The notes under the pieces: generated by a model
Told to the model about the DNA's origin: nothing
Databases searched by the model: none
The model's input: only the letters and a program-made list of their open reading frames with translations
Origin: Tepidibacter aestuarii
GTDB taxonomy: Bacteria; Bacillota; Clostridia; Peptostreptococcales; Peptostreptococcaceae
Direction of reading: 5' to 3'
Length of the DNA stretch: 64,000 nucleotides
Assembly (NCBI RefSeq): GCF_934924865.1
Contig: NZ_OW235315.1
Span: 2,480,001-2,544,000 of the forward strand
In this document: one piece after another, positions 1 to 64,000 of the stretch
How the letters are laid out: every line of letters starts with the position of its first letter
How positions within the stretch are numbered: the first letter of the stretch is position 1
Position numbers and translations under genes: made by a program

Positions 1-1
1 T

Positions 2-1081
2 TTAGAAGAAGAAAATACAAATCTAATCGATATATGTGATGATTTTAAGTGTAATACTCCTTTATGGATAATGGATAAAATAAACGATAGAAAGGTTATG
101 GGTATAAATACAAATTACCTTAATTGGAAAGATTCAATAAATTATACTTTACCTAAATCGTGGAGAGTTAATATAGTAGGCCTTGGTGATGTAGGATCTA
201 CTCTTTTAATAGGTCTTAAGCTTTTAGGTGGCAATACTATAAACTGCATAGGTTTATATGGATTAAATAAATCTAATCTTCAAAGGCTAGAGTATGAAAT
301 GAACCAAATAATAGATCCATTTTCCGATGAGTCTATGCCACAAATAAGCGTAGTAGAAGAAAATGAACTGTTTGACTGCGATATATTCGTATTTTGCGCA
401 TCAAAAGGAATACCTCCTGTTGGATCAAATGTATCTGATGTTAGAATGATTCAATTTGAAGAAAATGCAAAAATAGTAAGTCATTACGCTAGAAAAGCTC
501 GTAATTCTTGCTTTAAGGGAATATTTGCAGTGGTATCAGACCCTGTAGATCCACTTTGCAAGGTTTCCTTTATATCTAGTAATAAGGATGAAAATGGAAA
601 TTTAGACTTTCTTGGTCTAAGCTCAGATCAAATTAGAGGTTATGGCCTTGGAGTTATGAATGCCAGAGCTATATATTACTCTAAAAAAGATTCTAATACA
701 GAAAAATATATAAATGAAGGCAGAGCCTTTGGACCTCACGGAAAAGGTCTTATAATAGCTAATAGTATAAATAATTACAATGAAGAATTATCTCTAAATC
801 TTACTGATAAAGCTATAAATGCAAATATAGACGTTAGAAATACCGGATTCAAGCCTTATATTGCTCCAGCTTTATCATCAGGAGCCCTGTCACTTATAAA
901 TACTATGAAAGGCAATTGGAACTATAGCTCAACTTATACAGGAAATGTATTTATGGGTGCTAAGAACAGATTGACACAATCTGGAGTCGAAATAGAAATG
1001 CTACATCTTCCAGAACAATTGTTAAATAGAATAAAAAATACTTATAAAGATTTAAATGATATAGACTGCTTCAAATTCTAA
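2..1081 (+). CDS. Lactate/malate dehydrogenase-like NAD-binding protein (5' end outside window)
   Basis: The frame is open from the first bases of the window through 1081, and the first ATG (71) has no ribosome site, so the true start lies upstream and the gene is cut by the window edge. The visible protein has a Rossmann motif (VGLGDVGSTL, about 37-46 counting from the ATG at 71), a VVSDPVDPL segment like the VVTNPVD of LDH/MDH enzymes, and FGPHGKG near the position of the catalytic histidine loop. A late segment with RNTGFKPYIAPALSSGA fits the family's C-terminal domain. An NAD-dependent 2-hydroxy/2-keto acid oxidoreductase is likely, but the sequence is divergent and the substrate cannot be read. 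It is followed 24 bases later by an FMN-reductase-like gene, probably in one transcript. Confidence 0.7.
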   Translation, partial: LEEENTNLIDICDDFKCNTPLWIMDKINDRKVMGINTNYLNWKDSINYTLPKSWRVNIVGLGDVGSTLLIGLKLLGGNTINCIGLYGLNKSNLQRLEYEMNQIIDPFSDESMPQISVVEENELFDCDIFVFCASKGIPPVGSNVSDVRMIQFEENAKIVSHYARKARNSCFKGIFAVVSDPVDPLCKVSFISSNKDENGNLDFLGLSSDQIRGYGLGVMNARAIYYSKKDSNTEKYINEGRAFGPHGKGLIIANSINNYNEELSLNLTDKAINANIDVRNTGFKPYIAPALSSGALSLINTMKGNWNYSSTYTGNVFMGAKNRLTQSGVEIEMLHLPEQLLNRIKNTYKDLNDIDCFKF

Positions 1082-1105
1082 TATTTAATCGAGGGAAGTG
1101 TTATT

Positions 1106-2152
1106 ATGAATACTCTTTATATTGTAATGCCAAGTGCATCACAAGAATTCAAATCATTTATACATAGTCTAACTGACGATTTGAATACTATATTTATTGA
1201 AGAAGAATCAAACTTACCCGATCTTAAAAATAAAAAAATATTATTTGCATTAGAGCTTGATGATTGTGGGTTTAACAATACTTTATTCTCTATAATATCT
1301 AAATTATATAAAAGAGGAAAAGACTCTTTAAATAACTCAAGTGCAATATTAATAGTTCAAAGTCCAAATGAATTATACACAAAGAGTTTATCCCAAAATA
1401 TAATATTTCTACTAAATCAAATAGGGTGTTCATTTATAGGGCACCCCCTAGTTGAAGCTACTAAAGACTTAAATAACTTCATGACATGGAAGAAAAGATT
1501 AAACCTTGAGCTTGATAATATATATTTTCAGCGATCTAAAAAACTAATTAAAAATTTTATGAAGAAACACTACGAGCGTATAGAAAATCCGAATATACTA
1601 GCACTTCACGCTAGCTCTTATGAGACGTCTAATACATTGATGCTTTGGAATATGGTAAAAGAAAATCTAACTAACTGCACAATAAACGAATTTCACGTTG
1701 AAAATGGAACAATAACAGATTGTAAGGGATGTTCTTATATAGCATGTAAACACTACAGCGAAAATGACAGTTGTTTTTACGGAGGAACTATAACTAAAGA
1801 GCTCTTACCTAGTATAAAAAAAGCTGATTGTATAATATGGATATGCCCAAACTACAACGATGCTATATCTGCTAAGCTTATGGCAGTTATAAATAGACTT
1901 ACTGTTCTTTATAGAAAAATGAAATTTTACGATAAAAGTATATTTTCTATAATAGTTTCTGGAAACTCAGGAAGTGACTCAGTAGTAAAACAACTTATAG
2001 GCGCTTTGAATATAAATAAGGGTTTTCATATTCCACCTAATTTTTCTTTAATGGCAACAGCTAATGACCCTAAGAGTATATTAAATGTAGGCGATATAGA
2101 TTCAAAAGCAAAAGAATTCGCAGATCATATTATGGATAATATAAAAAAATAA
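1106..2152 (+). CDS. Flavodoxin-fold NAD(P)H-dependent FMN reductase-like protein with an extra N-terminal domain
   Basis: The C-terminal half (about residues 160-345) is a flavodoxin-like NADPH-dependent FMN reductase domain. It starts with a beta strand and phosphate-binding loop (ILALHASSYETSNT), has a Cys-containing segment TDCKGCSYIACKHY typical of clostridial members, and a CPNYNDAISAKLMAVINR segment at the flavin/dimer face. The N-terminal 155 residues form a separate alpha/beta region that I do not recognise and that resembles a degenerate second flavodoxin-like fold. The ribosome site GAGGGAAG lies just before the ATG. Its position directly after the dehydrogenase-like gene suggests a shared redox pathway. 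Electron donor and acceptor are unknown. Confidence 0.7.
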   Translation: MNTLYIVMPSASQEFKSFIHSLTDDLNTIFIEEESNLPDLKNKKILFALELDDCGFNNTLFSIISKLYKRGKDSLNNSSAILIVQSPNELYTKSLSQNIIFLLNQIGCSFIGHPLVEATKDLNNFMTWKKRLNLELDNIYFQRSKKLIKNFMKKHYERIENPNILALHASSYETSNTLMLWNMVKENLTNCTINEFHVENGTITDCKGCSYIACKHYSENDSCFYGGTITKELLPSIKKADCIIWICPNYNDAISAKLMAVINRLTVLYRKMKFYDKSIFSIIVSGNSGSDSVVKQLIGALNINKGFHIPPNFSLMATANDPKSILNVGDIDSKAKEFADHIMDNIKK

Positions 2153-2155
2153 TCC

Positions 2156-2200
2156 AAAATAGAAATAAAGCGATTAAACTAATCGCTTTATTTCTATTTT
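2156..2200. terminator. Bidirectional intrinsic terminator
   Basis: A perfect 20-bp inverted repeat (arms 2156-2175 and 2181-2200) with a 5-base loop and A/T-rich flanks. It lies between the convergent redox gene and the GNAT gene and overlaps the GNAT stop codon. Confidence 0.85.
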
Positions 2201-2676
2201 ATAGTTTTTTTTACTTCATAAATCATTTTTATATCTACCTCTTCATAGTGACTGTCATCTAAAGCTACTTTTTTAAAACCCAATTTCTCATATAGTCCAA
2301 TCGCAGCTTTTAATTTGCTATTTGTATACAAAACTATATTCTTGTATCCTAACTGATATGACTCCTCAATAGCTTTTTCCATTAATTTTCTTCCAAGTCC
2401 TAATCCTTTAAAATTACTATCCACTGCCAATTTTAAAATCTCAACGGTGTCATGTGATGATGGTTTTAGGGCAACTGTTCCTATTATTTTTTCATTTTTT
2501 CTCAGCAAATAAACTTTTCCATTCTTATCCAAGATTTCTCTTTCAACATTTTGAATTATTATCTCGTCCTTATCTTCCAATAAATCATACTCCAATAACC
2601 ATCTCATATTAAGATTAATATATTCATCTCTATACTTTCTATCGTATTCAATAATTTCAATTATATTATTTTCCAT
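2194..2676 (-). CDS. GNAT family N-acetyltransferase
   Basis: A 160-residue single-domain GNAT protein. The acetyl-CoA pyrophosphate loop is visible as FKGLGLGRKLMEKA (about 89-102, the R/Q-x-x-G-x-G/A signature), preceded by the beta strand EILKLAVD and followed by IVLYTNSKLKAAIGLYEKLGF, the usual motif B end. It is therefore expected to move an acetyl group from acetyl-CoA to an amine, but the acceptor cannot be predicted. A good ribosome site (GTAGGAGG) supports the start. It stands alone between two terminators. Confidence 0.85.
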   Translation of the reverse strand: MENNIIEIIEYDRKYRDEYINLNMRWLLEYDLLEDKDEIIIQNVEREILDKNGKVYLLRKNEKIIGTVALKPSSHDTVEILKLAVDSNFKGLGLGRKLMEKAIEESYQLGYKNIVLYTNSKLKAAIGLYEKLGFKKVALDDSHYEEVDIKMIYEVKKTIK

Positions 2677-2883
2677 TATATCCTCCTACTACTTATAAAT
2701 TTCGATTTACTATATTCTCCCTCTGTTTATATTTGCCTTATTTAACTATTTTCACTCTATTTTCAATAATTTAATTTCTCATAAATACAGAAACTATATG
2801 CAAGGTAGATTTAATAAATAATCTTTGTTTACAAAATCGTTGTATTCCCAGTATTTTTATATATAGTTTTGATACCCTACATA

Positions 2884-2942
2884 AAAAGAAAAAAGTAACT
2901 ACTTAGATTTAAATTGTACTAAATCTAGATAGCTACTTTTGG
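2884..2942 (-). terminator. Intrinsic terminator of the apbE gene
   Basis: A long imperfect hairpin whose arms begin AAAAGTAGC and end in a T-rich run on the minus strand. It lies just beyond the apbE stop codon. The rest of the 282-base gap 2677-2958 is AT-rich and shows nothing else. Confidence 0.75.
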
Positions 2943-2958
2943 TTAAACATTAATATAT

Positions 2959-3993
2959 TTAGTTTTTATACTTAAATTCCTCATTTGTAAGTTCAAAGCT
3001 CTCCTTAAGTCCAGATGTTGTATAAACTTCTTTATCCTTAGTTACAAATATAGCCTCTACACCATCTAGTGACTCTATAAGCTTCACACCTTCTTCAAGA
3101 CCCATTAAATAAACACTAGTAGATAAAGCATCTGCGTCTATTCCACTCTCTGTTATAATACTAGTGCTGATAACTCCTGTATCTGCCGGATATCCAATTG
3201 TAGCATCTATTATATGGTGATATCTTTTTCCATCTTCTTCGAAGTACCTTTCATAATTTCCAGATGTAACAATAGATTTATCTTCTACACTTGCAATTCC
3301 AAGATATTCTCCTCTAGGTTCTAAAGGATTTTGTATTCCTATTCTCCATTTTGAACCATCTATTTTACTCTGATATGCCATTACATTACCACCTAGATTG
3401 ACAAATGCTGATTTTATATCATTTTCTATAAAAATCTTTTTTATTTCATCTCCCACATAACCTTTTGCTATAGCTCCAAGGTCTATACCTTGATTTTGTC
3501 TTTTTAAATATATTGTTTTTTGAGCTTCGTCAAATACAACATCCTTGTAATCTATAATGCTTATAGCATCCTCTATCTCACTTTGAGATGGAACCTTAGC
3601 ATGTTCAGTCCCTATACCCCAAATATTAACTAAAGGATATACTGTAAGGTCAAATCTTCCATTTGTAATATCACTGTATTCAAATGCTTTTTTAGCTACA
3701 TACATAGTTTCATCACTTACTTTAATACTTTGTTTACCTGCATTTTTATTTACAGTAGTTATCTCACTATCCTCTATATTCGCAGACATTTTCTGCTCTA
3801 TATCTTTTATTCTTTTTATAGATTCATCTATAACTTTATTTGCCTTATCTTGATCTTTATCATAGACTTTAAAATCTATTATTGTTCCAAGAGCAAATGT
3901 TTCTCTTGATACAGGTTCTATTTCTTTATTAGAACATCCTGTAATTCCTAGTATTAAACTTATAGATAAAATAAATAATATTATTTTTTTCAT
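2959..3993 (-). CDS. apbE: FAD:protein FMN transferase (ApbE), lipoprotein
   Basis: ApbE transfers FMN from FAD to a Thr/Ser of target flavoproteins such as the NqrC/RnfG subunits, outside the membrane. The protein has a lipoprotein signal peptide (ILGITGCSN, Cys at about 20). It shows the family motifs ETFALGTIIDFKVY near the N-terminus, DLGAIAKGYVGDEI in the middle and GIDADALSTSVYLMG near the C-terminus, where Asp/Ala residues bind Mg and FAD. The length of 344 residues is normal. The start follows GAAAGGAAAA. It is monocistronic by position, with its own terminator, and no flavinylation target gene lies beside it, so it probably serves Rnf or a similar complex encoded elsewhere. Confidence 0.93.
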   Translation of the reverse strand: MKKIILFILSISLILGITGCSNKEIEPVSRETFALGTIIDFKVYDKDQDKANKVIDESIKRIKDIEQKMSANIEDSEITTVNKNAGKQSIKVSDETMYVAKKAFEYSDITNGRFDLTVYPLVNIWGIGTEHAKVPSQSEIEDAISIIDYKDVVFDEAQKTIYLKRQNQGIDLGAIAKGYVGDEIKKIFIENDIKSAFVNLGGNVMAYQSKIDGSKWRIGIQNPLEPRGEYLGIASVEDKSIVTSGNYERYFEEDGKRYHHIIDATIGYPADTGVISTSIITESGIDADALSTSVYLMGLEEGVKLIESLDGVEAIFVTKDKEVYTTSGLKESFELTNEEFKYKN

Positions 3994-4089
3994 ATGTATT
4001 TTCCTTTCAAATTAGTTTTATCAATTTCAAGAATGATATTAATTATCACTACCTTAACATTCATTATAATGAATTTCTTTTAATAAGTC

Positions 4090-4149
4090 AAAATTCATAT
4101 ACTCATGACGCCAATGAGTCTTTCAGACTACGTTGATTAAACTTCGTAG
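4090..4149 (+). repeat. Dispersed repeat family 1, copy R1 (short, diverged)
   Basis: This intergenic segment matches the core of a repeat found four more times in the window: AAATTCAT, then CTCATGACGCCAA, a hairpin, then GTTGATTAAA. The hairpin is AGTCT-TTC-AGACT inside CAA/TTG arms, so its stem differs from the other copies but still pairs. It lies directly beside the queT terminator. The upstream 15-20 bases and the distal half seen in longer copies are missing. Confidence 0.6.
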
Positions 4150-4192
4150 AAAAAAAGAAACAATTAGTCTTCCCTAATTGTTTCTTTTTATT
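4150..4192 (-). terminator. Intrinsic terminator of queT
   Basis: A hairpin with 16-base arms (AAAAAGAAACAATTAG and its complement) around a 6-base loop, starting directly after the queT stop codon and ending in a T-rich run on the minus strand. Confidence 0.88.
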
Positions 4193-4672
4193 TTATCCTA
4201 ATTTAAGTGTTTTTAAGAAATTCTCTTTATTTAAAATAGTCTTAAATACCGGATATCCCAGTACTGTCACCACTGCAAATTCTCCAATCAATACATATGC
4301 TGCTGAACTTAAGTATGGTAAATTAAATAGATAATGAAGCTCTGCTCCTATTATCAAACCATTTATTATGCTCGGCCAAAAGCTTGCTATTAGTAAATTT
4401 TTACTTCTACTTACTAAGTATACACTTATAAGTGTAGCTGTACTTCCAACTACAACATCCACCATTCCAAGTGGACTGAATAAATTGGCTATGATACATC
4501 CTAAAACTAAACCTGGTATATAAATAGGATTTATAAATGCAAGTAAAGTTAGAATTTCTGATATTCTAAATTGAATTGCGCCATAGCTTATAGGTGCTAT
4601 AGCTATTGTAGCTACAGCATAGATAGCGGCAACTATGCCTATAATTGCTATTTTTTTAGAATCTAATTTCAT
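4193..4672 (-). CDS. queT: QueT-type queuosine-precursor transporter (ECF S-component)
   Basis: A 159-residue, strongly hydrophobic protein with about five to six membrane segments. It matches the QueT family (formerly DUF988): the N-terminal AIIGIVAAIYAVATI helix, IQFRISEILTLLAFI and LGCIIANLFSPLGMVDVVVG are characteristic. QueT proteins are substrate-binding subunits of energy-coupling-factor importers that bring in preQ1 or related deazapurines for the queuosine tRNA modification. The shared ECF energising module is not encoded here. The gene is preceded by a probable preQ1 riboswitch that overlaps its ribosome site, which supports the assignment independently. Confidence 0.9.
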   Translation of the reverse strand: MKLDSKKIAIIGIVAAIYAVATIAIAPISYGAIQFRISEILTLLAFINPIYIPGLVLGCIIANLFSPLGMVDVVVGSTATLISVYLVSRSKNLLIASFWPSIINGLIIGAELHYLFNLPYLSSAAYVLIGEFAVVTVLGYPVFKTILNKENFLKTLKLG

Positions 4673-4680
4673 GTTATTAT

Positions 4681-4730
4681 ACCTCCTTGTTTTCTTTTAG
4701 AAGTGGTTATGCAAGGTGAACACTTCAGCA
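4681..4730 (-). promoter_or_regulatory. Probable preQ1-I riboswitch in the queT leader
   Basis: On the minus strand the leader forms a compact H-type pseudoknot. Stem P1 pairs GAAGTG (4721-4726) with CACTTC (4700-4705). The loop contains CCTTG (4712-4716), which can pair with CAAGG (4685-4689) at the end of an A-rich tail. That CAAGG is continuous with the AAGGAGG ribosome site of queT. A small P1 hairpin, an A-rich tail and a P2 helix that captures the ribosome site are the layout of preQ1-I riboswitches. Ligand-bound RNA would repress translation. The architecture is visible; the ligand is inferred from the gene served. Confidence 0.72.
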
Positions 4731-4737
4731 GCATTTC

Positions 4738-4767
4738 ATTATATCATAAATTTCACAATGCAATCAA
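4738..4767 (-). promoter_or_regulatory. Sigma-A-type promoter for queT
   Basis: On the minus strand, TTGATT (4762-4767) is followed by an 18-base spacer and a perfect TATAAT (4738-4743). The predicted start of transcription falls just upstream of the riboswitch. Confidence 0.6.
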
Positions 4768-4828
4768 TCTCTAAAATAGTGTATAATTGTAATAATCGCA
4801 CTAATAGTTTTAATAAGGAGAGATTTTT

Positions 4829-5419
4829 ATGAAAAAAGTTTTTATAGATACAGAAACAACAGGACTAAACCCTGGACAAATACTTCAACTTACATACTGT
4901 GTATGTGATATAAATGATAAAGGTGAAGAAAAAGTTGCATATGCCAAAAATTTCTTTTTTGATGTTGATTATGTGGAGCCATCCGCAGAAAAAGTCCATG
5001 GCTTTAGCTTAGAAATATTAAAATCATTATCAAACGGGCAAAAATTTAAAGATGTTTATAAAGAAGTTGCAAATGATTTACAAGGAGGCCTTTTTATAGC
5101 CCATAATGTAAACTTTGATAAAAAATTCGTAGATGCAGAATTCAATAGGCTTGATGGTGTAGTATGGTATCCACATGATTTTTTCTGCACTATGGAATAC
5201 TTTAAACCTATAATGAATTTAAAAAATAAGAGTGGAAGAATAAAAAAACCTAGACTTGAAGAATCTATGCAATTTCTTCAAATAAAACCCGAAAAAGTTT
5301 TAGACGGAGCTAAAAGACTTTTTAACTGTGATGACGTGAACTTTCACGATGCAAGATATGATGTTGCAGCACTCGTATCGTGCTACTATAAAGCAAAAAA
5401 ACTTGGTTATACTCTTTAA
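4829..5419 (+). CDS. DEDDh-family 3'-5' exonuclease (DnaQ-like)
   Basis: A 196-residue exonuclease of the DnaQ/RNase T superfamily. The catalytic acids of Exo I (FIDTETTG, residues 5-12), Exo II (AHNVNFDKKF) and Exo III (FHDARYDVAAL) are all present, and the His-x4-Asp spacing in Exo III marks the DEDDh type. Such proteins trim 3' ends of DNA or RNA with two metal ions. It lacks polymerase or BRCT domains, so it is a stand-alone nuclease whose substrate cannot be told from sequence. The start follows AAGGAGAG. It is divergent from queT; a TATAAT at 4782-4787 may be its -10 element. Confidence 0.88.
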   Translation: MKKVFIDTETTGLNPGQILQLTYCVCDINDKGEEKVAYAKNFFFDVDYVEPSAEKVHGFSLEILKSLSNGQKFKDVYKEVANDLQGGLFIAHNVNFDKKFVDAEFNRLDGVVWYPHDFFCTMEYFKPIMNLKNKSGRIKKPRLEESMQFLQIKPEKVLDGAKRLFNCDDVNFHDARYDVAALVSCYYKAKKLGYTL

Positions 5420-5450
5420 TTCATAAATCTGTGAATTATCATTTTTTTTA
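5418..5450 (+). terminator. Possible weak terminator after the exonuclease gene
   Basis: AATTCA (5419-5424) and TGAATT (5432-5437) can form a short hairpin, followed by a run of eight T residues. The stem is short and free of G/C, so this is uncertain. Confidence 0.4.
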
Positions 5451-5453
5451 AAG

Positions 5454-5487
5454 CCATAATATATTTATAGAAAAAAATATATTATGG
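5454..5487 (+). repeat. Inverted repeat abutting the ribosome site of the 63-residue protein
   Basis: Two perfectly complementary 13-base arms (5454-5466 and 5475-5487, CCATAATATATTT and its complement) surround an 8-base loop. The distal arm ends in TATGG, immediately before AGG of the ribosome site TATGGAGGAA. The structure could hide the site or protect the 5' end of the message. Confidence 0.6.
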
Positions 5488-5498
5488 AGGAAATTTAA

Positions 5499-5690
5499 AT
5501 GGAAAACGAAAATGCTAAAGTACACGTACAAAAAGCAAAGCAACAACTTCAAAGCTCTACTGATTACTTAAATAATGCACTTAGTACAGTAGAACAACCT
5601 CAGAATAAAGAAAACATAGAAAAAACTTTAAAAGCTGTTCATGATGCTATGCAAATAGTTAACGATACTTTAAATACTTATCAAGAATAG
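5499..5690 (+). CDS. Small helical hypothetical protein (63 aa)
   Basis: A 63-residue, charged, Gln/Asn-rich protein with no Cys, no membrane segment and no signal peptide. Heptad-like spacing of hydrophobic residues (VHVQKAKQQLQ, LKAVHDAMQIVNDTL) suggests two amphipathic helices, possibly a small coiled-coil bundle. The ribosome site TGGAGGAA is strong and the gene sits between a leader hairpin and a good terminator, so it is very likely a real, separately expressed gene. I do not recognise the family and propose no function. Confidence 0.75.
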   Translation: MENENAKVHVQKAKQQLQSSTDYLNNALSTVEQPQNKENIEKTLKAVHDAMQIVNDTLNTYQE

Positions 5691-5707
5691 ATATATTAGA
5701 TGATATC

Positions 5708-5740
5708 AAAAATCAGGCGAACTAATTCGCCTGATTTTTT
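5708..5740. terminator. Intrinsic terminator of the 63-residue protein gene (bidirectional)
   Basis: A hairpin with 14-base arms (AAAAATCAGGCGAA and complement), a short loop and T-runs on both strands, 17 bases after the stop codon. It may also serve the convergent YyaL pseudogene. Confidence 0.88.
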
Positions 5741-5778
5741 AATTAAATTAATGTATTACTAATGCTTTAATTTAATTA

Positions 5779-7866
5779 TTATTCTAGATAATTAATCTCA
5801 GTTAATAATTCTATAAACTTCTCTATATCTGAAGTAGGCCTATTACATGAAAAATTTTCACATATATAAGCTGTTGCTTTATTATCAATCATACCTTGAT
5901 TTTCTACAAAAGGTACTCTCTCATATAATTTTGGATCTCCATCATTAAGGATAACTGTTGTAAATGGTAAAAAACGCTGATTAATATTCTCTAACATGTT
6001 TTGTGCATCTTTATCATCTCTATCTCCTACAATAACAACTTCCTTTGTAGCTATGTTAGCAAATAAAAATGCCATCATAAAGTGACTATAAGAATTAGGG
6101 TTTTCTTTAACATTTCCACCAAAGACATTAAATTGTGACATAGCTTTTTCTTCTAATTCTTCGTTTCCTGTAATTTTTGCTAATCTTAACATATTCATAG
6201 TAGCTACAGAATTTCCAGAAGGAGTAGCACCGTCATATATATCCTTTGGTCTTACAACTAATTCTTCACTATCTTCTCCATTTATAAAGAATCCACCTTC
6301 GTTTTTATCCCAAAATAGGTTTATCATATCATTATTTAAATCAATAGCATTTTGAAGATATACTATATCAAAAGTTGTTTCATATAATTCTATCAAACCC
6401 CAAATCATAAATGCATAATCATCAATTGTAGCTAAATGTGCTGCTTCACCATCTCTATATCTTGCTAATAGCCTTCCATCTTCTCTTTTCAAATTATTCA
6501 ATACAAAATCAGCTGCTTTTTTTGCAGCATTGATATAATCTAGATTATCTAATACCCTTCCTCCATATGCCATTGCAGCAACCATTAATCCATTCCAAGA
6601 AGTTAATATTTTGTCGTCTTTATAGGGATGTACCCTATCTAGTCTATATTTAAATAATTTATCTATGCATTCATCTAATTTTTCTTTTAATTCTATGTTA
6701 TTCTCCATTTCGTTTAAAGAAGTATTTATTAGATTTGGTATATTCTTACTTTCAAAATTCCCACCATATGTTACATCATAATACTTACAGAATAGTTCCC
6801 CATACTCTTGTCCTAAAACAGTTTTTATTTCTTCTACATCCCATACATAGAATTTACCTTCTTCTCCTTCTGAATCTGCATCTTCAGCGGAGTAAAATCC
6901 TCCATCTGTTGAAGTCATGTCTCTAAGAATATAAGTAAATATTTTCTCTGCAATTTGTTTATATCGATTACTTGGCATCAATTGATATGCTTCTAAATAA
7001 GTAATTGCAATCAATGAATTGTCATACAACATTTTTTCAAAATGAGGAACTAGCCATTTTCTATCTGTAGAATATCTAGAAAAACCAAATCCTATATGGT
7101 CAAAAATGCCTCCCTTATACATACTATCTAAAGTTTTCTCAACAATTTCTAATGCTTCTCTTTCTCCTGTAGCTTTATAATATCTTAATAAGAATGAGAG
7201 ATTATGAGTAGTTGGAAATTTTGGTGCATTCCCAAATCCTCCGTATATACTGTCATACATATCATTCAGTTCACCGAATGCATCATGTATAATATTCTTT
7301 GACATTTCACTTTTTTTGTTTATAAACAAAGATTCTGAGACTGCATTATGAATATGCTCGCTAGATTTTTCAACATCTTCTCTTTTTTCATTCCATAATT
7401 TCGAAACTTCTTTTAATATGTCTATTAATCCAGGTCTTCCATATTTACTTTCTTTAGGAAAGTATGTTCCTGCATAGAATGGTCTTTTTTGTGGTGTCAT
7501 AATAACAGTAAGAGGCCACCCTCCCTGCCCTGTTAAAGTCTGACAAAATGACATGTATATAGAATCTATATCTGGTCTTTCTTCTCTATCTACCTTTATT
7601 GAAACAAAATATTTATTTAGAATATCTGCAACATCATTATCTTCAAAGCTTTCCCTTTCCATAACATGACACCAATGACAAGTACGTAATTAACAGTAAA
7701 TTCAGCTATACCCAATAGAAAGGAATACAGGCTTATCTTCATCTTTCGCCTTTTTAAAAGCCTGATCTCCCCATGTATACCAATCAACAGGGTTATTTGC
7801 ATGTTGAAGTAAATAAGGAGACTTTTCCCTAGATAATCTATTGGGTACTCGAGTATTTATTGTCAT
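5779..7866 (-). pseudogene. yyaL: YyaL/DUF255 (SSP411-like) thioredoxin-domain protein, interrupted by a 21-base in-frame insertion with two stops
   Basis: The family has an N-terminal thioredoxin-like DUF255 domain and an (alpha/alpha)6 barrel related to N-acylglucosamine epimerases; its function is not settled. A ribosome site (TAGGAGG) and ATG at 7866 open a frame starting [20 protein letters not shown] and running to SIGYS. There 21 extra bases (7684-7704) insert seven codons including TGA and TAA. The same frame then resumes with TCHWCHVMERESFED and continues intact to 5779, through GGWPLTVIMTP and HFEKMLYDN. Without the insertion the protein would be about 688 residues, the usual size. 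Re-initiation at the ATG at 7662 would lose the CHWC motif and has no ribosome site. The long intact tail suggests a recent lesion. Confidence 0.85.
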
Positions 7867-8004
7867 ATTTATCACCTCCTAATTAAATTTTAAATATAAA
7901 TCCTTTCTATATAGTTCCCATTTTACACTTATATATTATTTATATCAGATAAATTTAAAAATAAATAAGACACTAATATATCTTAGAATAAATTGCAACT
8001 TAAG

Positions 8005-9000
8005 TTAAATTTTATCCATCATATCCAGGCACCTCCCCGCACCAAGAACAGCACAATCAAGTGGATCTTCTGCAATATACGCAGGTATATGTATTTCACT
8101 ATATATAAGTTTATTTAATCCTTTTAGAAGTGCTCCGCCACCTGAAAGCATTATACCCTTGTCCATTATATCCGCTGCAAGCTCTGGTGGAGTTTGTTCA
8201 ATGACAGCTTTAATCGCTTCAATTACTGAAATTACTGGCTCTTTCAAAGCTTCCCTTATTTGACTCTCTGTAATAGTAACAGCCCTTGGAAGCCCAGTTA
8301 CTAAATCTCTTCCCCTTATTTCCATATTTCTTTCATCATCTTCTACATATACAGAACCCAGCTCAATTTTAACCTTCTCTGCTGTTCTTTCTCCTATAAT
8401 TAGATTAAACTCTTTTTTTACATAGCCAATAATTGCCTTGTCTAATTCATCTCCTGCTACTTTTAAAGTTTTGCTTATAACAATTCCCTGAAGAGAAATA
8501 ACTGCCACCTCAATAGTGCCTCCACCTATATTAATAATCATGTTCCCAACAGGCTCATTTACAGGTAGCCCTGATCCTATGGCTGCAGCCACAGATTCCT
8601 CAATTAACATAACCTTACGTGCACCTACTTGCCTTATTACCTCATTAATTGCTCTCTTTTCAACCTCGGTAATTCCTGAAGGATGTGAAATTGCAATTCT
8701 AGAGCTTTTAAAAACACCTTTGCCATTAACCTTATCAATAAACTTTTTCAACATTTGCTCCGTTAAATCAAAGTTCGCAATTACTCCACCCTTTAAGGGT
8801 TGAATAGTTTCAATACCTTCTGGTGTTCTACCTGTCATATTCTTAGCATCTAATCCAGCTGTTAAAACTTGTCTATTTCTGGTGTTTACAGTTACCACGG
8901 AAGGTTCTCTTAATAGAATTCCTTGTCCTTTTACATATAAGAAAGTATTTGTTGTTCCTAAATCTATGCCTATATCCTTAGAAGTCATAAAGAATCTCAT
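8005..9000 (-). CDS. MreB/Mbl-family bacterial actin homologue
   Basis: A 331-residue actin-fold ATPase of the MreB family. The nucleotide-binding motifs are present: phosphate 1 (IGIDLGTTNTFLYV, about 9-22), phosphate 2 (IINIGGGTIEVAVI, about 153-166) and the adenosine loop (GIMLSGGGALLKGL, about 285-298). MreB-type filaments lie under the membrane and guide lateral wall synthesis. No mreC/mreD genes follow, so this is a solitary paralogue of the Mbl/MreBH kind rather than the mreBCD copy. AAAGGAG lies 8 bases before the ATG at 9000. The gene is preceded by a 533-base AT-rich gap. Confidence 0.9.
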   Translation of the reverse strand: MRFFMTSKDIGIDLGTTNTFLYVKGQGILLREPSVVTVNTRNRQVLTAGLDAKNMTGRTPEGIETIQPLKGGVIANFDLTEQMLKKFIDKVNGKGVFKSSRIAISHPSGITEVEKRAINEVIRQVGARKVMLIEESVAAAIGSGLPVNEPVGNMIINIGGGTIEVAVISLQGIVISKTLKVAGDELDKAIIGYVKKEFNLIIGERTAEKVKIELGSVYVEDDERNMEIRGRDLVTGLPRAVTITESQIREALKEPVISVIEAIKAVIEQTPPELAADIMDKGIMLSGGGALLKGLNKLIYSEIHIPAYIAEDPLDCAVLGAGRCLDMMDKI

Positions 9001-9533
9001 TATTATTTCTCCTTTCTAATTTACAACACATCTTTTTTTACATAATATTGAGCATAATGTATTTAGAAGTAAACTTATATTTTTCACAAAGTCACTACTA
9101 GATTACTTTTCTACTGTATATATCTTAATTTGATTGCTTCTCAACACACAAATAATTTATATTAAACTATAATTTGTAAAAGCATTATTATTTATAAACA
9201 GTTTATCATATTATATATATATATATATATACGGGATGTAGTCTATTTTTAGAGGGGCAAATAAAAGATATATTAAAACTTATAAAATGACGTCTGTATT
9301 AATCAATTTCAAAATTAATAATATAATTTAATGATTAAATTTCATTTTCATATATTAAGAGAATCATTGGTTGATTGTCTATGTTAATTTCTATATAATA
9401 TAATTAGTTCACATTTGTAAAAATTTGTATAATGAATATCATTTATATAACCTGCAATAAATATCAAATATTAACTACGACTGGTGAAAAAGAAATTTTA
9501 AGAAAAAGTTAATTTATAGAGAGAGAGGATAAA
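9001..9533. other. 533-base AT-rich intergenic gap
   Basis: No open frame, RNA gene or stable hairpin stands out. A (TA)n tract lies at about 9214-9231. A TATAAT at about 9429, roughly 100 bases upstream of the MBL gene, may be part of that gene's promoter. The gap separates the divergent mreB-like and MBL-fold genes and must hold both promoters. Confidence 0.5.
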
Positions 9534-10274
9534 ATGAAAAAGTATGTTCTGCCATTGCCATTGAATTTTAAATTTAAAGATATTGAATTAACAATTCATC
9601 CAACAATATTGAATGATGATAAAGATTTAATTTTAGTAGATTGTGGGTACCCTTACTTTGAAAAACAAATCCAACAAGCTATGAAAAGGCTTGGTTTTTC
9701 TATAAGTGATATCACCAAAATTATTATTACTCATCATGATCATGATCACATGGGAGCATTAAAAGAAATTATTGATCACTATTCCAATATAGAAGTTTTT
9801 TGTTCTGCAGATCAAGCACCTTACATAACAGGAAAAAAGAAGTCTTTACGTCTGATTCAAGCAGAGAAAAATCATATATTTTTAAATGATGAAGATAAGA
9901 TTAAAAATCAAGAGTTTATAGATATGATTGCATCTGTAAAAAATATTAATAATGTGACAATTGTAAATGATGGTGATATTCTTCCATACTGTGAAGGGAT
10001 AGAGATTATCAATACAAGTGGGCATATGCCCGGACATATCTCTGTTTATATTCCAAAAGAGAAGACACTTATTGCTGGAGATGCACTTGGTGTGTGTAAT
10101 GATAATTTATGTATAGCTAACCCACAATTTGTATTAGACATGGATAGAGCTACCCACTCTATAGATAAGCTACTGAAGTATGATATTAAAAAGATTATAT
10201 GCTATCATGGCGGTGAGTATAGCAATGACGTTAGAAATAGCTTAAAAAGAATTGTGGAAAATGATTCCTTCTAA
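9534..10274 (+). CDS. Metallo-beta-lactamase-fold hydrolase
   Basis: A 246-residue protein with the MBL-fold zinc signature THHDHDHMGA (H-x-H-x-D-H, about residues 65-74). A further His is in TSGHMPGHISVY (about 165), the bridging Asp in IAGDAL (about 182) and the last His in CYHGGEY (about 224). All ligands for a binuclear metal centre are therefore present. The closest general type is the glyoxalase II/YcbL-like or lactonase group; the substrate cannot be told. GAGAGGAT precedes the start. The gene is flanked by two YyaL remnants, with no evident functional partner. Confidence 0.85.
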   Translation: MKKYVLPLPLNFKFKDIELTIHPTILNDDKDLILVDCGYPYFEKQIQQAMKRLGFSISDITKIIITHHDHDHMGALKEIIDHYSNIEVFCSADQAPYITGKKKSLRLIQAEKNHIFLNDEDKIKNQEFIDMIASVKNINNVTIVNDGDILPYCEGIEIINTSGHMPGHISVYIPKEKTLIAGDALGVCNDNLCIANPQFVLDMDRATHSIDKLLKYDIKKIICYHGGEYSNDVRNSLKRIVENDSF

Positions 10275-10706
10275 TTAAGAAAACAAAGTATATCTATAAC
10301 TTTATAAATGGTTTCTTTGGAGAGAAGAAGTAAAGAACGCATTTTCCTTTCTATAGGCTTCCCCTCTGTGTATATAGCTGTCGTGTGATATAAAAAAAGC
10401 TATCCCTCAAACTAAGATATAGACTATATTCTTTTATTTTACTTAGTTCTATAATACTTGTAATTATCGACAAGCTATCAATGACAAGTCGAGTAACCTA
10501 TACTTAAAAATATAGGTTTATCTTCTTTCTTTGCTTTTTCATGTATATTTTTTGACATATTATCACCTTATTTCTTGCTGCTTTTATTTAGTTTTCCACT
10601 GTGCAAGTTGGACTATTCATACACTTAAAGATATTCTTTCTTAGAATTAAACTAACCTATTTAGGTTAAACTATGGTATGACTTTTAACTGTTAGGAGAA
10701 CAAATA
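10275..10706. other. 432-base gap with a YyaL relic and otherwise no gene
   Basis: Apart from the short DUF255 relic at 10478-10558 (minus strand), the segment shows no coding frame on either strand and no clear terminator. The bases before 10707 contain the GTTAGGAGAA ribosome site of the GerAB gene. Confidence 0.5.
10478..10558 (-). pseudogene. Relic of a second YyaL/DUF255 gene
   Basis: A ribosome site (AAGGTGAT) and ATG at 10558 open a 26-codon frame on the minus strand that ends ...EDKPIFLSIGYSTCH followed by TGA and TAG. This is the diagnostic N-terminal DUF255 segment, in which the next residues should be WCHVM; the W codon position reads TGA. The start of the domain ([14 protein letters not shown]) is absent upstream, and nothing recognisable follows. 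It is thus a decayed fragment of a second copy, ending within four codons of the point where the larger copy at 5779-7866 is interrupted. Confidence 0.75.
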
Positions 10707-11798
10707 ATGAATAAAGAAGTTATTTCAGATAAACAAGGTATATGTCTTATAACATTATTTATAACAGGAAGTACTTTTGTAATGGGTATTGGCGGTGAAG
10801 CTGAAAAAGACTCATGGTTAGCTATTATATTATCAACTCTGTTTGCATTTCCGATATTAATGATTTATGCTCGACTTCTTTCTCTTTTCCCAAAAAAAGA
10901 CCTATTTGATATTTTTGAAATAATTTTTGGTAAGTTTATTGGAAAATTTATTAGTATATTATACATTTGGTTTTCATTACATTTAGGAACATTAGTTTTA
11001 AGGAATTTTGGAGAATTTATTGTTACAATTTCACTATCCAAAACCCCAATGATTATACTTATGACTTTTATTATTTTTTTATGTACTTGGAGTACAAAAT
11101 GTGGAATAGAGCCTTTGGGTAGATGGGGAGAACTTTTTATATGCTTAATTATATTTCTAGTAATTACAGGAGTATTAGCGTTAGTTCCTAATACAGATAT
11201 TAATAATATTCTCCCTATATTAGATAAAGGAATAAAACCTGTAATCAAAGGAGCTTTTGGTGTCTTTTCATTTCCTTTTGCTGAGACAATTTTGTTTTGT
11301 TTAGTTTTTTCATCATTAAAAGATAATCAATCACCATATAAGGTTTATATATTTGGATTAATAATTGGAGGAGTTATAGTGTTTACAACTTCATTAACTG
11401 AACTTTTAGTATTAGGATCAAATTTATATGGAAATCTATTTTTTCCTGCACAACATGCTCTGTCCAAAGTGAATATTGGTGGTTTTATACAAAGAATTGA
11501 AATAATTACATCTATATCTTTTTTAACTGGAGGATTTATTAAAATAAGTATATGTTTGCTAGGTGCTTGTAATGGAATTGCTAAATTATTTAGTTTCAAT
11601 AACTATAGGTTTATAGTAACCCCTGTTGCAATGTTAATGCTTAATTTATCTTATCTGATATATGATAGTATTTTTGAAATGATTGAATGGAGTTTTACGA
11701 CATGGCCCTACTATGCTTTTTTATTTCAAGTTATTTTGCCTGCTACAATATGGATTGTTGCAGAAATAAAACATAAAAAGCACAATAGTTTACACTAG
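10707..11798 (+). CDS. GerAB-type spore germination permease, orphan copy 1
   Basis: A 363-residue integral membrane protein of the APC-superfamily spore permease family, with about ten membrane segments. Characteristic features are the N-terminal ISDKQGI segment before TM1, the conserved loop ILPILDKGIKPVIKGA (about 169-184), and GGFIQRIEIITSISF followed by GGFIKISICLLGA. GerAB proteins form the nutrient-binding channel subunit of Ger receptors in the spore inner membrane, normally with GerAA and GerAC. Neither partner is encoded nearby, so this is an orphan. A close paralogue lies at 27995-29080 with the same motifs. AGGAGAA precedes the ATG. It converges on the B12-activation gene. Confidence 0.82.
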   Translation: MNKEVISDKQGICLITLFITGSTFVMGIGGEAEKDSWLAIILSTLFAFPILMIYARLLSLFPKKDLFDIFEIIFGKFIGKFISILYIWFSLHLGTLVLRNFGEFIVTISLSKTPMIILMTFIIFLCTWSTKCGIEPLGRWGELFICLIIFLVITGVLALVPNTDINNILPILDKGIKPVIKGAFGVFSFPFAETILFCLVFSSLKDNQSPYKVYIFGLIIGGVIVFTTSLTELLVLGSNLYGNLFFPAQHALSKVNIGGFIQRIEIITSISFLTGGFIKISICLLGACNGIAKLFSFNNYRFIVTPVAMLMLNLSYLIYDSIFEMIEWSFTTWPYYAFLFQVILPATIWIVAEIKHKKHNSLH

Positions 11799-11808
11799 TG
11801 CGCTTTTT
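11775..11808. terminator. Possible shared terminator between the convergent GerAB and corrinoid operon ends
   Basis: AAAAAGC (11776-11782) pairs with GCTTTTT (11802-11808) with some further pairing inside, overlapping both stop regions. The stem is imperfect. Confidence 0.55.
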
Positions 11809-12442
11809 AGTAACATTTATTTTTACAGTTCTGACATCTATCTATATTATTCTCCTTTGATCCTATCCCAAATATAACACCTACAGTTTTTATAGGAAAG
11901 AATTGATAATGTTCATTGATTTTAATATCAATATTTTCATCCTTTAATAAATCAAATATTATTCTTTGGCTTGATACTTCAAAATCCCTTTCACCAGGAT
12001 ATATTTCTGCCGATATTTTTAAATCTGATATTTCATTTAAGATATTACATTTTATTTTATCTTTTATATAATCTAGTGCAACTACACCTATTTTATCTAA
12101 TATCATACCTCTTATCATTTCACTATTATTAGTATAATATTTTATCCTATGCTCTATATCTACTCCTATAGTATAAAGTGCTACATAAATACTTTTGCAC
12201 CCTTTTAACCTGTTAAAAACATATTTTCCTTTAAGTATATATTTATTTTCAATAGTTATTTGATTGTTATCATTATCTATTTTAAATTGTTTTAAATATA
12301 TCTTAGGTTTTATAAATTTAGCTGCTGTATTACACTCTTCATCAATTTTTGTTAGTATAATTTCTTGAGGTTTTCTTTTAGAATACCCCAAAAATTTCAG
12401 TACACTATTTTTATCTATGTATATATTCTCGATATTTTTCAT
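11807..12442 (-). CDS. Methionine-synthase-type B12 activation domain protein with Cys-rich tail
   Basis: A 211-residue protein resembling the reactivation domain of cobalamin-dependent methionine synthase. The SAM-binding signature region is seen as AEIYPGERDFEVSSQRIIF (about 146-164), and FFPIKTVGVIFGIG matches the usual M-x-P-x-K-S-V-T-G-I-x-G-I-G. It ends with RCQNCKNKCY, a CxxCxxxC group that could bind a metal or iron-sulfur centre. MetH-like activation domains bring SAM and an electron to cob(II)alamin. As a separate protein after a corrinoid protein and a UroD-type methyltransferase, it probably re-methylates inactivated corrinoid. Its ATG overlaps the previous stop codon by one base, so translation is coupled. 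Confidence 0.78.
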   Translation of the reverse strand: MKNIENIYIDKNSVLKFLGYSKRKPQEIILTKIDEECNTAAKFIKPKIYLKQFKIDNDNNQITIENKYILKGKYVFNRLKGCKSIYVALYTIGVDIEHRIKYYTNNSEMIRGMILDKIGVVALDYIKDKIKCNILNEISDLKISAEIYPGERDFEVSSQRIIFDLLKDENIDIKINEHYQFFPIKTVGVIFGIGSKENNIDRCQNCKNKCY

Positions 12443-13443
12443 TATATCTGTATCCTATCTAATTCTTTATAGTTCATTCTTCCTGTTTTAATTGCACTTT
12501 GTAGATTTTTTACTGGAGTATCATTTAAACAATTACAACCAAAAGCACATAAATAATTATTATTTTGTCTCATAATCTTCATCAACTTTATAGTCTCTTT
12601 TTCTATATCCTCTGGTTTTCCTCTTCCTAAAAGCTCTATAGGATCAAGATTACCTATTAATACAATATCATTCGGTATTTTTGATTTTACCTCTTCGTAA
12701 TTCATAATTTGATCTAAACTTATAGCATCTAAACTACAACTAAGCATATTATCCAATATATCAGAAGTATCTCCACATATATGCATACTCTTCCAGCAAC
12801 TCAGTTCATCGTATATTTTCTCTACATTTGGTACAACATATTTATCAAATCTTTCTGGATTTAACATAACTGCTGCTGGCTCTGACATAGATATAAATTT
12901 AGCACCTGCTTTATTTACCGCTACACTATATCTTCTAACAGTTTCTGTAGTAAACTCTAATAATTTTTCTACAAATTCAGGATTAGTTATTATACTTCTC
13001 AAAAGATGAGTTGCTCCTGCAAGCTGAACTGCCAATGTAAATGGTCCTTGTATAGAAACATACAGAGGTTTTTCTATATTATTTGCTATTAATGACAAGC
13101 TTTCAAGATTAACAGGCATTCTCCCACTTTTATAAGGATCTGGAACTTCATATTTTTTTAATATTTCTATATCTTTAATTGGATGGTTTAATACGCTTGG
13201 GAAGTCATAATCTGACTTTAATATATCAAGTCCCAGCGTTTCACAAAAAATTATTCCATCACAAAATGAATATATAAAATCCGACTCAAATGTTTCATCC
13301 ATAACCTTTGCCATTTCTAGTTGTTTGCTTGGATCTTCATATACATCATAGGCTTTATAATCTGTTAAAAATAGTCCATTAGTTCCCATATCCGGAAGAA
13401 AAAAACCTCTTTCTTCACTATTTATATATTCTAATAAAGTCAT
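12442..13443 (-). CDS. UroD/MtaA-family corrinoid methyltransferase
   Basis: A 333-residue TIM-barrel protein of the uroporphyrinogen decarboxylase superfamily, but not a true HemE. The probable zinc ligands of MtaA/MtbA-like methyltransferases are present: His and Cys in MHICGDTSDI (about 220-230) and Cys in AFGCNCLNDTP near the C-terminus. SIQGPFTLAVQLAG and MSEPAAVMLNPERF are further family blocks. Such enzymes move a methyl group between a substrate or thiol and a methyl-corrinoid protein; UroD-type members also act as O-demethylase methyltransferase I. The corrinoid protein gene lies 2 bases upstream. The methyl donor is unknown. The start follows GGGGGAC. Confidence 0.82.
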   Translation of the reverse strand: MTLLEYINSEERGFFLPDMGTNGLFLTDYKAYDVYEDPSKQLEMAKVMDETFESDFIYSFCDGIIFCETLGLDILKSDYDFPSVLNHPIKDIEILKKYEVPDPYKSGRMPVNLESLSLIANNIEKPLYVSIQGPFTLAVQLAGATHLLRSIITNPEFVEKLLEFTTETVRRYSVAVNKAGAKFISMSEPAAVMLNPERFDKYVVPNVEKIYDELSCWKSMHICGDTSDILDNMLSCSLDAISLDQIMNYEEVKSKIPNDIVLIGNLDPIELLGRGKPEDIEKETIKLMKIMRQNNNYLCAFGCNCLNDTPVKNLQSAIKTGRMNYKELDRIQI

Positions 13444-13445
13444 TT

Positions 13446-14087
13446 TTACAGTCCCCCAATTAATTTATCTACAAGTTTTACAGCTTTTGGAGCATTTTCT
13501 GAATATCCATCAGCACCTATTTCTACAGCATAATTTTTAGTTATACAACCTCCACCTATAATTACATAAGGTTTTTTTTGAATATCAATGCTATTTAGCT
13601 CTTCTATTAATTTTTTCATTTGATTCATAGTAGTAGTCATCATAGATGAAACTGCTATAACCTGAGCTTTTTCCTGTATAGCTGTATCTATTATATCTTT
13701 ATTATCTATGTTTACTCCAATATCTATAACTTCATATCCAGCAGCTTCAAGCATAATCTTTACAATATTTTTTCCTATTTCATGAGTGTCACCTTTTACT
13801 ACAGCAAAAACTACTTTTCCCTTGCTTTTTTTATTTATTTTTCCATAACTTCTTAACACTTCAAGACCCTTATTTAAGGTATCTGCACAAACTATAACCT
13901 CTGGTATATAATATTTTTTGTTTTCAAACAACTCTATAGCTCTGTTCATTCCATAATTTAACCCTTCATTGTAGATATCATCTATATGTATATCATCACA
14001 TTTTAAAGCCTCTATAATTAAATTTTTAATATTTCCTTCTCCCATATTGACTATACAGTCGGAAATCTTTGTTAATACAGCATTCAT
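13446..14087 (-). CDS. Corrinoid (B12-binding) methyl carrier protein
   Basis: A 213-residue protein of the MtaC/MtbC/MttC type. Residues about 1-85 form the helical cap domain; residues 90-213 form the B12-binding Rossmann domain. The cobalt-ligating motif D-x-H-x-x-G appears as GDTHEIGKNI, with His102 as the lower axial ligand. SSMMTTTMNQM (about 147-157) and VIIGGGCIT match the other cofactor-contacting loops. It carries the methyl group between methyltransferases. It is flanked by a GNAT gene and the UroD-type methyltransferase in a tightly packed operon. AAGGGGG precedes the ATG. Confidence 0.92.
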   Translation of the reverse strand: MNAVLTKISDCIVNMGEGNIKNLIIEALKCDDIHIDDIYNEGLNYGMNRAIELFENKKYYIPEVIVCADTLNKGLEVLRSYGKINKKSKGKVVFAVVKGDTHEIGKNIVKIMLEAAGYEVIDIGVNIDNKDIIDTAIQEKAQVIAVSSMMTTTMNQMKKLIEELNSIDIQKKPYVIIGGGCITKNYAVEIGADGYSENAPKAVKLVDKLIGGL

Positions 14088-14102
14088 ATAATATCCCCCT
14101 TA

Positions 14103-15230
14103 TTATTGATAGTTAAGATTAGTAGGCCATACAAAATTTATTGGGAATACATCTTTTATAAACTTTTTAATATGGGGCTTTTCATTTAAAGATTCTTTAT
14201 TAATTTTCCCCTCGAAAAATAACTTATTTAAACTATCTACATTCTCTATCAAAATTTCTTCATCTTTATATTTTATTAGATATTTTCCACTTAAATCTTT
14301 AAACTGGGTATTATCTAAAGTTTTCTTATCTACATATTGAATGAAATAATAATATAAGCTTTTACACAGTTTTTCATAATTTATGATTTTTATAGTTCCA
14401 TGTAAATAGTCTATACAAACCTCATCATATTTTTCTATATGATTTTTATAATCTTTTACATGTACCCAATGATCAATATAATCTAAATCGTACTTATATG
14501 AAAGATAAGAAATAGTATTATGTACATAATTAGGTGCTAAATTTAACTCTATAATTTGTCCTGATTTTTTTCCTTCCTCATCTATTAATCTTATAACTAT
14601 ATATCCAATTAGTTTATCGTCTTTCTTTATTATTAATTTTTTATATGTATAGTTTCCAAATGGTGTTGTAGCAGATTTCAATAATATTTCGAACTGTTCT
14701 TTTGTTCTAAAATATCTTGTAGCGTTTTGATTGTACATTTGCATAATTTCATTTATATATTTCTCATCATATTCTTGTATATCTAAATTTAATGAAATAT
14801 CTTTAGGAACCATAGTATATTTATAGAAGTTTTTGACTTTACTACACATTCTTCTTGTATATAAACTTCTATCCCCCGATATCAATACTATATCTACACC
14901 ATCATCGTACATCTTTTCCTCTACTTTATCTAAGATTTTTGATGAATACCCCTTACCCTCATATTCTCTGCCAGTGCAAACAGCTCCTATTGATGCAACC
15001 TTTACCTTAATTCCTTGTATAAGTACATCTTGAATTAAGTAGTTTACATCAGATACTATTTTTCCATTTTCTTTTATAACAATCATATTCTCTATATTAT
15101 CTTTATTAAGAAGCAGAGGAAATTCCTGCTGCATAGTAGGATTATATTTATTGGATATTCTAAATACTTTATTTATCAGTTTTATAACTTCTTCAAATTC
15201 TTCTATTCTTGCACTTTCTGGGTTTATCAT
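14103..15230 (-). CDS. GNAT acetyltransferase (Eis-like two-domain type)
   Basis: About 375 residues. The N-terminal part carries the acetyl-CoA loop VCTGREYEGKGYSSKIL, with R-x-x-G-x-G-Y, after SIGAVCTG. The region from about 150 to 270 resembles a second, degenerate GNAT fold, as in Eis/YpeA-like two-domain enzymes, and the C-terminal 100 residues form another alpha/beta unit. I chose the ATG at 15230 because AAAGGTG sits 6 bases before it; codons further upstream overlap the ribosome site. It lies 15 bases before the corrinoid gene and 11 bases after the DUF4091 gene. Its substrate may be linked to the imported compound, but this is inference from position. Confidence 0.75.
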   Translation of the reverse strand: MINPESARIEEFEEVIKLINKVFRISNKYNPTMQQEFPLLLNKDNIENMIVIKENGKIVSDVNYLIQDVLIQGIKVKVASIGAVCTGREYEGKGYSSKILDKVEEKMYDDGVDIVLISGDRSLYTRRMCSKVKNFYKYTMVPKDISLNLDIQEYDEKYINEIMQMYNQNATRYFRTKEQFEILLKSATTPFGNYTYKKLIIKKDDKLIGYIVIRLIDEEGKKSGQIIELNLAPNYVHNTISYLSYKYDLDYIDHWVHVKDYKNHIEKYDEVCIDYLHGTIKIINYEKLCKSLYYYFIQYVDKKTLDNTQFKDLSGKYLIKYKDEEILIENVDSLNKLFFEGKINKESLNEKPHIKKFIKDVFPINFVWPTNLNYQ

Positions 15231-15241
15231 TTTCATCACCT

Positions 15242-16984
15242 TTAAATTAAATATTTTTTAATCAATTTGTTTCTCAAATCATTATATTTATTGTAATCTA
15301 GTGAATAGTCCATCTTTACTTTTCTTTCAGGTAAAGCTCTCATTTCTTCTTTACGTCCTAAAAGAGTTTCTATTTGATTTAAAATTTCATCTTTTGATAT
15401 CCCTTTGTTCTCTATTTCCTTAAATATATTAAAGTCTTGAATTCCGAATAAGAAATTCTTATATCTTACACTGTGCATAGGCTCTAAGTTTTTCCCTGGA
15501 TATACAAAGAACATATCTCCAGCAGTCCATCTAGGATACTTATAACTTGCATCTTCAAAAACATTTCTAGGCCATATACCATATGCCCATCTTAAAAATC
15601 CATCAACATCAAAATAATAAGTAAACCATCCTTTAAGTCTACTTTCTATTAGAGGTGATTTTAAGAATATATTAAGTTTTTCTGGGAAGCAACATGAATA
15701 CCAAGTTAAAACTCCACCTCTTTTATTAACTTCTTCTTTTAGCTTTTTTATAGAATCTATATTATTTACGAATTCACAAGTATTGAGAGATAATGATTGT
15801 ATATTCTCACCGTGTTTGTCAAAAAATTCTTGATGGTGAATTGCACATTTATACTTTATTTCATACTCTGGTATAGCTGATTGTATAAAATCAGAGCATT
15901 CTTTAAATATTTGAGCATTATCAGGTTCATCGCTTATTATCTGAACCTTATCCCATAACTCTTTATCTACAAGATGATTAAAAAGTGATGATAAATAATC
16001 TCTTAATTCTTCTCTACTTTTTATATAATCAAAGCATCCATCTTTTTCATCATAATATATAACTCTTAAAGCATCCTTATGTTCTTTTACAGGATTACCA
16101 AATAAAAAAGCATCCCAATTTCCTATTAATCCAAACAAGTTAATCTCTTGTTTTATTCCATATTTAAAACATATATCTATATATCTATCTAATGAAGAAA
16201 AATCACACTGTATTTTACCTTCTTTATTCTTAAATACCTTTACAATATTCATCTCAAATAAATTTGAAAAGTTTTCATGGACTTCAAAACATCTTTGACC
16301 AGCCCACGAATAATCTGTAACTACAAGGTCTATAACTCTTTGACCTAAGTTCCCTAGGTCCTTCATATAGTTATCTATTATTTCAAAGTGCTGATCTGAA
16401 AAATACTCTACATCATATGCTCTTGCCCAGTTGCACAGATGCTGCCATAAATCTAGGAAAAACTCACCTTGTTTAACAGGCTTTAATATGTAATCTATAA
16501 CTTTAATTTCCACTTCTTTTTCTGATACTAGTGTTTCTCTTTCATATCCTTCAGAGTAAAAAGCTTTAATTTTTAATTTAATAGTCTCTTTGTCATAATT
16601 CTCAGGAATTTTTCCCTCTACCCAAATCATCTGATGATCTTTTTGTATATACAAAGACTTTTTATCTAGTATAGGATCTGCTACTAAATTTTTCATATCA
16701 TCTTTTACATATCCTAAAAAGCTCATTTTAAAGTAATCTCTTAAACTATTATCTATATCTAATTCTAAGCGAATTTTATCCCCTAATCCTTTCCAATGAA
16801 CATCGTTTGTTTTTCCCAATTGGCAGAAATAATCTTTATCTAAATTTATAAGAACTTGAAATCCAAATTCTTCTTGTTTTAAGACATTAATTTCTTTCTT
16901 CATTTCTATTAAATTTTCTTCTTGTCCTATTATGTGCTTTGAAGATGAGTCATATAAATTCATATTAAAATTCAAGTTAATCAC
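15242..16984 (-). CDS. DUF4091 glycoside-hydrolase-like protein
   Basis: A 580-residue cytoplasmic protein with no signal peptide. The N-terminal 170 residues look like a beta-sandwich. The remainder matches the DUF4091 type of TIM-barrel glycoside-hydrolase-like proteins, with DLVVTDYSWAGQRCFEVHENF, VQIISDEPDN (candidate acidic catalytic pair), GGVLTWYSCCFPEKLN and GWFTYYFDVDGFLRWAYGIW. Enzymes of this group act on glycosides, but few are characterised. It follows the two ABC permeases by 4 bases, so the substrate is probably cleaved inside the cell after import. The start is unsettled: a TTG at 16975 has better spacing to GGGAG than the GTG at 16984. Confidence 0.78.
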   Translation of the reverse strand: MINLNFNMNLYDSSSKHIIGQEENLIEMKKEINVLKQEEFGFQVLINLDKDYFCQLGKTNDVHWKGLGDKIRLELDIDNSLRDYFKMSFLGYVKDDMKNLVADPILDKKSLYIQKDHQMIWVEGKIPENYDKETIKLKIKAFYSEGYERETLVSEKEVEIKVIDYILKPVKQGEFFLDLWQHLCNWARAYDVEYFSDQHFEIIDNYMKDLGNLGQRVIDLVVTDYSWAGQRCFEVHENFSNLFEMNIVKVFKNKEGKIQCDFSSLDRYIDICFKYGIKQEINLFGLIGNWDAFLFGNPVKEHKDALRVIYYDEKDGCFDYIKSREELRDYLSSLFNHLVDKELWDKVQIISDEPDNAQIFKECSDFIQSAIPEYEIKYKCAIHHQEFFDKHGENIQSLSLNTCEFVNNIDSIKKLKEEVNKRGGVLTWYSCCFPEKLNIFLKSPLIESRLKGWFTYYFDVDGFLRWAYGIWPRNVFEDASYKYPRWTAGDMFFVYPGKNLEPMHSVRYKNFLFGIQDFNIFKEIENKGISKDEILNQIETLLGRKEEMRALPERKVKMDYSLDYNKYNDLRNKLIKKYLI

Positions 16985-16988
16985 TCCC

Positions 16989-17798
16989 TTATCCTTTTAT
17001 CCCAGAAAGAGTAACCCCTTCTACGAATCGTTTTTGCAAAATCAAATAAATTATAAAAGATGGTAAAAAAGTTAATGTAGATCCAGCCATTACCAAGCCA
17101 TAATTAACAGTATATTGAGCATTTAAGCTTGAAAGTCCAACTGTCAATGTTCTAACAGAATCATTAGTTGTAATAATTAACGGCCATAAAAACTCATTCC
17201 ATGCACCTATAAATGTAAATATAGTAAGTGTTATTATTGCAGGCTTTATTAAAGGAACTACTATTTGAAAAAATATACTAATGTCAGAACAACCATCTAT
17301 TCTAGCTGAATCTATTAGATCATTAGGTATATTAAGTATTGCTTGTCTCATTAGAAATATACCAAAAGCAGTTGGTATAGGAAGTATAAGTGCAAGATAA
17401 CTATTAATCCACCCTAATTGTCTCATTATTATATAAAGCGGAATCATAGTTACTTGAGAAGGTATTATAAGTGTCATAATCATAAAGAAAAATATTTTTT
17501 CATTCCCTGGAAATTCTTTTTTTGCAAAAGCAAATCCAGCTAAACTACTAAATAATACATTTAACACTACACCTGATATAGCTATAAATAAACTATTCAA
17601 GAAATAATGCACAAAACTAGTATCTCTAATTATAGTTATATAGTTTTTTAAAGTTATATCAGATAAAGAAAAATCAAAGTTATAAGCTGTATATGTAATC
17701 TTAAAAGATGTTATTACCATATATACAAAAGGAACTATCATACAACTTGCAACCATAAGTAAGACTATGTTCCCAATTATTTGTTTTATGCTTTTCAT
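16989..17798 (-). CDS. Carbohydrate ABC transporter permease (MalG/UgpE-like)
   Basis: A 269-residue inner-membrane permease with six predicted membrane segments. The EAA loop that docks onto the ATPase is visible as DSARIDGCSDISIFFQIVVP followed by LIKPA (about 183-208). The N-terminal SCMIVPFVYMVITSFK and C-terminal FVEGVTLSGIKG ends are typical of CUT1-family MalG-type permeases. It is paired with the upstream permease and a lipoprotein-binding protein. No ATPase gene is present in the unit, which is common in Firmicutes where one MsmX/UgpC-type ATPase serves several importers. AAAGGAGGAA precedes the start. Confidence 0.93.
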   Translation of the reverse strand: MKSIKQIIGNIVLLMVASCMIVPFVYMVITSFKITYTAYNFDFSLSDITLKNYITIIRDTSFVHYFLNSLFIAISGVVLNVLFSSLAGFAFAKKEFPGNEKIFFFMIMTLIIPSQVTMIPLYIIMRQLGWINSYLALILPIPTAFGIFLMRQAILNIPNDLIDSARIDGCSDISIFFQIVVPLIKPAIITLTIFTFIGAWNEFLWPLIITTNDSVRTLTVGLSSLNAQYTVNYGLVMAGSTLTFLPSFIIYLILQKRFVEGVTLSGIKG

Positions 17799-17812
17799 AT
17801 AGTTCCTCCTTT

Positions 17813-18754
17813 TTAGTAAATAGATTTATCCTTTTGAAGTAATTTTCTTTGAAGTATTGATATAATAGCTATTAAAAGAAATAATACATTCGCAACAGCC
17901 ATTGCATACCCAGCTCTAAATTGCTTAAAAACTAAGTTATATATATGTAAAACCATAGTCATAGTAGATACACCAGGCCCTCCACCAGTTAATGTATATA
18001 CAAGATCAAATGTCTGAAGCGACCATATACAACCTAGAAAAACAACCATTATAGTGGTAGGTTTTAAAAGTGGTACAGTTATATAAAAGAATTCATGCAA
18101 TTTGCTCGCTCCGTCAACTCTAGCTGATTCATAATAACTCTTAGGAATATCCATAATTGCTGATATATATATAACCATAAAGTATCCTACATTTTTCCAT
18201 ATAGATATACCCATAAGTGTAGGTAACGCAAGTTTTGGATTTCCTATCCAATTAGGAGCATTAAATCCCAAATGAGTAAAAATTATATTTAGTGGCGATG
18301 TGTCTCCATTAAGAAATATTCTCCATACAATTCCAATAAGTATCATAGAAGATATTACAGGTACAAACATAGCTCCTTTAACAAATTCATTTAGTCTACT
18401 TTTCTCCCTTTTAGTTATCCATACAGCCATTAATAAAGCTATTGAAGTTTGAAGTGGGACAACACCCGCTGTGTATACAATTGTATTTTTAAGTGATGCT
18501 ATAAACATCTTATCTTGAGTAAGATTTAAATAATTCTTAATACCAACGAATTTTGCAGGAGCCATTATATTGTATTTTGTAAAACTAAAATAAACAGACA
18601 TTATTATAGGAATTACATAAAAGCTAATCAACAATATACCTATTGGAAGTATGTACCCATAAGCTGTAGCTTTTTTTAATATTTTTCTTTTATTAAAACC
18701 AAGTAATGTAGGTCTTTTTAAGTCTTCGTTTTTATTTAAAACTATATCTTCCAT
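17813..18754 (-). CDS. Sugar ABC transporter permease (MalF/UgpA-like)
   Basis: A 313-residue permease with six membrane segments after a cytoplasmic N-terminus that includes KRKILKKATAYGY. The EAA loop reads ESARVDGASKLHEFFYITVP followed by LLKP. The LTGGGPGVSTMTMVLHIYN segment near the C-terminus is diagnostic for CUT1 MalF/UgpA-type subunits. It forms the channel with the MalG-type partner encoded 14 bases downstream. AGAGGAG precedes the ATG. Confidence 0.93.
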   Translation of the reverse strand: MEDIVLNKNEDLKRPTLLGFNKRKILKKATAYGYILPIGILLISFYVIPIIMSVYFSFTKYNIMAPAKFVGIKNYLNLTQDKMFIASLKNTIVYTAGVVPLQTSIALLMAVWITKREKSRLNEFVKGAMFVPVISSMILIGIVWRIFLNGDTSPLNIIFTHLGFNAPNWIGNPKLALPTLMGISIWKNVGYFMVIYISAIMDIPKSYYESARVDGASKLHEFFYITVPLLKPTTIMVVFLGCIWSLQTFDLVYTLTGGGPGVSTMTMVLHIYNLVFKQFRAGYAMAVANVLFLLIAIISILQRKLLQKDKSIY

Positions 18755-18848
18755 AAAAATCTCCTCTTTAAGTCTAAATTTTGAATTACCACTTCAAAAT
18801 TCACAGTATATCCTGTAGATTTTGAACTAACAATTCACTATATGAAGA

Positions 18849-18884
18849 TAAGCAGCAAAAATATTTAATATTTTTGCTGCTTAA
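18849..18884 (-). terminator. Intra-operon hairpin after the solute-binding protein gene
   Basis: Perfect arms AGCAGCAAAAATA and complement surround a short loop, 18 bases beyond the binding-protein stop. No strong T-run follows on the minus strand, so it more likely stabilises or partly attenuates the message, letting the binding protein be made in excess over the permeases. Confidence 0.6.
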
Positions 18885-18902
18885 TATTATTATTTATCCA
18901 AA

Positions 18903-20180
18903 TTACTGATCTTCTGCTAATAAATCATTTGCATATTTAGCTGCCTCATCTAAAGCTTCTTTTGGTTCTACTTCTCCAACCATCATTCTTTGCAGCTGCT
19001 TCCATAGGTAATCATAAACCTCAACACCATGAGGAGCTACAACTAATGGTCTATATATTCCTTGATCATTTTCTATCATCTCTTTAAGTCTTGCATCTCC
19101 TTGATATGGTTCATCCTTAGATATTGGAGCTCTCGGATGATATTTATGGAATTTTGTCATAGATTCAGCACTTAACATATGCTGCATTAATTTAAATGAT
19201 AATTCTTTATCATCAGCTGCTGACATTAACGTTAATTGATCAACTGATGCGAATGTTCCCATATCCTTATTTTCTAATGAAGTTATAAATCCATAATTAA
19301 GATCTGGGAATGATTTATCTAGTATTTCAGATGCTGCTGATGAAAGCCAAATTGAGAATGCAGATTTTCCAGGTCCAAACGTAGTTTGTAACATTTCTTT
19401 GTTAGTTTGTGCCATTGCATTATCTGGAATTACTTTATCTTTAAACTTAAGGTCATATAAGAATTGAGCTGCTTCTAATCCCTCTTCATCATTAAATCTT
19501 ACAGTTTTTAAATCGTCGTTATAAAGTTCTCCACCTGCTTGCCATAAAAATCCATACCAGTTCCAGTTAAGATCTCCAAAGAAGTTTGCTCCCCATCCTT
19601 GAGAGAATCCCCACTGATCTATTTTTCCATCTCCATCAGTATCTTTTGTTGCTTTTTTAGCTATTCTTCTGAAGTCTTCCCAAGTTTTTGGAGGTTCTTC
19701 TCCAAGTTCTGCTAATATGTCTTTGTTATAATAAAGAACTGCTGGGTTTGCAGCTTCTATAGCAAGTCCATATATTCCGCCTAACATTTTACAGTCATCT
19801 ATGTATATATAGTTTTCCATATCTTTTTCTGTTAGGTAGTTAGTTAAATCTTCAACTGCTCCCATTTTAATGAATTGTGGGAACATTTCTGCGTACATGT
19901 ATCCAACATCAGGTCCTTCTCCTGCAGCAATTGCAGTTGCATATTTTTCAGGATATCCTTCCCAAGGTATTATTTCCAAATTAATTTTCACATTATTTTC
20001 TTCTTCAAATTCTTTAAGTATAGGCTCCCAAACAGGTTTATCGTTTTCCCCGATAGGAGGTAGCCATACAGTTAACTCTTTTGTCGCTTCTTCTGTTTTT
20101 TCAGTAGAAGTTGATCCACATCCAGCTAGGACAGATACTGTCATAACTAAAATTAAGGCCATGGCAAATAATCTTCTCAT
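18903..20180 (-). CDS. Extracellular solute-binding lipoprotein of a CUT1 sugar ABC importer
   Basis: A 425-residue binding protein with a lipoprotein signal peptide (SVLAGCGSTS, lipidated Cys21). Its first domain contains ELTVWLPPIGENDKPVWEPI and FEEENNVKINLEIIPWEGYP, and AIAAGEGPDVGYMYAEMFPQF follows, all typical of family 1 carbohydrate-binding proteins. Two lobes joined by a hinge are expected outside the membrane. It heads a tightly packed unit with two permeases, DUF4091, GNAT and three corrinoid-methyl-transfer proteins, so its ligand may be a methylated glycoside or related compound (inference). A good sigma-A promoter lies upstream, and AGAGGAGG precedes the start. Confidence 0.92.
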   Translation of the reverse strand: MRRLFAMALILVMTVSVLAGCGSTSTEKTEEATKELTVWLPPIGENDKPVWEPILKEFEEENNVKINLEIIPWEGYPEKYATAIAAGEGPDVGYMYAEMFPQFIKMGAVEDLTNYLTEKDMENYIYIDDCKMLGGIYGLAIEAANPAVLYYNKDILAELGEEPPKTWEDFRRIAKKATKDTDGDGKIDQWGFSQGWGANFFGDLNWNWYGFLWQAGGELYNDDLKTVRFNDEEGLEAAQFLYDLKFKDKVIPDNAMAQTNKEMLQTTFGPGKSAFSIWLSSAASEILDKSFPDLNYGFITSLENKDMGTFASVDQLTLMSAADDKELSFKLMQHMLSAESMTKFHKYHPRAPISKDEPYQGDARLKEMIENDQGIYRPLVVAPHGVEVYDYLWKQLQRMMVGEVEPKEALDEAAKYANDLLAEDQ

Positions 20181-20237
20181 CTAATAAATCCTCCTCTGTT
20201 ATAATTTGTATAATTTCTAAAAATTCTGTACACTGAA

Positions 20238-20266
20238 ATAATACAATATCCGCCTTAACTTGTCGA
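20238..20266 (-). promoter_or_regulatory. Sigma-A-type promoter of the ABC-corrinoid operon
   Basis: TCGACA (20261-20266), a 17-base spacer and TATTAT (20238-20243) on the minus strand lie 58 bases upstream of the binding-protein start. No other promoter of this quality was seen further down the unit. Confidence 0.6.
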
Positions 20267-20380
20267 ATAGAATTTTCCTATTGTAGAATCATATTCCATT
20301 AAATTTTTCTATAAAAACATTATTTAAATATTTCATGAGTTGAAATTCTGCATCTTACGTAGTCTATACGGTTGAAAAAT

Positions 20381-20420
20381 TAGAGTTAAGGGTTTAGAAA
20401 AAATCCCTTAACTCTTAATT
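20381..20420 (-). terminator. Intrinsic terminator of glgA
   Basis: Arms AGAGTTAAGGG and CCCTTAACTCT surround a 12-base loop and are followed by a T-run on the minus strand. The hairpin overlaps the glgA stop codon. Confidence 0.88.
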
Positions 20421-21844
20421 AAGCTCTCATATAACTTTTTATATTCATTAGTAGAATTTTTCCAACTATAATCTGCTCTCATAGCATTTTCAATAATTTT
20501 TTCCCATGTACATTTATCTTTATAATACTTTAATACCATGTTAATTGTATTAATCATATCATCACCCTCACAGTCTATAAAAGTAAAGCCGTTCCCCTCT
20601 TCAGTAAATACATCGTATTCATTGATCGTATCCTGTAATCCTCCAGTTTTTCTTACAATAGGAATACTTCCATATTTAAGAGCAATTAGCTGAGCTAATC
20701 CACAAGGTTCTCTTAAAGAAGGCATCAAGAATATATCAGAAGAAGCATATATTTTATGAGCTAAAGCCTCATTAAATAAAATATTAGCCGATAACTTTTT
20801 AGGATATTTATCAGCAAAATCCTTTATTTTAGATTCAATTTCAGGATCGCCCATTCCTAGAATTACCATCTGTATATCTTTAGATAATAGATTATCAAGT
20901 ATAGGAATCAACAATTCTATTCCTTTTGTATACGTTAATCTAGAAACCATAGCAATTAACGGGACTTCTTTATTTATTGGCAAATTTAATAATTTTTGTA
21001 GATTAACTTTGTTTTCTACCTTATTCTGTAAACAAGTTACATTATATTTAACAAAAATATCATCATCCTTACTAGGGTCATAAATGTTACAATCTATTCC
21101 ATTTATAATTCCATATAAATCATTCTTTCTCTTTCTTATAGGACCATCTAAACCTTCACCATACGATGATGTTTGTATTTCTTTGGCATAGGTCTTGCTG
21201 ACAGTTGTAACTAAGTCAGCGTAATTGATTCCTGCCTTCATAAAACTTACTCCTTTGTAAAGTCTAAGGGCATCATCATCATAATACTTCATTCCCAAGT
21301 TTAATAATGATTCTAGTATGTTTTTATCATAAATTCCTTGGTACTTTAAATTGTGTATGGTAAACACAGTTTTAATATTTGAAAATATAGGATTATTCTT
21401 TTTATATTCTTTTAATAGAGGACAGATCATGCCGCTATGCCAATCATTACAATGGATAATATTTGGTTTAAAATCTATATTTTCTATTGCTCCTAGTACA
21501 GCTTTGCAAAGATAAGAAAATCTTTTATCATCATCATCAAATCCATATATGCCGTCCCTTTCAAAATAATATTGTTGATCAATAAAGTAAAATGGAATAC
21601 CCTCATATTCTAAATATTCAATTCTACAATCTTGTTTTTCCAATCCTACTGGGACAGTAAATTCAGTAATGCATTTCATATTACTTTTAAATTCATTCGA
21701 AATCTCCTTATATTTTGGAATTATAACTCTTATATCAATTCCAAGCCTTCTTAGTGCCTTTGGTAGAGAAAATGCTACATCTGCAAGTCCTCCTACCTTT
21801 ATAAAAGGAAAAGCTTCAGATGACACATATAATACTTTTAACAT
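20408..21844 (-). CDS. glgA: Glycogen synthase (ADP-glucose starch synthase)
   Basis: A 478-residue GT5 family glucosyltransferase that extends alpha-1,4-glucan from ADP-glucose. The N-terminal VSSEAFPFIKVGGLADVAFSL contains the KxGGLADV motif that binds ADP-glucose. The second domain has MVSRLTYTKGIELLIP and SLREPCGLAQLIALKYGSIP, with the E-x7-E-like catalytic segment, and RKTGGLQDTI. The length is normal. With glgC upstream it provides the two committed steps of glycogen synthesis; branching enzyme and phosphorylase are not in the window. AAAGGAGC precedes the start. Confidence 0.95.
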   Translation of the reverse strand: MLKVLYVSSEAFPFIKVGGLADVAFSLPKALRRLGIDIRVIIPKYKEISNEFKSNMKCITEFTVPVGLEKQDCRIEYLEYEGIPFYFIDQQYYFERDGIYGFDDDDKRFSYLCKAVLGAIENIDFKPNIIHCNDWHSGMICPLLKEYKKNNPIFSNIKTVFTIHNLKYQGIYDKNILESLLNLGMKYYDDDALRLYKGVSFMKAGINYADLVTTVSKTYAKEIQTSSYGEGLDGPIRKRKNDLYGIINGIDCNIYDPSKDDDIFVKYNVTCLQNKVENKVNLQKLLNLPINKEVPLIAMVSRLTYTKGIELLIPILDNLLSKDIQMVILGMGDPEIESKIKDFADKYPKKLSANILFNEALAHKIYASSDIFLMPSLREPCGLAQLIALKYGSIPIVRKTGGLQDTINEYDVFTEEGNGFTFIDCEGDDMINTINMVLKYYKDKCTWEKIIENAMRADYSWKNSTNEYKKLYESLIKS

Positions 21845-21985
21845 TTTATCAGCTCCTTTATATCTAGCATAGAATACTCTCTACCTATTGAATTCACTAG
21901 ATTTATACAAAGACTTCATATGATTAATGTAGTCTTTAATTTAATTATTATAATTTAGTACACATTTAAAAAAGATTGTTATTAA

Positions 21986-22834
21986 CTATTTATATGTCTT
22001 GAGTCTTCTTCTAATTTCAGCAACAAGTTGTTCCTTTTCAAATTTAGGTATTATACCGACAGATAATCTACGAGCTGCCATAGGTATAATCCAAGAATCT
22101 ATATCCTCATAAGTAATATCTGACAGCTTCGTATATTCATCTATAAACACTTTAATCATTTCTTCTTTAATTAAATTAATATACTCTGCAGTTTTACTAG
22201 TAATATTTCTTGGTGATATTGCATGTCTAACCATTGGTAATATTGCATATCTAATCATAAGAATATATTCTGCTAAATCAACTTCCGGATTGCCTATTGA
22301 AGCATGCCTCCAATCAATCAATAACGGTCTATTGTCTTTAATTAATATATTATTCATATTAGGGTCTCCATGGCATAATTGTTGTTTTATGGGTATGCTA
22401 TTTAAAATGTCAATAACTAATTTTTTCTCTGAAGTCGTTAGATAATCCGCCTGATTTATAGAACATATAATAGGTTCTCTTTGCGACGGAATATTCTGAA
22501 TTGTCTTTTCATGTGTCTCACTTAGAATTTTAGCTGTTGTTCGCGCAATATCTTCGTAATTCAATCCTTTCTGATTTACAAAGCGTTCCATCAATGTTTC
22601 CCCATATATACGTTCAAATACAATTCCTGGACGACCATCAACATCTACCAATTTGAAAGGCTGTGGTACAGATACTCCACTATCCCAAGCAACTTGACTA
22701 TTTAAATACTCTGTTAGCATTGCTTGATGTCTTTTTTTATTCTTTGCTAACTTAATTATTTTCTCATTATTTTCCCACTCAAATATCTCAGCAGAAACGC
22801 CTTCATTAATTTTTCTACCAATTTTTGTACTCAT
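21986..22834 (-). CDS. Aminoglycoside-phosphotransferase-like (APH/choline kinase fold) kinase
   Basis: A 282-residue protein kinase-like fold enzyme. The catalytic loop LCHGDPNMNNILI (H-G-D-x-N-x-x-N, about 154-166) and the metal-binding IDWRHASIGNPEVDLAEYI are both intact, as is GIVFERIYGETLMERF in the N-lobe. Family members phosphorylate aminoglycosides, choline, methylthioribose, fructosamines or other small molecules; the sequence does not decide which. It lies between glgC (110 bases upstream) and glgA (141 bases downstream), which is unusual, but a role in glycogen metabolism is not shown. AAGGGGGG precedes the ATG. Confidence 0.82.
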   Translation of the reverse strand: MSTKIGRKINEGVSAEIFEWENNEKIIKLAKNKKRHQAMLTEYLNSQVAWDSGVSVPQPFKLVDVDGRPGIVFERIYGETLMERFVNQKGLNYEDIARTTAKILSETHEKTIQNIPSQREPIICSINQADYLTTSEKKLVIDILNSIPIKQQLCHGDPNMNNILIKDNRPLLIDWRHASIGNPEVDLAEYILMIRYAILPMVRHAISPRNITSKTAEYINLIKEEMIKVFIDEYTKLSDITYEDIDSWIIPMAARRLSVGIIPKFEKEQLVAEIRRRLKTYK

Positions 22835-22944
22835 TTTCCCCCCTTATAATCCGCATATTCGTTCTATGCCATAATATACTAACTAAAAATATATACGCTA
22901 TTTTATACAATTGAGTTCTTTGCATCTTTTCATATAACTTTCCT

Positions 22945-24069
22945 CTAGGTATCATTTACAATAAAAATTTTATCATTTCTATTTTTTATTATAGTCTCTG
23001 ATTTTACAACAACGTGCTCCATTACAATAACCCTTTCCAAAACTACATTATTTTTAATAATAACATTAGGCATAACTACTGAGTCTATAACTTTAGAGTT
23101 TTTCCCTATATACACTCCTGGAGATAAAACTGAGTTTTGTACTTCTCCATGAATAATACATCCTTCACCTAAAATGGAGGATTTAACTTTGCCAGTTTTA
23201 CCTACATAGTGAGGTGGATAATTATAATGTTTTGAGTATATATTCCAATTATTATCATATAAATTTAACTCACTATTTTCTTTTAGTAAATCCATATTTG
23301 CTCTCCATAAACTTTCCACAGTTCCTACATCCCTCCAGTATCCCTTAAATTCATAAGCAAACATATCTAATCTATCCTCTAACATTTTTGGAATAATATC
23401 TTTTCCAAAATCATTACTAGAGTTAGAGTTTTTTTCATCTTCAATTAAATATTTTTTTAGTACATTCCAATTAAAAATATACACTCCCATTGAAGCCAAA
23501 TTATTTGTAGCATTTTTTGCCTTTTCTTCAAATTCATAAATTCTATTATCATTATCTATATTCATTATTCCAAATCTGCTGGTTTGCTCCCATGGAACTC
23601 TAGTAGCAGCAATGGTAACTAATGATTCTTTCTTTTTATGATATTCAAGCAATGAATAATAATTCATTTTATAAATATGATCGCCTGATAATATCAAAAC
23701 ATATTTAGGTTCATATATATCTACAAAATCAATATTTTCATATATGGCATTTGCAGTTCCCTTATACCATCTACCTCCTTCTAATCCTATATACGGTGGT
23801 AAAATGGTTACAGTACCATTTGGCCTATTAATATACCAATCAGTTCCAATTCCTATATAGTAATTTAATTCTAAAGGGTTATATTGTGTCAGTACGCCAA
23901 CAGTATTAATTCCTGAATTACAGCAATTACTCAAGGTAAAATCAATAAGTCTATATTTTCCTCCAAAGCGAACTGCAGGCTTTGCCATATTATTAGTCAA
24001 TTCTCTTAACCGTAATCCACGGCCTCCTGCTAATAACATTACAACTATTTCTTTTTTTGACTTTATCAT
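22945..24069 (-). CDS. glgC: Glucose-1-phosphate adenylyltransferase
   Basis: GlgC makes ADP-glucose from glucose-1-phosphate and ATP, the committed step of bacterial glycogen synthesis. The protein has the nucleotidyl-transfer motif [14 protein letters not shown] followed by [44 protein letters not shown] with the metal-binding Asp, and [19 protein letters not shown] left-handed beta-helix with hexapeptide repeats follows ([20 protein letters not shown]). The 374-residue length is typical of single-subunit GlgC; no GlgD partner is adjacent. GAAGGGGGAA precedes the start. Confidence 0.95.
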
Positions 24070-24122
24070 ACCTTGTTCCCCCTTCTCACTTCATCTTATT
24101 CACTCATTCCTAAAGTGTTCAG

Positions 24123-24165
24123 ATAAAAAAGGGTTATAATGATTAAAAAATCATTATAACCCTTT
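24123..24165 (-). terminator. Intrinsic terminator of the YfcC-family carrier gene
   Basis: AAAAGGGTTATAATGATT and its complement form an 18-bp stem with a short loop, followed by a T-run on the minus strand, directly after the stop codon. Confidence 0.9.
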
Positions 24166-24175
24166 TGATTTTATT

Positions 24176-25684
24176 TTAGATTAAAGCTTGTACTAATAAC
24201 ATGATTCCTGAGAATGCTGCTATTATACCCATTAGAGGCATTATAAATTTCAGCCACTTATCATACGTTACATCTACCATAGAAAGAGTTACTAATATAA
24301 GTCCTGTAGGAGTTATAAAAGCCATTAACCCTTGTCCATATTGATAAGCACTAACAATAACATCTCTTGGAAGTCCAACAGTATCTGCAAGAGGTGCCAT
24401 TATAGGCATAGATAAAACTGCAAGACCTGATGATGATGGAATGAAGAATCCTAATACACTGAATATAAACAGCATTAATATAGCGAATACTCCTCCATTC
24501 ATTCCTTGAACTACATGAGTAGCACTATTAAGTATTGAATCAGAAATAAGTCCATTATCTAGTATTAAGTTAACCGCTCTTGCAACCCCGATTGTAAGTC
24601 CAACACCTACTAGATCAGCAGCTCCTGCAACAAAATTATGAACGGCTTCCTTCTCACCCATTCCTGAAATAGCACAAATAAGAATACCTACTACTAAGAA
24701 TAGTGATGTCATTTCTAAGAACCACCATCCTTGAGATGAAACACCCCAAATCATAACACCAAAAGCGGCTGTGAATAAAGCTAGCATAAGCTTACGTCTA
24801 CCAGTAAACTCAGGAACTTCTTTATCTTGATTTAAGAATTTCTTCTCTAAGTCTTCTTTTTGAGTAAATATAAGAGACTTTGATGGATCTTTCTTAATCT
24901 TTTCAGCATACTTGATAATATATACAATAGTTATTATAGTAGCTATTACAAGACCTGTAGCTCTAAATGCAAGACCATTTGTAAATGATATTCCTGCTGC
25001 ATTAGATGCTATAACTGAAGAAAAAGGATTCACAGTTGAGAACATTGTACCAATAGATGAACCCATATATAAAGCAGCTATACAAACAATTGCATCATAA
25101 CCTGCTACCATAAACACCGGAACTAGTATTGGATAAAGCGCTATCGTCTCTTCTGCTAGTCCAAAGCTTGTACCACCTAGAGCAATTAAGAAAGTAACTA
25201 TAACTATTAGTAAGTACTCTCTTCCTTTTGTTGCACGTGAAAGACTTGCAAAACCTGCATCAAATGCTCCACTATTATTTAATACTCCTATTATACCTCC
25301 AATTATAAATACAAACATAATAATATCTATTGTTTCATAAACCCCTTGAATAGGAGCTTGAATAACCTCTTTAACTCCTTGAGGTCTGCTTTCAAGTTGT
25401 TCATATGTATTAGGAATTGCTACAGCTTTATAAATACTTCCATCTGTAAATTTAGCAACGTCTATTTTTATTCCTAATTCATCAAGAGTTGCCTGTGTTC
25501 CCTCATATTCTTTAGTAGAACCATCTGGTGAAGTAACAACAAACATTTGTGTAGAATCATCATACAACAGTTTACCATAAGAACCAGCTGGAACTGTATG
25601 AGTTAATACTGCTGCTAAAATTAATACAATGAATAATACAGTATAAGCAGTTGGGAAACTCATTTTTTTCTTAGCTTTTGTCAT
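24176..25684 (-). CDS. yfcC: YfcC/DcuC-family membrane carrier
   Basis: A 502-residue transporter with about 11-12 membrane segments, matching the YfcC branch of the C4-dicarboxylate/ArcD-like superfamily. After TM1 (YTVLFIVLILAAVLTHTVPAG) there is an extracellular loop of about 90 residues, then the IMFVFIIGGIIGVLNNSGAFDAG and ALGGTSFGLAEETIALYPIL motifs. FFIPSSSGLAVLSMPIMAPLA is in the second half. In clostridia these carriers are thought to move amino acids, short peptides or dicarboxylates; the substrate is not proven. The gene lies 18 bases after a PepV-type dipeptidase gene, which favours peptide or amino acid transport. Confidence 0.85.
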   Translation of the reverse strand: MTKAKKKMSFPTAYTVLFIVLILAAVLTHTVPAGSYGKLLYDDSTQMFVVTSPDGSTKEYEGTQATLDELGIKIDVAKFTDGSIYKAVAIPNTYEQLESRPQGVKEVIQAPIQGVYETIDIIMFVFIIGGIIGVLNNSGAFDAGFASLSRATKGREYLLIVIVTFLIALGGTSFGLAEETIALYPILVPVFMVAGYDAIVCIAALYMGSSIGTMFSTVNPFSSVIASNAAGISFTNGLAFRATGLVIATIITIVYIIKYAEKIKKDPSKSLIFTQKEDLEKKFLNQDKEVPEFTGRRKLMLALFTAAFGVMIWGVSSQGWWFLEMTSLFLVVGILICAISGMGEKEAVHNFVAGAADLVGVGLTIGVARAVNLILDNGLISDSILNSATHVVQGMNGGVFAILMLFIFSVLGFFIPSSSGLAVLSMPIMAPLADTVGLPRDVIVSAYQYGQGLMAFITPTGLILVTLSMVDVTYDKWLKFIMPLMGIIAAFSGIMLLVQALI

Positions 25685-25702
25685 TTTAAATATCCTCCTT
25701 TA

Positions 25703-27046
25703 TTATTTTAATAATTTAACTAAAGCTGACGAATAAACCTGTATTGCTGTTTTTATTTCATCTAGCTCAATGTACTCATTTGGTTGATGTTCTGTCTCTT
25801 TTGAATATGGAAAGGCTGGTCCAAAAGCTACACAATTATCCATAGCTCTTGCATAAGTTGCTCCACCAGATGAAATAGGCTGGCTTTTTGTGTCGCCAGT
25901 AACTTCTACATAAGAGTCCATCAAAGTTTTTACTAATTCTGAATCAAGAGGAGTATATATAGATCTTAAGTAATCATTTTCCTCAATATCAAAACCATAT
26001 TTTTGTGCTACTTCATTCAATCTACTCATAACAAAGTCCTTTTCAACAGTTACAGGAATTCTAATATCTATATTTAAAATTTCTTTGTCTTCATCAATGC
26101 TTATCTTTCCAATATTAAACTTCAAATTACCTGAAGCTTCATCTGTACATTCACCAAATATCTTAGTTGCAAGTGCATCTTCCATGATATTATCTACCAC
26201 AAAGTTTATAGCTTTTGATTTAAGTCCAATTTTATTCATAGCTATTAATAATCTAGTTATAGAATTTACACCTTTTTCTGAATCTTTAGCATGCACGCTT
26301 TTCCCAATAATTGTTATATTATTATCTTCTCTTTTGTATTCAAATCCTAAATCTTTAAGAGCTTCTTCTAGCTTCTGTGGATTTTTAGATTCATAAGACA
26401 TGTTTGAAGGAACAGAATTATAGGCATCTCCACCATTTAATCTTATGTCTGTTTCATTTTTAGCAACTAAATCAACTTGTAAAAGACCTTTTTCTGCATA
26501 TATTAATGGAAAATTAGCATCTGGAGTAAATCCATAATCAGGTATTATCTCTTTTTTGTTGTATTCAGTTATTCCCTTCCAAAGGTTTTCTTCATCTGTA
26601 CCATATATAAATCTTATCTTCTTATTAATTGTAGCATCAGAATCTAGTAATGCCTTAAAAGCATACATTGCAGCAAGAGTTGGTCCTTTATCATCTTGAG
26701 TTCCTCTACCAAATAACTTTCCATCTACGATTACAGGATCAAAAGGATTAGTATTCCATTTTTTTAAATCTCCTGCTGGAACAACATCTAGGTGTCCCAA
26801 TACTCCAACCATTTCTTCACCACTACCATATTCAGCATACCCATAATATCCATTAGGATCATAATATGTTTTAAATCCTAGTTTCTCAGCGATTGATAGC
26901 ATTTCTTTTAAAGCATCGTCTATGTTTTTTCCAAAGGGATAATTACTATTATCTTCTTCATATACACTTGGTATTTTGATTAGGCTTTGAAGATCAGCAA
27001 CAAAATCATTAAAATTTAATTCTATTTTCTCTTTTATAATTTTCAT
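25703..27046 (-). CDS. pepV: M20 family dipeptidase (PepV-like)
   Basis: A 447-residue cytoplasmic zinc peptidase. The metal ligands are visible: His in VGVLGHLDVVPAG (about 80-92), the bridging Asp in GRGTQDDKGPTLAAM (about 112-126), and the catalytic/ligand Glu pair in GTDEENLWKGI (about 148-158). C-terminal ligands are expected in ATEHQPNE-like PYSKETEHQPNEYI. A lid domain of about 200 residues separates the two halves, as in Lactobacillus PepV. It cleaves a broad range of dipeptides. It is co-transcribed with the carrier gene and lies downstream of a Crp/Fnr regulator gene, separated by a terminator and a short promoter region. Confidence 0.88.
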   Translation of the reverse strand: MKIIKEKIELNFNDFVADLQSLIKIPSVYEEDNSNYPFGKNIDDALKEMLSIAEKLGFKTYYDPNGYYGYAEYGSGEEMVGVLGHLDVVPAGDLKKWNTNPFDPVIVDGKLFGRGTQDDKGPTLAAMYAFKALLDSDATINKKIRFIYGTDEENLWKGITEYNKKEIIPDYGFTPDANFPLIYAEKGLLQVDLVAKNETDIRLNGGDAYNSVPSNMSYESKNPQKLEEALKDLGFEYKREDNNITIIGKSVHAKDSEKGVNSITRLLIAMNKIGLKSKAINFVVDNIMEDALATKIFGECTDEASGNLKFNIGKISIDEDKEILNIDIRIPVTVEKDFVMSRLNEVAQKYGFDIEENDYLRSIYTPLDSELVKTLMDSYVEVTGDTKSQPISSGGATYARAMDNCVAFGPAFPYSKETEHQPNEYIELDEIKTAIQVYSSALVKLLK

Positions 27047-27114
27047 ACGAAATCCCCTTCTTACTTTTTTTTATGTTTAATAGAAATTTTATATAAAAAT
27101 TTTATTTTTTTCTG

Positions 27115-27129
27115 TTGTCTAGGTCACAA
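27115..27129 (-). promoter_or_regulatory. Candidate operator upstream of pepV
   Basis: TTGT-N7-ACAA dyad (minus strand TTGTGACCTAGACAA) in the gap between the Crp/Fnr gene and pepV. It overlaps a possible TAGACA -35 element. It resembles a half-conserved Crp/Fnr box, but this is a weak call. Confidence 0.3.
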
Positions 27130-27145
27130 TTTGTCAAAATAAAAA

Positions 27146-27168
27146 CAACCATGGCTACGCCATGGTTA
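27146..27168 (-). terminator. Intrinsic terminator of the Crp/Fnr regulator gene
   Basis: AACCATGGC and its complement form a 9-bp stem with a three-base loop, followed by a T-rich run on the minus strand. It overlaps the stop codon. Confidence 0.85.
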
Positions 27169-27849
27169 TTCTTCTATTGGTATATTTGTTAAATTTTTCA
27201 GACCTTCTATATCTTTTATTATTAATTTCCTGTCTTTTACTTCTATAAGATTCCTATCTTTAAAAATTTTAAGTCCATTCGTAACAGTAGTTCTATTAAG
27301 CCCTATTCTATTAGCTATTTCTTCATGAGTTAATACTATGCTTATATAGTTTTTGAAATTTATATTTATATCTTCTGTGTAATAAAGCCTTACTAAAAAG
27401 TCCGCTAGTTTTCCAGTAGAGTCATTGAATTTAAAATTACTAAGCTCCATCATAATCATTCTTTGTTTTCTTATTACACTCTTCAAAAAATAATTATACA
27501 TATTAGGAAATTCTATTAGCTTAGCTTCTAAAATTTCTCTACTAATAATTGATACTTTAGCGTTTTTTAATACCTTATGCATAACAAAGGTTCTACTATT
27601 ATCAAAAAAATCTGTTTCTCCAAATATATCTCCAGCAGTCATTCTAAAAAAAATTATCTCATCACCATTCTTAGAATACATAATTTGATTAAACTCACCT
27701 TCAAGAATAATATAAATGTTATCTGGACTTTTTTGATTTATAACCTGACCTTTTCTTAAGGTTTCAATTTTACCATAACGCGACAAATCATTTAAAAAAA
27801 AGCTATCCATTTCTTTTTGTGTTTCTTGGTCAAAAATTTTTTTATACAT
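27166..27849 (-). CDS. Crp/Fnr family transcriptional regulator
   Basis: A 227-residue regulator. Residues about 25-140 form a cyclic-nucleotide-binding-like beta-barrel with GEFNQIMYSKNGDEIIFFRM and GDIFGETDFFDNS (Crp phosphate-binding cassette position). The C-terminal winged helix reads LTHEEIANRIGLNRTTVTNG. The Fnr-type Cys cluster is absent, so it is not an iron-sulfur oxygen sensor; the effector cannot be read. It lies upstream of the pepV-yfcC pair on the same strand and divergent from the second GerAB gene, so either may be its target. AGAGAGGT precedes the start. Confidence 0.87.
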   Translation of the reverse strand: MYKKIFDQETQKEMDSFFLNDLSRYGKIETLRKGQVINQKSPDNIYIILEGEFNQIMYSKNGDEIIFFRMTAGDIFGETDFFDNSRTFVMHKVLKNAKVSIISREILEAKLIEFPNMYNYFLKSVIRKQRMIMMELSNFKFNDSTGKLADFLVRLYYTEDININFKNYISIVLTHEEIANRIGLNRTTVTNGLKIFKDRNLIEVKDRKLIIKDIEGLKNLTNIPIEE

Positions 27850-27994
27850 AAATAATACCTCTCTAAATAATAGTACATACTTTTATATTTTAACATGTTA
27901 ATCATTTGCTTTTCAATGGTAACACACGTATGTATGAAAAAATACATTTTTGTTAAAAATATTATTTAGAATATATAATTTGGAGGCTCTTATA

Positions 27995-29080
27995 GTGAAT
28001 AGAGAAATTATTTCTGATAAACAAGGGATATCTATCGTTGCTATTTTTATAGCGGGAACATCTTCTATACTATCTCTTGGACTTGACGCTGAGAAAGATG
28101 TGTGGTTAGCTATTACATTATCTATAATTATGGGTATTATTGTTTCTCTTATATTCATTAGACTCCACCTTATTTTTTCTGATAAAAATTTATTTGACAT
28201 TTGTGAAATTTGCTTTGGAAAATTTATAGGTAAGATATTTATACTATTATTTACTTGGTTTTCTTTTGAAGAAGGATCTCAAGTTTTAATAAATAACAGT
28301 CAATTCATTAGAGATACTGCTCTTCCTAAAACCCCTATGATTATGCCTAGGATTGTTTTTTTAATTTTATGTTTTTGGGCTGTTAAAGAAGGAATTGAAG
28401 TAATAGGTAGATGGTCAAGTTTTTTTATTGTACCCTTTGTAATATTTGTATTTATTACAGTATTATTATTAGTTCCTAAAATGGATATAAATAATATTCT
28501 TCCTGTATTAGATAAAGGAATAAATCCTGTACTTAAAGGAGCTTATTCATCATTTACATTTCCTTTTGGAGAAGTCGTAATGTTTTCAATGATTTTTTCA
28601 CGTTTTAAAACAAAAAAATCGTATTATAATGTCTACATATTAGGTTTATTAATAGGAGGAATATGTGCTTTACTTCTTTCTTTATCCACTGTTTTAGTTG
28701 TAATTCCAACAGAAGCTTTACAAAAATATTACTCTTCATATGATACAGCTACAAGAATAGATATAGGTGATTTTATTCAAAGACTTGAAATAATATCATC
28801 ACTTGTATTTGTAATAGGAGGTTTTATTAAAATAAGCATACTTTTGCTTGCTTCATGTATTGGAATCAGTAAAATATTTAATTTTAGTGATTATCGCTTT
28901 ATAGTAATACCAATTTGCTTACTTCTTCTTAATTTATCATTTATTGAATTTGACAGCAGAATGGAATTTGTTGATTGGAATAATTCAGGATGGCTTTATT
29001 ATACTTTTATATTTGAGGTTATTCTACCTGTTATTGTACTTATTGCTGCTGAAATGAAAAAACATAAAAGATGCCCTTAA
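27995..29080 (+). CDS. GerAB-type spore germination permease, orphan copy 2
   Basis: A 361-residue membrane protein, paralogous to the one at 10707-11798. Both share the N-terminal ISDKQG(I), the LDKGI-N/K-PV-L/I-KGA loop, the GDFIQR/GGFIQR-EII segment and GGFIKISI. About ten membrane segments are expected. I chose the GTG at 27995 because TTGGAGG lies 8 bases upstream and the protein then starts exactly like the first copy (NREIISDKQG); the longer reading from 27950 has no ribosome site. No GerAA or GerAC gene is near. The gene diverges from the Crp/Fnr regulator and converges on the GGDEF/HD-GYP gene. Confidence 0.82.
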   Translation: MNREIISDKQGISIVAIFIAGTSSILSLGLDAEKDVWLAITLSIIMGIIVSLIFIRLHLIFSDKNLFDICEICFGKFIGKIFILLFTWFSFEEGSQVLINNSQFIRDTALPKTPMIMPRIVFLILCFWAVKEGIEVIGRWSSFFIVPFVIFVFITVLLLVPKMDINNILPVLDKGINPVLKGAYSSFTFPFGEVVMFSMIFSRFKTKKSYYNVYILGLLIGGICALLLSLSTVLVVIPTEALQKYYSSYDTATRIDIGDFIQRLEIISSLVFVIGGFIKISILLLASCIGISKIFNFSDYRFIVIPICLLLLNLSFIEFDSRMEFVDWNNSGWLYYTFIFEVILPVIVLIAAEMKKHKRCP

Positions 29081-29091
29081 TAAGAGCATCT
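29066..29091. terminator. Terminator between orphan GerAB copy 2 and the GGDEF/HD-GYP gene
   Basis: AGATGC/GCATCT stem at the junction of the two convergent genes. On the minus strand it is followed by a T-rich run inside the GerAB tail. Confidence 0.6.
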
Positions 29092-29092
29092 A

Positions 29093-31324
29093 TTATCCCT
29101 CCTCACAATCTTCCTGAACTGTTTCAATAAATGTCTCTACTAAATCAGGATCAAATTGAGTTCCTTTGTTTTTTCTTAATTCCTTAAAAGCTTCATTTTG
29201 AGACAAGGCTTTTCTATATGGTCGATCAGATACCATTGCATGATATGCATCTGCAACACATACTATTCTAGCATGTACAGGAATATCCTGCCCTGCAAGT
29301 CCGTCTGGATATCCGTTTCCATCCCATCTTTCATGATGGTTTCTAACACAAGAAATAATTATTGGATTCTTTACAATATGTTTTGCAATATTATATCCTA
29401 ATATAGTATGATTTTTTATTATATTAAATTCTTCATATGTTAGCCTAGTTGGTTTGTGAATAATATCATCAGGAATTCCTATTTTACCGCAGTCATGTAA
29501 TAATGAACCTATCCTTAATATATATTTGTCTCTTACTGATAACTGTAGCTTTTCAGCAAGTAGAAGTGAGTATCTTGTAACAAGTTCAGAGTGTTTCCCA
29601 GTATACACATCCTTGGCATCAATAGCTGCACTTATAGCAAATGCAGAGTCTATCAATGTTTCTTGTTTTGCAAATTCAGCAGAATCCTGTGTTATTATTT
29701 CATCTATCTTTTCATTATATATGCAGCACTGGTTGCGACCATTTTGTTTTGCAAAATACATAGCCTTATCAGCTTTTTCTATTAAATCCTTTGCATCTAT
29801 CGAGTCATCAGGGTATGATGCCATACCAATACTAATGGTAACCGGTAGGTCACCAGAATACTGTTGGATTTTTTTAGATTTTATAATATTAGTTCTAATA
29901 TTTTCTGATAAATCAAACGATTTTTCCATAGTATAATTATCCATCATAACAACAAACTCTTCTCCACCATATCGAAAAATCAAACCCTTTTCTTGCACTA
30001 ACTCCCTTATAATGTTTCCTACTTCTTTCAAAATAATATCTCCTGTATTATGTCCATGAATATCATTTATCAATTTAAATTTGTCAATATCACAAAATAA
30101 CACTGTTATCGCTCTACGACCTGACTTTATTTTATCATTAAAACATTCATAGAAATATCTATGATTATATAATGAAGTTAAACCATCTGTATTAGAAATC
30201 AACCTTAGGCTTTTATTTTCCTTTTTATAACAACAAATACTATCATTCATTTGATTTAAAGATTTTACAAGACTATTGGAAAAATCAATAAATTCATTTG
30301 ATCCCTTCGTTTCCACATGTATCGGTGAGTTTTTCTCTCTCATTTTAGCAATTTCGTTTTCAAGCTCCTTCATTGGTCTAACAATTATATTTTTTAATTT
30401 AATACCTAATAGTAGACTTAGAATACAAGCTAAAATAAAAATTCTAAAAGCATTCTTATGTATTAAACTAAGCGTAGAGAGAAATATATCCCTAGATTCA
30501 ACAATATAGAGTTTTCCTATTTTTTCGTCAGAAATATCTTTAATAGAGATACTTCCAATAATATTTGATTTTCCTAACTCAAATGTTTTTTTATTATTTG
30601 ATTTAGTGGTTATATCAAAATACTTTTCAAATTCTTTACTTATTTTTGTATTTGAAACAAACTCATTTCCATATAAAAAAAAGATATCGTATCCGAACTT
30701 ACCTTTTATGTTTTGAAGGAATTCAGGAGTAATTTTCTTACCAAAAATAACCACACCTCTCGAGGGACCTTCATAATCTGATAAAAGAATAGGCGAAACT
30801 CCTATAATGTACAGACTTCCGTTATACACCTTCATGCCACTTGGATAGTTCTTCTTTTCGTCATACTCTCCACTTAATACTGCACCAATCATATTATCAT
30901 CAAATAATTCCGTATCATCAATATATTTTAACCCATATTGGTCAATAATTTCTCTATTTCTATTAGCTATAAGTATCAAATCTATACCAAAATTATCTGG
31001 AATCCACTCAGAATAATTCTCTTTAAACCATCCGATATCTTTTTCTTCTATTTTCTGATAAAAATCATCCCATACCCCATTATCCCTTGCTATTTTTCCC
31101 AAATCCAATGCCTCTGATTGAAAAATTTTATTTGCTTTCTCCGCTTTTTCTATTATATTTGACTGCTCTATTCTCGAAAAATTTTTAGAAACAACTATAT
31201 TATTCAATATTAAGTAGGTGATTAATGGAAAAATTGAAACCAATAACATATAAGTTCCCACTTTAAATCCTAAATTGTTTAATAAATTTTTAATGTTTGT
31301 TTTGAACATTCTAATTATCCTCAT
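29093..31324 (-). CDS. Membrane CHASE4-HAMP-GGDEF-HD-GYP c-di-GMP turnover protein
   Basis: A 743-residue two-enzyme protein. TM1 spans about 22-44. A CHASE4-like extracytoplasmic sensor covers about 50-280 (VWDDFYQKI), followed by TM2 (about 292-310) and a HAMP-like linker. The GGDEF diguanylate cyclase domain (about 375-535) has an intact RYGGEEF at 451-457, and the HD-GYP phosphodiesterase domain (about 560-735) has HDCGKIGIP at 610-618 and HHERWDGNGYPDG at 663-675. Both active sites look complete, so it could make and break c-di-GMP. The RxxD inhibitory site before GGEEF is missing. The start at 31324 abuts a G-run; the ATG at 31309 is an alternative. Confidence 0.9.
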   Translation of the reverse strand: MRIIRMFKTNIKNLLNNLGFKVGTYMLLVSIFPLITYLILNNIVVSKNFSRIEQSNIIEKAEKANKIFQSEALDLGKIARDNGVWDDFYQKIEEKDIGWFKENYSEWIPDNFGIDLILIANRNREIIDQYGLKYIDDTELFDDNMIGAVLSGEYDEKKNYPSGMKVYNGSLYIIGVSPILLSDYEGPSRGVVIFGKKITPEFLQNIKGKFGYDIFFLYGNEFVSNTKISKEFEKYFDITTKSNNKKTFELGKSNIIGSISIKDISDEKIGKLYIVESRDIFLSTLSLIHKNAFRIFILACILSLLLGIKLKNIIVRPMKELENEIAKMREKNSPIHVETKGSNEFIDFSNSLVKSLNQMNDSICCYKKENKSLRLISNTDGLTSLYNHRYFYECFNDKIKSGRRAITVLFCDIDKFKLINDIHGHNTGDIILKEVGNIIRELVQEKGLIFRYGGEEFVVMMDNYTMEKSFDLSENIRTNIIKSKKIQQYSGDLPVTISIGMASYPDDSIDAKDLIEKADKAMYFAKQNGRNQCCIYNEKIDEIITQDSAEFAKQETLIDSAFAISAAIDAKDVYTGKHSELVTRYSLLLAEKLQLSVRDKYILRIGSLLHDCGKIGIPDDIIHKPTRLTYEEFNIIKNHTILGYNIAKHIVKNPIIISCVRNHHERWDGNGYPDGLAGQDIPVHARIVCVADAYHAMVSDRPYRKALSQNEAFKELRKNKGTQFDPDLVETFIETVQEDCEEG

Positions 31325-31375
31325 CCCCCCTAAAAAGATCTTTTATGTACTATTTTTTCGAAAGTATTGATTATA

Positions 31376-31411
31376 AAAATAGTATAGCAAATATCCGCTA
31401 TACTATTAAGT
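31376..31411 (-). terminator. Intrinsic terminator of the methyltransferase gene
   Basis: AATAGTATAGC and its complement around an 8-base loop, followed by ATTTTTAT on the minus strand, about 60 bases after the stop codon. Confidence 0.7.
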
Positions 31412-31467
31412 ATTTCCTTAATCTTTTTGAAATTTCTACATATTTTTTCTATCATTTAATTTTTTAT

Positions 31468-32058
31468 TTACTCTTTAATACCTATTCCTTTAATAAATAT
31501 AAAACATGCTTTGCCAAATCTTTCAAAATCGACAACTTTAAAATTAGTCTTTTGTATGAGTTTTAAAGTTTCTCTATTTACATTGCATTTACCTATCATT
31601 TTCCACACTCCATTTAATCTGTTTAGAAGTTTTCTATAATGTCCTTTTTTTGGCAAAACATGCTCAATAAAATACATTCTTCCTCCAGGCTTTAATACCC
31701 TGAATACTTCACTCAATGCTAACTCAGGATTATCTATTGAACAATATATCAAAGTGGAAACAACTGAATCAAATGTATTATCAGGAAAAGGAATATTTTC
31801 TGCATTTCCTTCTACATAATTAATATTCATAGATTTGTTAAACGAATGATTTTTAATAATATTGTTAAATTCCAAATCCATTATTGTTAATTTTGATATT
31901 TTTTCATTTCTATAATAATTGAAGTTAATGCCCGTACCAGCTCCTAATTCTAGTACATTTCCATTTACTTTAGATATTAGATTACTTCTGCGCTCGTGCA
32001 AAGCTTTTTGTTCAAATGGTTTCATAAATATATTGAATATTATTGGTTTTAATTGCAT
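31468..32058 (-). CDS. Class I SAM-dependent methyltransferase
   Basis: A 196-residue methyltransferase. SAM-binding motif I is VLELGAGTGINFNYY (about 35-49), motif II IPFPDNTFDSVVSTLIYC and motif III LKPGGRMYFIEHVLP. This is the pattern of the UbiE/phospholipid N-methyltransferase or METTL7-like group, so a lipid or quinone-like acceptor is possible but not shown. GAAGGGAG precedes the ATG. It stands alone between terminators. Confidence 0.85.
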   Translation of the reverse strand: MQLKPIIFNIFMKPFEQKALHERRSNLISKVNGNVLELGAGTGINFNYYRNEKISKLTIMDLEFNNIIKNHSFNKSMNINYVEGNAENIPFPDNTFDSVVSTLIYCSIDNPELALSEVFRVLKPGGRMYFIEHVLPKKGHYRKLLNRLNGVWKMIGKCNVNRETLKLIQKTNFKVVDFERFGKACFIFIKGIGIKE

Positions 32059-32166
32059 TATACTTCTCCCTTCAATCCAGTCCCTAAATACTTATATTAC
32101 TATTATATCTATACCTCAATATATTAGCAAACATGATCCTTTTGAGTTATTTGAACATTAGATGCA

Positions 32167-32207
32167 GATAACCTCCTTGATTGCCCTAAGGTAATTAAGG
32201 AGGTTAT
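32167..32207 (-). terminator. Hairpin after the MATE gene
   Basis: ATAACCTCCTT pairs with AAGGAGGTTAT around an AT-containing loop right after the MATE stop. No clear T-run follows on the minus strand, so it may be a terminator or a message-stabilising hairpin. Confidence 0.5.
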
Positions 32208-32208
32208 T

Positions 32209-33534
32209 CTATATTTTAATTTCTTTATTATTAAGTTTCAAATCTGCTTTCTTTACATATACTAAGTACATTATTAAAAACAAAGTAGCAACCTCACCTA
32301 GAATAATCGAACTCCAAATTCCTATGTCTCCTATCATTAAAGGTAGCATTATTAGAGAAACTGTTGTAAATACCATCCCTCTGTTTGCAGATATAATATT
32401 TGCTATCTTTGAGTTTTCTGTTGCTTGGTAATAAGTTATATTAACTATGTTTATTGAAGCTATAACAAATGAGAAACCATAAATTATCATAGCATCATAA
32501 GTTAATTTTATAAGTGTTTTATCTGAATTAAAAATACTAATTATCTTATCTCCAAATACCAACAATAATAAATATATTACTAACGAAGCTACAAAGTTAG
32601 TTTTTACTCCCATTTTGAATACTTTATTTACCTTTTTATAATCTTTCTTTCCATAGTTATAACTTAACAATGGTTGAATTCCTTGAGAAATACCAATAAA
32701 CAACGCTAGAAGTACAGTACTTATATAACCAATTATACTAAATCCTGCAATACCAATTTCTCCAATTCTTCTGATTATAACCTGATTAAAAGCAAATACA
32801 CTGATTGCTGGAGATACTTGAACTAAAAACTCTGGTGTTCCTGTTTTTAAAATTCTTATAAGATTAGCCTTATTTAGTCTAGGTATATATAACTTTAATG
32901 TTCCTTTTTTTCTAATAAAATGAGTTAAAAGAAGGAATACACTAGATAATTGACCTAATCCTGACGCTATTGCTGCACCAACTATTCCTAAATTTAAAAT
33001 AAATATAAAAACGTAATCTAAAACTATATTAGTTATTGCTCCCAAGATAAGAGAAATCATAGCTAACTTTGGATTCCCATCATTTCTAACAAAAGCACTT
33101 AAGGCTAAGCTTCCTGAAAATCCAATACCAAACATCATATAATAACGAAGATATTCAGCCGTCCCTTTTATCAACTCATCACTTGCACCTAACATTCTAG
33201 ATATTTGCGCTGGGAAAAGTACACTCACTATTGAAACTACACCTGTTATAGCTATTATTAAGAATATACTTTGTAAAAATATATTATTACCTTCCTCATG
33301 CTTATTCTCTCCAAACTTTATAGACATTATTGCTGCCCCGCCCATAGTTATCATCATACTTATAGCTATCATCAGCGTTGTAACAGGTAAAGCTACATTT
33401 ATTGATCCTAAAGCTCTTGCGCCTACTCCTCTACCAACAAATACTCCATCAACAACTATATAAAGTGCTGAAACCATCATACCTATTACAGATGGAACTG
33501 CATATTTTCTAAACTCTTTCCATAATGACTTCAT
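32209..33534 (-). CDS. MATE family efflux transporter
   Basis: A 441-residue, 12-segment Na+ or H+ coupled multidrug exporter. The two homologous halves are visible, with VIGMMVSALYIVVDGVFVGRG at the N-terminus and GISQGIQPLLSYNYGKKDYKKV at the start of the C-terminal half, both hallmark MATE motifs. The substrate is not predictable. AGGAGGGAT precedes the start. A MerR-type regulator gene lies 100 bases upstream on the same strand and may control it, as MerR/MATE pairs often respond to drugs. Confidence 0.92.
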   Translation of the reverse strand: MKSLWKEFRKYAVPSVIGMMVSALYIVVDGVFVGRGVGARALGSINVALPVTTLMIAISMMITMGGAAIMSIKFGENKHEEGNNIFLQSIFLIIAITGVVSIVSVLFPAQISRMLGASDELIKGTAEYLRYYMMFGIGFSGSLALSAFVRNDGNPKLAMISLILGAITNIVLDYVFIFILNLGIVGAAIASGLGQLSSVFLLLTHFIRKKGTLKLYIPRLNKANLIRILKTGTPEFLVQVSPAISVFAFNQVIIRRIGEIGIAGFSIIGYISTVLLALFIGISQGIQPLLSYNYGKKDYKKVNKVFKMGVKTNFVASLVIYLLLLVFGDKIISIFNSDKTLIKLTYDAMIIYGFSFVIASINIVNITYYQATENSKIANIISANRGMVFTTVSLIMLPLMIGDIGIWSSIILGEVATLFLIMYLVYVKKADLKLNNKEIKI

Positions 33535-33633
33535 ATTTCATCCCTCCTATAAAGAGATTATAAAGTCTATACCATATATAGAGTCAAGAGTTTAAATTAA
33601 AATTTGCAGTTCATATAATAAGTCATCATTTTC

Positions 33634-34407
33634 TCATTGTTCTAATGTGTTAAACAATTGAACTTCTACTCCAATACCTATAGTATTAATATTATTTTCT
33701 TCAATATATTTTCTTAATTTATCTGATGCCACTTCTCTTTCGTTATTTAAATATGCTATGCATATAAATTTCCCACCTGGTATGTCTTTAATACCTAACG
33801 TGTTATTTTCAATGTCATCAGCATAAATTGTTGAGTAAAGACTTTTATAACATATCTCACTTTCATTTAAAAATGAATCTAAATAAATAAAATATCCTGT
33901 TTCTCCTTCAAAGCCCATATCATTTTCTTCTAAAATTTTATCTAATTTTCTTATTTTTATTTCAATATCAATTTCTTTATCTTTTTTATTCAATAAAGTA
34001 TCCATAATAAATCTCTTTTTAATTTTTCTAAAATATATTTCATTAGTTTCTTTAAGTTCTATTGCATATTTTATTTTATTTTCTATACGCCCTATATCCT
34101 TACTTATTTTATTTAATCTAATTATCTCTTTTTCTACTATCTTCTGTTGTTTTTTTATAATTGATAGTAGCTTGACAATATCCTTGTTATGTAATAAATC
34201 ATTAAGCTCTTTTAAAGGATATCCTATATATTTTGAATACTTTATTAAATCTAAATAGATAAACTGATCTATTGTATAATATCTATAATTAGTCTGTTGA
34301 TCAACATAAGCCGGTTTTAAAAGCCCCATTTTATCATAGAGCCTTAAAGCTTGAATAGATATATTATTAATCTTTGCTGTTTCTCCTATTGAAAAATATT
34401 TTTTCAT
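33634..34407 (-). CDS. MerR family transcriptional regulator with GyrI-like effector domain
   Basis: A 257-residue BmrR-type regulator. The MerR winged helix is YFSIGETAKINNISIQALRL followed by YDKMGLLKPAYVD, then a long dimerisation coiled coil (about 75-120). The C-terminal 120 residues look like a GyrI/BmrR small-molecule-binding domain (GGKFICIAYLNNE). I chose the ATG at 34407 because GGAGGAG lies just upstream; reading from 34434 would extend into a dispersed repeat. It probably senses a hydrophobic compound and controls the adjacent MATE exporter (inference). Confidence 0.87.
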   Translation of the reverse strand: MKKYFSIGETAKINNISIQALRLYDKMGLLKPAYVDQQTNYRYYTIDQFIYLDLIKYSKYIGYPLKELNDLLHNKDIVKLLSIIKKQQKIVEKEIIRLNKISKDIGRIENKIKYAIELKETNEIYFRKIKKRFIMDTLLNKKDKEIDIEIKIRKLDKILEENDMGFEGETGYFIYLDSFLNESEICYKSLYSTIYADDIENNTLGIKDIPGGKFICIAYLNNEREVASDKLRKYIEENNINTIGIGVEVQLFNTLEQ

Positions 34408-34426
34408 AAACTCCTCCATTAATAAA

Positions 34427-34557
34427 AAATTCATCTAGTTGCTACACACTGACTCATGCCGCCAACAAGTCTAACGACTCTGTTGCTTAAAGATAGTTGC
34501 AAGTGTAGTTCTTCCATCAATATTATTTACAAAACGAAAATTTTATAATCCATTAGT
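34427..34557 (+). repeat. Dispersed repeat family 1, copy R2 (full length)
   Basis: Order of blocks on the plus strand: AATTCATCTAGTTGCTAC, GACTCATG-C-CGC, the hairpin CAACAAGTC-TAAC-GACTCTGTTG read as two arms, TAGTTGCAAG, ATCAATATTATT, and GAAAATTTTATAATCC. The element ends directly at the terminator of the response-regulator gene. It begins 20 bases upstream of the MerR start codon. Confidence 0.75.
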
Positions 34558-34561
34558 ATAT

Positions 34562-34596
34562 AAAAACCGTACCAGATTATCCAGTACGGTTTTTTA
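34562..34596 (-). terminator. Intrinsic terminator of the chemosensory cluster
   Basis: AAAAACCGTAC and its complement around a 12-base loop, with T-runs, just after the last gene of the cluster (34617). Confidence 0.9.
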
Positions 34597-34616
34597 TTTT
34601 ATACTTTTTCTAATCC

Positions 34617-35981
34617 CTAAATACTGCGCTTACCTTTCTTATATTCATACATCAATTTATCCGCTCTAGCTATTAATTCCTTGATATCTATTGGATTTTC
34701 AGGGTCAAAATATGCATATCCTATACTCATAGATATATTAAATGGATGATCATTTTTATTGTTAAATTCCATTTGTTTATCTAAAAGTTTGTTTATTAGT
34801 TCTTTTCCATACTGTTCATCTACATCCATACATAGAGCTGCAAACTCATCTCCACCTATTCTTGCAAGTACGTCATTTTCATTAAAAGTATTTTTTAAAA
34901 TATTTGAAGCCCCAACTAATGCACAGTCTCCTTGAATATGAGATAGATTATCGTTGATAACCTTCATACCATCAATATCAATAAAAAATAATACCATTCC
35001 TTTTCTATTCCGTTTTGCAAATTTAATTTTATGTTCAACTATACTAAAAAAACCTCTTCTATTATATAATGATGTAAGTTCATCTGTAAGAGATTGAATT
35101 TTTAGCTTTTCACGAAGACGTACCTTTTCAGTAGTATCTCTAATAGATAAAAGATATGCATCCTTACCTTCCCAACCTGTTTCTGAAATACACACTTCTC
35201 CAATAATTTGATTGCCATGTCTATCATTTATTGTAGTTTCTTTAATTCCATTTTTGATTTCATCAAAATCTAAAATATCAAATATTAATTCTTCATAGTT
35301 TTCTCCAAATAACTTGTTTGCTGCGGGATTAAGATATAGTATTTTTTTATAGTGGTTAATTACTACCAGAGCATCTGTATTGCTTTCTAGAATTCCTCTG
35401 TAATTTTTTTCAAGCTTTCTAATAGTTTCAAATGCTTTTTTTAATTCATCATTTGCATTCTCAAGTTCTTTACTTTTTTGCACAGCATTTTCAAATGTAG
35501 AAAGCAGAAGATCTATTATTTGTATTCTTTCTGAATTAATAAAATGCTTTTCTCCCGCGAAAAATACTTCTATACCCATTTCTCCAATTTTATTTTTTCT
35601 CAACTCAACATTAATAAGCATATGCTGGATTCGAGAAAGAAGAAATTTTTCATTATATGGTTTTGTGATAAAGTTATCCGCCTTAACCTTCAGCCCTTTT
35701 ATAACGTCTATAGGATCTGAAAGTGATGTAAGCAAAATAACTGGAATGTGGCTTAACTTATAATCCTCTTTAATTTTTTGACATAGCTTATAACCATCCA
35801 TGTTAGGCATAAGTATATCTGTTACTACTAAATCAGGTATAAATTTATTAATGTATTCTAAAGCTTGCACTCCATCATTTGCAATTATTACTTTATAATT
35901 TCTTTTCTCAAGAATAAATTTTAGTTGTTCAGCTTGAGTTAGACTATCTTCAACAACTAAAATTTGTATTTCTTTATTCAT
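34617..35981 (-). CDS. Response regulator with PAS and GGDEF domains (WspR-like diguanylate cyclase)
   Basis: A 454-residue output protein. The receiver domain (1-120) has the acidic pair E11/D12, phospho-acceptor Asp55 (VVTDILMPNMDGY) and Lys107. A short helical region leads to a PAS domain (about 190-285), then a GGDEF domain (about 290-454) with intact RIGGDEF at 374-380. The position of the inhibitory RxxD site reads NEND, so product inhibition may be lost. It is the last gene of the cheR-cheW-mcp-cheA-cheB cluster, 49 bases after cheB, and is the likely partner phosphorylated by CheA. WspR of Pseudomonas has REC and GGDEF but no PAS. Confidence 0.9.
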   Translation of the reverse strand: MNKEIQILVVEDSLTQAEQLKFILEKRNYKVIIANDGVQALEYINKFIPDLVVTDILMPNMDGYKLCQKIKEDYKLSHIPVILLTSLSDPIDVIKGLKVKADNFITKPYNEKFLLSRIQHMLINVELRKNKIGEMGIEVFFAGEKHFINSERIQIIDLLLSTFENAVQKSKELENANDELKKAFETIRKLEKNYRGILESNTDALVVINHYKKILYLNPAANKLFGENYEELIFDILDFDEIKNGIKETTINDRHGNQIIGEVCISETGWEGKDAYLLSIRDTTEKVRLREKLKIQSLTDELTSLYNRRGFFSIVEHKIKFAKRNRKGMVLFFIDIDGMKVINDNLSHIQGDCALVGASNILKNTFNENDVLARIGGDEFAALCMDVDEQYGKELINKLLDKQMEFNNKNDHPFNISMSIGYAYFDPENPIDIKELIARADKLMYEYKKGKRSI

Positions 35982-36030
35982 TTATATTTTTCCCCTCCCT
36001 ATATATAATAGCTACTACTATGATTAAAAT

Positions 36031-37062
36031 CTATATTTTTCCGAATAACTCTGCAATTTTTTCAGGTGGAAGGATATATTTAGCTGCATTAAGCTTTATA
36101 GCTTCTCCTGGCATACCATGAATTACAGAAGTTTCCTTATCCTGTGCTACAGTAATTGCTCCTTTATCTTTTAATTCTTTTAATTCTTTAACTCCATCTT
36201 TTCCCATTCCTGTAAGAAGAATTGCCATGGAATTTTTACCATAATAATTTGCAACAGATCTAAATAAGTATGAAACTGATGGCATTAATCCATTTTCTTT
36301 TTCACCTTTATTTAAAAGTATTTTTCCATCATTTCTAACCCCCATATGAAATCCATCAGGTGCAAAATAAATATGTCCAGGCAATGCCTTTTCTCCCTGT
36401 GAAGCTATATGTATAGGATACTCTGTAAATTTAGAAAGCCAATCAATAAGTCCTTCTAAAAATCCAGGCGCTATATGCTGTACAACAAGTATAGGAATTT
36501 TAATATTGGAGGGAAGCTTAGAGAATAAAGTCTGAAGAACAGGAGGCCCTCCTGTAGATACCCCTATAGTTGCTATTTTTAAACCTAAAAAAGCGTTATT
36601 TGCCTTAGTTCTATCTGATAAATTTAGTTTAGTGTTTTTATAATCTGCTTTACGCTTTACAACTTTTACCTCTGACATTAACTTAACCGTATCAGTAATG
36701 TTTTGCGATATTTTATAAAAATTATCGTTATCTATTCCTTCTGGTTTTTCTATAACTGAAACAGCTCCAGCTTCAATAGCCTTAAAAGTTCTATCTACGT
36801 CATTCGAATCAAGCAGCCCACTTATTACTATTATCGGTATAGGATTTGTTTCCATTATCTTTCTTGTTGCTTCAAATCCATCCATTACTGGCATACTTAT
36901 ATCCATAGTTATTATATCAGGCTTATTTTTATTTATAAATTTAATTGCTTTTTCTCCATTATTAACTACTCCAATTACTTCAATATTATCGTCAGAATTT
37001 AGTATATACGTTATTAATTCTTGAGTAGTAGGAGAATCTTCAACTACAAGTACTTTAATCAT
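36031..37062 (-). CDS. cheB: CheB: chemoreceptor glutamate methylesterase/deamidase
   Basis: A 343-residue protein with an N-terminal receiver domain (phospho-acceptor Asp54 in IITMDISMPVMDGF) and a C-terminal methylesterase domain. The catalytic triad is visible as Ser169 (IGVSTGGPP), His196 (VVQHIAPGF) and Asp289 (TGMGKDG). It removes receptor methyl groups when phosphorylated by CheA, giving adaptation. In this cluster it corresponds to WspF. A 131-base gap containing a structured repeat separates it from cheA upstream. CAGGAGTG precedes the start. Confidence 0.94.
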   Translation of the reverse strand: MIKVLVVEDSPTTQELITYILNSDDNIEVIGVVNNGEKAIKFINKNKPDIITMDISMPVMDGFEATRKIMETNPIPIIVISGLLDSNDVDRTFKAIEAGAVSVIEKPEGIDNDNFYKISQNITDTVKLMSEVKVVKRKADYKNTKLNLSDRTKANNAFLGLKIATIGVSTGGPPVLQTLFSKLPSNIKIPILVVQHIAPGFLEGLIDWLSKFTEYPIHIASQGEKALPGHIYFAPDGFHMGVRNDGKILLNKGEKENGLMPSVSYLFRSVANYYGKNSMAILLTGMGKDGVKELKELKDKGAITVAQDKETSVIHGMPGEAIKLNAAKYILPPEKIAELFGKI

Positions 37063-37089
37063 CTTTTACACTCCTGAATAGATTTTTTT

Positions 37090-37200
37090 ATAATGAATAG
37101 GAAATTATAATCTTTAAATACTATATATTAATATAATTTCAATTATTAATTTCAAAAAAGTCTACATTTAATATCTTCAGAATAAAGACTTTTTTATATT
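37090..37200 (+). repeat. Dispersed repeat family 2, copy A
   Basis: This gap between cheA and cheB matches a second element at 50733-50845. Shared blocks are ATAA-Y-GAATAGGAAATTATA, TTTCAAAAAAGT-Y-TACATTTAA, TCTTCAGA and GACTTTTTTATAT (AACTTTTTTATAT in copy B). Ends near 37090 and 37147 can pair, and AAAAAAGTC pairs with GACTTTTTT to make a terminator-like hairpin right after cheA. Confidence 0.65.
37159..37196 (-). terminator. Terminator-like hairpin between cheA and cheB (part of repeat A)
   Basis: AAAAAAGTC and GACTTTTTT arms around an 18-base loop, with T-run on both strands. It partly overlaps the cheA stop region. The cluster is probably read through it to some degree. Confidence 0.5.
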
Positions 37201-39434
37201 AACCTTTTTATAGTTTCTAGTAAATTGTTTTGTCGGAAATCACTTTTTACAATATACGCGCTAGCTCCAACATCTATACCTCGTTCCTTATCTTCTCTTG
37301 ATTCAAGTGAAGTCACAAGAATAACAGGTATTTCAGAAATTTCACTATCATTTCTAATTTTTGCTGTTAATTCGAATCCATCCATTTCAGGCATTTCAAC
37401 ATCTGTTATTACAAGATCAAACTTTTCAGATTTCATCAAATTCCAACCTTGAAGTCCATTCACTGCAGTTTTCACACTATATCCATGGCTTTCTAAAATA
37501 TTCTTCAAAAGAGTTCTTGATGTAATTGAATCTTCTACTACAATGATCATTTTGTTTTGAACAATGTCTTTTTCACTATGATCAATAATATTTAGAGATT
37601 TACTGCCATATTTAAGTGATGATTTTATTAAATCGGATACATCTAATATAGGTACAACTTCTCCTGAGCCTAGAATAGTTGCTCCTGTAATATTTCTAAC
37701 TTTTTTTAATTGTTTATTAAACCTTTTTACAAGTACTTCTTGTTCTATTATTATATCATCTACACTTAAAGCAATCTTGTTTTCCATATCACTTACTACT
37801 AAAACTGAAATTACTTCATTAGAAACTTCTTCTTTTCTTTCATCTTTTAGTTCTAAAATATCTTTTAGCCTTACAATAGGAATTATATATCCATCTAATA
37901 ATATAGTCGCTCTGTTTTCCATTATTTTAACTTCATCTTTTTTAATTCTCATAACCTTTTCAACTTTTCCAGTTGGTATTACAAAATCTTGTTTTTCTAC
38001 CCTTACAATTATTCCTCTATTAGTTGAAATTGTTATAGGAAGCATAATTGTAAATGTAGTCCCCTTTTCTTTTTCACTTTTTACAGTTATCTTACCTTCA
38101 AGCTTTTGTACTTTTTCATGCACAATAGCAAGTCCTAATCCTCTACCGGATATATCAGTAATTATATCACTAGTAGAAATTCCGGATCTAAAAATAAGCA
38201 TTTTTGCACTTTCATCATCAATAACATTAACTTGATCTTGTGTTAAAACATTATTTCTAATAGCTTTTTTCTTTAGTTTCTCGATATCTATTCCTACTCC
38301 ATCATCAGAAATTTCAATTTTCACTGTATCACTGCTTACCTGTACAATATTCAAATTTATTCTCCCTTTAGAAGATTTTTCAATGCCATGGTCAATACAA
38401 TTTCTGATAATATGCATAAGAGGATCTTTCATTTCTTCTAAAATTCTTCTATCAATTTCTACTTCTGTCCCCTTACTTATAAATTGAATTTCTTTACCTA
38501 TATGTCTAGATAAATCCCTGACCATCTTAGGAAATATTTCTATTATAGAAGAAAAAGGAAGCAGCATTATGCTTTTTATATCTTCTATAAAAGTGTCTGT
38601 CATCGTCTCTATTGTTTTTGCCTCATTTTCAGCAGATTTTAGCAAATTATCTATATTAGTTTCTAGCATCTCAATAAATGTATAATTATTTTCTTTTTTC
38701 CATAAACCAAGTAATTCCTTGATTTCTTTAATCTCCTTAGCCCTTTGAATAGAAGAAAGTTTTGCATAAATCATTTCTTCTCCTTGAAGCAACAAAGAAT
38801 CTAATTTAGATTTAGAAACTCTAACAATTTCACTTTTCCTATCTTCAGGAACTTTAATAATATTATTATTTTGTATTTTTATATCTTCTTTAATTTTTAC
38901 ATCTTCAGAAGCTTTTATAATATTAACTTTTCCTTCTTGTACATACTTAGATTTTATATTTATATCAGTTTTTATATCTTTATCACTGTGAACATTCTTA
39001 GGTTTTATTAAATGACTTTTCCCTAAACTACCGGATTCTATTTTTTTTAGTTCACCCATAATCACTGAAATATCTTTAATTTCACCTTCATTTAAAGAAA
39101 GAATATCTTCTATAGTATCCATAGCTTCATTAAAAATATCAAACATTTGCTCATTTAATTCCAATGTTTCTTTTTTTATTTTAGAGAATATATTTTCTAG
39201 AGTATGACAAAGAGTTTCAATTTCTTTCATACTCACTGCTCTTGATGCACCTTTTAAGCTGTGAAATTCTCTATGTATCGTCTCAACAATTGTTTTTTTT
39301 TCTTCTTTAGCAGATATTTTTTCTAATTCAAGCAATGACAAGGAAATAATTCTTAAATGCTCATGAGCTTCTATTGTAAAGGTAGAACGTAACTTTTTAA
39401 AAAATTCAGCATCATTTATATGCATTCCTATCAT
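37194..39434 (-). CDS. cheA: CheA-type histidine kinase with C-terminal receiver domain (hybrid CheA, WspE-like)
   Basis: A 746-residue hybrid kinase. The HPt domain carries phospho-His58 (REFHSLKGASR). No P2 (CheY/CheB-binding) domain is seen; residues 140-205 are a charged linker. A dimerisation helix pair follows (about 210-320). The ATP-binding domain has the N box HIIRNCIDHG (341-350), G1 ISDDGVGID and G2 SGRGLGLAIV; a CheW-like domain covers about 472-605. The C-terminal receiver (about 628-746) has Asp678 (LVITDVEMPEMDGF) and Lys730. This fusion is typical of alternative chemosensory pathways such as Wsp and Frz. AAGGA lies 5 bases before the ATG, which is 8 bases after the receptor stop. 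Confidence 0.93.
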   Translation of the reverse strand: MIGMHINDAEFFKKLRSTFTIEAHEHLRIISLSLLELEKISAKEEKKTIVETIHREFHSLKGASRAVSMKEIETLCHTLENIFSKIKKETLELNEQMFDIFNEAMDTIEDILSLNEGEIKDISVIMGELKKIESGSLGKSHLIKPKNVHSDKDIKTDINIKSKYVQEGKVNIIKASEDVKIKEDIKIQNNNIIKVPEDRKSEIVRVSKSKLDSLLLQGEEMIYAKLSSIQRAKEIKEIKELLGLWKKENNYTFIEMLETNIDNLLKSAENEAKTIETMTDTFIEDIKSIMLLPFSSIIEIFPKMVRDLSRHIGKEIQFISKGTEVEIDRRILEEMKDPLMHIIRNCIDHGIEKSSKGRINLNIVQVSSDTVKIEISDDGVGIDIEKLKKKAIRNNVLTQDQVNVIDDESAKMLIFRSGISTSDIITDISGRGLGLAIVHEKVQKLEGKITVKSEKEKGTTFTIMLPITISTNRGIIVRVEKQDFVIPTGKVEKVMRIKKDEVKIMENRATILLDGYIIPIVRLKDILELKDERKEEVSNEVISVLVVSDMENKIALSVDDIIIEQEVLVKRFNKQLKKVRNITGATILGSGEVVPILDVSDLIKSSLKYGSKSLNIIDHSEKDIVQNKMIIVVEDSITSRTLLKNILESHGYSVKTAVNGLQGWNLMKSEKFDLVITDVEMPEMDGFELTAKIRNDSEISEIPVILVTSLESREDKERGIDVGASAYIVKSDFRQNNLLETIKRLI

Positions 39435-39442
39435 CTCTTTCC

Positions 39443-41488
39443 TTAAATCTTGTATTTTTCAGTTAACTGCTTAAGTCTATATCCCATTTCTTGAAGTCTG
39501 CTTGTTGCCTCTTCTAGCTGTTTCATGCTATCAACATTTTGAATACTAGCCTCGTTTATGCCTTCCATTGCTATTGCTACCTGATCCATTCCAATCAATT
39601 GTTGCTGGCTAGATGCTTCTATCTGTACAGCTGCCTGTGCAGATAGATTTATATTTTCCACAAGTTGGTTTATAGAATGACCTGCTTCACCTGCTTGTTT
39701 CATGCCTGCATCAACAAGCTTTATTCCTTTTTCTGTTGTCATTACAGCTGTATTCGCAGCTTTTTGTATATCTCTTAATATATTTCTTATCTGCTTAGTA
39801 CCTTGCTTTGATTGCTCTGCTAAATTTCTAATTTCTTGTGCCACTATTGAGAATCCTTTTCCATGTTCTCCCGCTTTAGCTGCTTCTATTGAAGCATTTA
39901 CAGCAAGTATATTAGACTGCTCTGAAATAGTGTCAACACTCTCTATAAGCTCACTAATGTTCTGACTCTGCTCACTTAAACCTAGTATACTTTCTGCTAT
40001 TTCTTGCATTTGACTATTGATAACATTCATTCCTTGTAATGTATCTTCTGTTGCCTTATTTCCTAACTTAGATATTTCAAGTGATTTTTTTGCATTATTT
40101 GAAACATTTTTTGTTTTTTCACTTGATACATATACCGTCTGTTTTACCTCTTCAACTGTCGCTGTCGTTTCACTAACTGCTGAAGAAGTTTGAGCTGCTC
40201 CTGTTGTAACTTGGGTAAGAGAAACTGTAATTTCATTAACAGAAGCTGCGAGTACATCTACTCCATTAATAGTTTCCTTTGTTTGTTCTTTAAGATTTTT
40301 CAGCATATTCCTAATCGCTTGTGTCAAAATTCCTATTTCATCTGATCTTTTTTCTTCATCTAATTCAACAGTTAAATCTCCCGTAGCTATTCTTGAAGCC
40401 ACATTTGCGATTTTCATCAAAGGAGTTGCAATATTAGACGATATAATAATTGAAAATATTATTATTAATATTGCTGCAACTATTAAAATAACTGTCGTTA
40501 AATTTTTTAATTTATGTACTGATTGAAATGCTTCAGCTTCGTCTATTTTAACAAGTACAGCCCACTCTAAGCCATCAATAGTTAATGGAGTATATGCAAC
40601 AATCGATTCAATACCATGATAATCAATATATGTATCAACAGCTGTCTCTCCAGTTGTTACAACAGCATCTGTTCCTTTTGTTCTTATTTCCTTTAAAAGT
40701 ATAGCTGATTTTTTTGCCTTTATTTTTTCATCTTTCTCATATTCTACAAACCTAGTATTACTTCGTAATTTATAATCCTGTCCAATTAAAACAACTTCTC
40801 CACTCTCACCAAGTTTTAAAGATTCCCAGTTATTATTATTCGATACAATTTCGTCTATTTCTTCTGTTCCCATTTTAAAAATAAGGACACCAATTTTTTG
40901 ATCTCCTTTAAGAATTGGAGAAGCTATCCCTAAAATTGGCTTTTCATTAGAAGGACTATAGAATTCATAATCTGTTATTGTTGTAAAATCTTTATCACTA
41001 CTATTTCTTGCAACTTCATATGCCTTTGCAATATTTGTATCTTTATAAGGTCCAGTCAAAAGATTCGTCCCAAAATCAGCTTCTTTAAATGCTGAATATA
41101 AAACATTTCCACTTGAATCTACAAGCAACACATCTCCATGCCCTAATTTATCAATAAAATTTATAAATGTAGGATTATATTTTTCATGTACATTATTATA
41201 AGAACCGCTGTTTAATCCAGCCTTCGTAAATTCTTCCATGGCTTCTACAACAGATGGTTCCTGCGCCATATAAGTAATTCTCTCTTGATTCACTTTAAAA
41301 TGATCTTCTATTTCTTGTTTCTTTGTATCCCTTGTAAAAATAAGTTGGTCCGTAGCCAATTTTTGTAAGGTTTTTTCTGATTTGTAATAATTTAATTCTC
41401 CTATAGTAATAGCAGGTATAATAGCTACTATTAAAAAACATATAATCAACCTTGCTTTTAAACTTTTAATCAAATTTTTCTTTGTCAT
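39443..41488 (-). CDS. Methyl-accepting chemoreceptor (dCache-HAMP-MA)
   Basis: A 681-residue transmembrane receptor. TM1 lies at about 15-35 (RLIICFLIVAIIPAITIG), then a large extracytoplasmic dCache-like sensor (about 40-325), TM2 (LTTVILIVAAILIIIFSIII), HAMP (about 355-410) and a long signalling coiled coil. The hairpin tip contains QSNILAVNASIEAAKAGE followed by HGKGFSIVAQEIRNLAEQS. I chose the ATG at 41488, preceded by AAGGGAG; the longer reading from 41509 would need a TTG without a site. In this cluster it takes the place of WspA and is the sensor input. What it senses is not predictable. Confidence 0.93.
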   Translation of the reverse strand: MTKKNLIKSLKARLIICFLIVAIIPAITIGELNYYKSEKTLQKLATDQLIFTRDTKKQEIEDHFKVNQERITYMAQEPSVVEAMEEFTKAGLNSGSYNNVHEKYNPTFINFIDKLGHGDVLLVDSSGNVLYSAFKEADFGTNLLTGPYKDTNIAKAYEVARNSSDKDFTTITDYEFYSPSNEKPILGIASPILKGDQKIGVLIFKMGTEEIDEIVSNNNNWESLKLGESGEVVLIGQDYKLRSNTRFVEYEKDEKIKAKKSAILLKEIRTKGTDAVVTTGETAVDTYIDYHGIESIVAYTPLTIDGLEWAVLVKIDEAEAFQSVHKLKNLTTVILIVAAILIIIFSIIISSNIATPLMKIANVASRIATGDLTVELDEEKRSDEIGILTQAIRNMLKNLKEQTKETINGVDVLAASVNEITVSLTQVTTGAAQTSSAVSETTATVEEVKQTVYVSSEKTKNVSNNAKKSLEISKLGNKATEDTLQGMNVINSQMQEIAESILGLSEQSQNISELIESVDTISEQSNILAVNASIEAAKAGEHGKGFSIVAQEIRNLAEQSKQGTKQIRNILRDIQKAANTAVMTTEKGIKLVDAGMKQAGEAGHSINQLVENINLSAQAAVQIEASSQQQLIGMDQVAIAMEGINEASIQNVDSMKQLEEATSRLQEMGYRLKQLTEKYKI

Positions 41489-41513
41489 ATTTATGTTTTC
41501 TCCCTTCAAATGA

Positions 41514-42002
41514 TTAAATTACATCTTCATTAACAATAATTTTTTCATCTATCATTATATTTTTTATGTTTAAAACAATACTTCTTTCTCTTGTTATTCC
41601 TTTAAAATAGTCAGTATTAAAATTAGTTATAGTTAAAACATTTTTTTGTATTTCTGATAAATAAATATCCTTACATCCTAAAATGCCATCTACAGCTATT
41701 CCAACTTCTATTTCATCACATTTTACAACAATTACTTTTTTTACTTTATCTGCATCTATTTTTTTCATAGTAAAACCAAAAAAATTCCTTATATCTATTA
41801 CTGATATTATTTTTCCTCTAAAATTCATTATCCCTACTATAAACGAAGGTGTACAAGGAAGCATAGTAACATTTTTTATAGAATACACCTCATTTACATA
41901 TCCAATTTCAACTGCATATCTTTGATTGGAATCATCATCATTTATCACAAATTCTAAAATTTCAGTACTTCCAAATCTTCCTTCCTCATTACTTTTTTCC
42001 AT
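41514..42002 (-). CDS. cheW: CheW coupling protein
   Basis: A 162-residue CheW-domain protein that links the receptor to CheA. The SH3-like double barrel is visible with YAVEIGYVNEVYSIKNVTML near the N-terminus and the typical GIMNFRGKIISVIDIRNFFG, followed by VIVVKCDEIEVGIAVDGILG. Only one CheW is present, against two (WspB and WspD) in Pseudomonas. The start lies inside the cheR tail (14-base overlap), with AAGGGAG as ribosome site, so translation is coupled. Confidence 0.93.
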   Translation of the reverse strand: MEKSNEEGRFGSTEILEFVINDDDSNQRYAVEIGYVNEVYSIKNVTMLPCTPSFIVGIMNFRGKIISVIDIRNFFGFTMKKIDADKVKKVIVVKCDEIEVGIAVDGILGCKDIYLSEIQKNVLTITNFNTDYFKGITRERSIVLNIKNIMIDEKIIVNEDVI

Positions 42003-43443
42003 ATAAATCTCCCTTATGGTTTATATTTTTAATCATGTGCTTTAATACTCCAACTGTCATTTCTTCTGAATAAGGAACTACATCCTCTTCATTAAAATTA
42101 TCAAGTAATGTAAGTGTATTTTTAAAATTTTTAGATGCTTGAATATATTTATCTTGTTTCAAATTTAAATTCCCTAAGTCAAAATAAGCCATAATAAAAT
42201 TGTGATCAAGATAAATAGCTTTTTTTAGTGATATAACAGCTTCACTAATATCTCCTTGCTCTTGCTGAATACTGGCAAGAAGATAATAATAAAAAGGATT
42301 TATTTTATCAATAGAAATAGCCTTTTTGCACCATTCGATAGCTTCTTCAAGTTTTCCATCATTAGCAAAAGAAAGAGCTATTATTTCAAATTCCTGTGCA
42401 TCCATCTCCTGTAAATCTAGTTTCTCTTTCTTTGGTAATTCATTCTTACTTTTTATTGTAATATGATTATTTATTTCTAAATTTTTGTTATATGTAATTA
42501 TCTCATTTTTCATTATTTCATTTTGCATTATCAAATTTTCATCTATAATAATATTATTAAAAACATTATTGTCAAACGACTTTACTGAATTATTTTTTTC
42601 AATGCTTTTATTATATAAAAATATATCATTAATATTTACAGGTGTAAAAGAAGTGTCATTAACAAATAAACTTTCAGTGGGTGCTACAATAAGCCAACCT
42701 CCATCTGCAATATTATTGTAAAAGCGGTTAATTATTTTATTAGCCTGATACTTGCTAAAATATATAAGAACATTTCTACAAAATACAATATCTATATCTT
42801 CTATAATCTTCTTATCTAGTATATAAGTTGAATCAGCCAAATTCAAACTATGAAATTCTACAAGTTCTCGTATGTCATCTTTAATCTTATAACTCATATC
42901 ATCCATTCTAATAAAATACTTATTTTTGACACTTGAGTCTACACCTCTAAAAGACCATTCACTGTATATTCCTTCTTTAGCCTTACTAAGAGATGAATGA
43001 TTTATATCAGTGGCAATAATTTCAATATCCCAAGTTTTATAATCTGGAATAAGTTCTTTAACTAAAATTGCTATAGAATAGGCTTCTTCACCAGAAGAAC
43101 AGCCTGTACTCCAAATTCTTAATCTTTTACTAGAACATTTTCTATCATTAATTATATCTGGCAATATTTTTTGTCTCATTACCTCAAATAATTTTTTATC
43201 TCTAAAAAAATAAGTTTCCCCAATAGTAAGGCAGGTCACCAAATTTTTGAGATCTTCTTCAGACAATTTGTTTAAAAGTATTAAATTTATGTATTCTTTA
43301 AAATCAATATTTTTTTGTTTTGCTGCATTAGATATGCTTCTTGAAAGATCTTTAAATCTTTTTTCTGTGAAATGTAAGCCAAACCTTGTTTCTATAAAAT
43401 TATTTATATGATGAAGAACATTTTTCGGAACACCATTGATCAT
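41989..43443 (-). CDS. cheR: CheR chemoreceptor methyltransferase with C-terminal TPR repeats (WspC-like)
   Basis: A 484-residue protein. Residues 1-80 form the all-helical CheR N domain with GETYFFRD at 75-82. The SAM-binding domain (about 85-275) has RIWSTGCSSGEEAYSIAIL at 109-127, EIIATDIN and VFCRNVLIYF. A linker rich in Asn/Ile (about 275-345) leads to about three TPR repeats (FANDGKLEEAIEWCKKAISI, QGDISEAVISLKKAIYLD, QDKYIQASKNFKNTL). CheR adds methyl groups to receptor glutamates. The TPR fusion is typical of alternative pathways such as Wsp. It is the first gene of the cluster; GAGGGAT precedes the ATG. Confidence 0.93.
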   Translation of the reverse strand: MINGVPKNVLHHINNFIETRFGLHFTEKRFKDLSRSISNAAKQKNIDFKEYINLILLNKLSEEDLKNLVTCLTIGETYFFRDKKLFEVMRQKILPDIINDRKCSSKRLRIWSTGCSSGEEAYSIAILVKELIPDYKTWDIEIIATDINHSSLSKAKEGIYSEWSFRGVDSSVKNKYFIRMDDMSYKIKDDIRELVEFHSLNLADSTYILDKKIIEDIDIVFCRNVLIYFSKYQANKIINRFYNNIADGGWLIVAPTESLFVNDTSFTPVNINDIFLYNKSIEKNNSVKSFDNNVFNNIIIDENLIMQNEIMKNEIITYNKNLEINNHITIKSKNELPKKEKLDLQEMDAQEFEIIALSFANDGKLEEAIEWCKKAISIDKINPFYYYLLASIQQEQGDISEAVISLKKAIYLDHNFIMAYFDLGNLNLKQDKYIQASKNFKNTLTLLDNFNEEDVVPYSEEMTVGVLKHMIKNINHKGDLYGKK

Positions 43444-43570
43444 TTTTATCCCTCTACTTAATTTTGAGATTTTTAATTTATATATAATAGTCCCTTTTAT
43501 TATATATCATATCAAATCCAGCATAAATGTTTTTTTAGATTCCATAACATTATAAACATTACAAAAACTA

Positions 43571-43754
43571 AAAAATTCATCTAGTTGCTAGGCACTGATT
43601 CATGTCGCAAACGATTCCTACGGGCTCCGTTCTCAAAATTCACATGCGTTCATGACGCCAACAAGTCTAACGACTCTGTTGCTTAAAATAGTTGTAAGCA
43701 TAGTTATTTCATCAATGTTATTCACAAAATAGAAATTTTATAATCCCTTACTGT
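43571..43754 (+). repeat. Dispersed repeat family 1, copy R3 (internally duplicated)
   Basis: The 5' half appears twice in tandem: 43571-43634 with hairpin AACGATTCC-TACG-GGGCTCCGTT, then 43635-43754 with CAACAAGTC-TAAC-GACTCTGTTG. The distal part (ATCAATGTTATT, GAAATTTTATAATCCCTTA) occurs once. The element runs straight into the terminator at 43757. The 388-base gap 43444-43831 thus holds the cheR promoter region, R3 and this terminator. Confidence 0.7.
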
Positions 43755-43756
43755 AT

Positions 43757-43798
43757 AAAAAGACCATACTAAATTACTTTAGTATGGCCTTAGATTTT
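43757..43798 (-). terminator. Intrinsic terminator after the relic regulator
   Basis: CCATACTAAA and its complement with flanking AAG/CTT pairs, followed by TTTTTATAC on the minus strand. Confidence 0.75.
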
Positions 43799-43831
43799 TC
43801 TTATTTATTTACTTTCCACCTTTTCCTTTAC

Positions 43832-43984
43832 TCATATAACAGATATTCCTGCACTAGATAAAAGATCTATCTCTCTGTAAATAGTCCTTTGAGATACACC
43901 ACACCTTTCGGCAAGCTCTTTTGCTGTTATTGTTTCTTTATTAAGTAAAATAATTATTATTTCCATCAGTCTATTGATTTTCAT
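43832..43984 (-). pseudogene. Truncated and frameshifted DeoR/WYL-type regulator remnant
   Basis: A 50-codon minus-strand frame encodes a complete HTH_11 winged-helix head (ETITAKELAERCGVSQRTIY, then REIDLLSSAGISVI) and stops with TGA at 43832. In WYL/YafY-type regulators the next residues are typically of the form KGKGGG. Here that block (SKGKGGK) is found immediately after the stop but in another frame, then ends in TAA. The gene therefore looks frameshifted just after its DNA-binding domain and lacks the 250-residue WYL part. A short stand-alone HTH protein cannot be excluded. The ribosome site (TTGGTGAT) is weak. Confidence 0.7.
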
Positions 43985-44037
43985 ATCTATCACCAATTAT
44001 ATTATATCAAATATTTAAACCTTTTAATTTTTCACAT

Positions 44038-44069
44038 TAAAAAACCGTATAGATTTCTCTATACGGTTA
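44038..44069 (-). terminator. Intrinsic terminator of ssrA
   Basis: AACCGTATAGA pairs with TCTATACGGTT around a 4-base loop, then a T-run on the minus strand, 11 bases after the tmRNA 3' end. Confidence 0.92.
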
Positions 44070-44079
44070 CAATCCCAAT

Positions 44080-44429
44080 TGGTGGAGGCGAGGGGAGTCG
44101 AACCCCTGTCCGAAAGCCCTTTCCCTAAAGCTTCTACGAGTGTATCTACTATATTAAGTTCTCGTCTCTCTCAGCGCCTAGTAGCGGGCTCTAAGATCGA
44201 CCAGCCTTAGTTAATCTGTCTTTAGTCAAGGCACCCTAAAGATAGGTCCCCACTTCAATGACGTTCTAGTCTAACCCGTGGGCAAGTTAGGTAGAACGAG
44301 CAGCTATATTAAGCCGCTAAAGCGTAATTATCGTTTGCGTTTATATTTAGTCCCTAGTTTTTACATGTTCTAGAGAAACATGACTCGCTACTCTAAGTTC
44401 CAAACCCCCGTCGAAACCTTTACGCCCCC
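44080..44429 (-). ncRNA. ssrA: Transfer-messenger RNA (tmRNA)
   Basis: A 350-base tmRNA. The tRNA-like ends pair as GGGGGCG (44423-44429) with CGCCTCC before ACCA (44080-44083). The T arm is GGACAGGGGTTCGACTCCCC and the 5' D-like part has AAAGGTTTCGACGGGGGTT. The tag frame begins at GCA (44338) and encodes ANDNYALAA followed by TAA (44309-44311). It rescues stalled ribosomes with SmpB, whose gene ends 5 bases upstream. The 3' CCA is encoded. Confidence 0.97.
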
Positions 44430-44434
44430 ATGTT

Positions 44435-44893
44435 TTAGTATCTGCTCGACATTTCTCTTTGAATACGTCTTTGAGCATCTTTTTTAGCTAAATCATGGCG
44501 CTTATCATAAAGCTTCTTACCTTTAGCAAGTCCTATAGATACTTTAACCTTACCTCGCTTTAAATATACACTAAGAGGTACTAGTGAGTATCCTTGTTGG
44601 TTTATAAGTCCAATAAGCTTTCTTATCTCTTGCTTATGAAGTAATAACTTTCTAACTCTAAGAGGATCTACATTAAATATATTTCCTTGCTCATATGGGC
44701 TTATATGCACTTGTCTTAAGAACACCTCTTCATTATCAACAGAAGCATATCCATCTCCTAAGTTCAGTTTACCTGCTCTTATAGATTTAACTTCTGTACC
44801 TTTAAGCTCAATACCTGCCTCATAGACTTCCTCTATAAAGTAGTTATGTCTAGCTTTTCTGTTTGATGCTAAGATTTTGTTTCCTTCACCCAT
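44435..44893 (-). CDS. smpB: SsrA-binding protein SmpB
   Basis: A 152-residue RNA-binding protein with an oligonucleotide-binding barrel. [42 protein letters not shown] and the basic tail [20 protein letters not shown] are hallmark SmpB blocks; the tail enters the empty mRNA channel of a stalled ribosome. It lies directly upstream of ssrA and downstream of rnr. GAGGGTG precedes the ATG. Confidence 0.97.
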
Positions 44894-44967
44894 AATTTCA
44901 CCCTCTTACTACTTCAATACTTATTGTGAAAATAATAATACCATATCTAAAGCTAATTGTCAAGATT

Positions 44968-45148
44968 AAGACTTGAGCTTAGACTTTTAAACTCAAGCCT
45001 TAATTATATGATTTTCAACTTACTCAAATTTTATCCGAAAGCTAAAAGTTCTAAGACTCCACCATCTTAAGGCTGGAGATAAGAACTTAACATCTTCTGG
45101 ATTAGTTCAACTAGAAATTCAGTTGGAGTAAAAACTCCATCTGAATTA
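44968..45148. repeat. Three structured inverted repeats between rnr and smpB
   Basis: Three hairpins lie in this 264-base gap. 45116-45148: AATTCAG-T-TGGAGT, loop AAAA, ACTCCA-T-CTGAATT. 45046-45090: AAGTTCT and CTCCA arms with their complements. 44968-45003: AAGNCTTGAG with its complement. None ends in a strong T-run. Between the last two, TTGAAAATCATATAATT (minus strand) resembles the distal end of repeat family 1. Confidence 0.6.
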
Positions 45149-45157
45149 AGTTTCACT

Positions 45158-47278
45158 TTATACTATTGTAAGCTCTATTTCTTTAAAATCTATATTTACA
45201 CTAGATACTTTAACTCTTAAACTATCTCCTATTTTATAAGTCTTCTTAGTGTGCTCTCCAATTAAAACGTAGTTATCAGAATCAAATATATAATAGTCAT
45301 CATTTAAATTAGAAAGCCTTATAAGCCCTTCTATAGTGTTCTCTACCTCTATGAACATACCAAATGATGTAACACTAGATATTCTTCCTTCAAATTCTTC
45401 TCCAATCTTATCAGCCATGTATTCTGCTTTTTTAAGATCTTCAACTTCTCTTTGAGCATCATCTGCTGCTCTTTCTCTTAAAGATGACTGATCTGCAGAG
45501 TATGCTACTATCTGCTTAAGTTTTTGTAGTCTCTTTTCGTCTATCTTTCCATTTATAGACTCTTTTATTATTCTGTGTATTTGAAGATCTGGATATCTTC
45601 TTATAGGTGATGTATAGTGAGAATAATATTTTGCAGCAAGCCCAAAGTGTCCAGAGCAATCTGGTGAATATCTAGCCTGCTTTAATGATCTTAACATAAG
45701 TGTAGAAACAACTAGTTCTTCATTTGTTCCTTTAATATCATTTAAAAGAACTTGTAAACTCTTTGGATGTATATCTTCAAGATCTCCCTTTATATGATAT
45801 CCAAATGTCGCTACAAACTTGTTAAACTGCTCTATTCTCTCTAAACTTGGAGTTTCATGTATTCTATAAACAAAAGGTATTTTAAGCCAGAAAAAGTGCT
45901 CAGCTATTGTTTCATTGCTGACAAGCATAAATTCTTCTATTATTTTATTAGCTATCCTTCTTTCATACTTCTTAACATCTAATACCTTTCCATTCTTATC
46001 AAGTATTATTTTAGCTTCTGCAAAATCAAAGTCTATGGCACCTCTTGATGATCTTCTCTTCATAAGTATTTTTGCAAGTTTTTCCATAGTTCTAAAGTCT
46101 TCTACTAAGTCACTGTACTTATTTATAAGCTCTTCATCTTCATTCTCAAGTATATCAGATACATCAGTATATACCATTCTAGCTTTAGTCTTTATTACAG
46201 ACTCAACTATTTCATGATTTAAAACCTTACCACTGTCATCTATTTCCATAAATATAGATAAAGTAAGTCTATTTACATTAGGATTTAAACTACATAGTCC
46301 ATTAGATAATTTAGTTGGAAGCATAGGTATTACTCTATCTATTAAGTATACAGAAGTTCCTCTTTTTAAAGCTTCTTTATCAAGCTTACTTCCTTCTTTA
46401 ACATAATGAGTTACATCCGCTATATGAACTCCTAATTTATAATTTCCATTATCAAGCACTTCTATAGATACTGCATCATCCAAATCCTTAGCATCTGCTC
46501 CATCTATAGTAAATGTAGTTATATTTCTAAGGTCAACTCTTCTCTCTATCTCTTCATTAGGTATCTCATCACTTATTCTTTGAGCTTCTGCTAATACCTT
46601 ATTAGGAAATTCCTCAGGTAAGTCAAGTTCTCTAATTACAGATAGTATATCTACACCTTTTTCACCTTTTTTGCCTAATACTTCTATTATTTTTCCCTCT
46701 GGATTTCTTCCTTTTTTAGGCCACTGAGTTATTTCACAAACTACCTTATCGCCATGGCTCGCTCTTAAAGATTCTGCTTTTGGTATATATATATCTCTTG
46801 TAAACCTTTTGTTATCCGCTACTACAAATCCAAAGTTTTTGCTAGATTCATACACTCCAACCACAGTCTTAATAGATCTTTCAACTATTTTTATAATTTC
46901 ACCTTCTGCACGTCTACTCTCTTTTGCGGTCTCCATTATTCTAGCTACAACCTTATCATTGTGCATAGCTCCATTTAAATGTTCTGCTGGTATAAAAAGA
47001 TCTTCTACTCCCTCTTCATTTGATACAACAAATCCAAACCCTCTTTGATGCATTTGCATTCTTCCAACAAATAAGTTCATTTTATTAGGAAGACCATATC
47101 TTTTCTTTTTAGTCTTATATATTTCTCCTTCTTCTTCAAGTTCATCTAAAAAATTATAAAACATAGCTCTTTCAGCTGGATGTACATCAAATATATTTGA
47201 AAGTTCCTCTTTAGTTAAAGGATTATATGCATTTTCTTTCATAAACATAAGTAATGTTTCTTTCATTCCTGGTATCAT
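45158..47278 (-). CDS. rnr: Ribonuclease R
   Basis: A 706-residue 3'-5' exoribonuclease. An N-terminal winged helix (about 1-65, LTKEELSNIFDVHPAERAMF) precedes two cold-shock domains, then the RNB catalytic domain with TIDGADAKDLDDAVSIEVL (metal-binding Asp residues) and SPIRRYPDLQIHR near its end. The C-terminal S1 domain follows (FEGRISSVTSFGMFIEVENT). RNase R degrades structured RNA and assists tmRNA quality control, in line with the smpB-ssrA genes downstream. TAGGAGGT precedes the ATG. Confidence 0.96.
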   Translation of the reverse strand: MIPGMKETLLMFMKENAYNPLTKEELSNIFDVHPAERAMFYNFLDELEEEGEIYKTKKKRYGLPNKMNLFVGRMQMHQRGFGFVVSNEEGVEDLFIPAEHLNGAMHNDKVVARIMETAKESRRAEGEIIKIVERSIKTVVGVYESSKNFGFVVADNKRFTRDIYIPKAESLRASHGDKVVCEITQWPKKGRNPEGKIIEVLGKKGEKGVDILSVIRELDLPEEFPNKVLAEAQRISDEIPNEEIERRVDLRNITTFTIDGADAKDLDDAVSIEVLDNGNYKLGVHIADVTHYVKEGSKLDKEALKRGTSVYLIDRVIPMLPTKLSNGLCSLNPNVNRLTLSIFMEIDDSGKVLNHEIVESVIKTKARMVYTDVSDILENEDEELINKYSDLVEDFRTMEKLAKILMKRRSSRGAIDFDFAEAKIILDKNGKVLDVKKYERRIANKIIEEFMLVSNETIAEHFFWLKIPFVYRIHETPSLERIEQFNKFVATFGYHIKGDLEDIHPKSLQVLLNDIKGTNEELVVSTLMLRSLKQARYSPDCSGHFGLAAKYYSHYTSPIRRYPDLQIHRIIKESINGKIDEKRLQKLKQIVAYSADQSSLRERAADDAQREVEDLKKAEYMADKIGEEFEGRISSVTSFGMFIEVENTIEGLIRLSNLNDDYYIFDSDNYVLIGEHTKKTYKIGDSLRVKVSSVNIDFKEIELTIV

Positions 47279-47412
47279 CGAATACCTCCTATTAAAATTA
47301 AAGTTTTAATTATAGTTATATGTTTTCCATTTATTATTATTTTAAATCCTATTTTTAGTAATGTAAATTTTAACACTAAGTCTTATGATATCATTTTTTA
47401 TACACTAATACA

Positions 47413-47586
47413 TCATTTTTTTCTATTTTTAAAAATAATATCAAGACCTATACCAATTAGTATCACAGGCCAAAATCTAACTAATATATCTATGGTAGAT
47501 ACATCTATAATATTGAAGTTTTCCAAAGTCCATCCTATTCCTAAAATTATAAAAAATAAACCCCAAATCAACCCACCTTTATTCAC
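47413..47586 (-). CDS. Small two-helix membrane protein (LiaI/DUF5668-like)
   Basis: A 57-residue protein of two membrane helices (LIWGLFFIILGIGWTLENF and FWPVILIGIGLDIIFKN), the pattern of the LiaI-LiaF-like transmembrane region. I prefer the GTG at 47586, which has GGGAG 9 bases upstream; the ATG at 47595 would leave no spacing from GGGAG. It directly follows a PspC-domain gene, the usual context for envelope-stress membrane proteins. Confidence 0.65.
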   Translation of the reverse strand: MNKGGLIWGLFFIILGIGWTLENFNIIDVSTIDILVRFWPVILIGIGLDIIFKNRKK

Positions 47587-47587
47587 A

Positions 47588-47998
47588 TTAATCATCTCCC
47601 TGCTTTTTAACTATAATACATATCCCAATTACAATGAAAATTATAGGCCATAATTTCTCTATTCTTACCCAATATAAATACTCATCTATCAAGCTAAAAA
47701 GACCTAGTAAAATTAATATTATCCCTAGTAAAACTTTATTTTTCCTAGATCTTTCCTTATCATATCTAGATATACCTTCATCGTATTTTTGTTTATTCAT
47801 ATTATATTCACAAAAGCTCTCTTGTGGTATTATAACTGCGCATATTATATAAGCAAAAATTCCCAATCCACCTGCAAAGAACCCTAATATCCATAAAACT
47901 CTAACTATAGTTGAATCAATGTCAAAGTATTTCGCTAACCCGCCACAAACACCAGCCAGAACTCTGTCATCTAATGATCTATAAACTTTTTTATTCAT
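47588..47998 (-). CDS. PspC-domain membrane protein
   Basis: A 136-residue protein. The N-terminal PspC domain is clear (KVYRSLDDRVLAGVCGGLAK, then YFDIDSTIVRVLWIL and a membrane helix ending in IICAVIIPQE). After a charged linker come two more membrane helices of the LiaI/DUF5668 type. PspC-like proteins act in envelope-stress responses at the membrane. I chose the ATG at 47998, preceded by GAAAGGA; the longer reading has no suitable site. Confidence 0.82.
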   Translation of the reverse strand: MNKKVYRSLDDRVLAGVCGGLAKYFDIDSTIVRVLWILGFFAGGLGIFAYIICAVIIPQESFCEYNMNKQKYDEGISRYDKERSRKNKVLLGIILILLGLFSLIDEYLYWVRIEKLWPIIFIVIGICIIVKKQGDD

Positions 47999-48037
47999 AA
48001 AAATCATTCCTTTCTCAATGTATTTTCCTATTAATAG

Positions 48038-48076
48038 CAAAAAGAACTGTATATTAATATAATATACAGTTCTTTT
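48038..48076 (-). terminator. Intrinsic terminator of hppA
   Basis: AAAAGAACTGTATATT and complement, with T-run on both strands, just after the hppA stop codon. Confidence 0.88.
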
Positions 48077-48090
48077 AGATATATAAACAT

Positions 48091-50109
48091 TTATTTTAAT
48101 AATTTTAGTAATATTCCTCCATACTGAACAAATAATGGAGCAAATACCAAAGATACTATAGTCATAAGTTTAATCAAAATATTTATAGATGGACCTGATG
48201 TATCCTTAAATGGATCTCCTACTGTGTCTCCTACAACAGCTGCTTTATGAGGCTCACTTCCTTTACCTCCATGTTTTCCTGATTCTATATATTTTTTTGC
48301 ATTATCCCATGCTCCACCTGCATTTGACATCATTATGGCCATAAGTATACCAGATACTAAGGCTCCAGCTAAAAGTCCTCCTAGACCTTCTGTCCCAAGT
48401 AATAATCCAGTTAAAATAGGAGATAATACAGCAAGAACTCCAGGTACTACCATTTGCTTTAAAGCTGATGCAGTTGATATATCTACACATTTTGCATAGT
48501 CCGGCTTTGTAGTTCCCTGCATTATTCCAGGCATTTCTCTAAATTGTCTTCTAACTTCTTCTATCATCTCAAAAGCAGCTTTTCCTACAGCCTCCATAGT
48601 CATAGCTGAGAATAAAAACGGAAGCATACCACCAATTAGCATACCTGATATTACTACAGGATTAGTTAAATCTATTCCGCTAAGATTTGCAGCTTCTGTA
48701 TATGATGCAAATAAAGCAAGTGCTGCAAGCGCTGCTGATCCTATTGCAAACCCTTTTCCAATAGCAGCTGTAGTATTTCCAACAGAATCTAGCTTATCAG
48801 TTATATTTCTAACTTCACTTGGCAGCTCACACATTTCTGCTATTCCACCTGCATTATCAGCTATAGGTCCATAAGCATCAACAGCTATTGTCATTCCCGC
48901 TGTTGATAGCATACCTACAGATGCAAGTGCTATTCCATAAATTCCTGCAACAGAATAGGCCATCAATATACCAAGTGCCATAACTAGTATCGGCAATAAT
49001 GTAGATCTCATTCCAACTGCAAGACCTGATATTATAGTTGTAGCAGGTCCAGTTTCAGATTGATAAGCAATTTTTTTAACGTGAGAATAATCGCTAGATG
49101 TATATATTTCAGTTAATTGACCTATGCATATTCCAACTATTATACCTATTAATACTACCCAAAACCCCTTTAAATCTCCTAACAAGTTATTTGATAAGAA
49201 AAATCCAAATCCCATAGTTAAAATTGACGATACATAAGTTCCCATCTTAAGTGCCTTATGAGGGTCACTATTTTCATCTGCTTTTACAAAAAATGTACCT
49301 ATTATACTTCCTATTATTCCACCTGCGGATAATAATAAAGGAAATATAGCTCCATTTATACCGTATGCTATAAGTCCAAGCGTTATAGCTGCTATTAATG
49401 ATCCTACGTACGATTCAAACAAGTCAGCACCCATACCTGCAACATCGCCTACATTATCTCCTACATTATCAGCTATAACAGCAGGATTTCTCGGGTCATC
49501 TTCTGGTATTCCAGCCTCTACTTTACCTACAAGATCTGCTCCTACATCGGCAGCCTTCGTATATATACCCCCTCCAACACGTCCAAATAGGGCAAGAGAA
49601 GAAGCTCCAAGACCAAATCCAGTAAGTATCTTTGCTGATTCAGATGGATTGTTTCCTAACTTATAAAGAATTAGAAATAAGAATCCCACTCCTAAAATTC
49701 CAAGACCTACTACTGTCATTCCCATTACAGCTCCACCAGAAAACGCAACACTTAATGCCTTGTTCATTCCATTTTCTTTGGCTGCATTTGCAGTTCTTAC
49801 ATTTGCTTTTGTTGCAACCTTCATTCCAAAGAAACCTGCAAGTGTCGAGAACAATGCTCCTACTAAAAAGCACACTCCAGTAAGAGGGCTTATAAATAAA
49901 CATAAAACTATAAATATAGCTCCTACAAATAAAACCAAGGTCTTGTACTCTCTAGTCAAAAAAGCCATAGCGCCTTCTTGTATGTATGAAGAAATTTCCT
50001 TCATCCTATCAGTACCAACCTCTACCCTGTTAATCTTATTTGCTAGTATAAATGCAAATAACAAGGCTATAATACCTGAAAGTGATGCAATACCTGCATA
50101 TGAGATCAT
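48091..50109 (-). CDS. hppA: Membrane pyrophosphatase, ion-pumping, K+-dependent type
   Basis: A 672-residue, 15-16-segment membrane pyrophosphatase that couples PPi hydrolysis to Na+ or H+ export. The catalytic loops are intact: [20 protein letters not shown] followed by [20 protein letters not shown], and near the C-terminus [14 protein letters not shown] and [25 protein letters not shown] (Ala rather than Lys) marks the K+-dependent group, in which Na+ pumping is common. I chose the ATG at 50109, 8 bases after GGGGGAGG; the ATG at 50115 is too close to the site. A dispersed repeat and the secG terminator lie upstream. Confidence 0.95.
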
Positions 50110-50200
50110 CTGCATAACCTCCCCCTTAAGATTTATTTTAGCTTTTAAATAGCTATACTAGTTTTATATTATTTTATTTGTCCTATTATGATATATATTT

Positions 50201-50334
50201 AAAATTCATCTAGTTGCTACGCACTGACTCATGTCTCCAACAAGTCTCACGACTCTGTTGATTAAAATATTTGCAAGTTTAGTTCTTCCACCAATATTGT
50301 CTATAGAGCGAAAATTTTATAATCCCTTAATATA
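50201..50334 (+). repeat. Dispersed repeat family 1, copy R4 (full length)
   Basis: AAAATTCATCTAGTTGCTAC, GACTCATGTC, hairpin CAACAAGTC-TCAC-GACTCTGTTG, ATTTGCAAG, CCAATATTGTC and GAAAATTTTATAATCCC in the same order as R2. It ends at the secG terminator. It lies about 90 bases upstream of the hppA start. Confidence 0.75.
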
Positions 50335-50335
50335 C

Positions 50336-50389
50336 AAAAAATGACGCTTATTAGAATATCTTTAAGATATTCTAATAAGCGTCATTTTT
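50336..50389 (-). terminator. Intrinsic terminator of secG
   Basis: A long perfect stem (AAAATGACGCTTATTAGA and onward, about 24 bp) with a 5-base loop and T-runs, 21 bases after the secG stop. Confidence 0.92.
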
Positions 50390-50409
50390 CAATTAAGTAA
50401 TATACAAAA

Positions 50410-50637
50410 TTATTGTATAGCAACTAATGATATTGCTACTATTATGAATAAAGTTGCACAAACAGATGTCACCTTTGAAAATAAAGCATCTAAACCTCTT
50501 GCTTTAGTTCCCATAACTTGTTCTGCTCCTCCTGCTATACTTCCAGAAAGGCCTGCACTTTTTCCTGATTGAAGTAATACACTTACAATCAATACTATAC
50601 TACTTATAAGTTGAACTACCATTAAAAAAGTTTTCAT
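50410..50637 (-). CDS. secG: Preprotein translocase subunit SecG
   Basis: A 75-residue protein with two membrane helices (LMVVQLISSIVLIVSVLLQS and SVCATLFIIVAISLVAIQ) joined by the typical SGKSAGLSGSIAGGAEQVMG loop. It is the small accessory subunit of the SecYEG channel. I chose the ATG at 50637, preceded by AAGGGGGT; the nine upstream codons lie over the site. SecG genes follow the enolase operon in many clostridia. Confidence 0.95.
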   Translation of the reverse strand: MKTFLMVVQLISSIVLIVSVLLQSGKSAGLSGSIAGGAEQVMGTKARGLDALFSKVTSVCATLFIIVAISLVAIQ

Positions 50638-50732
50638 TCTGCACCCCCTTGATTTTAAGCTCAATTAATATAGTTAGTTTAACATATATAAATTAATAAT
50701 TCAATCAACAAAGTACGTTGAATGATTAATTC

Positions 50733-50845
50733 ATAACGAATAGGAAATTATATTCATCTTTAATTTATCGATAAATATAAATTCCGTTATGAGTTTCAAA
50801 AAAGTTTACATTTAAGATTCTTCAGAGAAGAACTTTTTTATATAT
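50733..50845 (+). repeat. Dispersed repeat family 2, copy B
   Basis: Partner of the copy at 37090-37200. CATAACG (50732-50738) pairs with CGTTATG (50785-50791), and AAAAAAGTT pairs with AACTTTTTT at the end. In copy A the corresponding stems read ATAAT/ATTAT and AAAAAAGTC/GACTTTTTT, so pairing is kept while sequence changes. As in copy A, it lies between the start of one minus-strand gene (secG) and the end of the next (eno). Confidence 0.65.
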
Positions 50846-50848
50846 TAA

Positions 50849-50882
50849 AATAGGAAGGATATATATCCTCCCTATTATTTTT
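50849..50882 (-). terminator. Intrinsic terminator of eno
   Basis: AATAGG-x-AGGATATATATCCT-x-CCTATT hairpin followed by TTTTAATATAT on the minus strand, directly after the eno stop. Confidence 0.8.
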
Positions 50883-50884
50883 AA

Positions 50885-52189
<1,305 letters not shown>

Positions 52190-52222
52190 CTAAATTGGCA
52201 AATTTATTGTAATATTTTTGTT

Positions 52223-53749
52223 TTACTTTATAATAAGACTGTTTCCAGTCATTTCCTCAGGCTTTTGCATATTCATAGTGTCAAGTAAAGTAGGTGCTAA
52301 ATCACAAAGTCTACCTCCATCTTTTAACTTAACATCTTCATCAGTTATAAATATACATGGAACTTCATTTGTAGAATGTGAAGTAACTGTGTTTCCATCT
52401 TCATCACACATATGCTCAGCATTTCCATGGTCTGCTGTAATTATAGCTTTTCCACCTAATGAAACTATTTTATCGATTATTTTTCCAAGACATTCGTCTA
52501 TAGTTTCAACAGCTTTAACAGTAGCATCTACAACGCCTGTATGTCCTACCATATCTGGATTTGCATAATTTAAAACTATAAAGTCATACTTTTCTTCATC
52601 AAGTCTTTGAATTAAATTTTCTGTAACTTCATAAGCTGACATTTCAGGTTTTAAATCATATGTTGCAACCTTAGGAGATGGTATTAAGCATCTTTCTTCT
52701 CCCTCACTCGGATCTTCTTCTCCTCCATTAAAGAAGAATGTAACATGGGCATATTTTTCAGTTTCTGCAATTCTAAGTTGTTTTATACCCTTAGAGCTTA
52801 AATATTCACCTAATGTATTATTAAGTTTTTGAGGCTTGAATGCAACATTTACTTCATTTATAGTTATATCATATTGAGTCATACAAACAAATACAGTGTC
52901 TATATAATCTCTTTTAAATCCATCAAACTCTTTTGATGCTATACTTCTTGTTATTTGTCTTGCTCTATCTGGTCTAAAGTTAAAAAATACGATTGAATCA
53001 TTCTCTTCTATTTTAGCTATTGGCCTATTGTCTTCAAGTATTACAGTAGGAAGTACAAATTCATCAGTTTTATTGTCATTGTATGCTTTTTCGACTGCTT
53101 CCTTTGCACTGTTTGCTGTTTCTCCTTGAGATAATACCATACTGTTATATCCAAGTTCGATTCTTTCCCATCTCTTATCTCTGTCCATTGAATAATATCT
53201 TCCAGAAACAGTTGCTATTTTACCTATTTCTATTTCTTTCATATAGGATTCTATTTCATCTATATATTTAACTGCACTTTTAGGATCTGTATCTCTTCCA
53301 TCTAAAATTGCATGTACGTATACTTTTTCAAGACCTTCTTTTTTAGCAAATTCTAAAAGTCCTTTTAAGTGATCTATATGAGAATGTACTCCTCCATCAG
53401 ATAAAAGACCCATTATATGAAGATTTTTATTATTTTGTTTCGAATTATTCATAGCTTTTAATAATTCTTCATTTTCAAAGAAATCTCCATCTTCTATTGC
53501 TTTAGTTATTCTAGTAAGCTCTTGGTATACTATTCTTCCTGCTCCAATGTTTAAGTGTCCAACCTCTGAATTTCCCATTTGACCATTTGGAAGTCCAACA
53601 TCTTGTCCACTTGTCTTTATTGAAGTACAAGGATATTTTTGTGCATATTTGATCATATTAGGAGTTCTAGCTTGCTTTATCGCATTTCCTAAATCTGAAT
53701 TATTAATACCCCAACCATCTAATATAATTAAAGCTGTAGGCTTTTTCAT
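52223..53749 (-). CDS. gpmI: 2,3-bisphosphoglycerate-independent phosphoglycerate mutase
   Basis: A 508-residue Mn-dependent mutase interconverting 3- and 2-phosphoglycerate. The alkaline-phosphatase-like core is clear: LIILDGWGIN with the metal Asp, GNSEVGHLNIGAGR with the phosphorylated Ser, DGGVHSH and HAILDGRDTDP, then ANPDMVGHTG and TADHGNAEHM. I chose the ATG at 53749, which has AAGGAG 9 bases upstream; the longer reading includes the site itself. It lies 13 bases after tpiA. Confidence 0.97.
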   Translation of the reverse strand: MKKPTALIILDGWGINNSDLGNAIKQARTPNMIKYAQKYPCTSIKTSGQDVGLPNGQMGNSEVGHLNIGAGRIVYQELTRITKAIEDGDFFENEELLKAMNNSKQNNKNLHIMGLLSDGGVHSHIDHLKGLLEFAKKEGLEKVYVHAILDGRDTDPKSAVKYIDEIESYMKEIEIGKIATVSGRYYSMDRDKRWERIELGYNSMVLSQGETANSAKEAVEKAYNDNKTDEFVLPTVILEDNRPIAKIEENDSIVFFNFRPDRARQITRSIASKEFDGFKRDYIDTVFVCMTQYDITINEVNVAFKPQKLNNTLGEYLSSKGIKQLRIAETEKYAHVTFFFNGGEEDPSEGEERCLIPSPKVATYDLKPEMSAYEVTENLIQRLDEEKYDFIVLNYANPDMVGHTGVVDATVKAVETIDECLGKIIDKIVSLGGKAIITADHGNAEHMCDEDGNTVTSHSTNEVPCIFITDEDVKLKDGGRLCDLAPTLLDTMNMQKPEEMTGNSLIIK

Positions 53750-53762
53750 GTCTATCAACTCC

Positions 53763-54509
53763 TTAGAAATTAACAAGTTCTACATAATCTTTTGGTTGAA
53801 GACTCGCTCCACCAACTAAAGCACCATCTATATCTGATTCATTCATTATCTCTTCTACATTAGCAGGCTTAACACTTCCACCATATTGTATTCTAACTTC
53901 TTCTGCAGTTTGATCAGAATACACGTTAGCCACAACATCTCTTATATAAGAGATAACATCATTAGCATCTTTACTACTAGATGTCTTACCTGTACCTATA
54001 GCCCATATTGGTTCATAAGCTATAACTATATCCTTTATGTCTTTTTCATCTATATTTACTAACGCTTCTTCAACTTGAACTTTAACTACATCCTTCGTTT
54101 TATCAGCTTCTCTTTGTTCTAAAGTTTCACCAACACAAATTATAGGGTTTATTTTATATTCTAAAGCTTTTATAACCTTCTTGTTTACAGTTTCATTAGT
54201 CTCATTGAAGTATTGTCTTCTCTCAGAGTGACCTATTACAACGTAGTCAACATCTATTTCTTTTAACATAAGAGGTGATATTTCTCCAGTGAAAGCACCT
54301 TTTTCTTCAAAATGCATATTTTGAGCACCAATCTTAATATTAGTTTCTTTAGATGCTTCTTTTAAATCTTTAAGTAAAGTAAAAGGAGCACAAATAACAG
54401 CTTCAACGTCAGTTCCTTTTATTTCCGATTTAACTTCATTAACAAATTCAACAGCTTCTTTTATAGTTTTATGCATTTTCCAGTTTCCTGCAATAATTGG
54501 TTTTCTCAT
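53763..54509 (-). CDS. tpiA: Triosephosphate isomerase
   Basis: A 248-residue TIM-barrel enzyme. The N-terminal [12 protein letters not shown] holds the substrate Asn and Lys, [11 protein letters not shown] the catalytic His, and [14 protein letters not shown] the catalytic Glu with loop 6. The C-terminal phosphate-gripping GGSVKP and [10 protein letters not shown] are present. It sits between pgk and gpmI in the operon; AAGGGGAG precedes the start. Confidence 0.98.
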
Positions 54510-54529
54510 AACTACACTCCCCTTTTAAA

Positions 54530-55729
54530 TTATTTATTGTTTAAAGCGACTATTCCTGGAAGCTCTTTTCCTTCTAAGAATTCAAGTGAAGCTCCACCAC
54601 CAGTAGATATATGAGTCATTTTATCTCCAAAACCTAATATATTTACAGCAGCAGCACTGTCTCCTCCACCAATTACAGTTGTAGCGTCAGCATCTGCCAT
54701 AGCTTTTGCAACTTCTATAGTTCCTTTTGCAAAGTTTTCAAACTCAAATACTCCCATAGGTCCATTCCATATAACTGTTTTAGCTTCTTTAACAGCATCA
54801 GCATATAATTTTGCAGTTTTAGGTCCTATATCAAGTCCCATAAATCCTTCTTTTATGTTCTGATCTTCTGTAACAACAGGAGCTGTTTCTTTATCAAACT
54901 TTTCTCCAGTAACGTGATCAACTGGAAGTAATAATTTAACTCCCTTTTCTTCTGCTTTTTTAACCATTTCCATTGAATAATCCATTTTATCTTCTTCAAG
55001 TAAAGAAGTTCCTATTTCATATCCTTGTGCTTTTAAGAATGTGTAAGCCATTCCTCCACCGATTATTAAAGTATCTACTTTTTCAAGTAAGTTGTTTATA
55101 ACGTTTATCTTATCAGAAACTTTTGCTCCTCCAAGTATAGCTACAAAAGGTCTTACTGGAGTCTCGACAGCTTCTCCTAAGAATTTTAATTCCTTTTGAA
55201 TTAAGTATCCACATGCGCTAGTTTCTACAAATTCACTAACTCCAACAGTAGAACAGTGAGCTCTATGAGCAGTTCCAAATGCATCGTTTACGAATACATC
55301 AGCTAAAGATGCTAATTCTTTTGAGAAGTTTTCTTCATTTTTAGTTTCTTCTTTTCTGTATCTAGTATTTTGAAGTAAAACTACATCTGAGTTTTTCATA
55401 TCAGCAACTGCTTTTTTAGCATTTTCTCCTACAACGCTATCATCTGCTGCAAATACAACTTCTTTATTTAACATTTCTGATAATCTCTTAGCTACAGGTG
55501 CTAAAGAAAGCTCTGGCTTAGCTTCTCCTTTTGGCTTACCTAAGTGAGAACATAAAATAACTTTTGCTCCATTTTCTATTAAATATTTTATAGTAGGTAA
55601 AGCTCCAACTAATCTGTTTTCGTCAGTTATAAAACCGTCTTTTAAAGGTACATTAAAGTCACATCTTACTAATACTTTTTTTCCGTTCACATCTATATTT
55701 TCTATAGTTTTTTTATTTAACATTGACAT
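54530..55729 (-). CDS. pgk: Phosphoglycerate kinase
   Basis: A 399-residue two-domain kinase that makes ATP from 1,3-bisphosphoglycerate. [26 protein letters not shown] and [14 protein letters not shown] lie in the N domain. [37 protein letters not shown] and [12 protein letters not shown] lie in the C domain. I chose the ATG at 55729, 9 bases after AAGGAG; the codon at 55738 is a TTG that overlaps the site. It follows gap after a 144-base gap containing a terminator-like hairpin. Confidence 0.97.
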
Positions 55730-55802
55730 AATATACAACTCCTTTTCGCTAAAAGTATATCACATTTTCATAAAAATGCTATACTTTTTTTATGTTTTAA
55801 TT

Positions 55803-55852
55803 CAAATATAAAAAGTCCTGAGTCCGTAGTATACACTACAAACCCGGACTTG
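55803..55852 (-). terminator. Terminator-like hairpin between gap and pgk
   Basis: On the minus strand AAGTCC and GTAGT arms pair with ACTAC and GGACTT around a short loop, followed by TTTTTATATTT. It would give more gap message than the rest of the operon, with read-through into pgk. Confidence 0.65.
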
Positions 55853-55873
55853 TTTAAGACTCAAATTATAATA

Positions 55874-56899
<1,026 letters not shown>

Positions 56900-56931
56900 T
56901 TATATTTTAAATCATGAACTAATTCGTAGCA

Positions 56932-57954
56932 TTAAATTAATTCACATATTTTATTTGCAGCACCTTCATCAGTAATCAATACTAAATCACTTTTTATCTT
57001 TGATATAGCAAGTATTGCTTCTGCTTTCCTACTTCCTCCAACTATTCCTATAGTATTTTTTATTGATTTAAAATTTTCAAGTTTTATTCCTATAGTACTA
57101 GTCTCGTAGATTATCTCACCTTCTCTGTTAAAGTAATAACCAAAAGCTTCACCTACAGCCCCTTTTGATATTATGTATTGGTATTCCGAATCAGGCATCT
57201 TTCTTCTCATTGCCATATCATCCGCTCTTCCAACACCAAATATTAAAACATCTACATTTTGTATATGGTTTAATGTTTTATTTATCTCAGGCTCTGATAT
57301 TAAACTATTTAAAGTTTCTTCGGTTACATTATCAGGAACATGCAAAAGCTTATAGTTGCCTCCAAGCTTTTTCCCAATTATTGCAGCTATATTATTCGAT
57401 TGTATTTCTACCTCTTTGCCAAGTCCCCCTCTAGCTGGAACTACCAAGATATTTTCATATCTTTTTGTTTCATGACAGCAATTAGCAAACTCAAGCATAG
57501 TATTTCCGCCAGTGACTCCTATTATATAGTCATTTTTTATTATTTTAGTAAGATATTTGTAAGTTTCTTTACCTATATCTTTTATAATAAGAGGATCATC
57601 ATCAGCATTTCCAGGTAGTATTATAACTTTTTTTATGCCTAGTTTTTTCTTTATTTTTTCTTCTAACTCAGAAATACCCATTATTTCGTCCATAAATACC
57701 TTCAAATCATTAAGCAGATTAAGTCCTTGTTCATTTATGCTCATTCCAGAAGTATGTATGTTTATAAGATCTTGTTTTTTCAAAAATTCAACCTCTGATC
57801 TTACTACTCTCTCGCTTAAATCCAATTTATTTGAAAGAGATCTTCTTCCTATGGATTCATTTAATGATATCTTATTTAATATTTTGTATCTTCTATACAT
57901 AATATCTAAAACTTCAGGCATTATTTTTTTCTGAATTTGTATCAAATTTTTCAT
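56932..57954 (-). CDS. cggR: Central glycolytic genes regulator CggR (SorC/DeoR family)
   Basis: A 340-residue repressor. The N-terminal winged helix spans about 15-75 (IGRRSLSNKLDLSERVVRSE) and the rest is a SorC-type sugar-phosphate-binding domain with VGVTGGNTMLEFA-like IIGVTGGNTMLEF, LVVPARGGLGKEVEIQSN and GIVGGSRKAEAIL. CggR represses gap and the lower glycolytic genes until fructose-1,6-bisphosphate binds. It is the first gene of the operon, and four GGGAC half-sites lie between its promoter and start codon, so it is expected to control itself and the whole unit. Confidence 0.93.
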   Translation of the reverse strand: MKNLIQIQKKIMPEVLDIMYRRYKILNKISLNESIGRRSLSNKLDLSERVVRSEVEFLKKQDLINIHTSGMSINEQGLNLLNDLKVFMDEIMGISELEEKIKKKLGIKKVIILPGNADDDPLIIKDIGKETYKYLTKIIKNDYIIGVTGGNTMLEFANCCHETKRYENILVVPARGGLGKEVEIQSNNIAAIIGKKLGGNYKLLHVPDNVTEETLNSLISEPEINKTLNHIQNVDVLIFGVGRADDMAMRRKMPDSEYQYIISKGAVGEAFGYYFNREGEIIYETSTIGIKLENFKSIKNTIGIVGGSRKAEAILAISKIKSDLVLITDEGAANKICELI

Positions 57955-57981
57955 AATCTCATACCTCTTAGGGTTTTTTTG

Positions 57982-58061
57982 GTCCCTGTGTTCATTTTAT
58001 GTCCCTGTGCCTTCATTTTTTAGGTGGGATCTAAAAAGTCCCTATGATTTTTTTTAGTCCC
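57982..58061 (-). promoter_or_regulatory. CggR operator: four GGGAC half-sites
   Basis: GGGAC occurs on the minus strand at 57982-57986, 58001-58005, 58038-58042 and 58057-58061. Each pair is spaced by exactly 19 bases, and the two pairs are 37 bases apart. GGGAC direct repeats are the core of the known Bacillus CggR operator. All four sites lie just downstream of the promoter, suited to blocking elongation or initiation. Confidence 0.8.
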
Positions 58062-58074
58062 ACCTCTTGTTTTA

Positions 58075-58103
58075 ATTCTATACCAACATAGAAATTTTTT
58101 CAA
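58075..58103 (-). promoter_or_regulatory. Sigma-A-type promoter of the cggR-gap-eno operon
   Basis: TTGAAA (58098-58103), a 17-base spacer and TAGAAT (58075-58080) on the minus strand, each one base from consensus, immediately upstream of the GGGAC half-sites. Confidence 0.75.
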
Positions 58104-58148
58104 TATTTTTTTGAAATAATATTATTTTTTTTATTTTATTTCTAGTAT

Positions 58149-59489
58149 TTAACAGAATTCTTTTCTCTTAGAAGATGACCTTATTCCTAGTTCTTCTCTG
58201 TATTTTGCAACAGTTCTTCTAGATATACTTATATCCTTTTCTTCTAATAGAGCGCATATTTTAGAATCGCTATATGGCTTTTTCTTATCTTCAGAATTTA
58301 TTATTTCCTTTATTATATTTTTTATACTAGTAGATGCTATATCTTCTTGTTGTTTTAAACCACTGCTGAAGAAGTATTTTAGTTCAAATATTCCATGTGG
58401 TGTTAACATGTATTTACCATTTACACCTCTACTAACCGTTGATTCATGTATTTCTAAATTTTGAGCTATATCTTTCAATATTAATGGCTTTAAATACTTA
58501 TTTCCATTTTCAAAAAATTCATACTGATATTTTACTATTTCTTTTGAAATCTTAAGTATAGTATTTTTTCTGCTTTCTATATTTTTAACTAGATTAAATG
58601 CAGAATTTAATTTTTCTTTTATATACTGTTTAGCGTTTTCATCATCTTTAGAATTTCTTAATATTTCTTCATAGAATTTATTTATTCTTATATTAGTAGT
58701 GTTTTTTTCATTTAGGTATACTTCATATTCTCTTCCTATTTTCTCAACTATAACATCTGGTGTTATATAGTTATTCTTTGAAGAAGTATATTTATTTCCA
58801 GGTTTAGGATCTAACATTTTTATTATATTTACTATTTCAATACATTTTTCCATAGTTATTTTATATTTTTTGCATACTTCTTTATACTTTTTATCTGCTA
58901 ATAACTTTAAATCATTTTTAACAACGTTTTCCAAAGCACTATCTTGTATGTCTTTTTCCTTTAATTGGATAATCAAACATTCTTCTATATTTCTAGCTCC
59001 TATACCACTAGGCTCAAGAGTTTGCACTATCTTCAAGTTCTTCATTATATTTTCTTTAGTTGTTTGTAATGTATTGGATAATTCTTCTATATCATTTTTT
59101 AAATATCCGTGATCATCTATTGAATCTATTATGTATTCAACTATTTTTTTGTCTTTTTTACTTAAATTATAATAGCTTATTTGATTTTTTAAATATTCAT
59201 ATAAATTCATATTATATTTAATCATATTCTCTAGATTATAATCTTCATTATCATAATTTACTGAACTTGCTTGATCATAAGTTCTATTATTTATATTATC
59301 TATATATTTTTCCCAATCTATATTATCGTCCTTATCTGCTTCTATAACAGGATTTTCTTCTGTTTCTTTAGATATAACTTCTTCTAAATCTTGAGTGCTC
59401 ATATTTAATATATCTAAAGACTGTTTCAATTGTTTTGTAAGCACTAGTTTTTGACTTTGATTTAATTCTAAACCAAAATTTATTTTCAT
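58149..59489 (-). CDS. rpoN: RNA polymerase sigma-54 factor
   Basis: A 446-residue sigma-54. Region I is Gln/Leu-rich (LELNQSQKLVLTKQLKQSLD), region II is acidic, and the core-binding domain includes LEPSGIGARNIEECLIIQL and LDPKPGNKY. The RpoN box that reads the -24 element is ISISRRTVAKYREELGI, near the C-terminus. Sigma-54 needs AAA+ activators; none is encoded in the window. Its place before cggR is as in Clostridioides difficile (sigL). AAAGGATGG precedes the ATG. Confidence 0.95.
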   Translation of the reverse strand: MKINFGLELNQSQKLVLTKQLKQSLDILNMSTQDLEEVISKETEENPVIEADKDDNIDWEKYIDNINNRTYDQASSVNYDNEDYNLENMIKYNMNLYEYLKNQISYYNLSKKDKKIVEYIIDSIDDHGYLKNDIEELSNTLQTTKENIMKNLKIVQTLEPSGIGARNIEECLIIQLKEKDIQDSALENVVKNDLKLLADKKYKEVCKKYKITMEKCIEIVNIIKMLDPKPGNKYTSSKNNYITPDVIVEKIGREYEVYLNEKNTTNIRINKFYEEILRNSKDDENAKQYIKEKLNSAFNLVKNIESRKNTILKISKEIVKYQYEFFENGNKYLKPLILKDIAQNLEIHESTVSRGVNGKYMLTPHGIFELKYFFSSGLKQQEDIASTSIKNIIKEIINSEDKKKPYSDSKICALLEEKDISISRRTVAKYREELGIRSSSKRKEFC

Positions 59490-59716
59490 AAAAATCCATC
59501 CTTTACGTTAAACTCATATTCAATACTCTTATTATATCAAAAAAATTTTATTTAATATTTATTAATTAATTTTATTTAATTTTTATTCACTTCAATACCC
59601 ATTCATTTGTTTTTTTTGAAATTTTTGATACATATATTTTACTATAAAATTCGTTTTTTTTGACATACTAATTAAAAGTTCAACATTTTTCTGTTTTTTC
59701 ATAAGGAGGTTACAAA

Positions 59717-60337
59717 ATGATTAAAAATTTCAAATTACACATTTTAAGCTTTGTCTTTTTATTGATATTTGGCTGTGCAAACATATCTTATGCCGACACT
59801 GTTTATACGGTGGTTAAAGGTGATAGTATGTGGAAAATTGCTGTAAAATACGAAATTGGGTTATCTGAAATAATAAGTGCTAATCCACAAATTAAAAATC
59901 CGGCACTTATCTATCCGGGAGATAAACTTACCATTCCTCAAATCAACGATGTAAAAGCTATTGAAAATGAGGTTGTAAGACTTGTAAATGTTGAAAGATC
60001 TAAAAATGGTTTAAAACCACTTACTCAAAACTGGGAATTATCAAGAGTTGCAAGATATAAATCTCAGGATATGATAAATAAAAACTATTTTTCTCATACA
60101 TCACCAACTTATGGAAGCCCATTTGATATGATGAAGAACTTCGGTATAAGTTATTCAACTGCAGGAGAAAACATAGCATATGGTCAAAGAACAGCAGCTG
60201 AAGTTATGAATTCTTGGATGAATTCTTCAGGCCATAGAAAGAATATATTATCTCCTAATTTTACTCAAATAGGAGTTGGTCTTGCTACTAAGAGTAATGG
60301 AACTAAATATTGGACACAAATGTTTATAAGACCTTAA
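59717..60337 (+). CDS. Secreted LysM-CAP (SCP/YkwD-like) protein
   Basis: A 206-residue exported protein. A signal peptide ends near ANISYADT (a Cys at about 20 does not sit in a good lipobox). A LysM cell-wall-binding domain covers about 29-75 (YTVVKGDSMWKIAVKYEIG and IYPGDKLTIP). A CAP domain covers about 85-206, with LVNVERSKNGLKPL, NKNYFSHTSP, AGENIAYGQ and SSGHRKNILSPNFTQIGVG. In Bacillus and Clostridium such proteins are found on the cell wall or spore surface; their biochemical role is unclear. AAGGAGGT precedes the start. It is monocistronic. Confidence 0.9.
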   Translation: MIKNFKLHILSFVFLLIFGCANISYADTVYTVVKGDSMWKIAVKYEIGLSEIISANPQIKNPALIYPGDKLTIPQINDVKAIENEVVRLVNVERSKNGLKPLTQNWELSRVARYKSQDMINKNYFSHTSPTYGSPFDMMKNFGISYSTAGENIAYGQRTAAEVMNSWMNSSGHRKNILSPNFTQIGVGLATKSNGTKYWTQMFIRP

Positions 60338-60338
60338 T

Positions 60339-60374
60339 AAAAAAGATGTGCCTTTAATCGGCACATCTTTTTTA
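60339..60374. terminator. Bidirectional terminator between the CAP gene and methionine gamma-lyase
   Basis: AAAAAAGATGTGCC and its complement around a 7-base loop, with T-runs on both strands. Confidence 0.92.
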
Positions 60375-61577
60375 TTATAATAATCTATCTAGTCCTTGCT
60401 TCAAATCATCTATTATATCTTCTACATCTTCAAGACCTACTGATAATCTTACAAGTCCATCACTTATTCCAGCTTGCATTCTTTCCTCCGGAGTATAAGG
60501 AGAATGAGTCATAGATGCTGGGTGTTGGATTAATGTTTCACAATCACCTAAGCTAACTGCTAATGTACAAAGTTCAAGACTGTTTATGAATTTTATACCA
60601 TCAGCTATTCCACCCTTAACTTCAAAAGCTATCATAGCACCTGGCATATCCATTTGCTTTTTAGCTACTTCGTATTGATCATGATCTTCAAATCCTGGAT
60701 AATATACTTTCTCTATTGCTTCATGGTTTTGTAAGAACTTTGCAACTTCCATTGCATTTTCACAGTGTCTCTTCATTCTCACACCTAAAGTTTTTAATCC
60801 TCTTATTATTAAGTACGCATCAAACGGACTAAGAACTGCTCCTGTCATGTCCTTTACTCCAAATAATCTAACGTTATTTATAAAATCTTGCGTTCCTACT
60901 ACAAATCCAGCTATAACATCTCCATGGCCATTTAGATACTTAGTAGCAGAATGCACTACAACATCAGCTCCAAGTTCAATTGGTCTTTGAATGAAAGGTG
61001 TACAGAATGTATTATCAACAATTAACATACAATCTTCTTTTTCATGAGTAACCTTAGCTACTTCTTCAATATCAACTACCTTTAAGTTTGGGTTAGCAGG
61101 TGTTTCTATGTACACAACCTTAGTATTATCCTTCATAGCCTCTTTAATATTATCCACATTAGATGCATCTACAAAAGTAACCTCTACTCCAAATCTTGTA
61201 AGACCGTGATTTAAAAGCGCAAAAGTACAACCGTATAAAGTTTCATCAGCAACAACATGATCTCCAGCTTTTAAGGCTGTCCAAAGTGCAGACGATATAG
61301 CTCCCATACCAGAAGCTGTAGACATACAAGCTTCACCATTTTCAAGAGCTGCTACCTTTTCTTCTAATTGTGTAGAAGTAGGATTACCAAGTCTTGTATA
61401 TATATATCCTGGCTCCTCAAGTGCAAATCTTCTTCCGCCTTGCTCTGCATTGTCAAATACAAAAGTAGATGTTTGATATATAGGAGTAGTTAAAGCTCCT
61501 GATACGATATCCTTTTTGTGACCCGCATGAATAGTCTTTGTAGAAAAACCAGCTTTCTTTAAATTATAATTACTCAT
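60375..61577 (-). CDS. megL: Methionine gamma-lyase
   Basis: A 400-residue PLP enzyme of the Cys/Met metabolism family that cleaves L-methionine to methanethiol, 2-oxobutyrate and ammonia. The PLP lysine is in [15 protein letters not shown], and [34 protein letters not shown] and [15 protein letters not shown] are family blocks. The Cys in LYGCTF corresponds to the active-site Cys that distinguishes methionine gamma-lyase from cystathionine enzymes. Overlap in substrate range with those enzymes cannot be excluded. No SAM riboswitch or T-box is visible in the upstream 120 bases. GGAGGGGA precedes the start. Confidence 0.88.
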
Positions 61578-61685
61578 ATTATATCCCCTCCAGGTAATAT
61601 TTTACATGTTAATTTATTCACTTACAAGGGGTATTAGTCTATATTCTTAGATTTATGTAAATTTTTTTAATTTTTCAACAGTGTT

Positions 61686-61719
61686 ATAAAAAACCAGATA
61701 GAAAAATTCTATCTGGCTC
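61686..61719 (-). terminator. Intrinsic terminator of hslO
   Basis: CCAGATAGAA and its complement around a short loop, then TTTTTTAT on the minus strand. Confidence 0.9.
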
Positions 61720-61729
61720 ATTCCTTACA

Positions 61730-62608
61730 TTATATACTATCTATAAGTTTCTTTAAATCTACCTCTTCAAACTGATGACTTGTATTACAGAAGTGGCAAG
61801 TAAGTTCTGCTTTTCTATCAGTTTCAAGTATCTCCTCTAAGTCCTTCTTCCCTATACTAATCAATGCTCTTTCAAATCTTTCCTTGCTACAATCACACTC
61901 AAATCCAACTTCATATTTATCAAGTATCTCATGATCAAGATCTGCAAGTACTATATCCAATATATCTTCTGGCATTTTTCCTTCAGCTATTAAAGTTGAT
62001 ATAGGCTTCATATTAGATAGATTTTTCTCTAACATCTGTATACTTTCCTCACTAGCATCAGGAAGAAGCTGAATTATAAATCCACCAGATGCTTTTACAG
62101 AATAGTCCGTATCAACAAGTACTCCTAAAGCTATTGCAGATGGCTGCTGCTCTGAATATGCAAAATATGCAGTAAAGTCTTCTGCTATTTCTCCATTTAC
62201 TAAAGGATACGAGCCTATATATGGCTTCTTAAGACCTAAATCCTTTATAACAGTTATAGTTCCTTGTGTTCCAACAGCAGCTCCAACATCAAGTTTACCA
62301 GCATACTTAGGAGGAACGTCAGCAAAAGGATTTGATACATATCCCTTTACCATCCCTTTTGAATTACTAACTATAACTATATTGCCTAAAGGTCCATCTC
62401 CTTTTATCTGAACTGTTAATTTATCATTTTCATTTTTCATCATAACACCCATCATAGATGTAGCAGTTAAAGTTCTTCCAAGTGCAGCACTTGCAACTGG
62501 AGTTGTATTATGTATCTTTCTAGCAGTCTCTACCATATCAGTAGTATATGCAGCAAAAGCTCTTATGCTGTGATTTCCAGCACTCGCTCTAATTATGTAA
62601 TTTTTCAT
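61730..62608 (-). CDS. hslO: Redox-regulated chaperone Hsp33
   Basis: A 292-residue cytoplasmic holdase activated by oxidation. The C-terminal zinc switch has CDCSKERF (CxC) and CHFCNTSH (CxxC), the four redox cysteines. The N-terminal domain has AAYTTDMVETARKIHNTTPV followed by ASAALGRTLTA, and GNIVIVSNSKGMVKGYV, as in the family. The length is standard. It is transcribed alone. Confidence 0.96.
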   Translation of the reverse strand: MKNYIIRASAGNHSIRAFAAYTTDMVETARKIHNTTPVASAALGRTLTATSMMGVMMKNENDKLTVQIKGDGPLGNIVIVSNSKGMVKGYVSNPFADVPPKYAGKLDVGAAVGTQGTITVIKDLGLKKPYIGSYPLVNGEIAEDFTAYFAYSEQQPSAIALGVLVDTDYSVKASGGFIIQLLPDASEESIQMLEKNLSNMKPISTLIAEGKMPEDILDIVLADLDHEILDKYEVGFECDCSKERFERALISIGKKDLEEILETDRKAELTCHFCNTSHQFEEVDLKKLIDSI

Positions 62609-62667
62609 GTTTGCCTCCTTACGAATATTATCTATAATTAAAAATATTATAATTTACTTACATATTA

Positions 62668-62706
62668 AAATTCCCTGATATTTAAGTTTCGCTTTATCAG
62701 GGAAAA
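62668..62706 (-). terminator. Intrinsic terminator of the methyltransferase-SASP unit
   Basis: TTCCCTGATA pairs with TATCAGGGAA around a 13-base loop. A T-run follows on the minus strand as the tail. Confidence 0.75.
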
Positions 62707-62744
62707 AGTATATCATTTAAATAATAAGCAGTCAATTGTGTGTA

Positions 62745-63485
62745 TTATTTTTTACACACAAAAAATACTCTCTCGGTTTCTTCATCTGCATCTAAAAAAG
62801 TAAAATCTCTATACACTTTAATATAATCAAATCCTGTATTTTGCAGCATATTTATTATTTCATCATTCTTATAAGCCCTTTGGTAATGGGTTTCTTCAAA
62901 CTTTTGATAATATTCTCCATTTCGTGTAAAGAAAGCTAAGTCCATCTCTACCATATTACTCTCATCATCAAAATAATTCTCCCAAATATAGGTTATATCT
63001 TCTCTATTTTCACCAAAAGTATTGTTTCCAAGAATATTTGATAGTTTATTATATGAACTTATATCAAATATAAATACACCTTTTTTCTTAAGCAATCCAT
63101 ATACATTATCGAATATACTTTGTATGTCTTCATCTTCTAATATATAATTAAATCCATCGCATGCACATAGAACACAATCTAAATTATAAACTTCAAAATC
63201 TAGCTCAGTCATATCTTGATTTAAAAATACAACTTCTATACCTTCGTCTATACATTTTTCTCTTGCTACGCTAAGCATATCCTCAGATATATCAATTCCT
63301 AAAATGTCGTAATTTTTTTTAGCAAAAGGAATAGTTAAATTCCCCGTCCCACATGCAAGTTCTAGTATATTCTTTACCTGTACATCTTCTTTTTTTATTA
63401 TTTCTTCTACATAATCTACCCATTTATCATAGTCTACATTGTCCATTAAATTATCGTATATGAATGCGAAATCTTTATACTGCAT
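62745..63485 (-). CDS. Class I SAM-dependent methyltransferase
   Basis: A 246-residue methyltransferase of the YqeM/SAM-MT25 kind. SAM motif I is ILELACGTGNLTIPFAKK (about 40-57), the acidic loop is ILGIDISEDMLSVA, and motif post-II is LDCVLCACDGFNYI. The N-terminal FAFIYDNLMDNVDYDKWVDY is common to Firmicute members annotated near ribosome-silencing and comE genes. The acceptor is unknown. It starts 10 bases after the SASP gene, with TAGGAGAA as ribosome site. Confidence 0.87.
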   Translation of the reverse strand: MQYKDFAFIYDNLMDNVDYDKWVDYVEEIIKKEDVQVKNILELACGTGNLTIPFAKKNYDILGIDISEDMLSVAREKCIDEGIEVVFLNQDMTELDFEVYNLDCVLCACDGFNYILEDEDIQSIFDNVYGLLKKKGVFIFDISSYNKLSNILGNNTFGENREDITYIWENYFDDESNMVEMDLAFFTRNGEYYQKFEETHYQRAYKNDEIINMLQNTGFDYIKVYRDFTFLDADEETERVFFVCKK

Positions 63486-63494
63486 AACCTTCTC

Positions 63495-63677
63495 CTATTT
63501 CTTTTTCTTATTTTTTTTCCTAGCTGTAAGCATTCCACCAATTCTTCCAGCTTCCTTTGCTGTAAGCCCTGCCCAGCCGTTTTCATTTATTTTATCCATA
63601 AGTCCTATTTCACTGGCAATTTCATATTTCATTATATCATTTTCTGTAACTATTTTCTTCTTTTTATTTTTTTCCAT
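63495..63677 (-). CDS. Alpha/beta-type small acid-soluble spore protein
   Basis: A 60-residue, Lys-rich protein whose core KYEIASEIGLMDKINENGW, LTAKEAGRIGGMLTARKK matches alpha/beta-type SASPs: the (Y/T)EIASE segment around the GPR protease cleavage site and the RIGG-x2-T/V-R DNA-binding block. SASPs coat spore DNA and protect it from UV and heat. It has extra Lys-rich ends, as in divergent clostridial members. I chose the ATG at 63677, preceded by AAGGAGGT; the upstream 19 codons are not supported. It presumably needs sigma-G, but I see no clear sigma-G promoter. Confidence 0.85.
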   Translation of the reverse strand: MEKNKKKKIVTENDIMKYEIASEIGLMDKINENGWAGLTAKEAGRIGGMLTARKKNKKKK

Positions 63678-63760
63678 GATACAACCTCCTTTTTTCTTAT
63701 TTTTACCATGTTTGTTCAAAATATTCTTCGACATTTTTCTACTTTCTTCTCTTGATTTTT

Positions 63761-63780
63761 ATTGTATACAGTGATACAAT
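63761..63780. repeat. Palindrome upstream of the SASP gene
   Basis: ATTGTAT and ATACAAT arms around six bases, 84 bases upstream of the SASP start. The size and symmetry suit a dimeric repressor site, but no binding protein is indicated. Confidence 0.4.
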
Positions 63781-63825
63781 GTACTTCGTTGTGAAATAAT
63801 ATTATTTTCCCACTCCCCCTTTAGT

Positions 63826-63865
63826 ATAAAAAAGAGGTCAGCTAAATAGCTGACCTCTTTTTCGT
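63826..63865. terminator. Bidirectional intrinsic terminator
   Basis: AAAAAGAGGTCAGCTA and its complement around a 2-base loop with T-runs on both strands. It separates the SASP upstream region from repeat R5. Confidence 0.9.
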
Positions 63866-64000
63866 TACAAGGAAATCATATAATTTTCAACTTGCAAATA
63901 ACATTAATTAATAAACTGAAATAACAACTATTTTTAGCAACAGAGCCCGTTAGGACTAGTTGGCGACATGAGCTATGCGATAGCATAAAGCGAATTTTAT
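63866..64000 (-). repeat. Dispersed repeat family 1, copy R5 (opposite orientation, may run past the window)
   Basis: On the minus strand: AATTCGCTTTATGC, GCTCATGTCGCCAA, hairpin AGTCC-TAAC-GGGCT inside CAACT/TGTTG arms, GTTGCTAAAAATAGTTG, TTAATGTTATT and GAAAATTATATGATTTCC, then the terminator. All blocks of the other full copies are present in the same order. The 323-base stretch 63678-64000 thus holds the SASP upstream palindrome, a terminator and R5. Confidence 0.7.

Follow-up and report, generated by a model that had tools for sequence, protein, structure and literature searches.

Selenosugar salvage as a candidate role for a recurrent clostridial operon that joins a sugar importer and a GH123 protein to corrinoid methyl transfer

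Two described systems pair a UroD/MtaA-like methyltransferase with a corrinoid protein in methyl-selenium or methyl-sulfur chemistry. The Sdm system of methanococci mobilises dimethylselenide and is induced by selenium starvation, as set out in the relevant passages of PMC11097638, and the type 1 mlp gene clusters (MGCs) are defined, in the passages of Kountz and Balskus that describe them (PMC10418091), by at least two Mlps, a corrinoid protein and a Ram/RACE protein. The same passages assign the His-Cys-Cys ligand set to S- and Se-methyltransferases and not to O-demethylases, which have zinc sites with a carboxylate or no zinc site (PMC10418091; PMC13222342, in the portions on metal sites). 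Selenosugars are described as a main excretory form of selenium in animals (passages of PMC5372522 and PMC8211732); the latter, citing another study, adds that the rat gut flora renders selenosugar nutritionally available, and the former that the mechanisms by which methylated selenium species are demethylated need further investigation. No enzymes for this demethylation were named among the literature matches listed; among the full-text matches listed, none connected a corrinoid system with GH123, with sugar import or with the cleavage of selenosugars, and none dealt with GH123 together with corrinoid.

Here we describe eight genes in a 64,000-nucleotide stretch of the Tepidibacter aestuarii genome (the window; Table 1), the products of which probably import a small amino sugar carrying a methyl-selenium (or methyl-sulfur) group, cut it and demethylate it. 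The sequence-only reading that preceded this work was accurate on the layout: all eight ORFs lie on one strand, and from permease 1 to the activator they are separated by 15 bases or less or overlap (14, 4, 2, 15, 2 and -1). Its "one clear promoter" at the head did not hold up: the scanned region contains 83 promoter-like sites, including this one at 20266-20238, and shuffles give as many by chance (79.8 +/- 10.0). The gap between SBP and permease 1 is longer (148 bases) and contains a strong hairpin, which is probably an RNA element balancing expression; a comparable hairpin was found in six of the eight such gaps that were folded (exceptions, L077 and L080). Because strong hairpins follow both glgA upstream and the activator gene, the eight-gene unit, a predicted operon, is well bounded. 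Rfam matched only a tmRNA (44080-44429), with no riboswitch at gathering score. The same eight genes recur in unchanged order in a second genome of the genus (G062, locus L031; 76-97% identity per gene), and portions of the arrangement recur across Clostridia; the arrangement is therefore not due to chance.

Table 1. Features of the eight-gene locus (positions in the window)
Feature	Position	Strand	Evidence or remark
Operon, eight genes	11807..20180	-	Order 5'->3': SBP, permease 1, permease 2, GH123, GNAT, COR, UROD, ACT (predicted)
Terminator-like hairpin after glgA, upstream operon boundary	20382..20415	-	z -4.4
SBP, lipoprotein sugar-binding protein, CUT1-type ABC importer	18903..20180	-	PF01547, E 6e-35
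Hairpin in SBP-permease gap	18849..18883	-	16-pair stem, z -5.1
Permease 1, CUT1 type	17813..18754	-	PF00528, E 1e-17
Permease 2, CUT1 type	16989..17798	-	PF00528, E 4e-20
GH123 protein (DUF4091/PF13320), catalytic D352-E353	15242..16984	-	PF13320, 295 bits (cut-off 23.1); GTG start as listed
GNAT, Eis-like N-acetyltransferase	14103..15239	-	PF13527, E 1e-20
COR, corrinoid-binding methyl carrier	13446..14087	-	PF02607, PF02310; DxHxxG motif (GDTHEIG)
UROD, UroD/MtaA-type methyltransferase	12442..13443	-	PF01208, E 7e-53; H221, C223, C303, extra C305
ACT, stand-alone MetH-activation-like protein, Cys-rich C-terminus	11807..12442	-	Family profile vs 1J6R
Terminator-like hairpin, operon end	11770..11810	-	z -5.0; converges with + strand gene ending 11798

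The SBP and the two permeases make up a predicted CUT1 importer of the carbohydrate type with a putative ligand. The solved chains nearest to SBP are carbohydrate-binding proteins (e.g. 5ci5, 6rjy), and comparison with solved sequences returned generic sugar binders only; none of the eight genes encodes an ATPase, and the importer presumably uses a shared one. The DUF4091 protein had been called a hydrolase, and its family is a known one, the GH123 beta-N-acetylgalactosaminidases: it matches BvGH123 and CpNga123 by sequence and by fold (TM 0.71-0.78), and its D352-E353 aligns to D361-E362 of BvGH123. Five GalNAc-contacting residues are named for BvGH123 in the passages of PMC11087588 on the binding site; four of them map to W180, W227, Q230 and W486, and the fifth (W306) falls beside W290. 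The five corresponding residues of the window protein are invariant in 49 of 49 sequences, and the catalytic Asp is retained in 146 of 146 rows. No signal peptide was seen by eye, and we predict a cytosolic beta-N-acetylgalactosaminidase. Of the 120 listed homologues, 21 no longer have the acid/base Glu (Met in 13, His in 4, Val in 2, Gln in 2), a loss that would be tolerable if the leaving group were a selenolate or a thiolate; plant myrosinase provides a parallel. The structure model of GNAT (pLDDT 89) has Eis-type GNATs as Foldseek neighbours (TM about 0.6), with no match among solved sequences at E 0.01. We propose that GNAT acetylates a 2-amino sugar ahead of cleavage; its absence from 12 of the 18 genomes checked counts against the salvage pathway suggested below.

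In the corrinoid half, COR does not reach the cut-off of any named corrinoid subfamily, and its motif residues are invariant in 10 of 10 members. The UROD profile matches MtaA (4ay7, E 2e-27), H221, C223 and C303 being aligned to the MtaA zinc site and conserved in 120, 120 and 119 of 120 sequences, respectively. UROD itself stays short of the coenzyme M methyltransferase cut-offs of MtaA/MtbA (MtaA_Meth 148 of 400 bits, PRK06252 169 of 244, TIGR01463 146 of 235), and CdmB (9rui) is a weak match to its profile (E 9e-4). These ligands bear directly on the function first suggested for the operon, namely import of an O-methyl or methoxy glycoside whose methyl group UROD and COR would remove to feed one-carbon metabolism. 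The linkage to sugar importers would agree with such a function, as would the L-fucose genes that lie upstream of CUT2-COR-UROD-ACT in G030 (L032) and the folate one-carbon genes and RACE protein in the operon of G033 (L038), where UROD is 38% identical. However, the His-Cys-Cys site aligned with MtaA is unlike the carboxylate-containing or absent sites given for O-demethylases in the passages cited above (PMC10418091; PMC13222342), there is no tetrahydrofolate methyltransferase (MTII) among the eight genes, and the selenium signals presented below also count against it. Because of the zinc site and these signals, we now regard an O-methyl substrate as improbable and keep it as a rival.

The activator was correctly recognised as MetH-like from the start. 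As a single sequence ACT has no Pfam match, and one of ten members reaches PF02965, at E 0.001; the family profile, however, matches the Thermotoga maritima protein 1J6R, related to the MetH activation domain, at E 1.1e-16 over nearly its full length. We propose that ACT is a SAM-dependent reactivator of COR. A MetH-type activator next to an HxC...C zinc-thiol site might also indicate that UROD is a thiol methylase, converting homocysteine to methionine with methyl groups from COR, and that ACT reflects a methionine-synthase-like role. Such a role is very unlikely: the minimal units (COR-UROD or CUT2-COR-UROD-ACT) have no methyl-donor enzyme, and the GH123 protein and the sugar importers would be left unexplained.

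The claim that the importer/GH123 half belongs with the corrinoid half, which was to be judged by whether the two are ever linked in other genomes, is borne out by the gene neighbourhoods. GH123, GNAT, COR, UROD and ACT recur together downstream of differing, unrelated sugar importers in several lineages, and among the 120 listed GH123 homologues (out of 406) there are ten GH123-COR fusions, four GH123-GNAT fusions and three GH123-PF18164 fusions. In the host family, a close GH123 is present in 13 of the 14 genomes with UROD and in 7 of the remaining 57 (13 with both, 1 with UROD only, 7 with GH123 only, 50 with neither); the Fisher test gives 1.7e-8 by genome and 0.0086 by genus (5/1/3/14), these and all later p values treating genomes as independent though many are related. 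Clostridioides, G030 and P. litorale have both genes, but at separate loci. Linkage in several lineages, fusion and unlinked co-occurrence thus rule out that the two halves are never associated.

The association is not strict. An UROD ortholog is lacking in 7 of the 20 close-GH123 carriers of the host family, four of which (G064, G060, G061, G020) have the importer with GH123, as do G166, G256 and G436; since such genomes exist, importer and GH123 must be useful without UROD. Conversely, GH123 is absent from the outer UROD genomes G033, G449, G751, G559, G840 and G841. These cases, and the separate loci noted above, would be expected if importer and GH123 served ordinary beta-GalNAc glycoside catabolism and COR-UROD-ACT were a separate methyl-selenium or methyl-sulfur module that often travels along. 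The GH123-COR fusions (10 of 120 listed), the co-occurrence of the genes even when unlinked and their association behind unrelated importers argue against two independent modules, which we consider unlikely. The fusions could be taken a step further, with the GH123-fold protein itself acting as the demethylase (methyltransferase I) for COR and UROD as the second methyltransferase, and the TIM-barrel fold is indeed common to other corrinoid methyltransferases. We give this very little credence, because GH123 persists with the importer in genomes without UROD; its hydrolase catalytic residues and most of its GalNAc-binding residues are moreover conserved.

Neighbourhood and genome co-occurrence signals both point to selenium. 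Outside the host family, selD is present in six of the seven close-GH123 carriers, against a base of 82 of 383 genomes (p 5.5e-4); the in-sample figures are 6 of 6 against 83 of 385 (p 1.2e-4). The only such carrier without selD is G839, a 1.3 Mb MAG. UROD relatives at least 45% identical outside the host family have selD in eight of nine cases, and distant GH123 carriers in 3 of 18, so that it is the close GH123 subfamily that tracks selenium use. Within the host family selD (66 of 71 genomes; 20 of 20 close-GH123 carriers) and selA (68 of 71) are uninformative because they are nearly universal there. In Peptoclostridium acidaminophilum (L033) the operon adjoins a second SelD, YedE (over the cut-off) and a YedF-like protein (under it); in P. 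litorale (L051) COR-UROD adjoins YqeC and YqeB (over the cut-off) and MocA (under it); a double-cubane protein neighbours the locus in G751. Against this, only 3 of 13 locus groups have a selenium marker within about 10 kb (2 if the double-cubane protein is left out), as judged with a marker set partly drawn from the same loci. Of 54 random windows, 0 had one at or above 40% identity, a line chosen after 3 of the 54 had given weak paralogue matches at 29-31% identity. The controls were 60 random 20-kb windows, six of which were dropped (one overlapping the operon, five overlapping other draws). None of the 14 unlinked close-GH123 loci has a selenium marker, which likewise counts against the selenium reading.

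These observations lead us to suggest, at a little under an even chance, that the operon salvages an amino-sugar glycoside with a methyl-chalcogen group, the likeliest candidate being the urinary selenosugar 1beta-methylseleno-N-acetyl-D-galactosamine, from which selenide would be released. Starting from the gene content, recurrence, fusions, active-site conservation and selenium co-occurrence observed, we infer the substrate, the direction of methyl transfer and the following chemistry. The ABC importer would take up a monosaccharide-sized glycoside, and GNAT would acetylate the free 2-amino group, if present, and so provide GH123 with the acetamido group on which it depends as internal nucleophile. 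GH123 would then cut the beta-glycosidic C-Se bond, yielding GalNAc and methylselenol; the His-Cys-Cys zinc site of UROD would bind methylselenol and pass the methyl group to Co(I) of COR, selenide going to SelD and selenoproteins. ACT with SAM would re-reduce COR upon oxidation. No methyl acceptor enzyme is found in the operon, and the methyl group would leave COR via another cellular methyltransferase. The specific version, a dedicated bacterial pathway in which the mammalian urinary selenosugar 1beta-methylseleno-N-acetylgalactosamine and its 2-amino form are imported, a GH123 physically coupled to a corrinoid protein splits the C-Se bond, methylselenol becomes selenide for the making of selenoproteins and some subfamily members have dropped the acid/base residue as selenolate leaves unaided, is put forward slightly more tentatively still.

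Selenium and sulfur substrates are inseparable from sequence. The same pathway might act naturally on a methylthio-GalNAc glycoside or on some other conjugate with an S-methyl group, with methanethiol demethylated or its methyl group passed to a thiol. Loss of the acid/base residue in 21 of 120 listed homologues suits any good leaving group, and the His-Cys-Cys site, as described in the passages of PMC10418091 on ligands, handles sulfur as well as selenium. Sulfur alone leaves the selD co-occurrence and the SelD/YedE and YqeC/YqeB neighbours unexplained, and we regard it as a fairly unlikely natural substrate. Against it also counts that no S-methyl glycoside of GalNAc is known to us to be abundant. 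If salvage of a selenosugar proves true, it suggests how bacteria recycle a main selenium form excreted by animals, identifies enzymes that fill a gap in the selenium cycle, and adds both a glycosidase that attacks C-Se bonds and a corrinoid-dependent route leading from a sugar to selenide. If only a version general to sulfur and selenium is true, the link between a glycosidase and methyl transfer by a corrinoid protein would still be new.

Part by part, the locus resembles known systems. The GH123 protein is like NgaP, CpNga123 and BvGH123 in fold, DE motif and most GalNAc-pocket residues; the close subfamily differs in having no visible signal peptide, in sharing loci or fusions with corrinoid proteins and GNATs, and in the loss of the acid/base Glu from 21 of the 120 homologues listed. 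ACT gives a full-length profile match to the stand-alone Thermotoga protein 1J6R, but is encoded beside an MtaA-like system, not MetH, and has a Cys-rich C-terminus. With the O-demethylase and chloromethane systems (MtvB, OdmB, VdmB, CmuA, CdmB) the operon shares a UroD-superfamily methyltransferase and a corrinoid protein; these systems include an MTII for folate, which none of the eight genes encodes, and the passages of PMC13222342 on metal sites describe CdmB as without zinc and some O-demethylases as having other zinc sites. The host genome also bears an MGC-like cluster elsewhere (L123). There is also a likeness to Sdm of Methanococcus and the type 1 MGCs as portrayed in the relevant passages of PMC10418091, namely a UroD/MtaA-like His-Cys-Cys methyltransferase with a corrinoid protein, methyl-selenium or methyl-sulfur chemistry (here predicted) and an association with selenium. 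The features described there for type 1 MGCs comprise at least two Mlps and a RACE protein, with no glycosidase or sugar importer among them, whereas the present operon has the His-Cys-Cys set in a single UROD of a separate clade in the tree, with an extra Cys305, no RACE protein among its eight genes, a MetH-type activator, and GH123, GNAT and a CUT1 importer in addition.

Taken together, the predictions made here from sequence are consistent with 1beta-methylseleno-N-acetyl-D-galactosamine as the substrate of the operon, a tentative fit that rests on a GalNAc-specific retaining hydrolase that may do without an acid catalyst, an acetyltransferase suited to a 2-amino sugar, two importer classes, a zinc-thiolate methyltransferase with a corrinoid carrier, and an association with organisms that use selenium. 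GH123 would cleave this selenosugar to release methylselenol, which the methyltransferase UROD and the corrinoid protein COR would convert to selenide. The compound is described as a urinary selenium metabolite in passages of PMC5372522 and PMC8211732; excerpts of two further papers describe Sdm of methanococci as a UroD-corrinoid system for methyl-selenides induced by selenium starvation (PMC11097638) and ClMlp2 as moving a methyl group from methylcobalamin to selenide (PMC10418091). The sequence does not separate sulfur from selenium, and this counts against the selenosugar.

The gaps between the operon genes given in the sequence-only reading are correct; the promoter-like site at the operon head, there called clear, scored no better than chance in a promoter scan. 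Hairpins mark both operon ends and the gap between the binding lipoprotein SBP and the permeases (folding), where folding of three sequences from the same genus (the window, L031, L074) shows the first hairpin followed by another extended stem. Within the operon there is no ATPase gene for the importer, nor is a methyl acceptor encoded, the latter counting against selenosugar salvage.

Gene order of the operon and location of related loci
Locus	Genes	Position
Operon, first three genes	SBP (binding lipoprotein), two CUT1-type permeases	window, - strand, 20180 downwards
SBP-permease gap		window 18755-18902
Operon, genes 4-5	GH123 (DUF4091, PF13320), then GNAT	window, - strand
Operon, last three genes	COR (corrinoid protein), UROD (UroD-type methyltransferase), ACT (MetH-activation-like)	window, - strand, ending 11807
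G000 (genome of the window), G062 (same genus)	all eight genes	
L044	CUT2 importer-GH123-GNAT-COR-UROD-ACT	
P. acidaminophilum, L033	another CUT1 importer with ATPase-GH123-COR-UROD-ACT	
Oceanirhabdus, L054	GH123-GNAT-COR-UROD-ACT	
L049	GH123-COR-UROD-ACT	
L050	GH123-COR fusion, then UROD	
G030, L032	CUT2-COR-UROD-ACT; GH123 elsewhere, fused to GNAT (L076)	1053-12870
Clostridioides, 8/8 loci	GNAT-COR-UROD-ACT	
Clostridioides G006, L043	COR match in two pieces	8877-12777
Clostridioides, L034		1856-7918
G033, L038	UROD relative, CUT1 importer, COR, MtaA-type, RACE, cyclodeaminase-type, MetV-like, MetF	5207-17867
Syntrophomonadaceae MAG, L052	nitrogenase-like genes near COR-UROD	18512-20988
G000, L123	MGC-like cluster	G000:C1:2312001-2332000

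Among 71 Peptostreptococcaceae genomes, orthologs of UROD (identity 38-100%, E at most 1e-70) occur in 14 and close GH123, the subfamily of the operon's enzyme, in 20; 13 genomes have both, one UROD alone (G033), seven GH123 alone and 50 neither (Fisher 1.7e-8). Counted by genus, 5 have both, 1 UROD only, 3 GH123 only and 14 neither (p 0.0086). The importers found at these loci include the CUT2 class, which carries monosaccharides. GH123 is present in all eight Clostridioides, and importer-GH123 lies at a separate place in both loci inspected (L079, L080). Importer-GH123 is found without UROD in G064, G060, G061 and G020 of the family and in G166 outside it, and GH123 occurs without UROD in G029, G044, G038, G256 and G436 as well; both count against the selenosugar. 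The outer UROD genomes lack GH123, which likewise counts against it, and their substrate may therefore differ.

Fusions among 120 listed of 406 GH123 homologues involve B12-binding domains (10), GNAT (4) and PF18164 (3); the GH123-COR fusion would hold a volatile, toxic intermediate near its acceptor. P0058, P0062 and P0065 (806-817 aa) carry PF18164, which we take to be an acyltransferase type, where others have the GNAT fusion, possibly as a second type with the same job. The L044 contig, labeled 'Lutibacter sp. B2', holds this clostridial operon, its genes being 46-78% identical, and the label may be wrong. The COR gene of G006 looks interrupted, its two pieces lying ~3.3 kb apart, and L-fucose genes (FucI over the cut-off) stand directly upstream of the G030 set.

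The predicted GH123 structure (pLDDT 92.6) is nearest to BvGH123 and CpNga123 (TM 0.71-0.78), and D352-E353 are the counterparts of catalytic D361-E362 of BvGH123. Of the five residues named as contacting GalNAc in part of PMC11087588, W206, W253, Q256 and W482 map to W180, W227, Q230 and W486; the fifth, W306, maps to N289, adjacent to W290. W180, W227, Q230, W290 and W486 are invariant in 49/49 aligned homologues. The catalytic Asp is kept in 146/146 rows and the acid/base Glu in 125/146, all 21 losses falling within the 120 listed database homologues, where the residue is M in 13, H in 4, and V and Q in 2 each. These losses are notable because the same portion of PMC11087588 reports a conserved DE motif for 94% of 734 DUF4091 sequences and a loss of activity when the Glu is mutated. 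A leaving group needing no protonation would explain them. The predicted GNAT structure (pLDDT 89) neighbors Eis-type enzymes (TM about 0.6), including the tobramycin complex 4jd6; such enzymes acetylate the amino sugars of aminoglycosides. GNAT is absent from 12 of the 18 genomes checked, which counts against the selenosugar.

Aligned with MtaA (4ay7), UROD has matching zinc ligands, H221 and C223 being found in 120/120 listed homologues and C303 in 119/120 (one gap). A His-Cys-Cys zinc site is assigned to S/Se-methyl transfer in an excerpt of PMC10418091. A further cysteine, C305, occurs in 119/120 listed homologues and, among outer relatives, in those of G033, G751, G559 and L052; in the alignment it is present in 0/10 Mlp-type rows and absent from the G466/G583/G830 group. 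A 45-row tree, in which some branches are long, places UROD in one group separate from Mlp-type proteins (support 100/100). ACT matches 1J6R in a profile search (E 1.1e-16). The window's own genome also holds, in L123, genes for an activase, an MtaA-type protein, a corrinoid protein and additional UroD-type proteins; in L124 and L125 it has two other corrinoid/UroD clusters, which neighbor ABC transporter genes. The L038 gene row may lead from an imported compound to folate. In L034 and L035 of Clostridioides, GNAT-COR-UROD-ACT is preceded, at a distance of ~2 kb, by nitrogenase-component-like genes (PF00148) and by ABC genes of the iron/B12 type.

The tie to selenium users was assessed by selD co-occurrence in 391 genomes of the class, a test devised after the selenium idea arose. 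Against a base rate of 89/391, selD is present in 6/6 genomes with close GH123 (E 1e-140 or better) vs 83/385 of the rest (p 1.2e-4), and in 3/18 with distant GH123 (E 1e-60 to 1e-140), which is the base rate. Outside the family, 6/7 close-GH123 carriers, four of the seven found via UROD and not via GH123, have selD (G436, G166, G256, G837, G838, G842) vs a base of 82/383 (p 5.5e-4); the exception is G839, a 1.3 Mb MAG. UROD relatives of at least 45% identity outside the family have selD in 8/9 cases (p 3e-5 on the class base rate, though not all of them belong to the class). Within the family, 20/20 GH123 carriers have selD, which is uninformative because 66/71 genomes do.

At the loci themselves, the P. 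acidaminophilum operon starts about 0.6 kb from the genome's second selD and is followed by yedE and a yedF-like gene (SelD and YedE pass the cut-off, the YedF-like protein does not). In P. litorale, COR-UROD is flanked by a xanthine-dehydrogenase-like gene set and by yqeC, mocA and yqeB, which are accessory to selenium-dependent molybdenum hydroxylases; YqeC and YqeB pass the cut-off, whereas MocA and XdhA do not. In G751, COR-UROD-CUT2 has a double-cubane protein next to it. A UROD relative stands beside YedE and the double-cubane protein in G466 and G583, which are more distant, and beside the double-cubane protein alone in G830. At 40% identity or more, selenium markers occur at 3/22 UROD loci, or 3/13 once relatives are collapsed, and at 3/14 distant UROD loci, vs 0/14 unlinked close-GH123 loci, 0/5 distant GH123 loci and 0/54 random windows. 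The enrichment of 3/13 over random windows (Fisher 0.006; 0.035 without the double-cubane protein) is suggestive only, because the markers were partly drawn from the same loci. This linkage is seen in few lineages, which counts against the selenosugar.

The component families of the operon are already known; non-exhaustive full-text literature searches returned no match for their combination or for the proposed pathway. The operon falls outside both the type 1 mlp clusters and the O-demethylase systems, and we assign it, as a variant, to the corrinoid methyl-S/Se systems.
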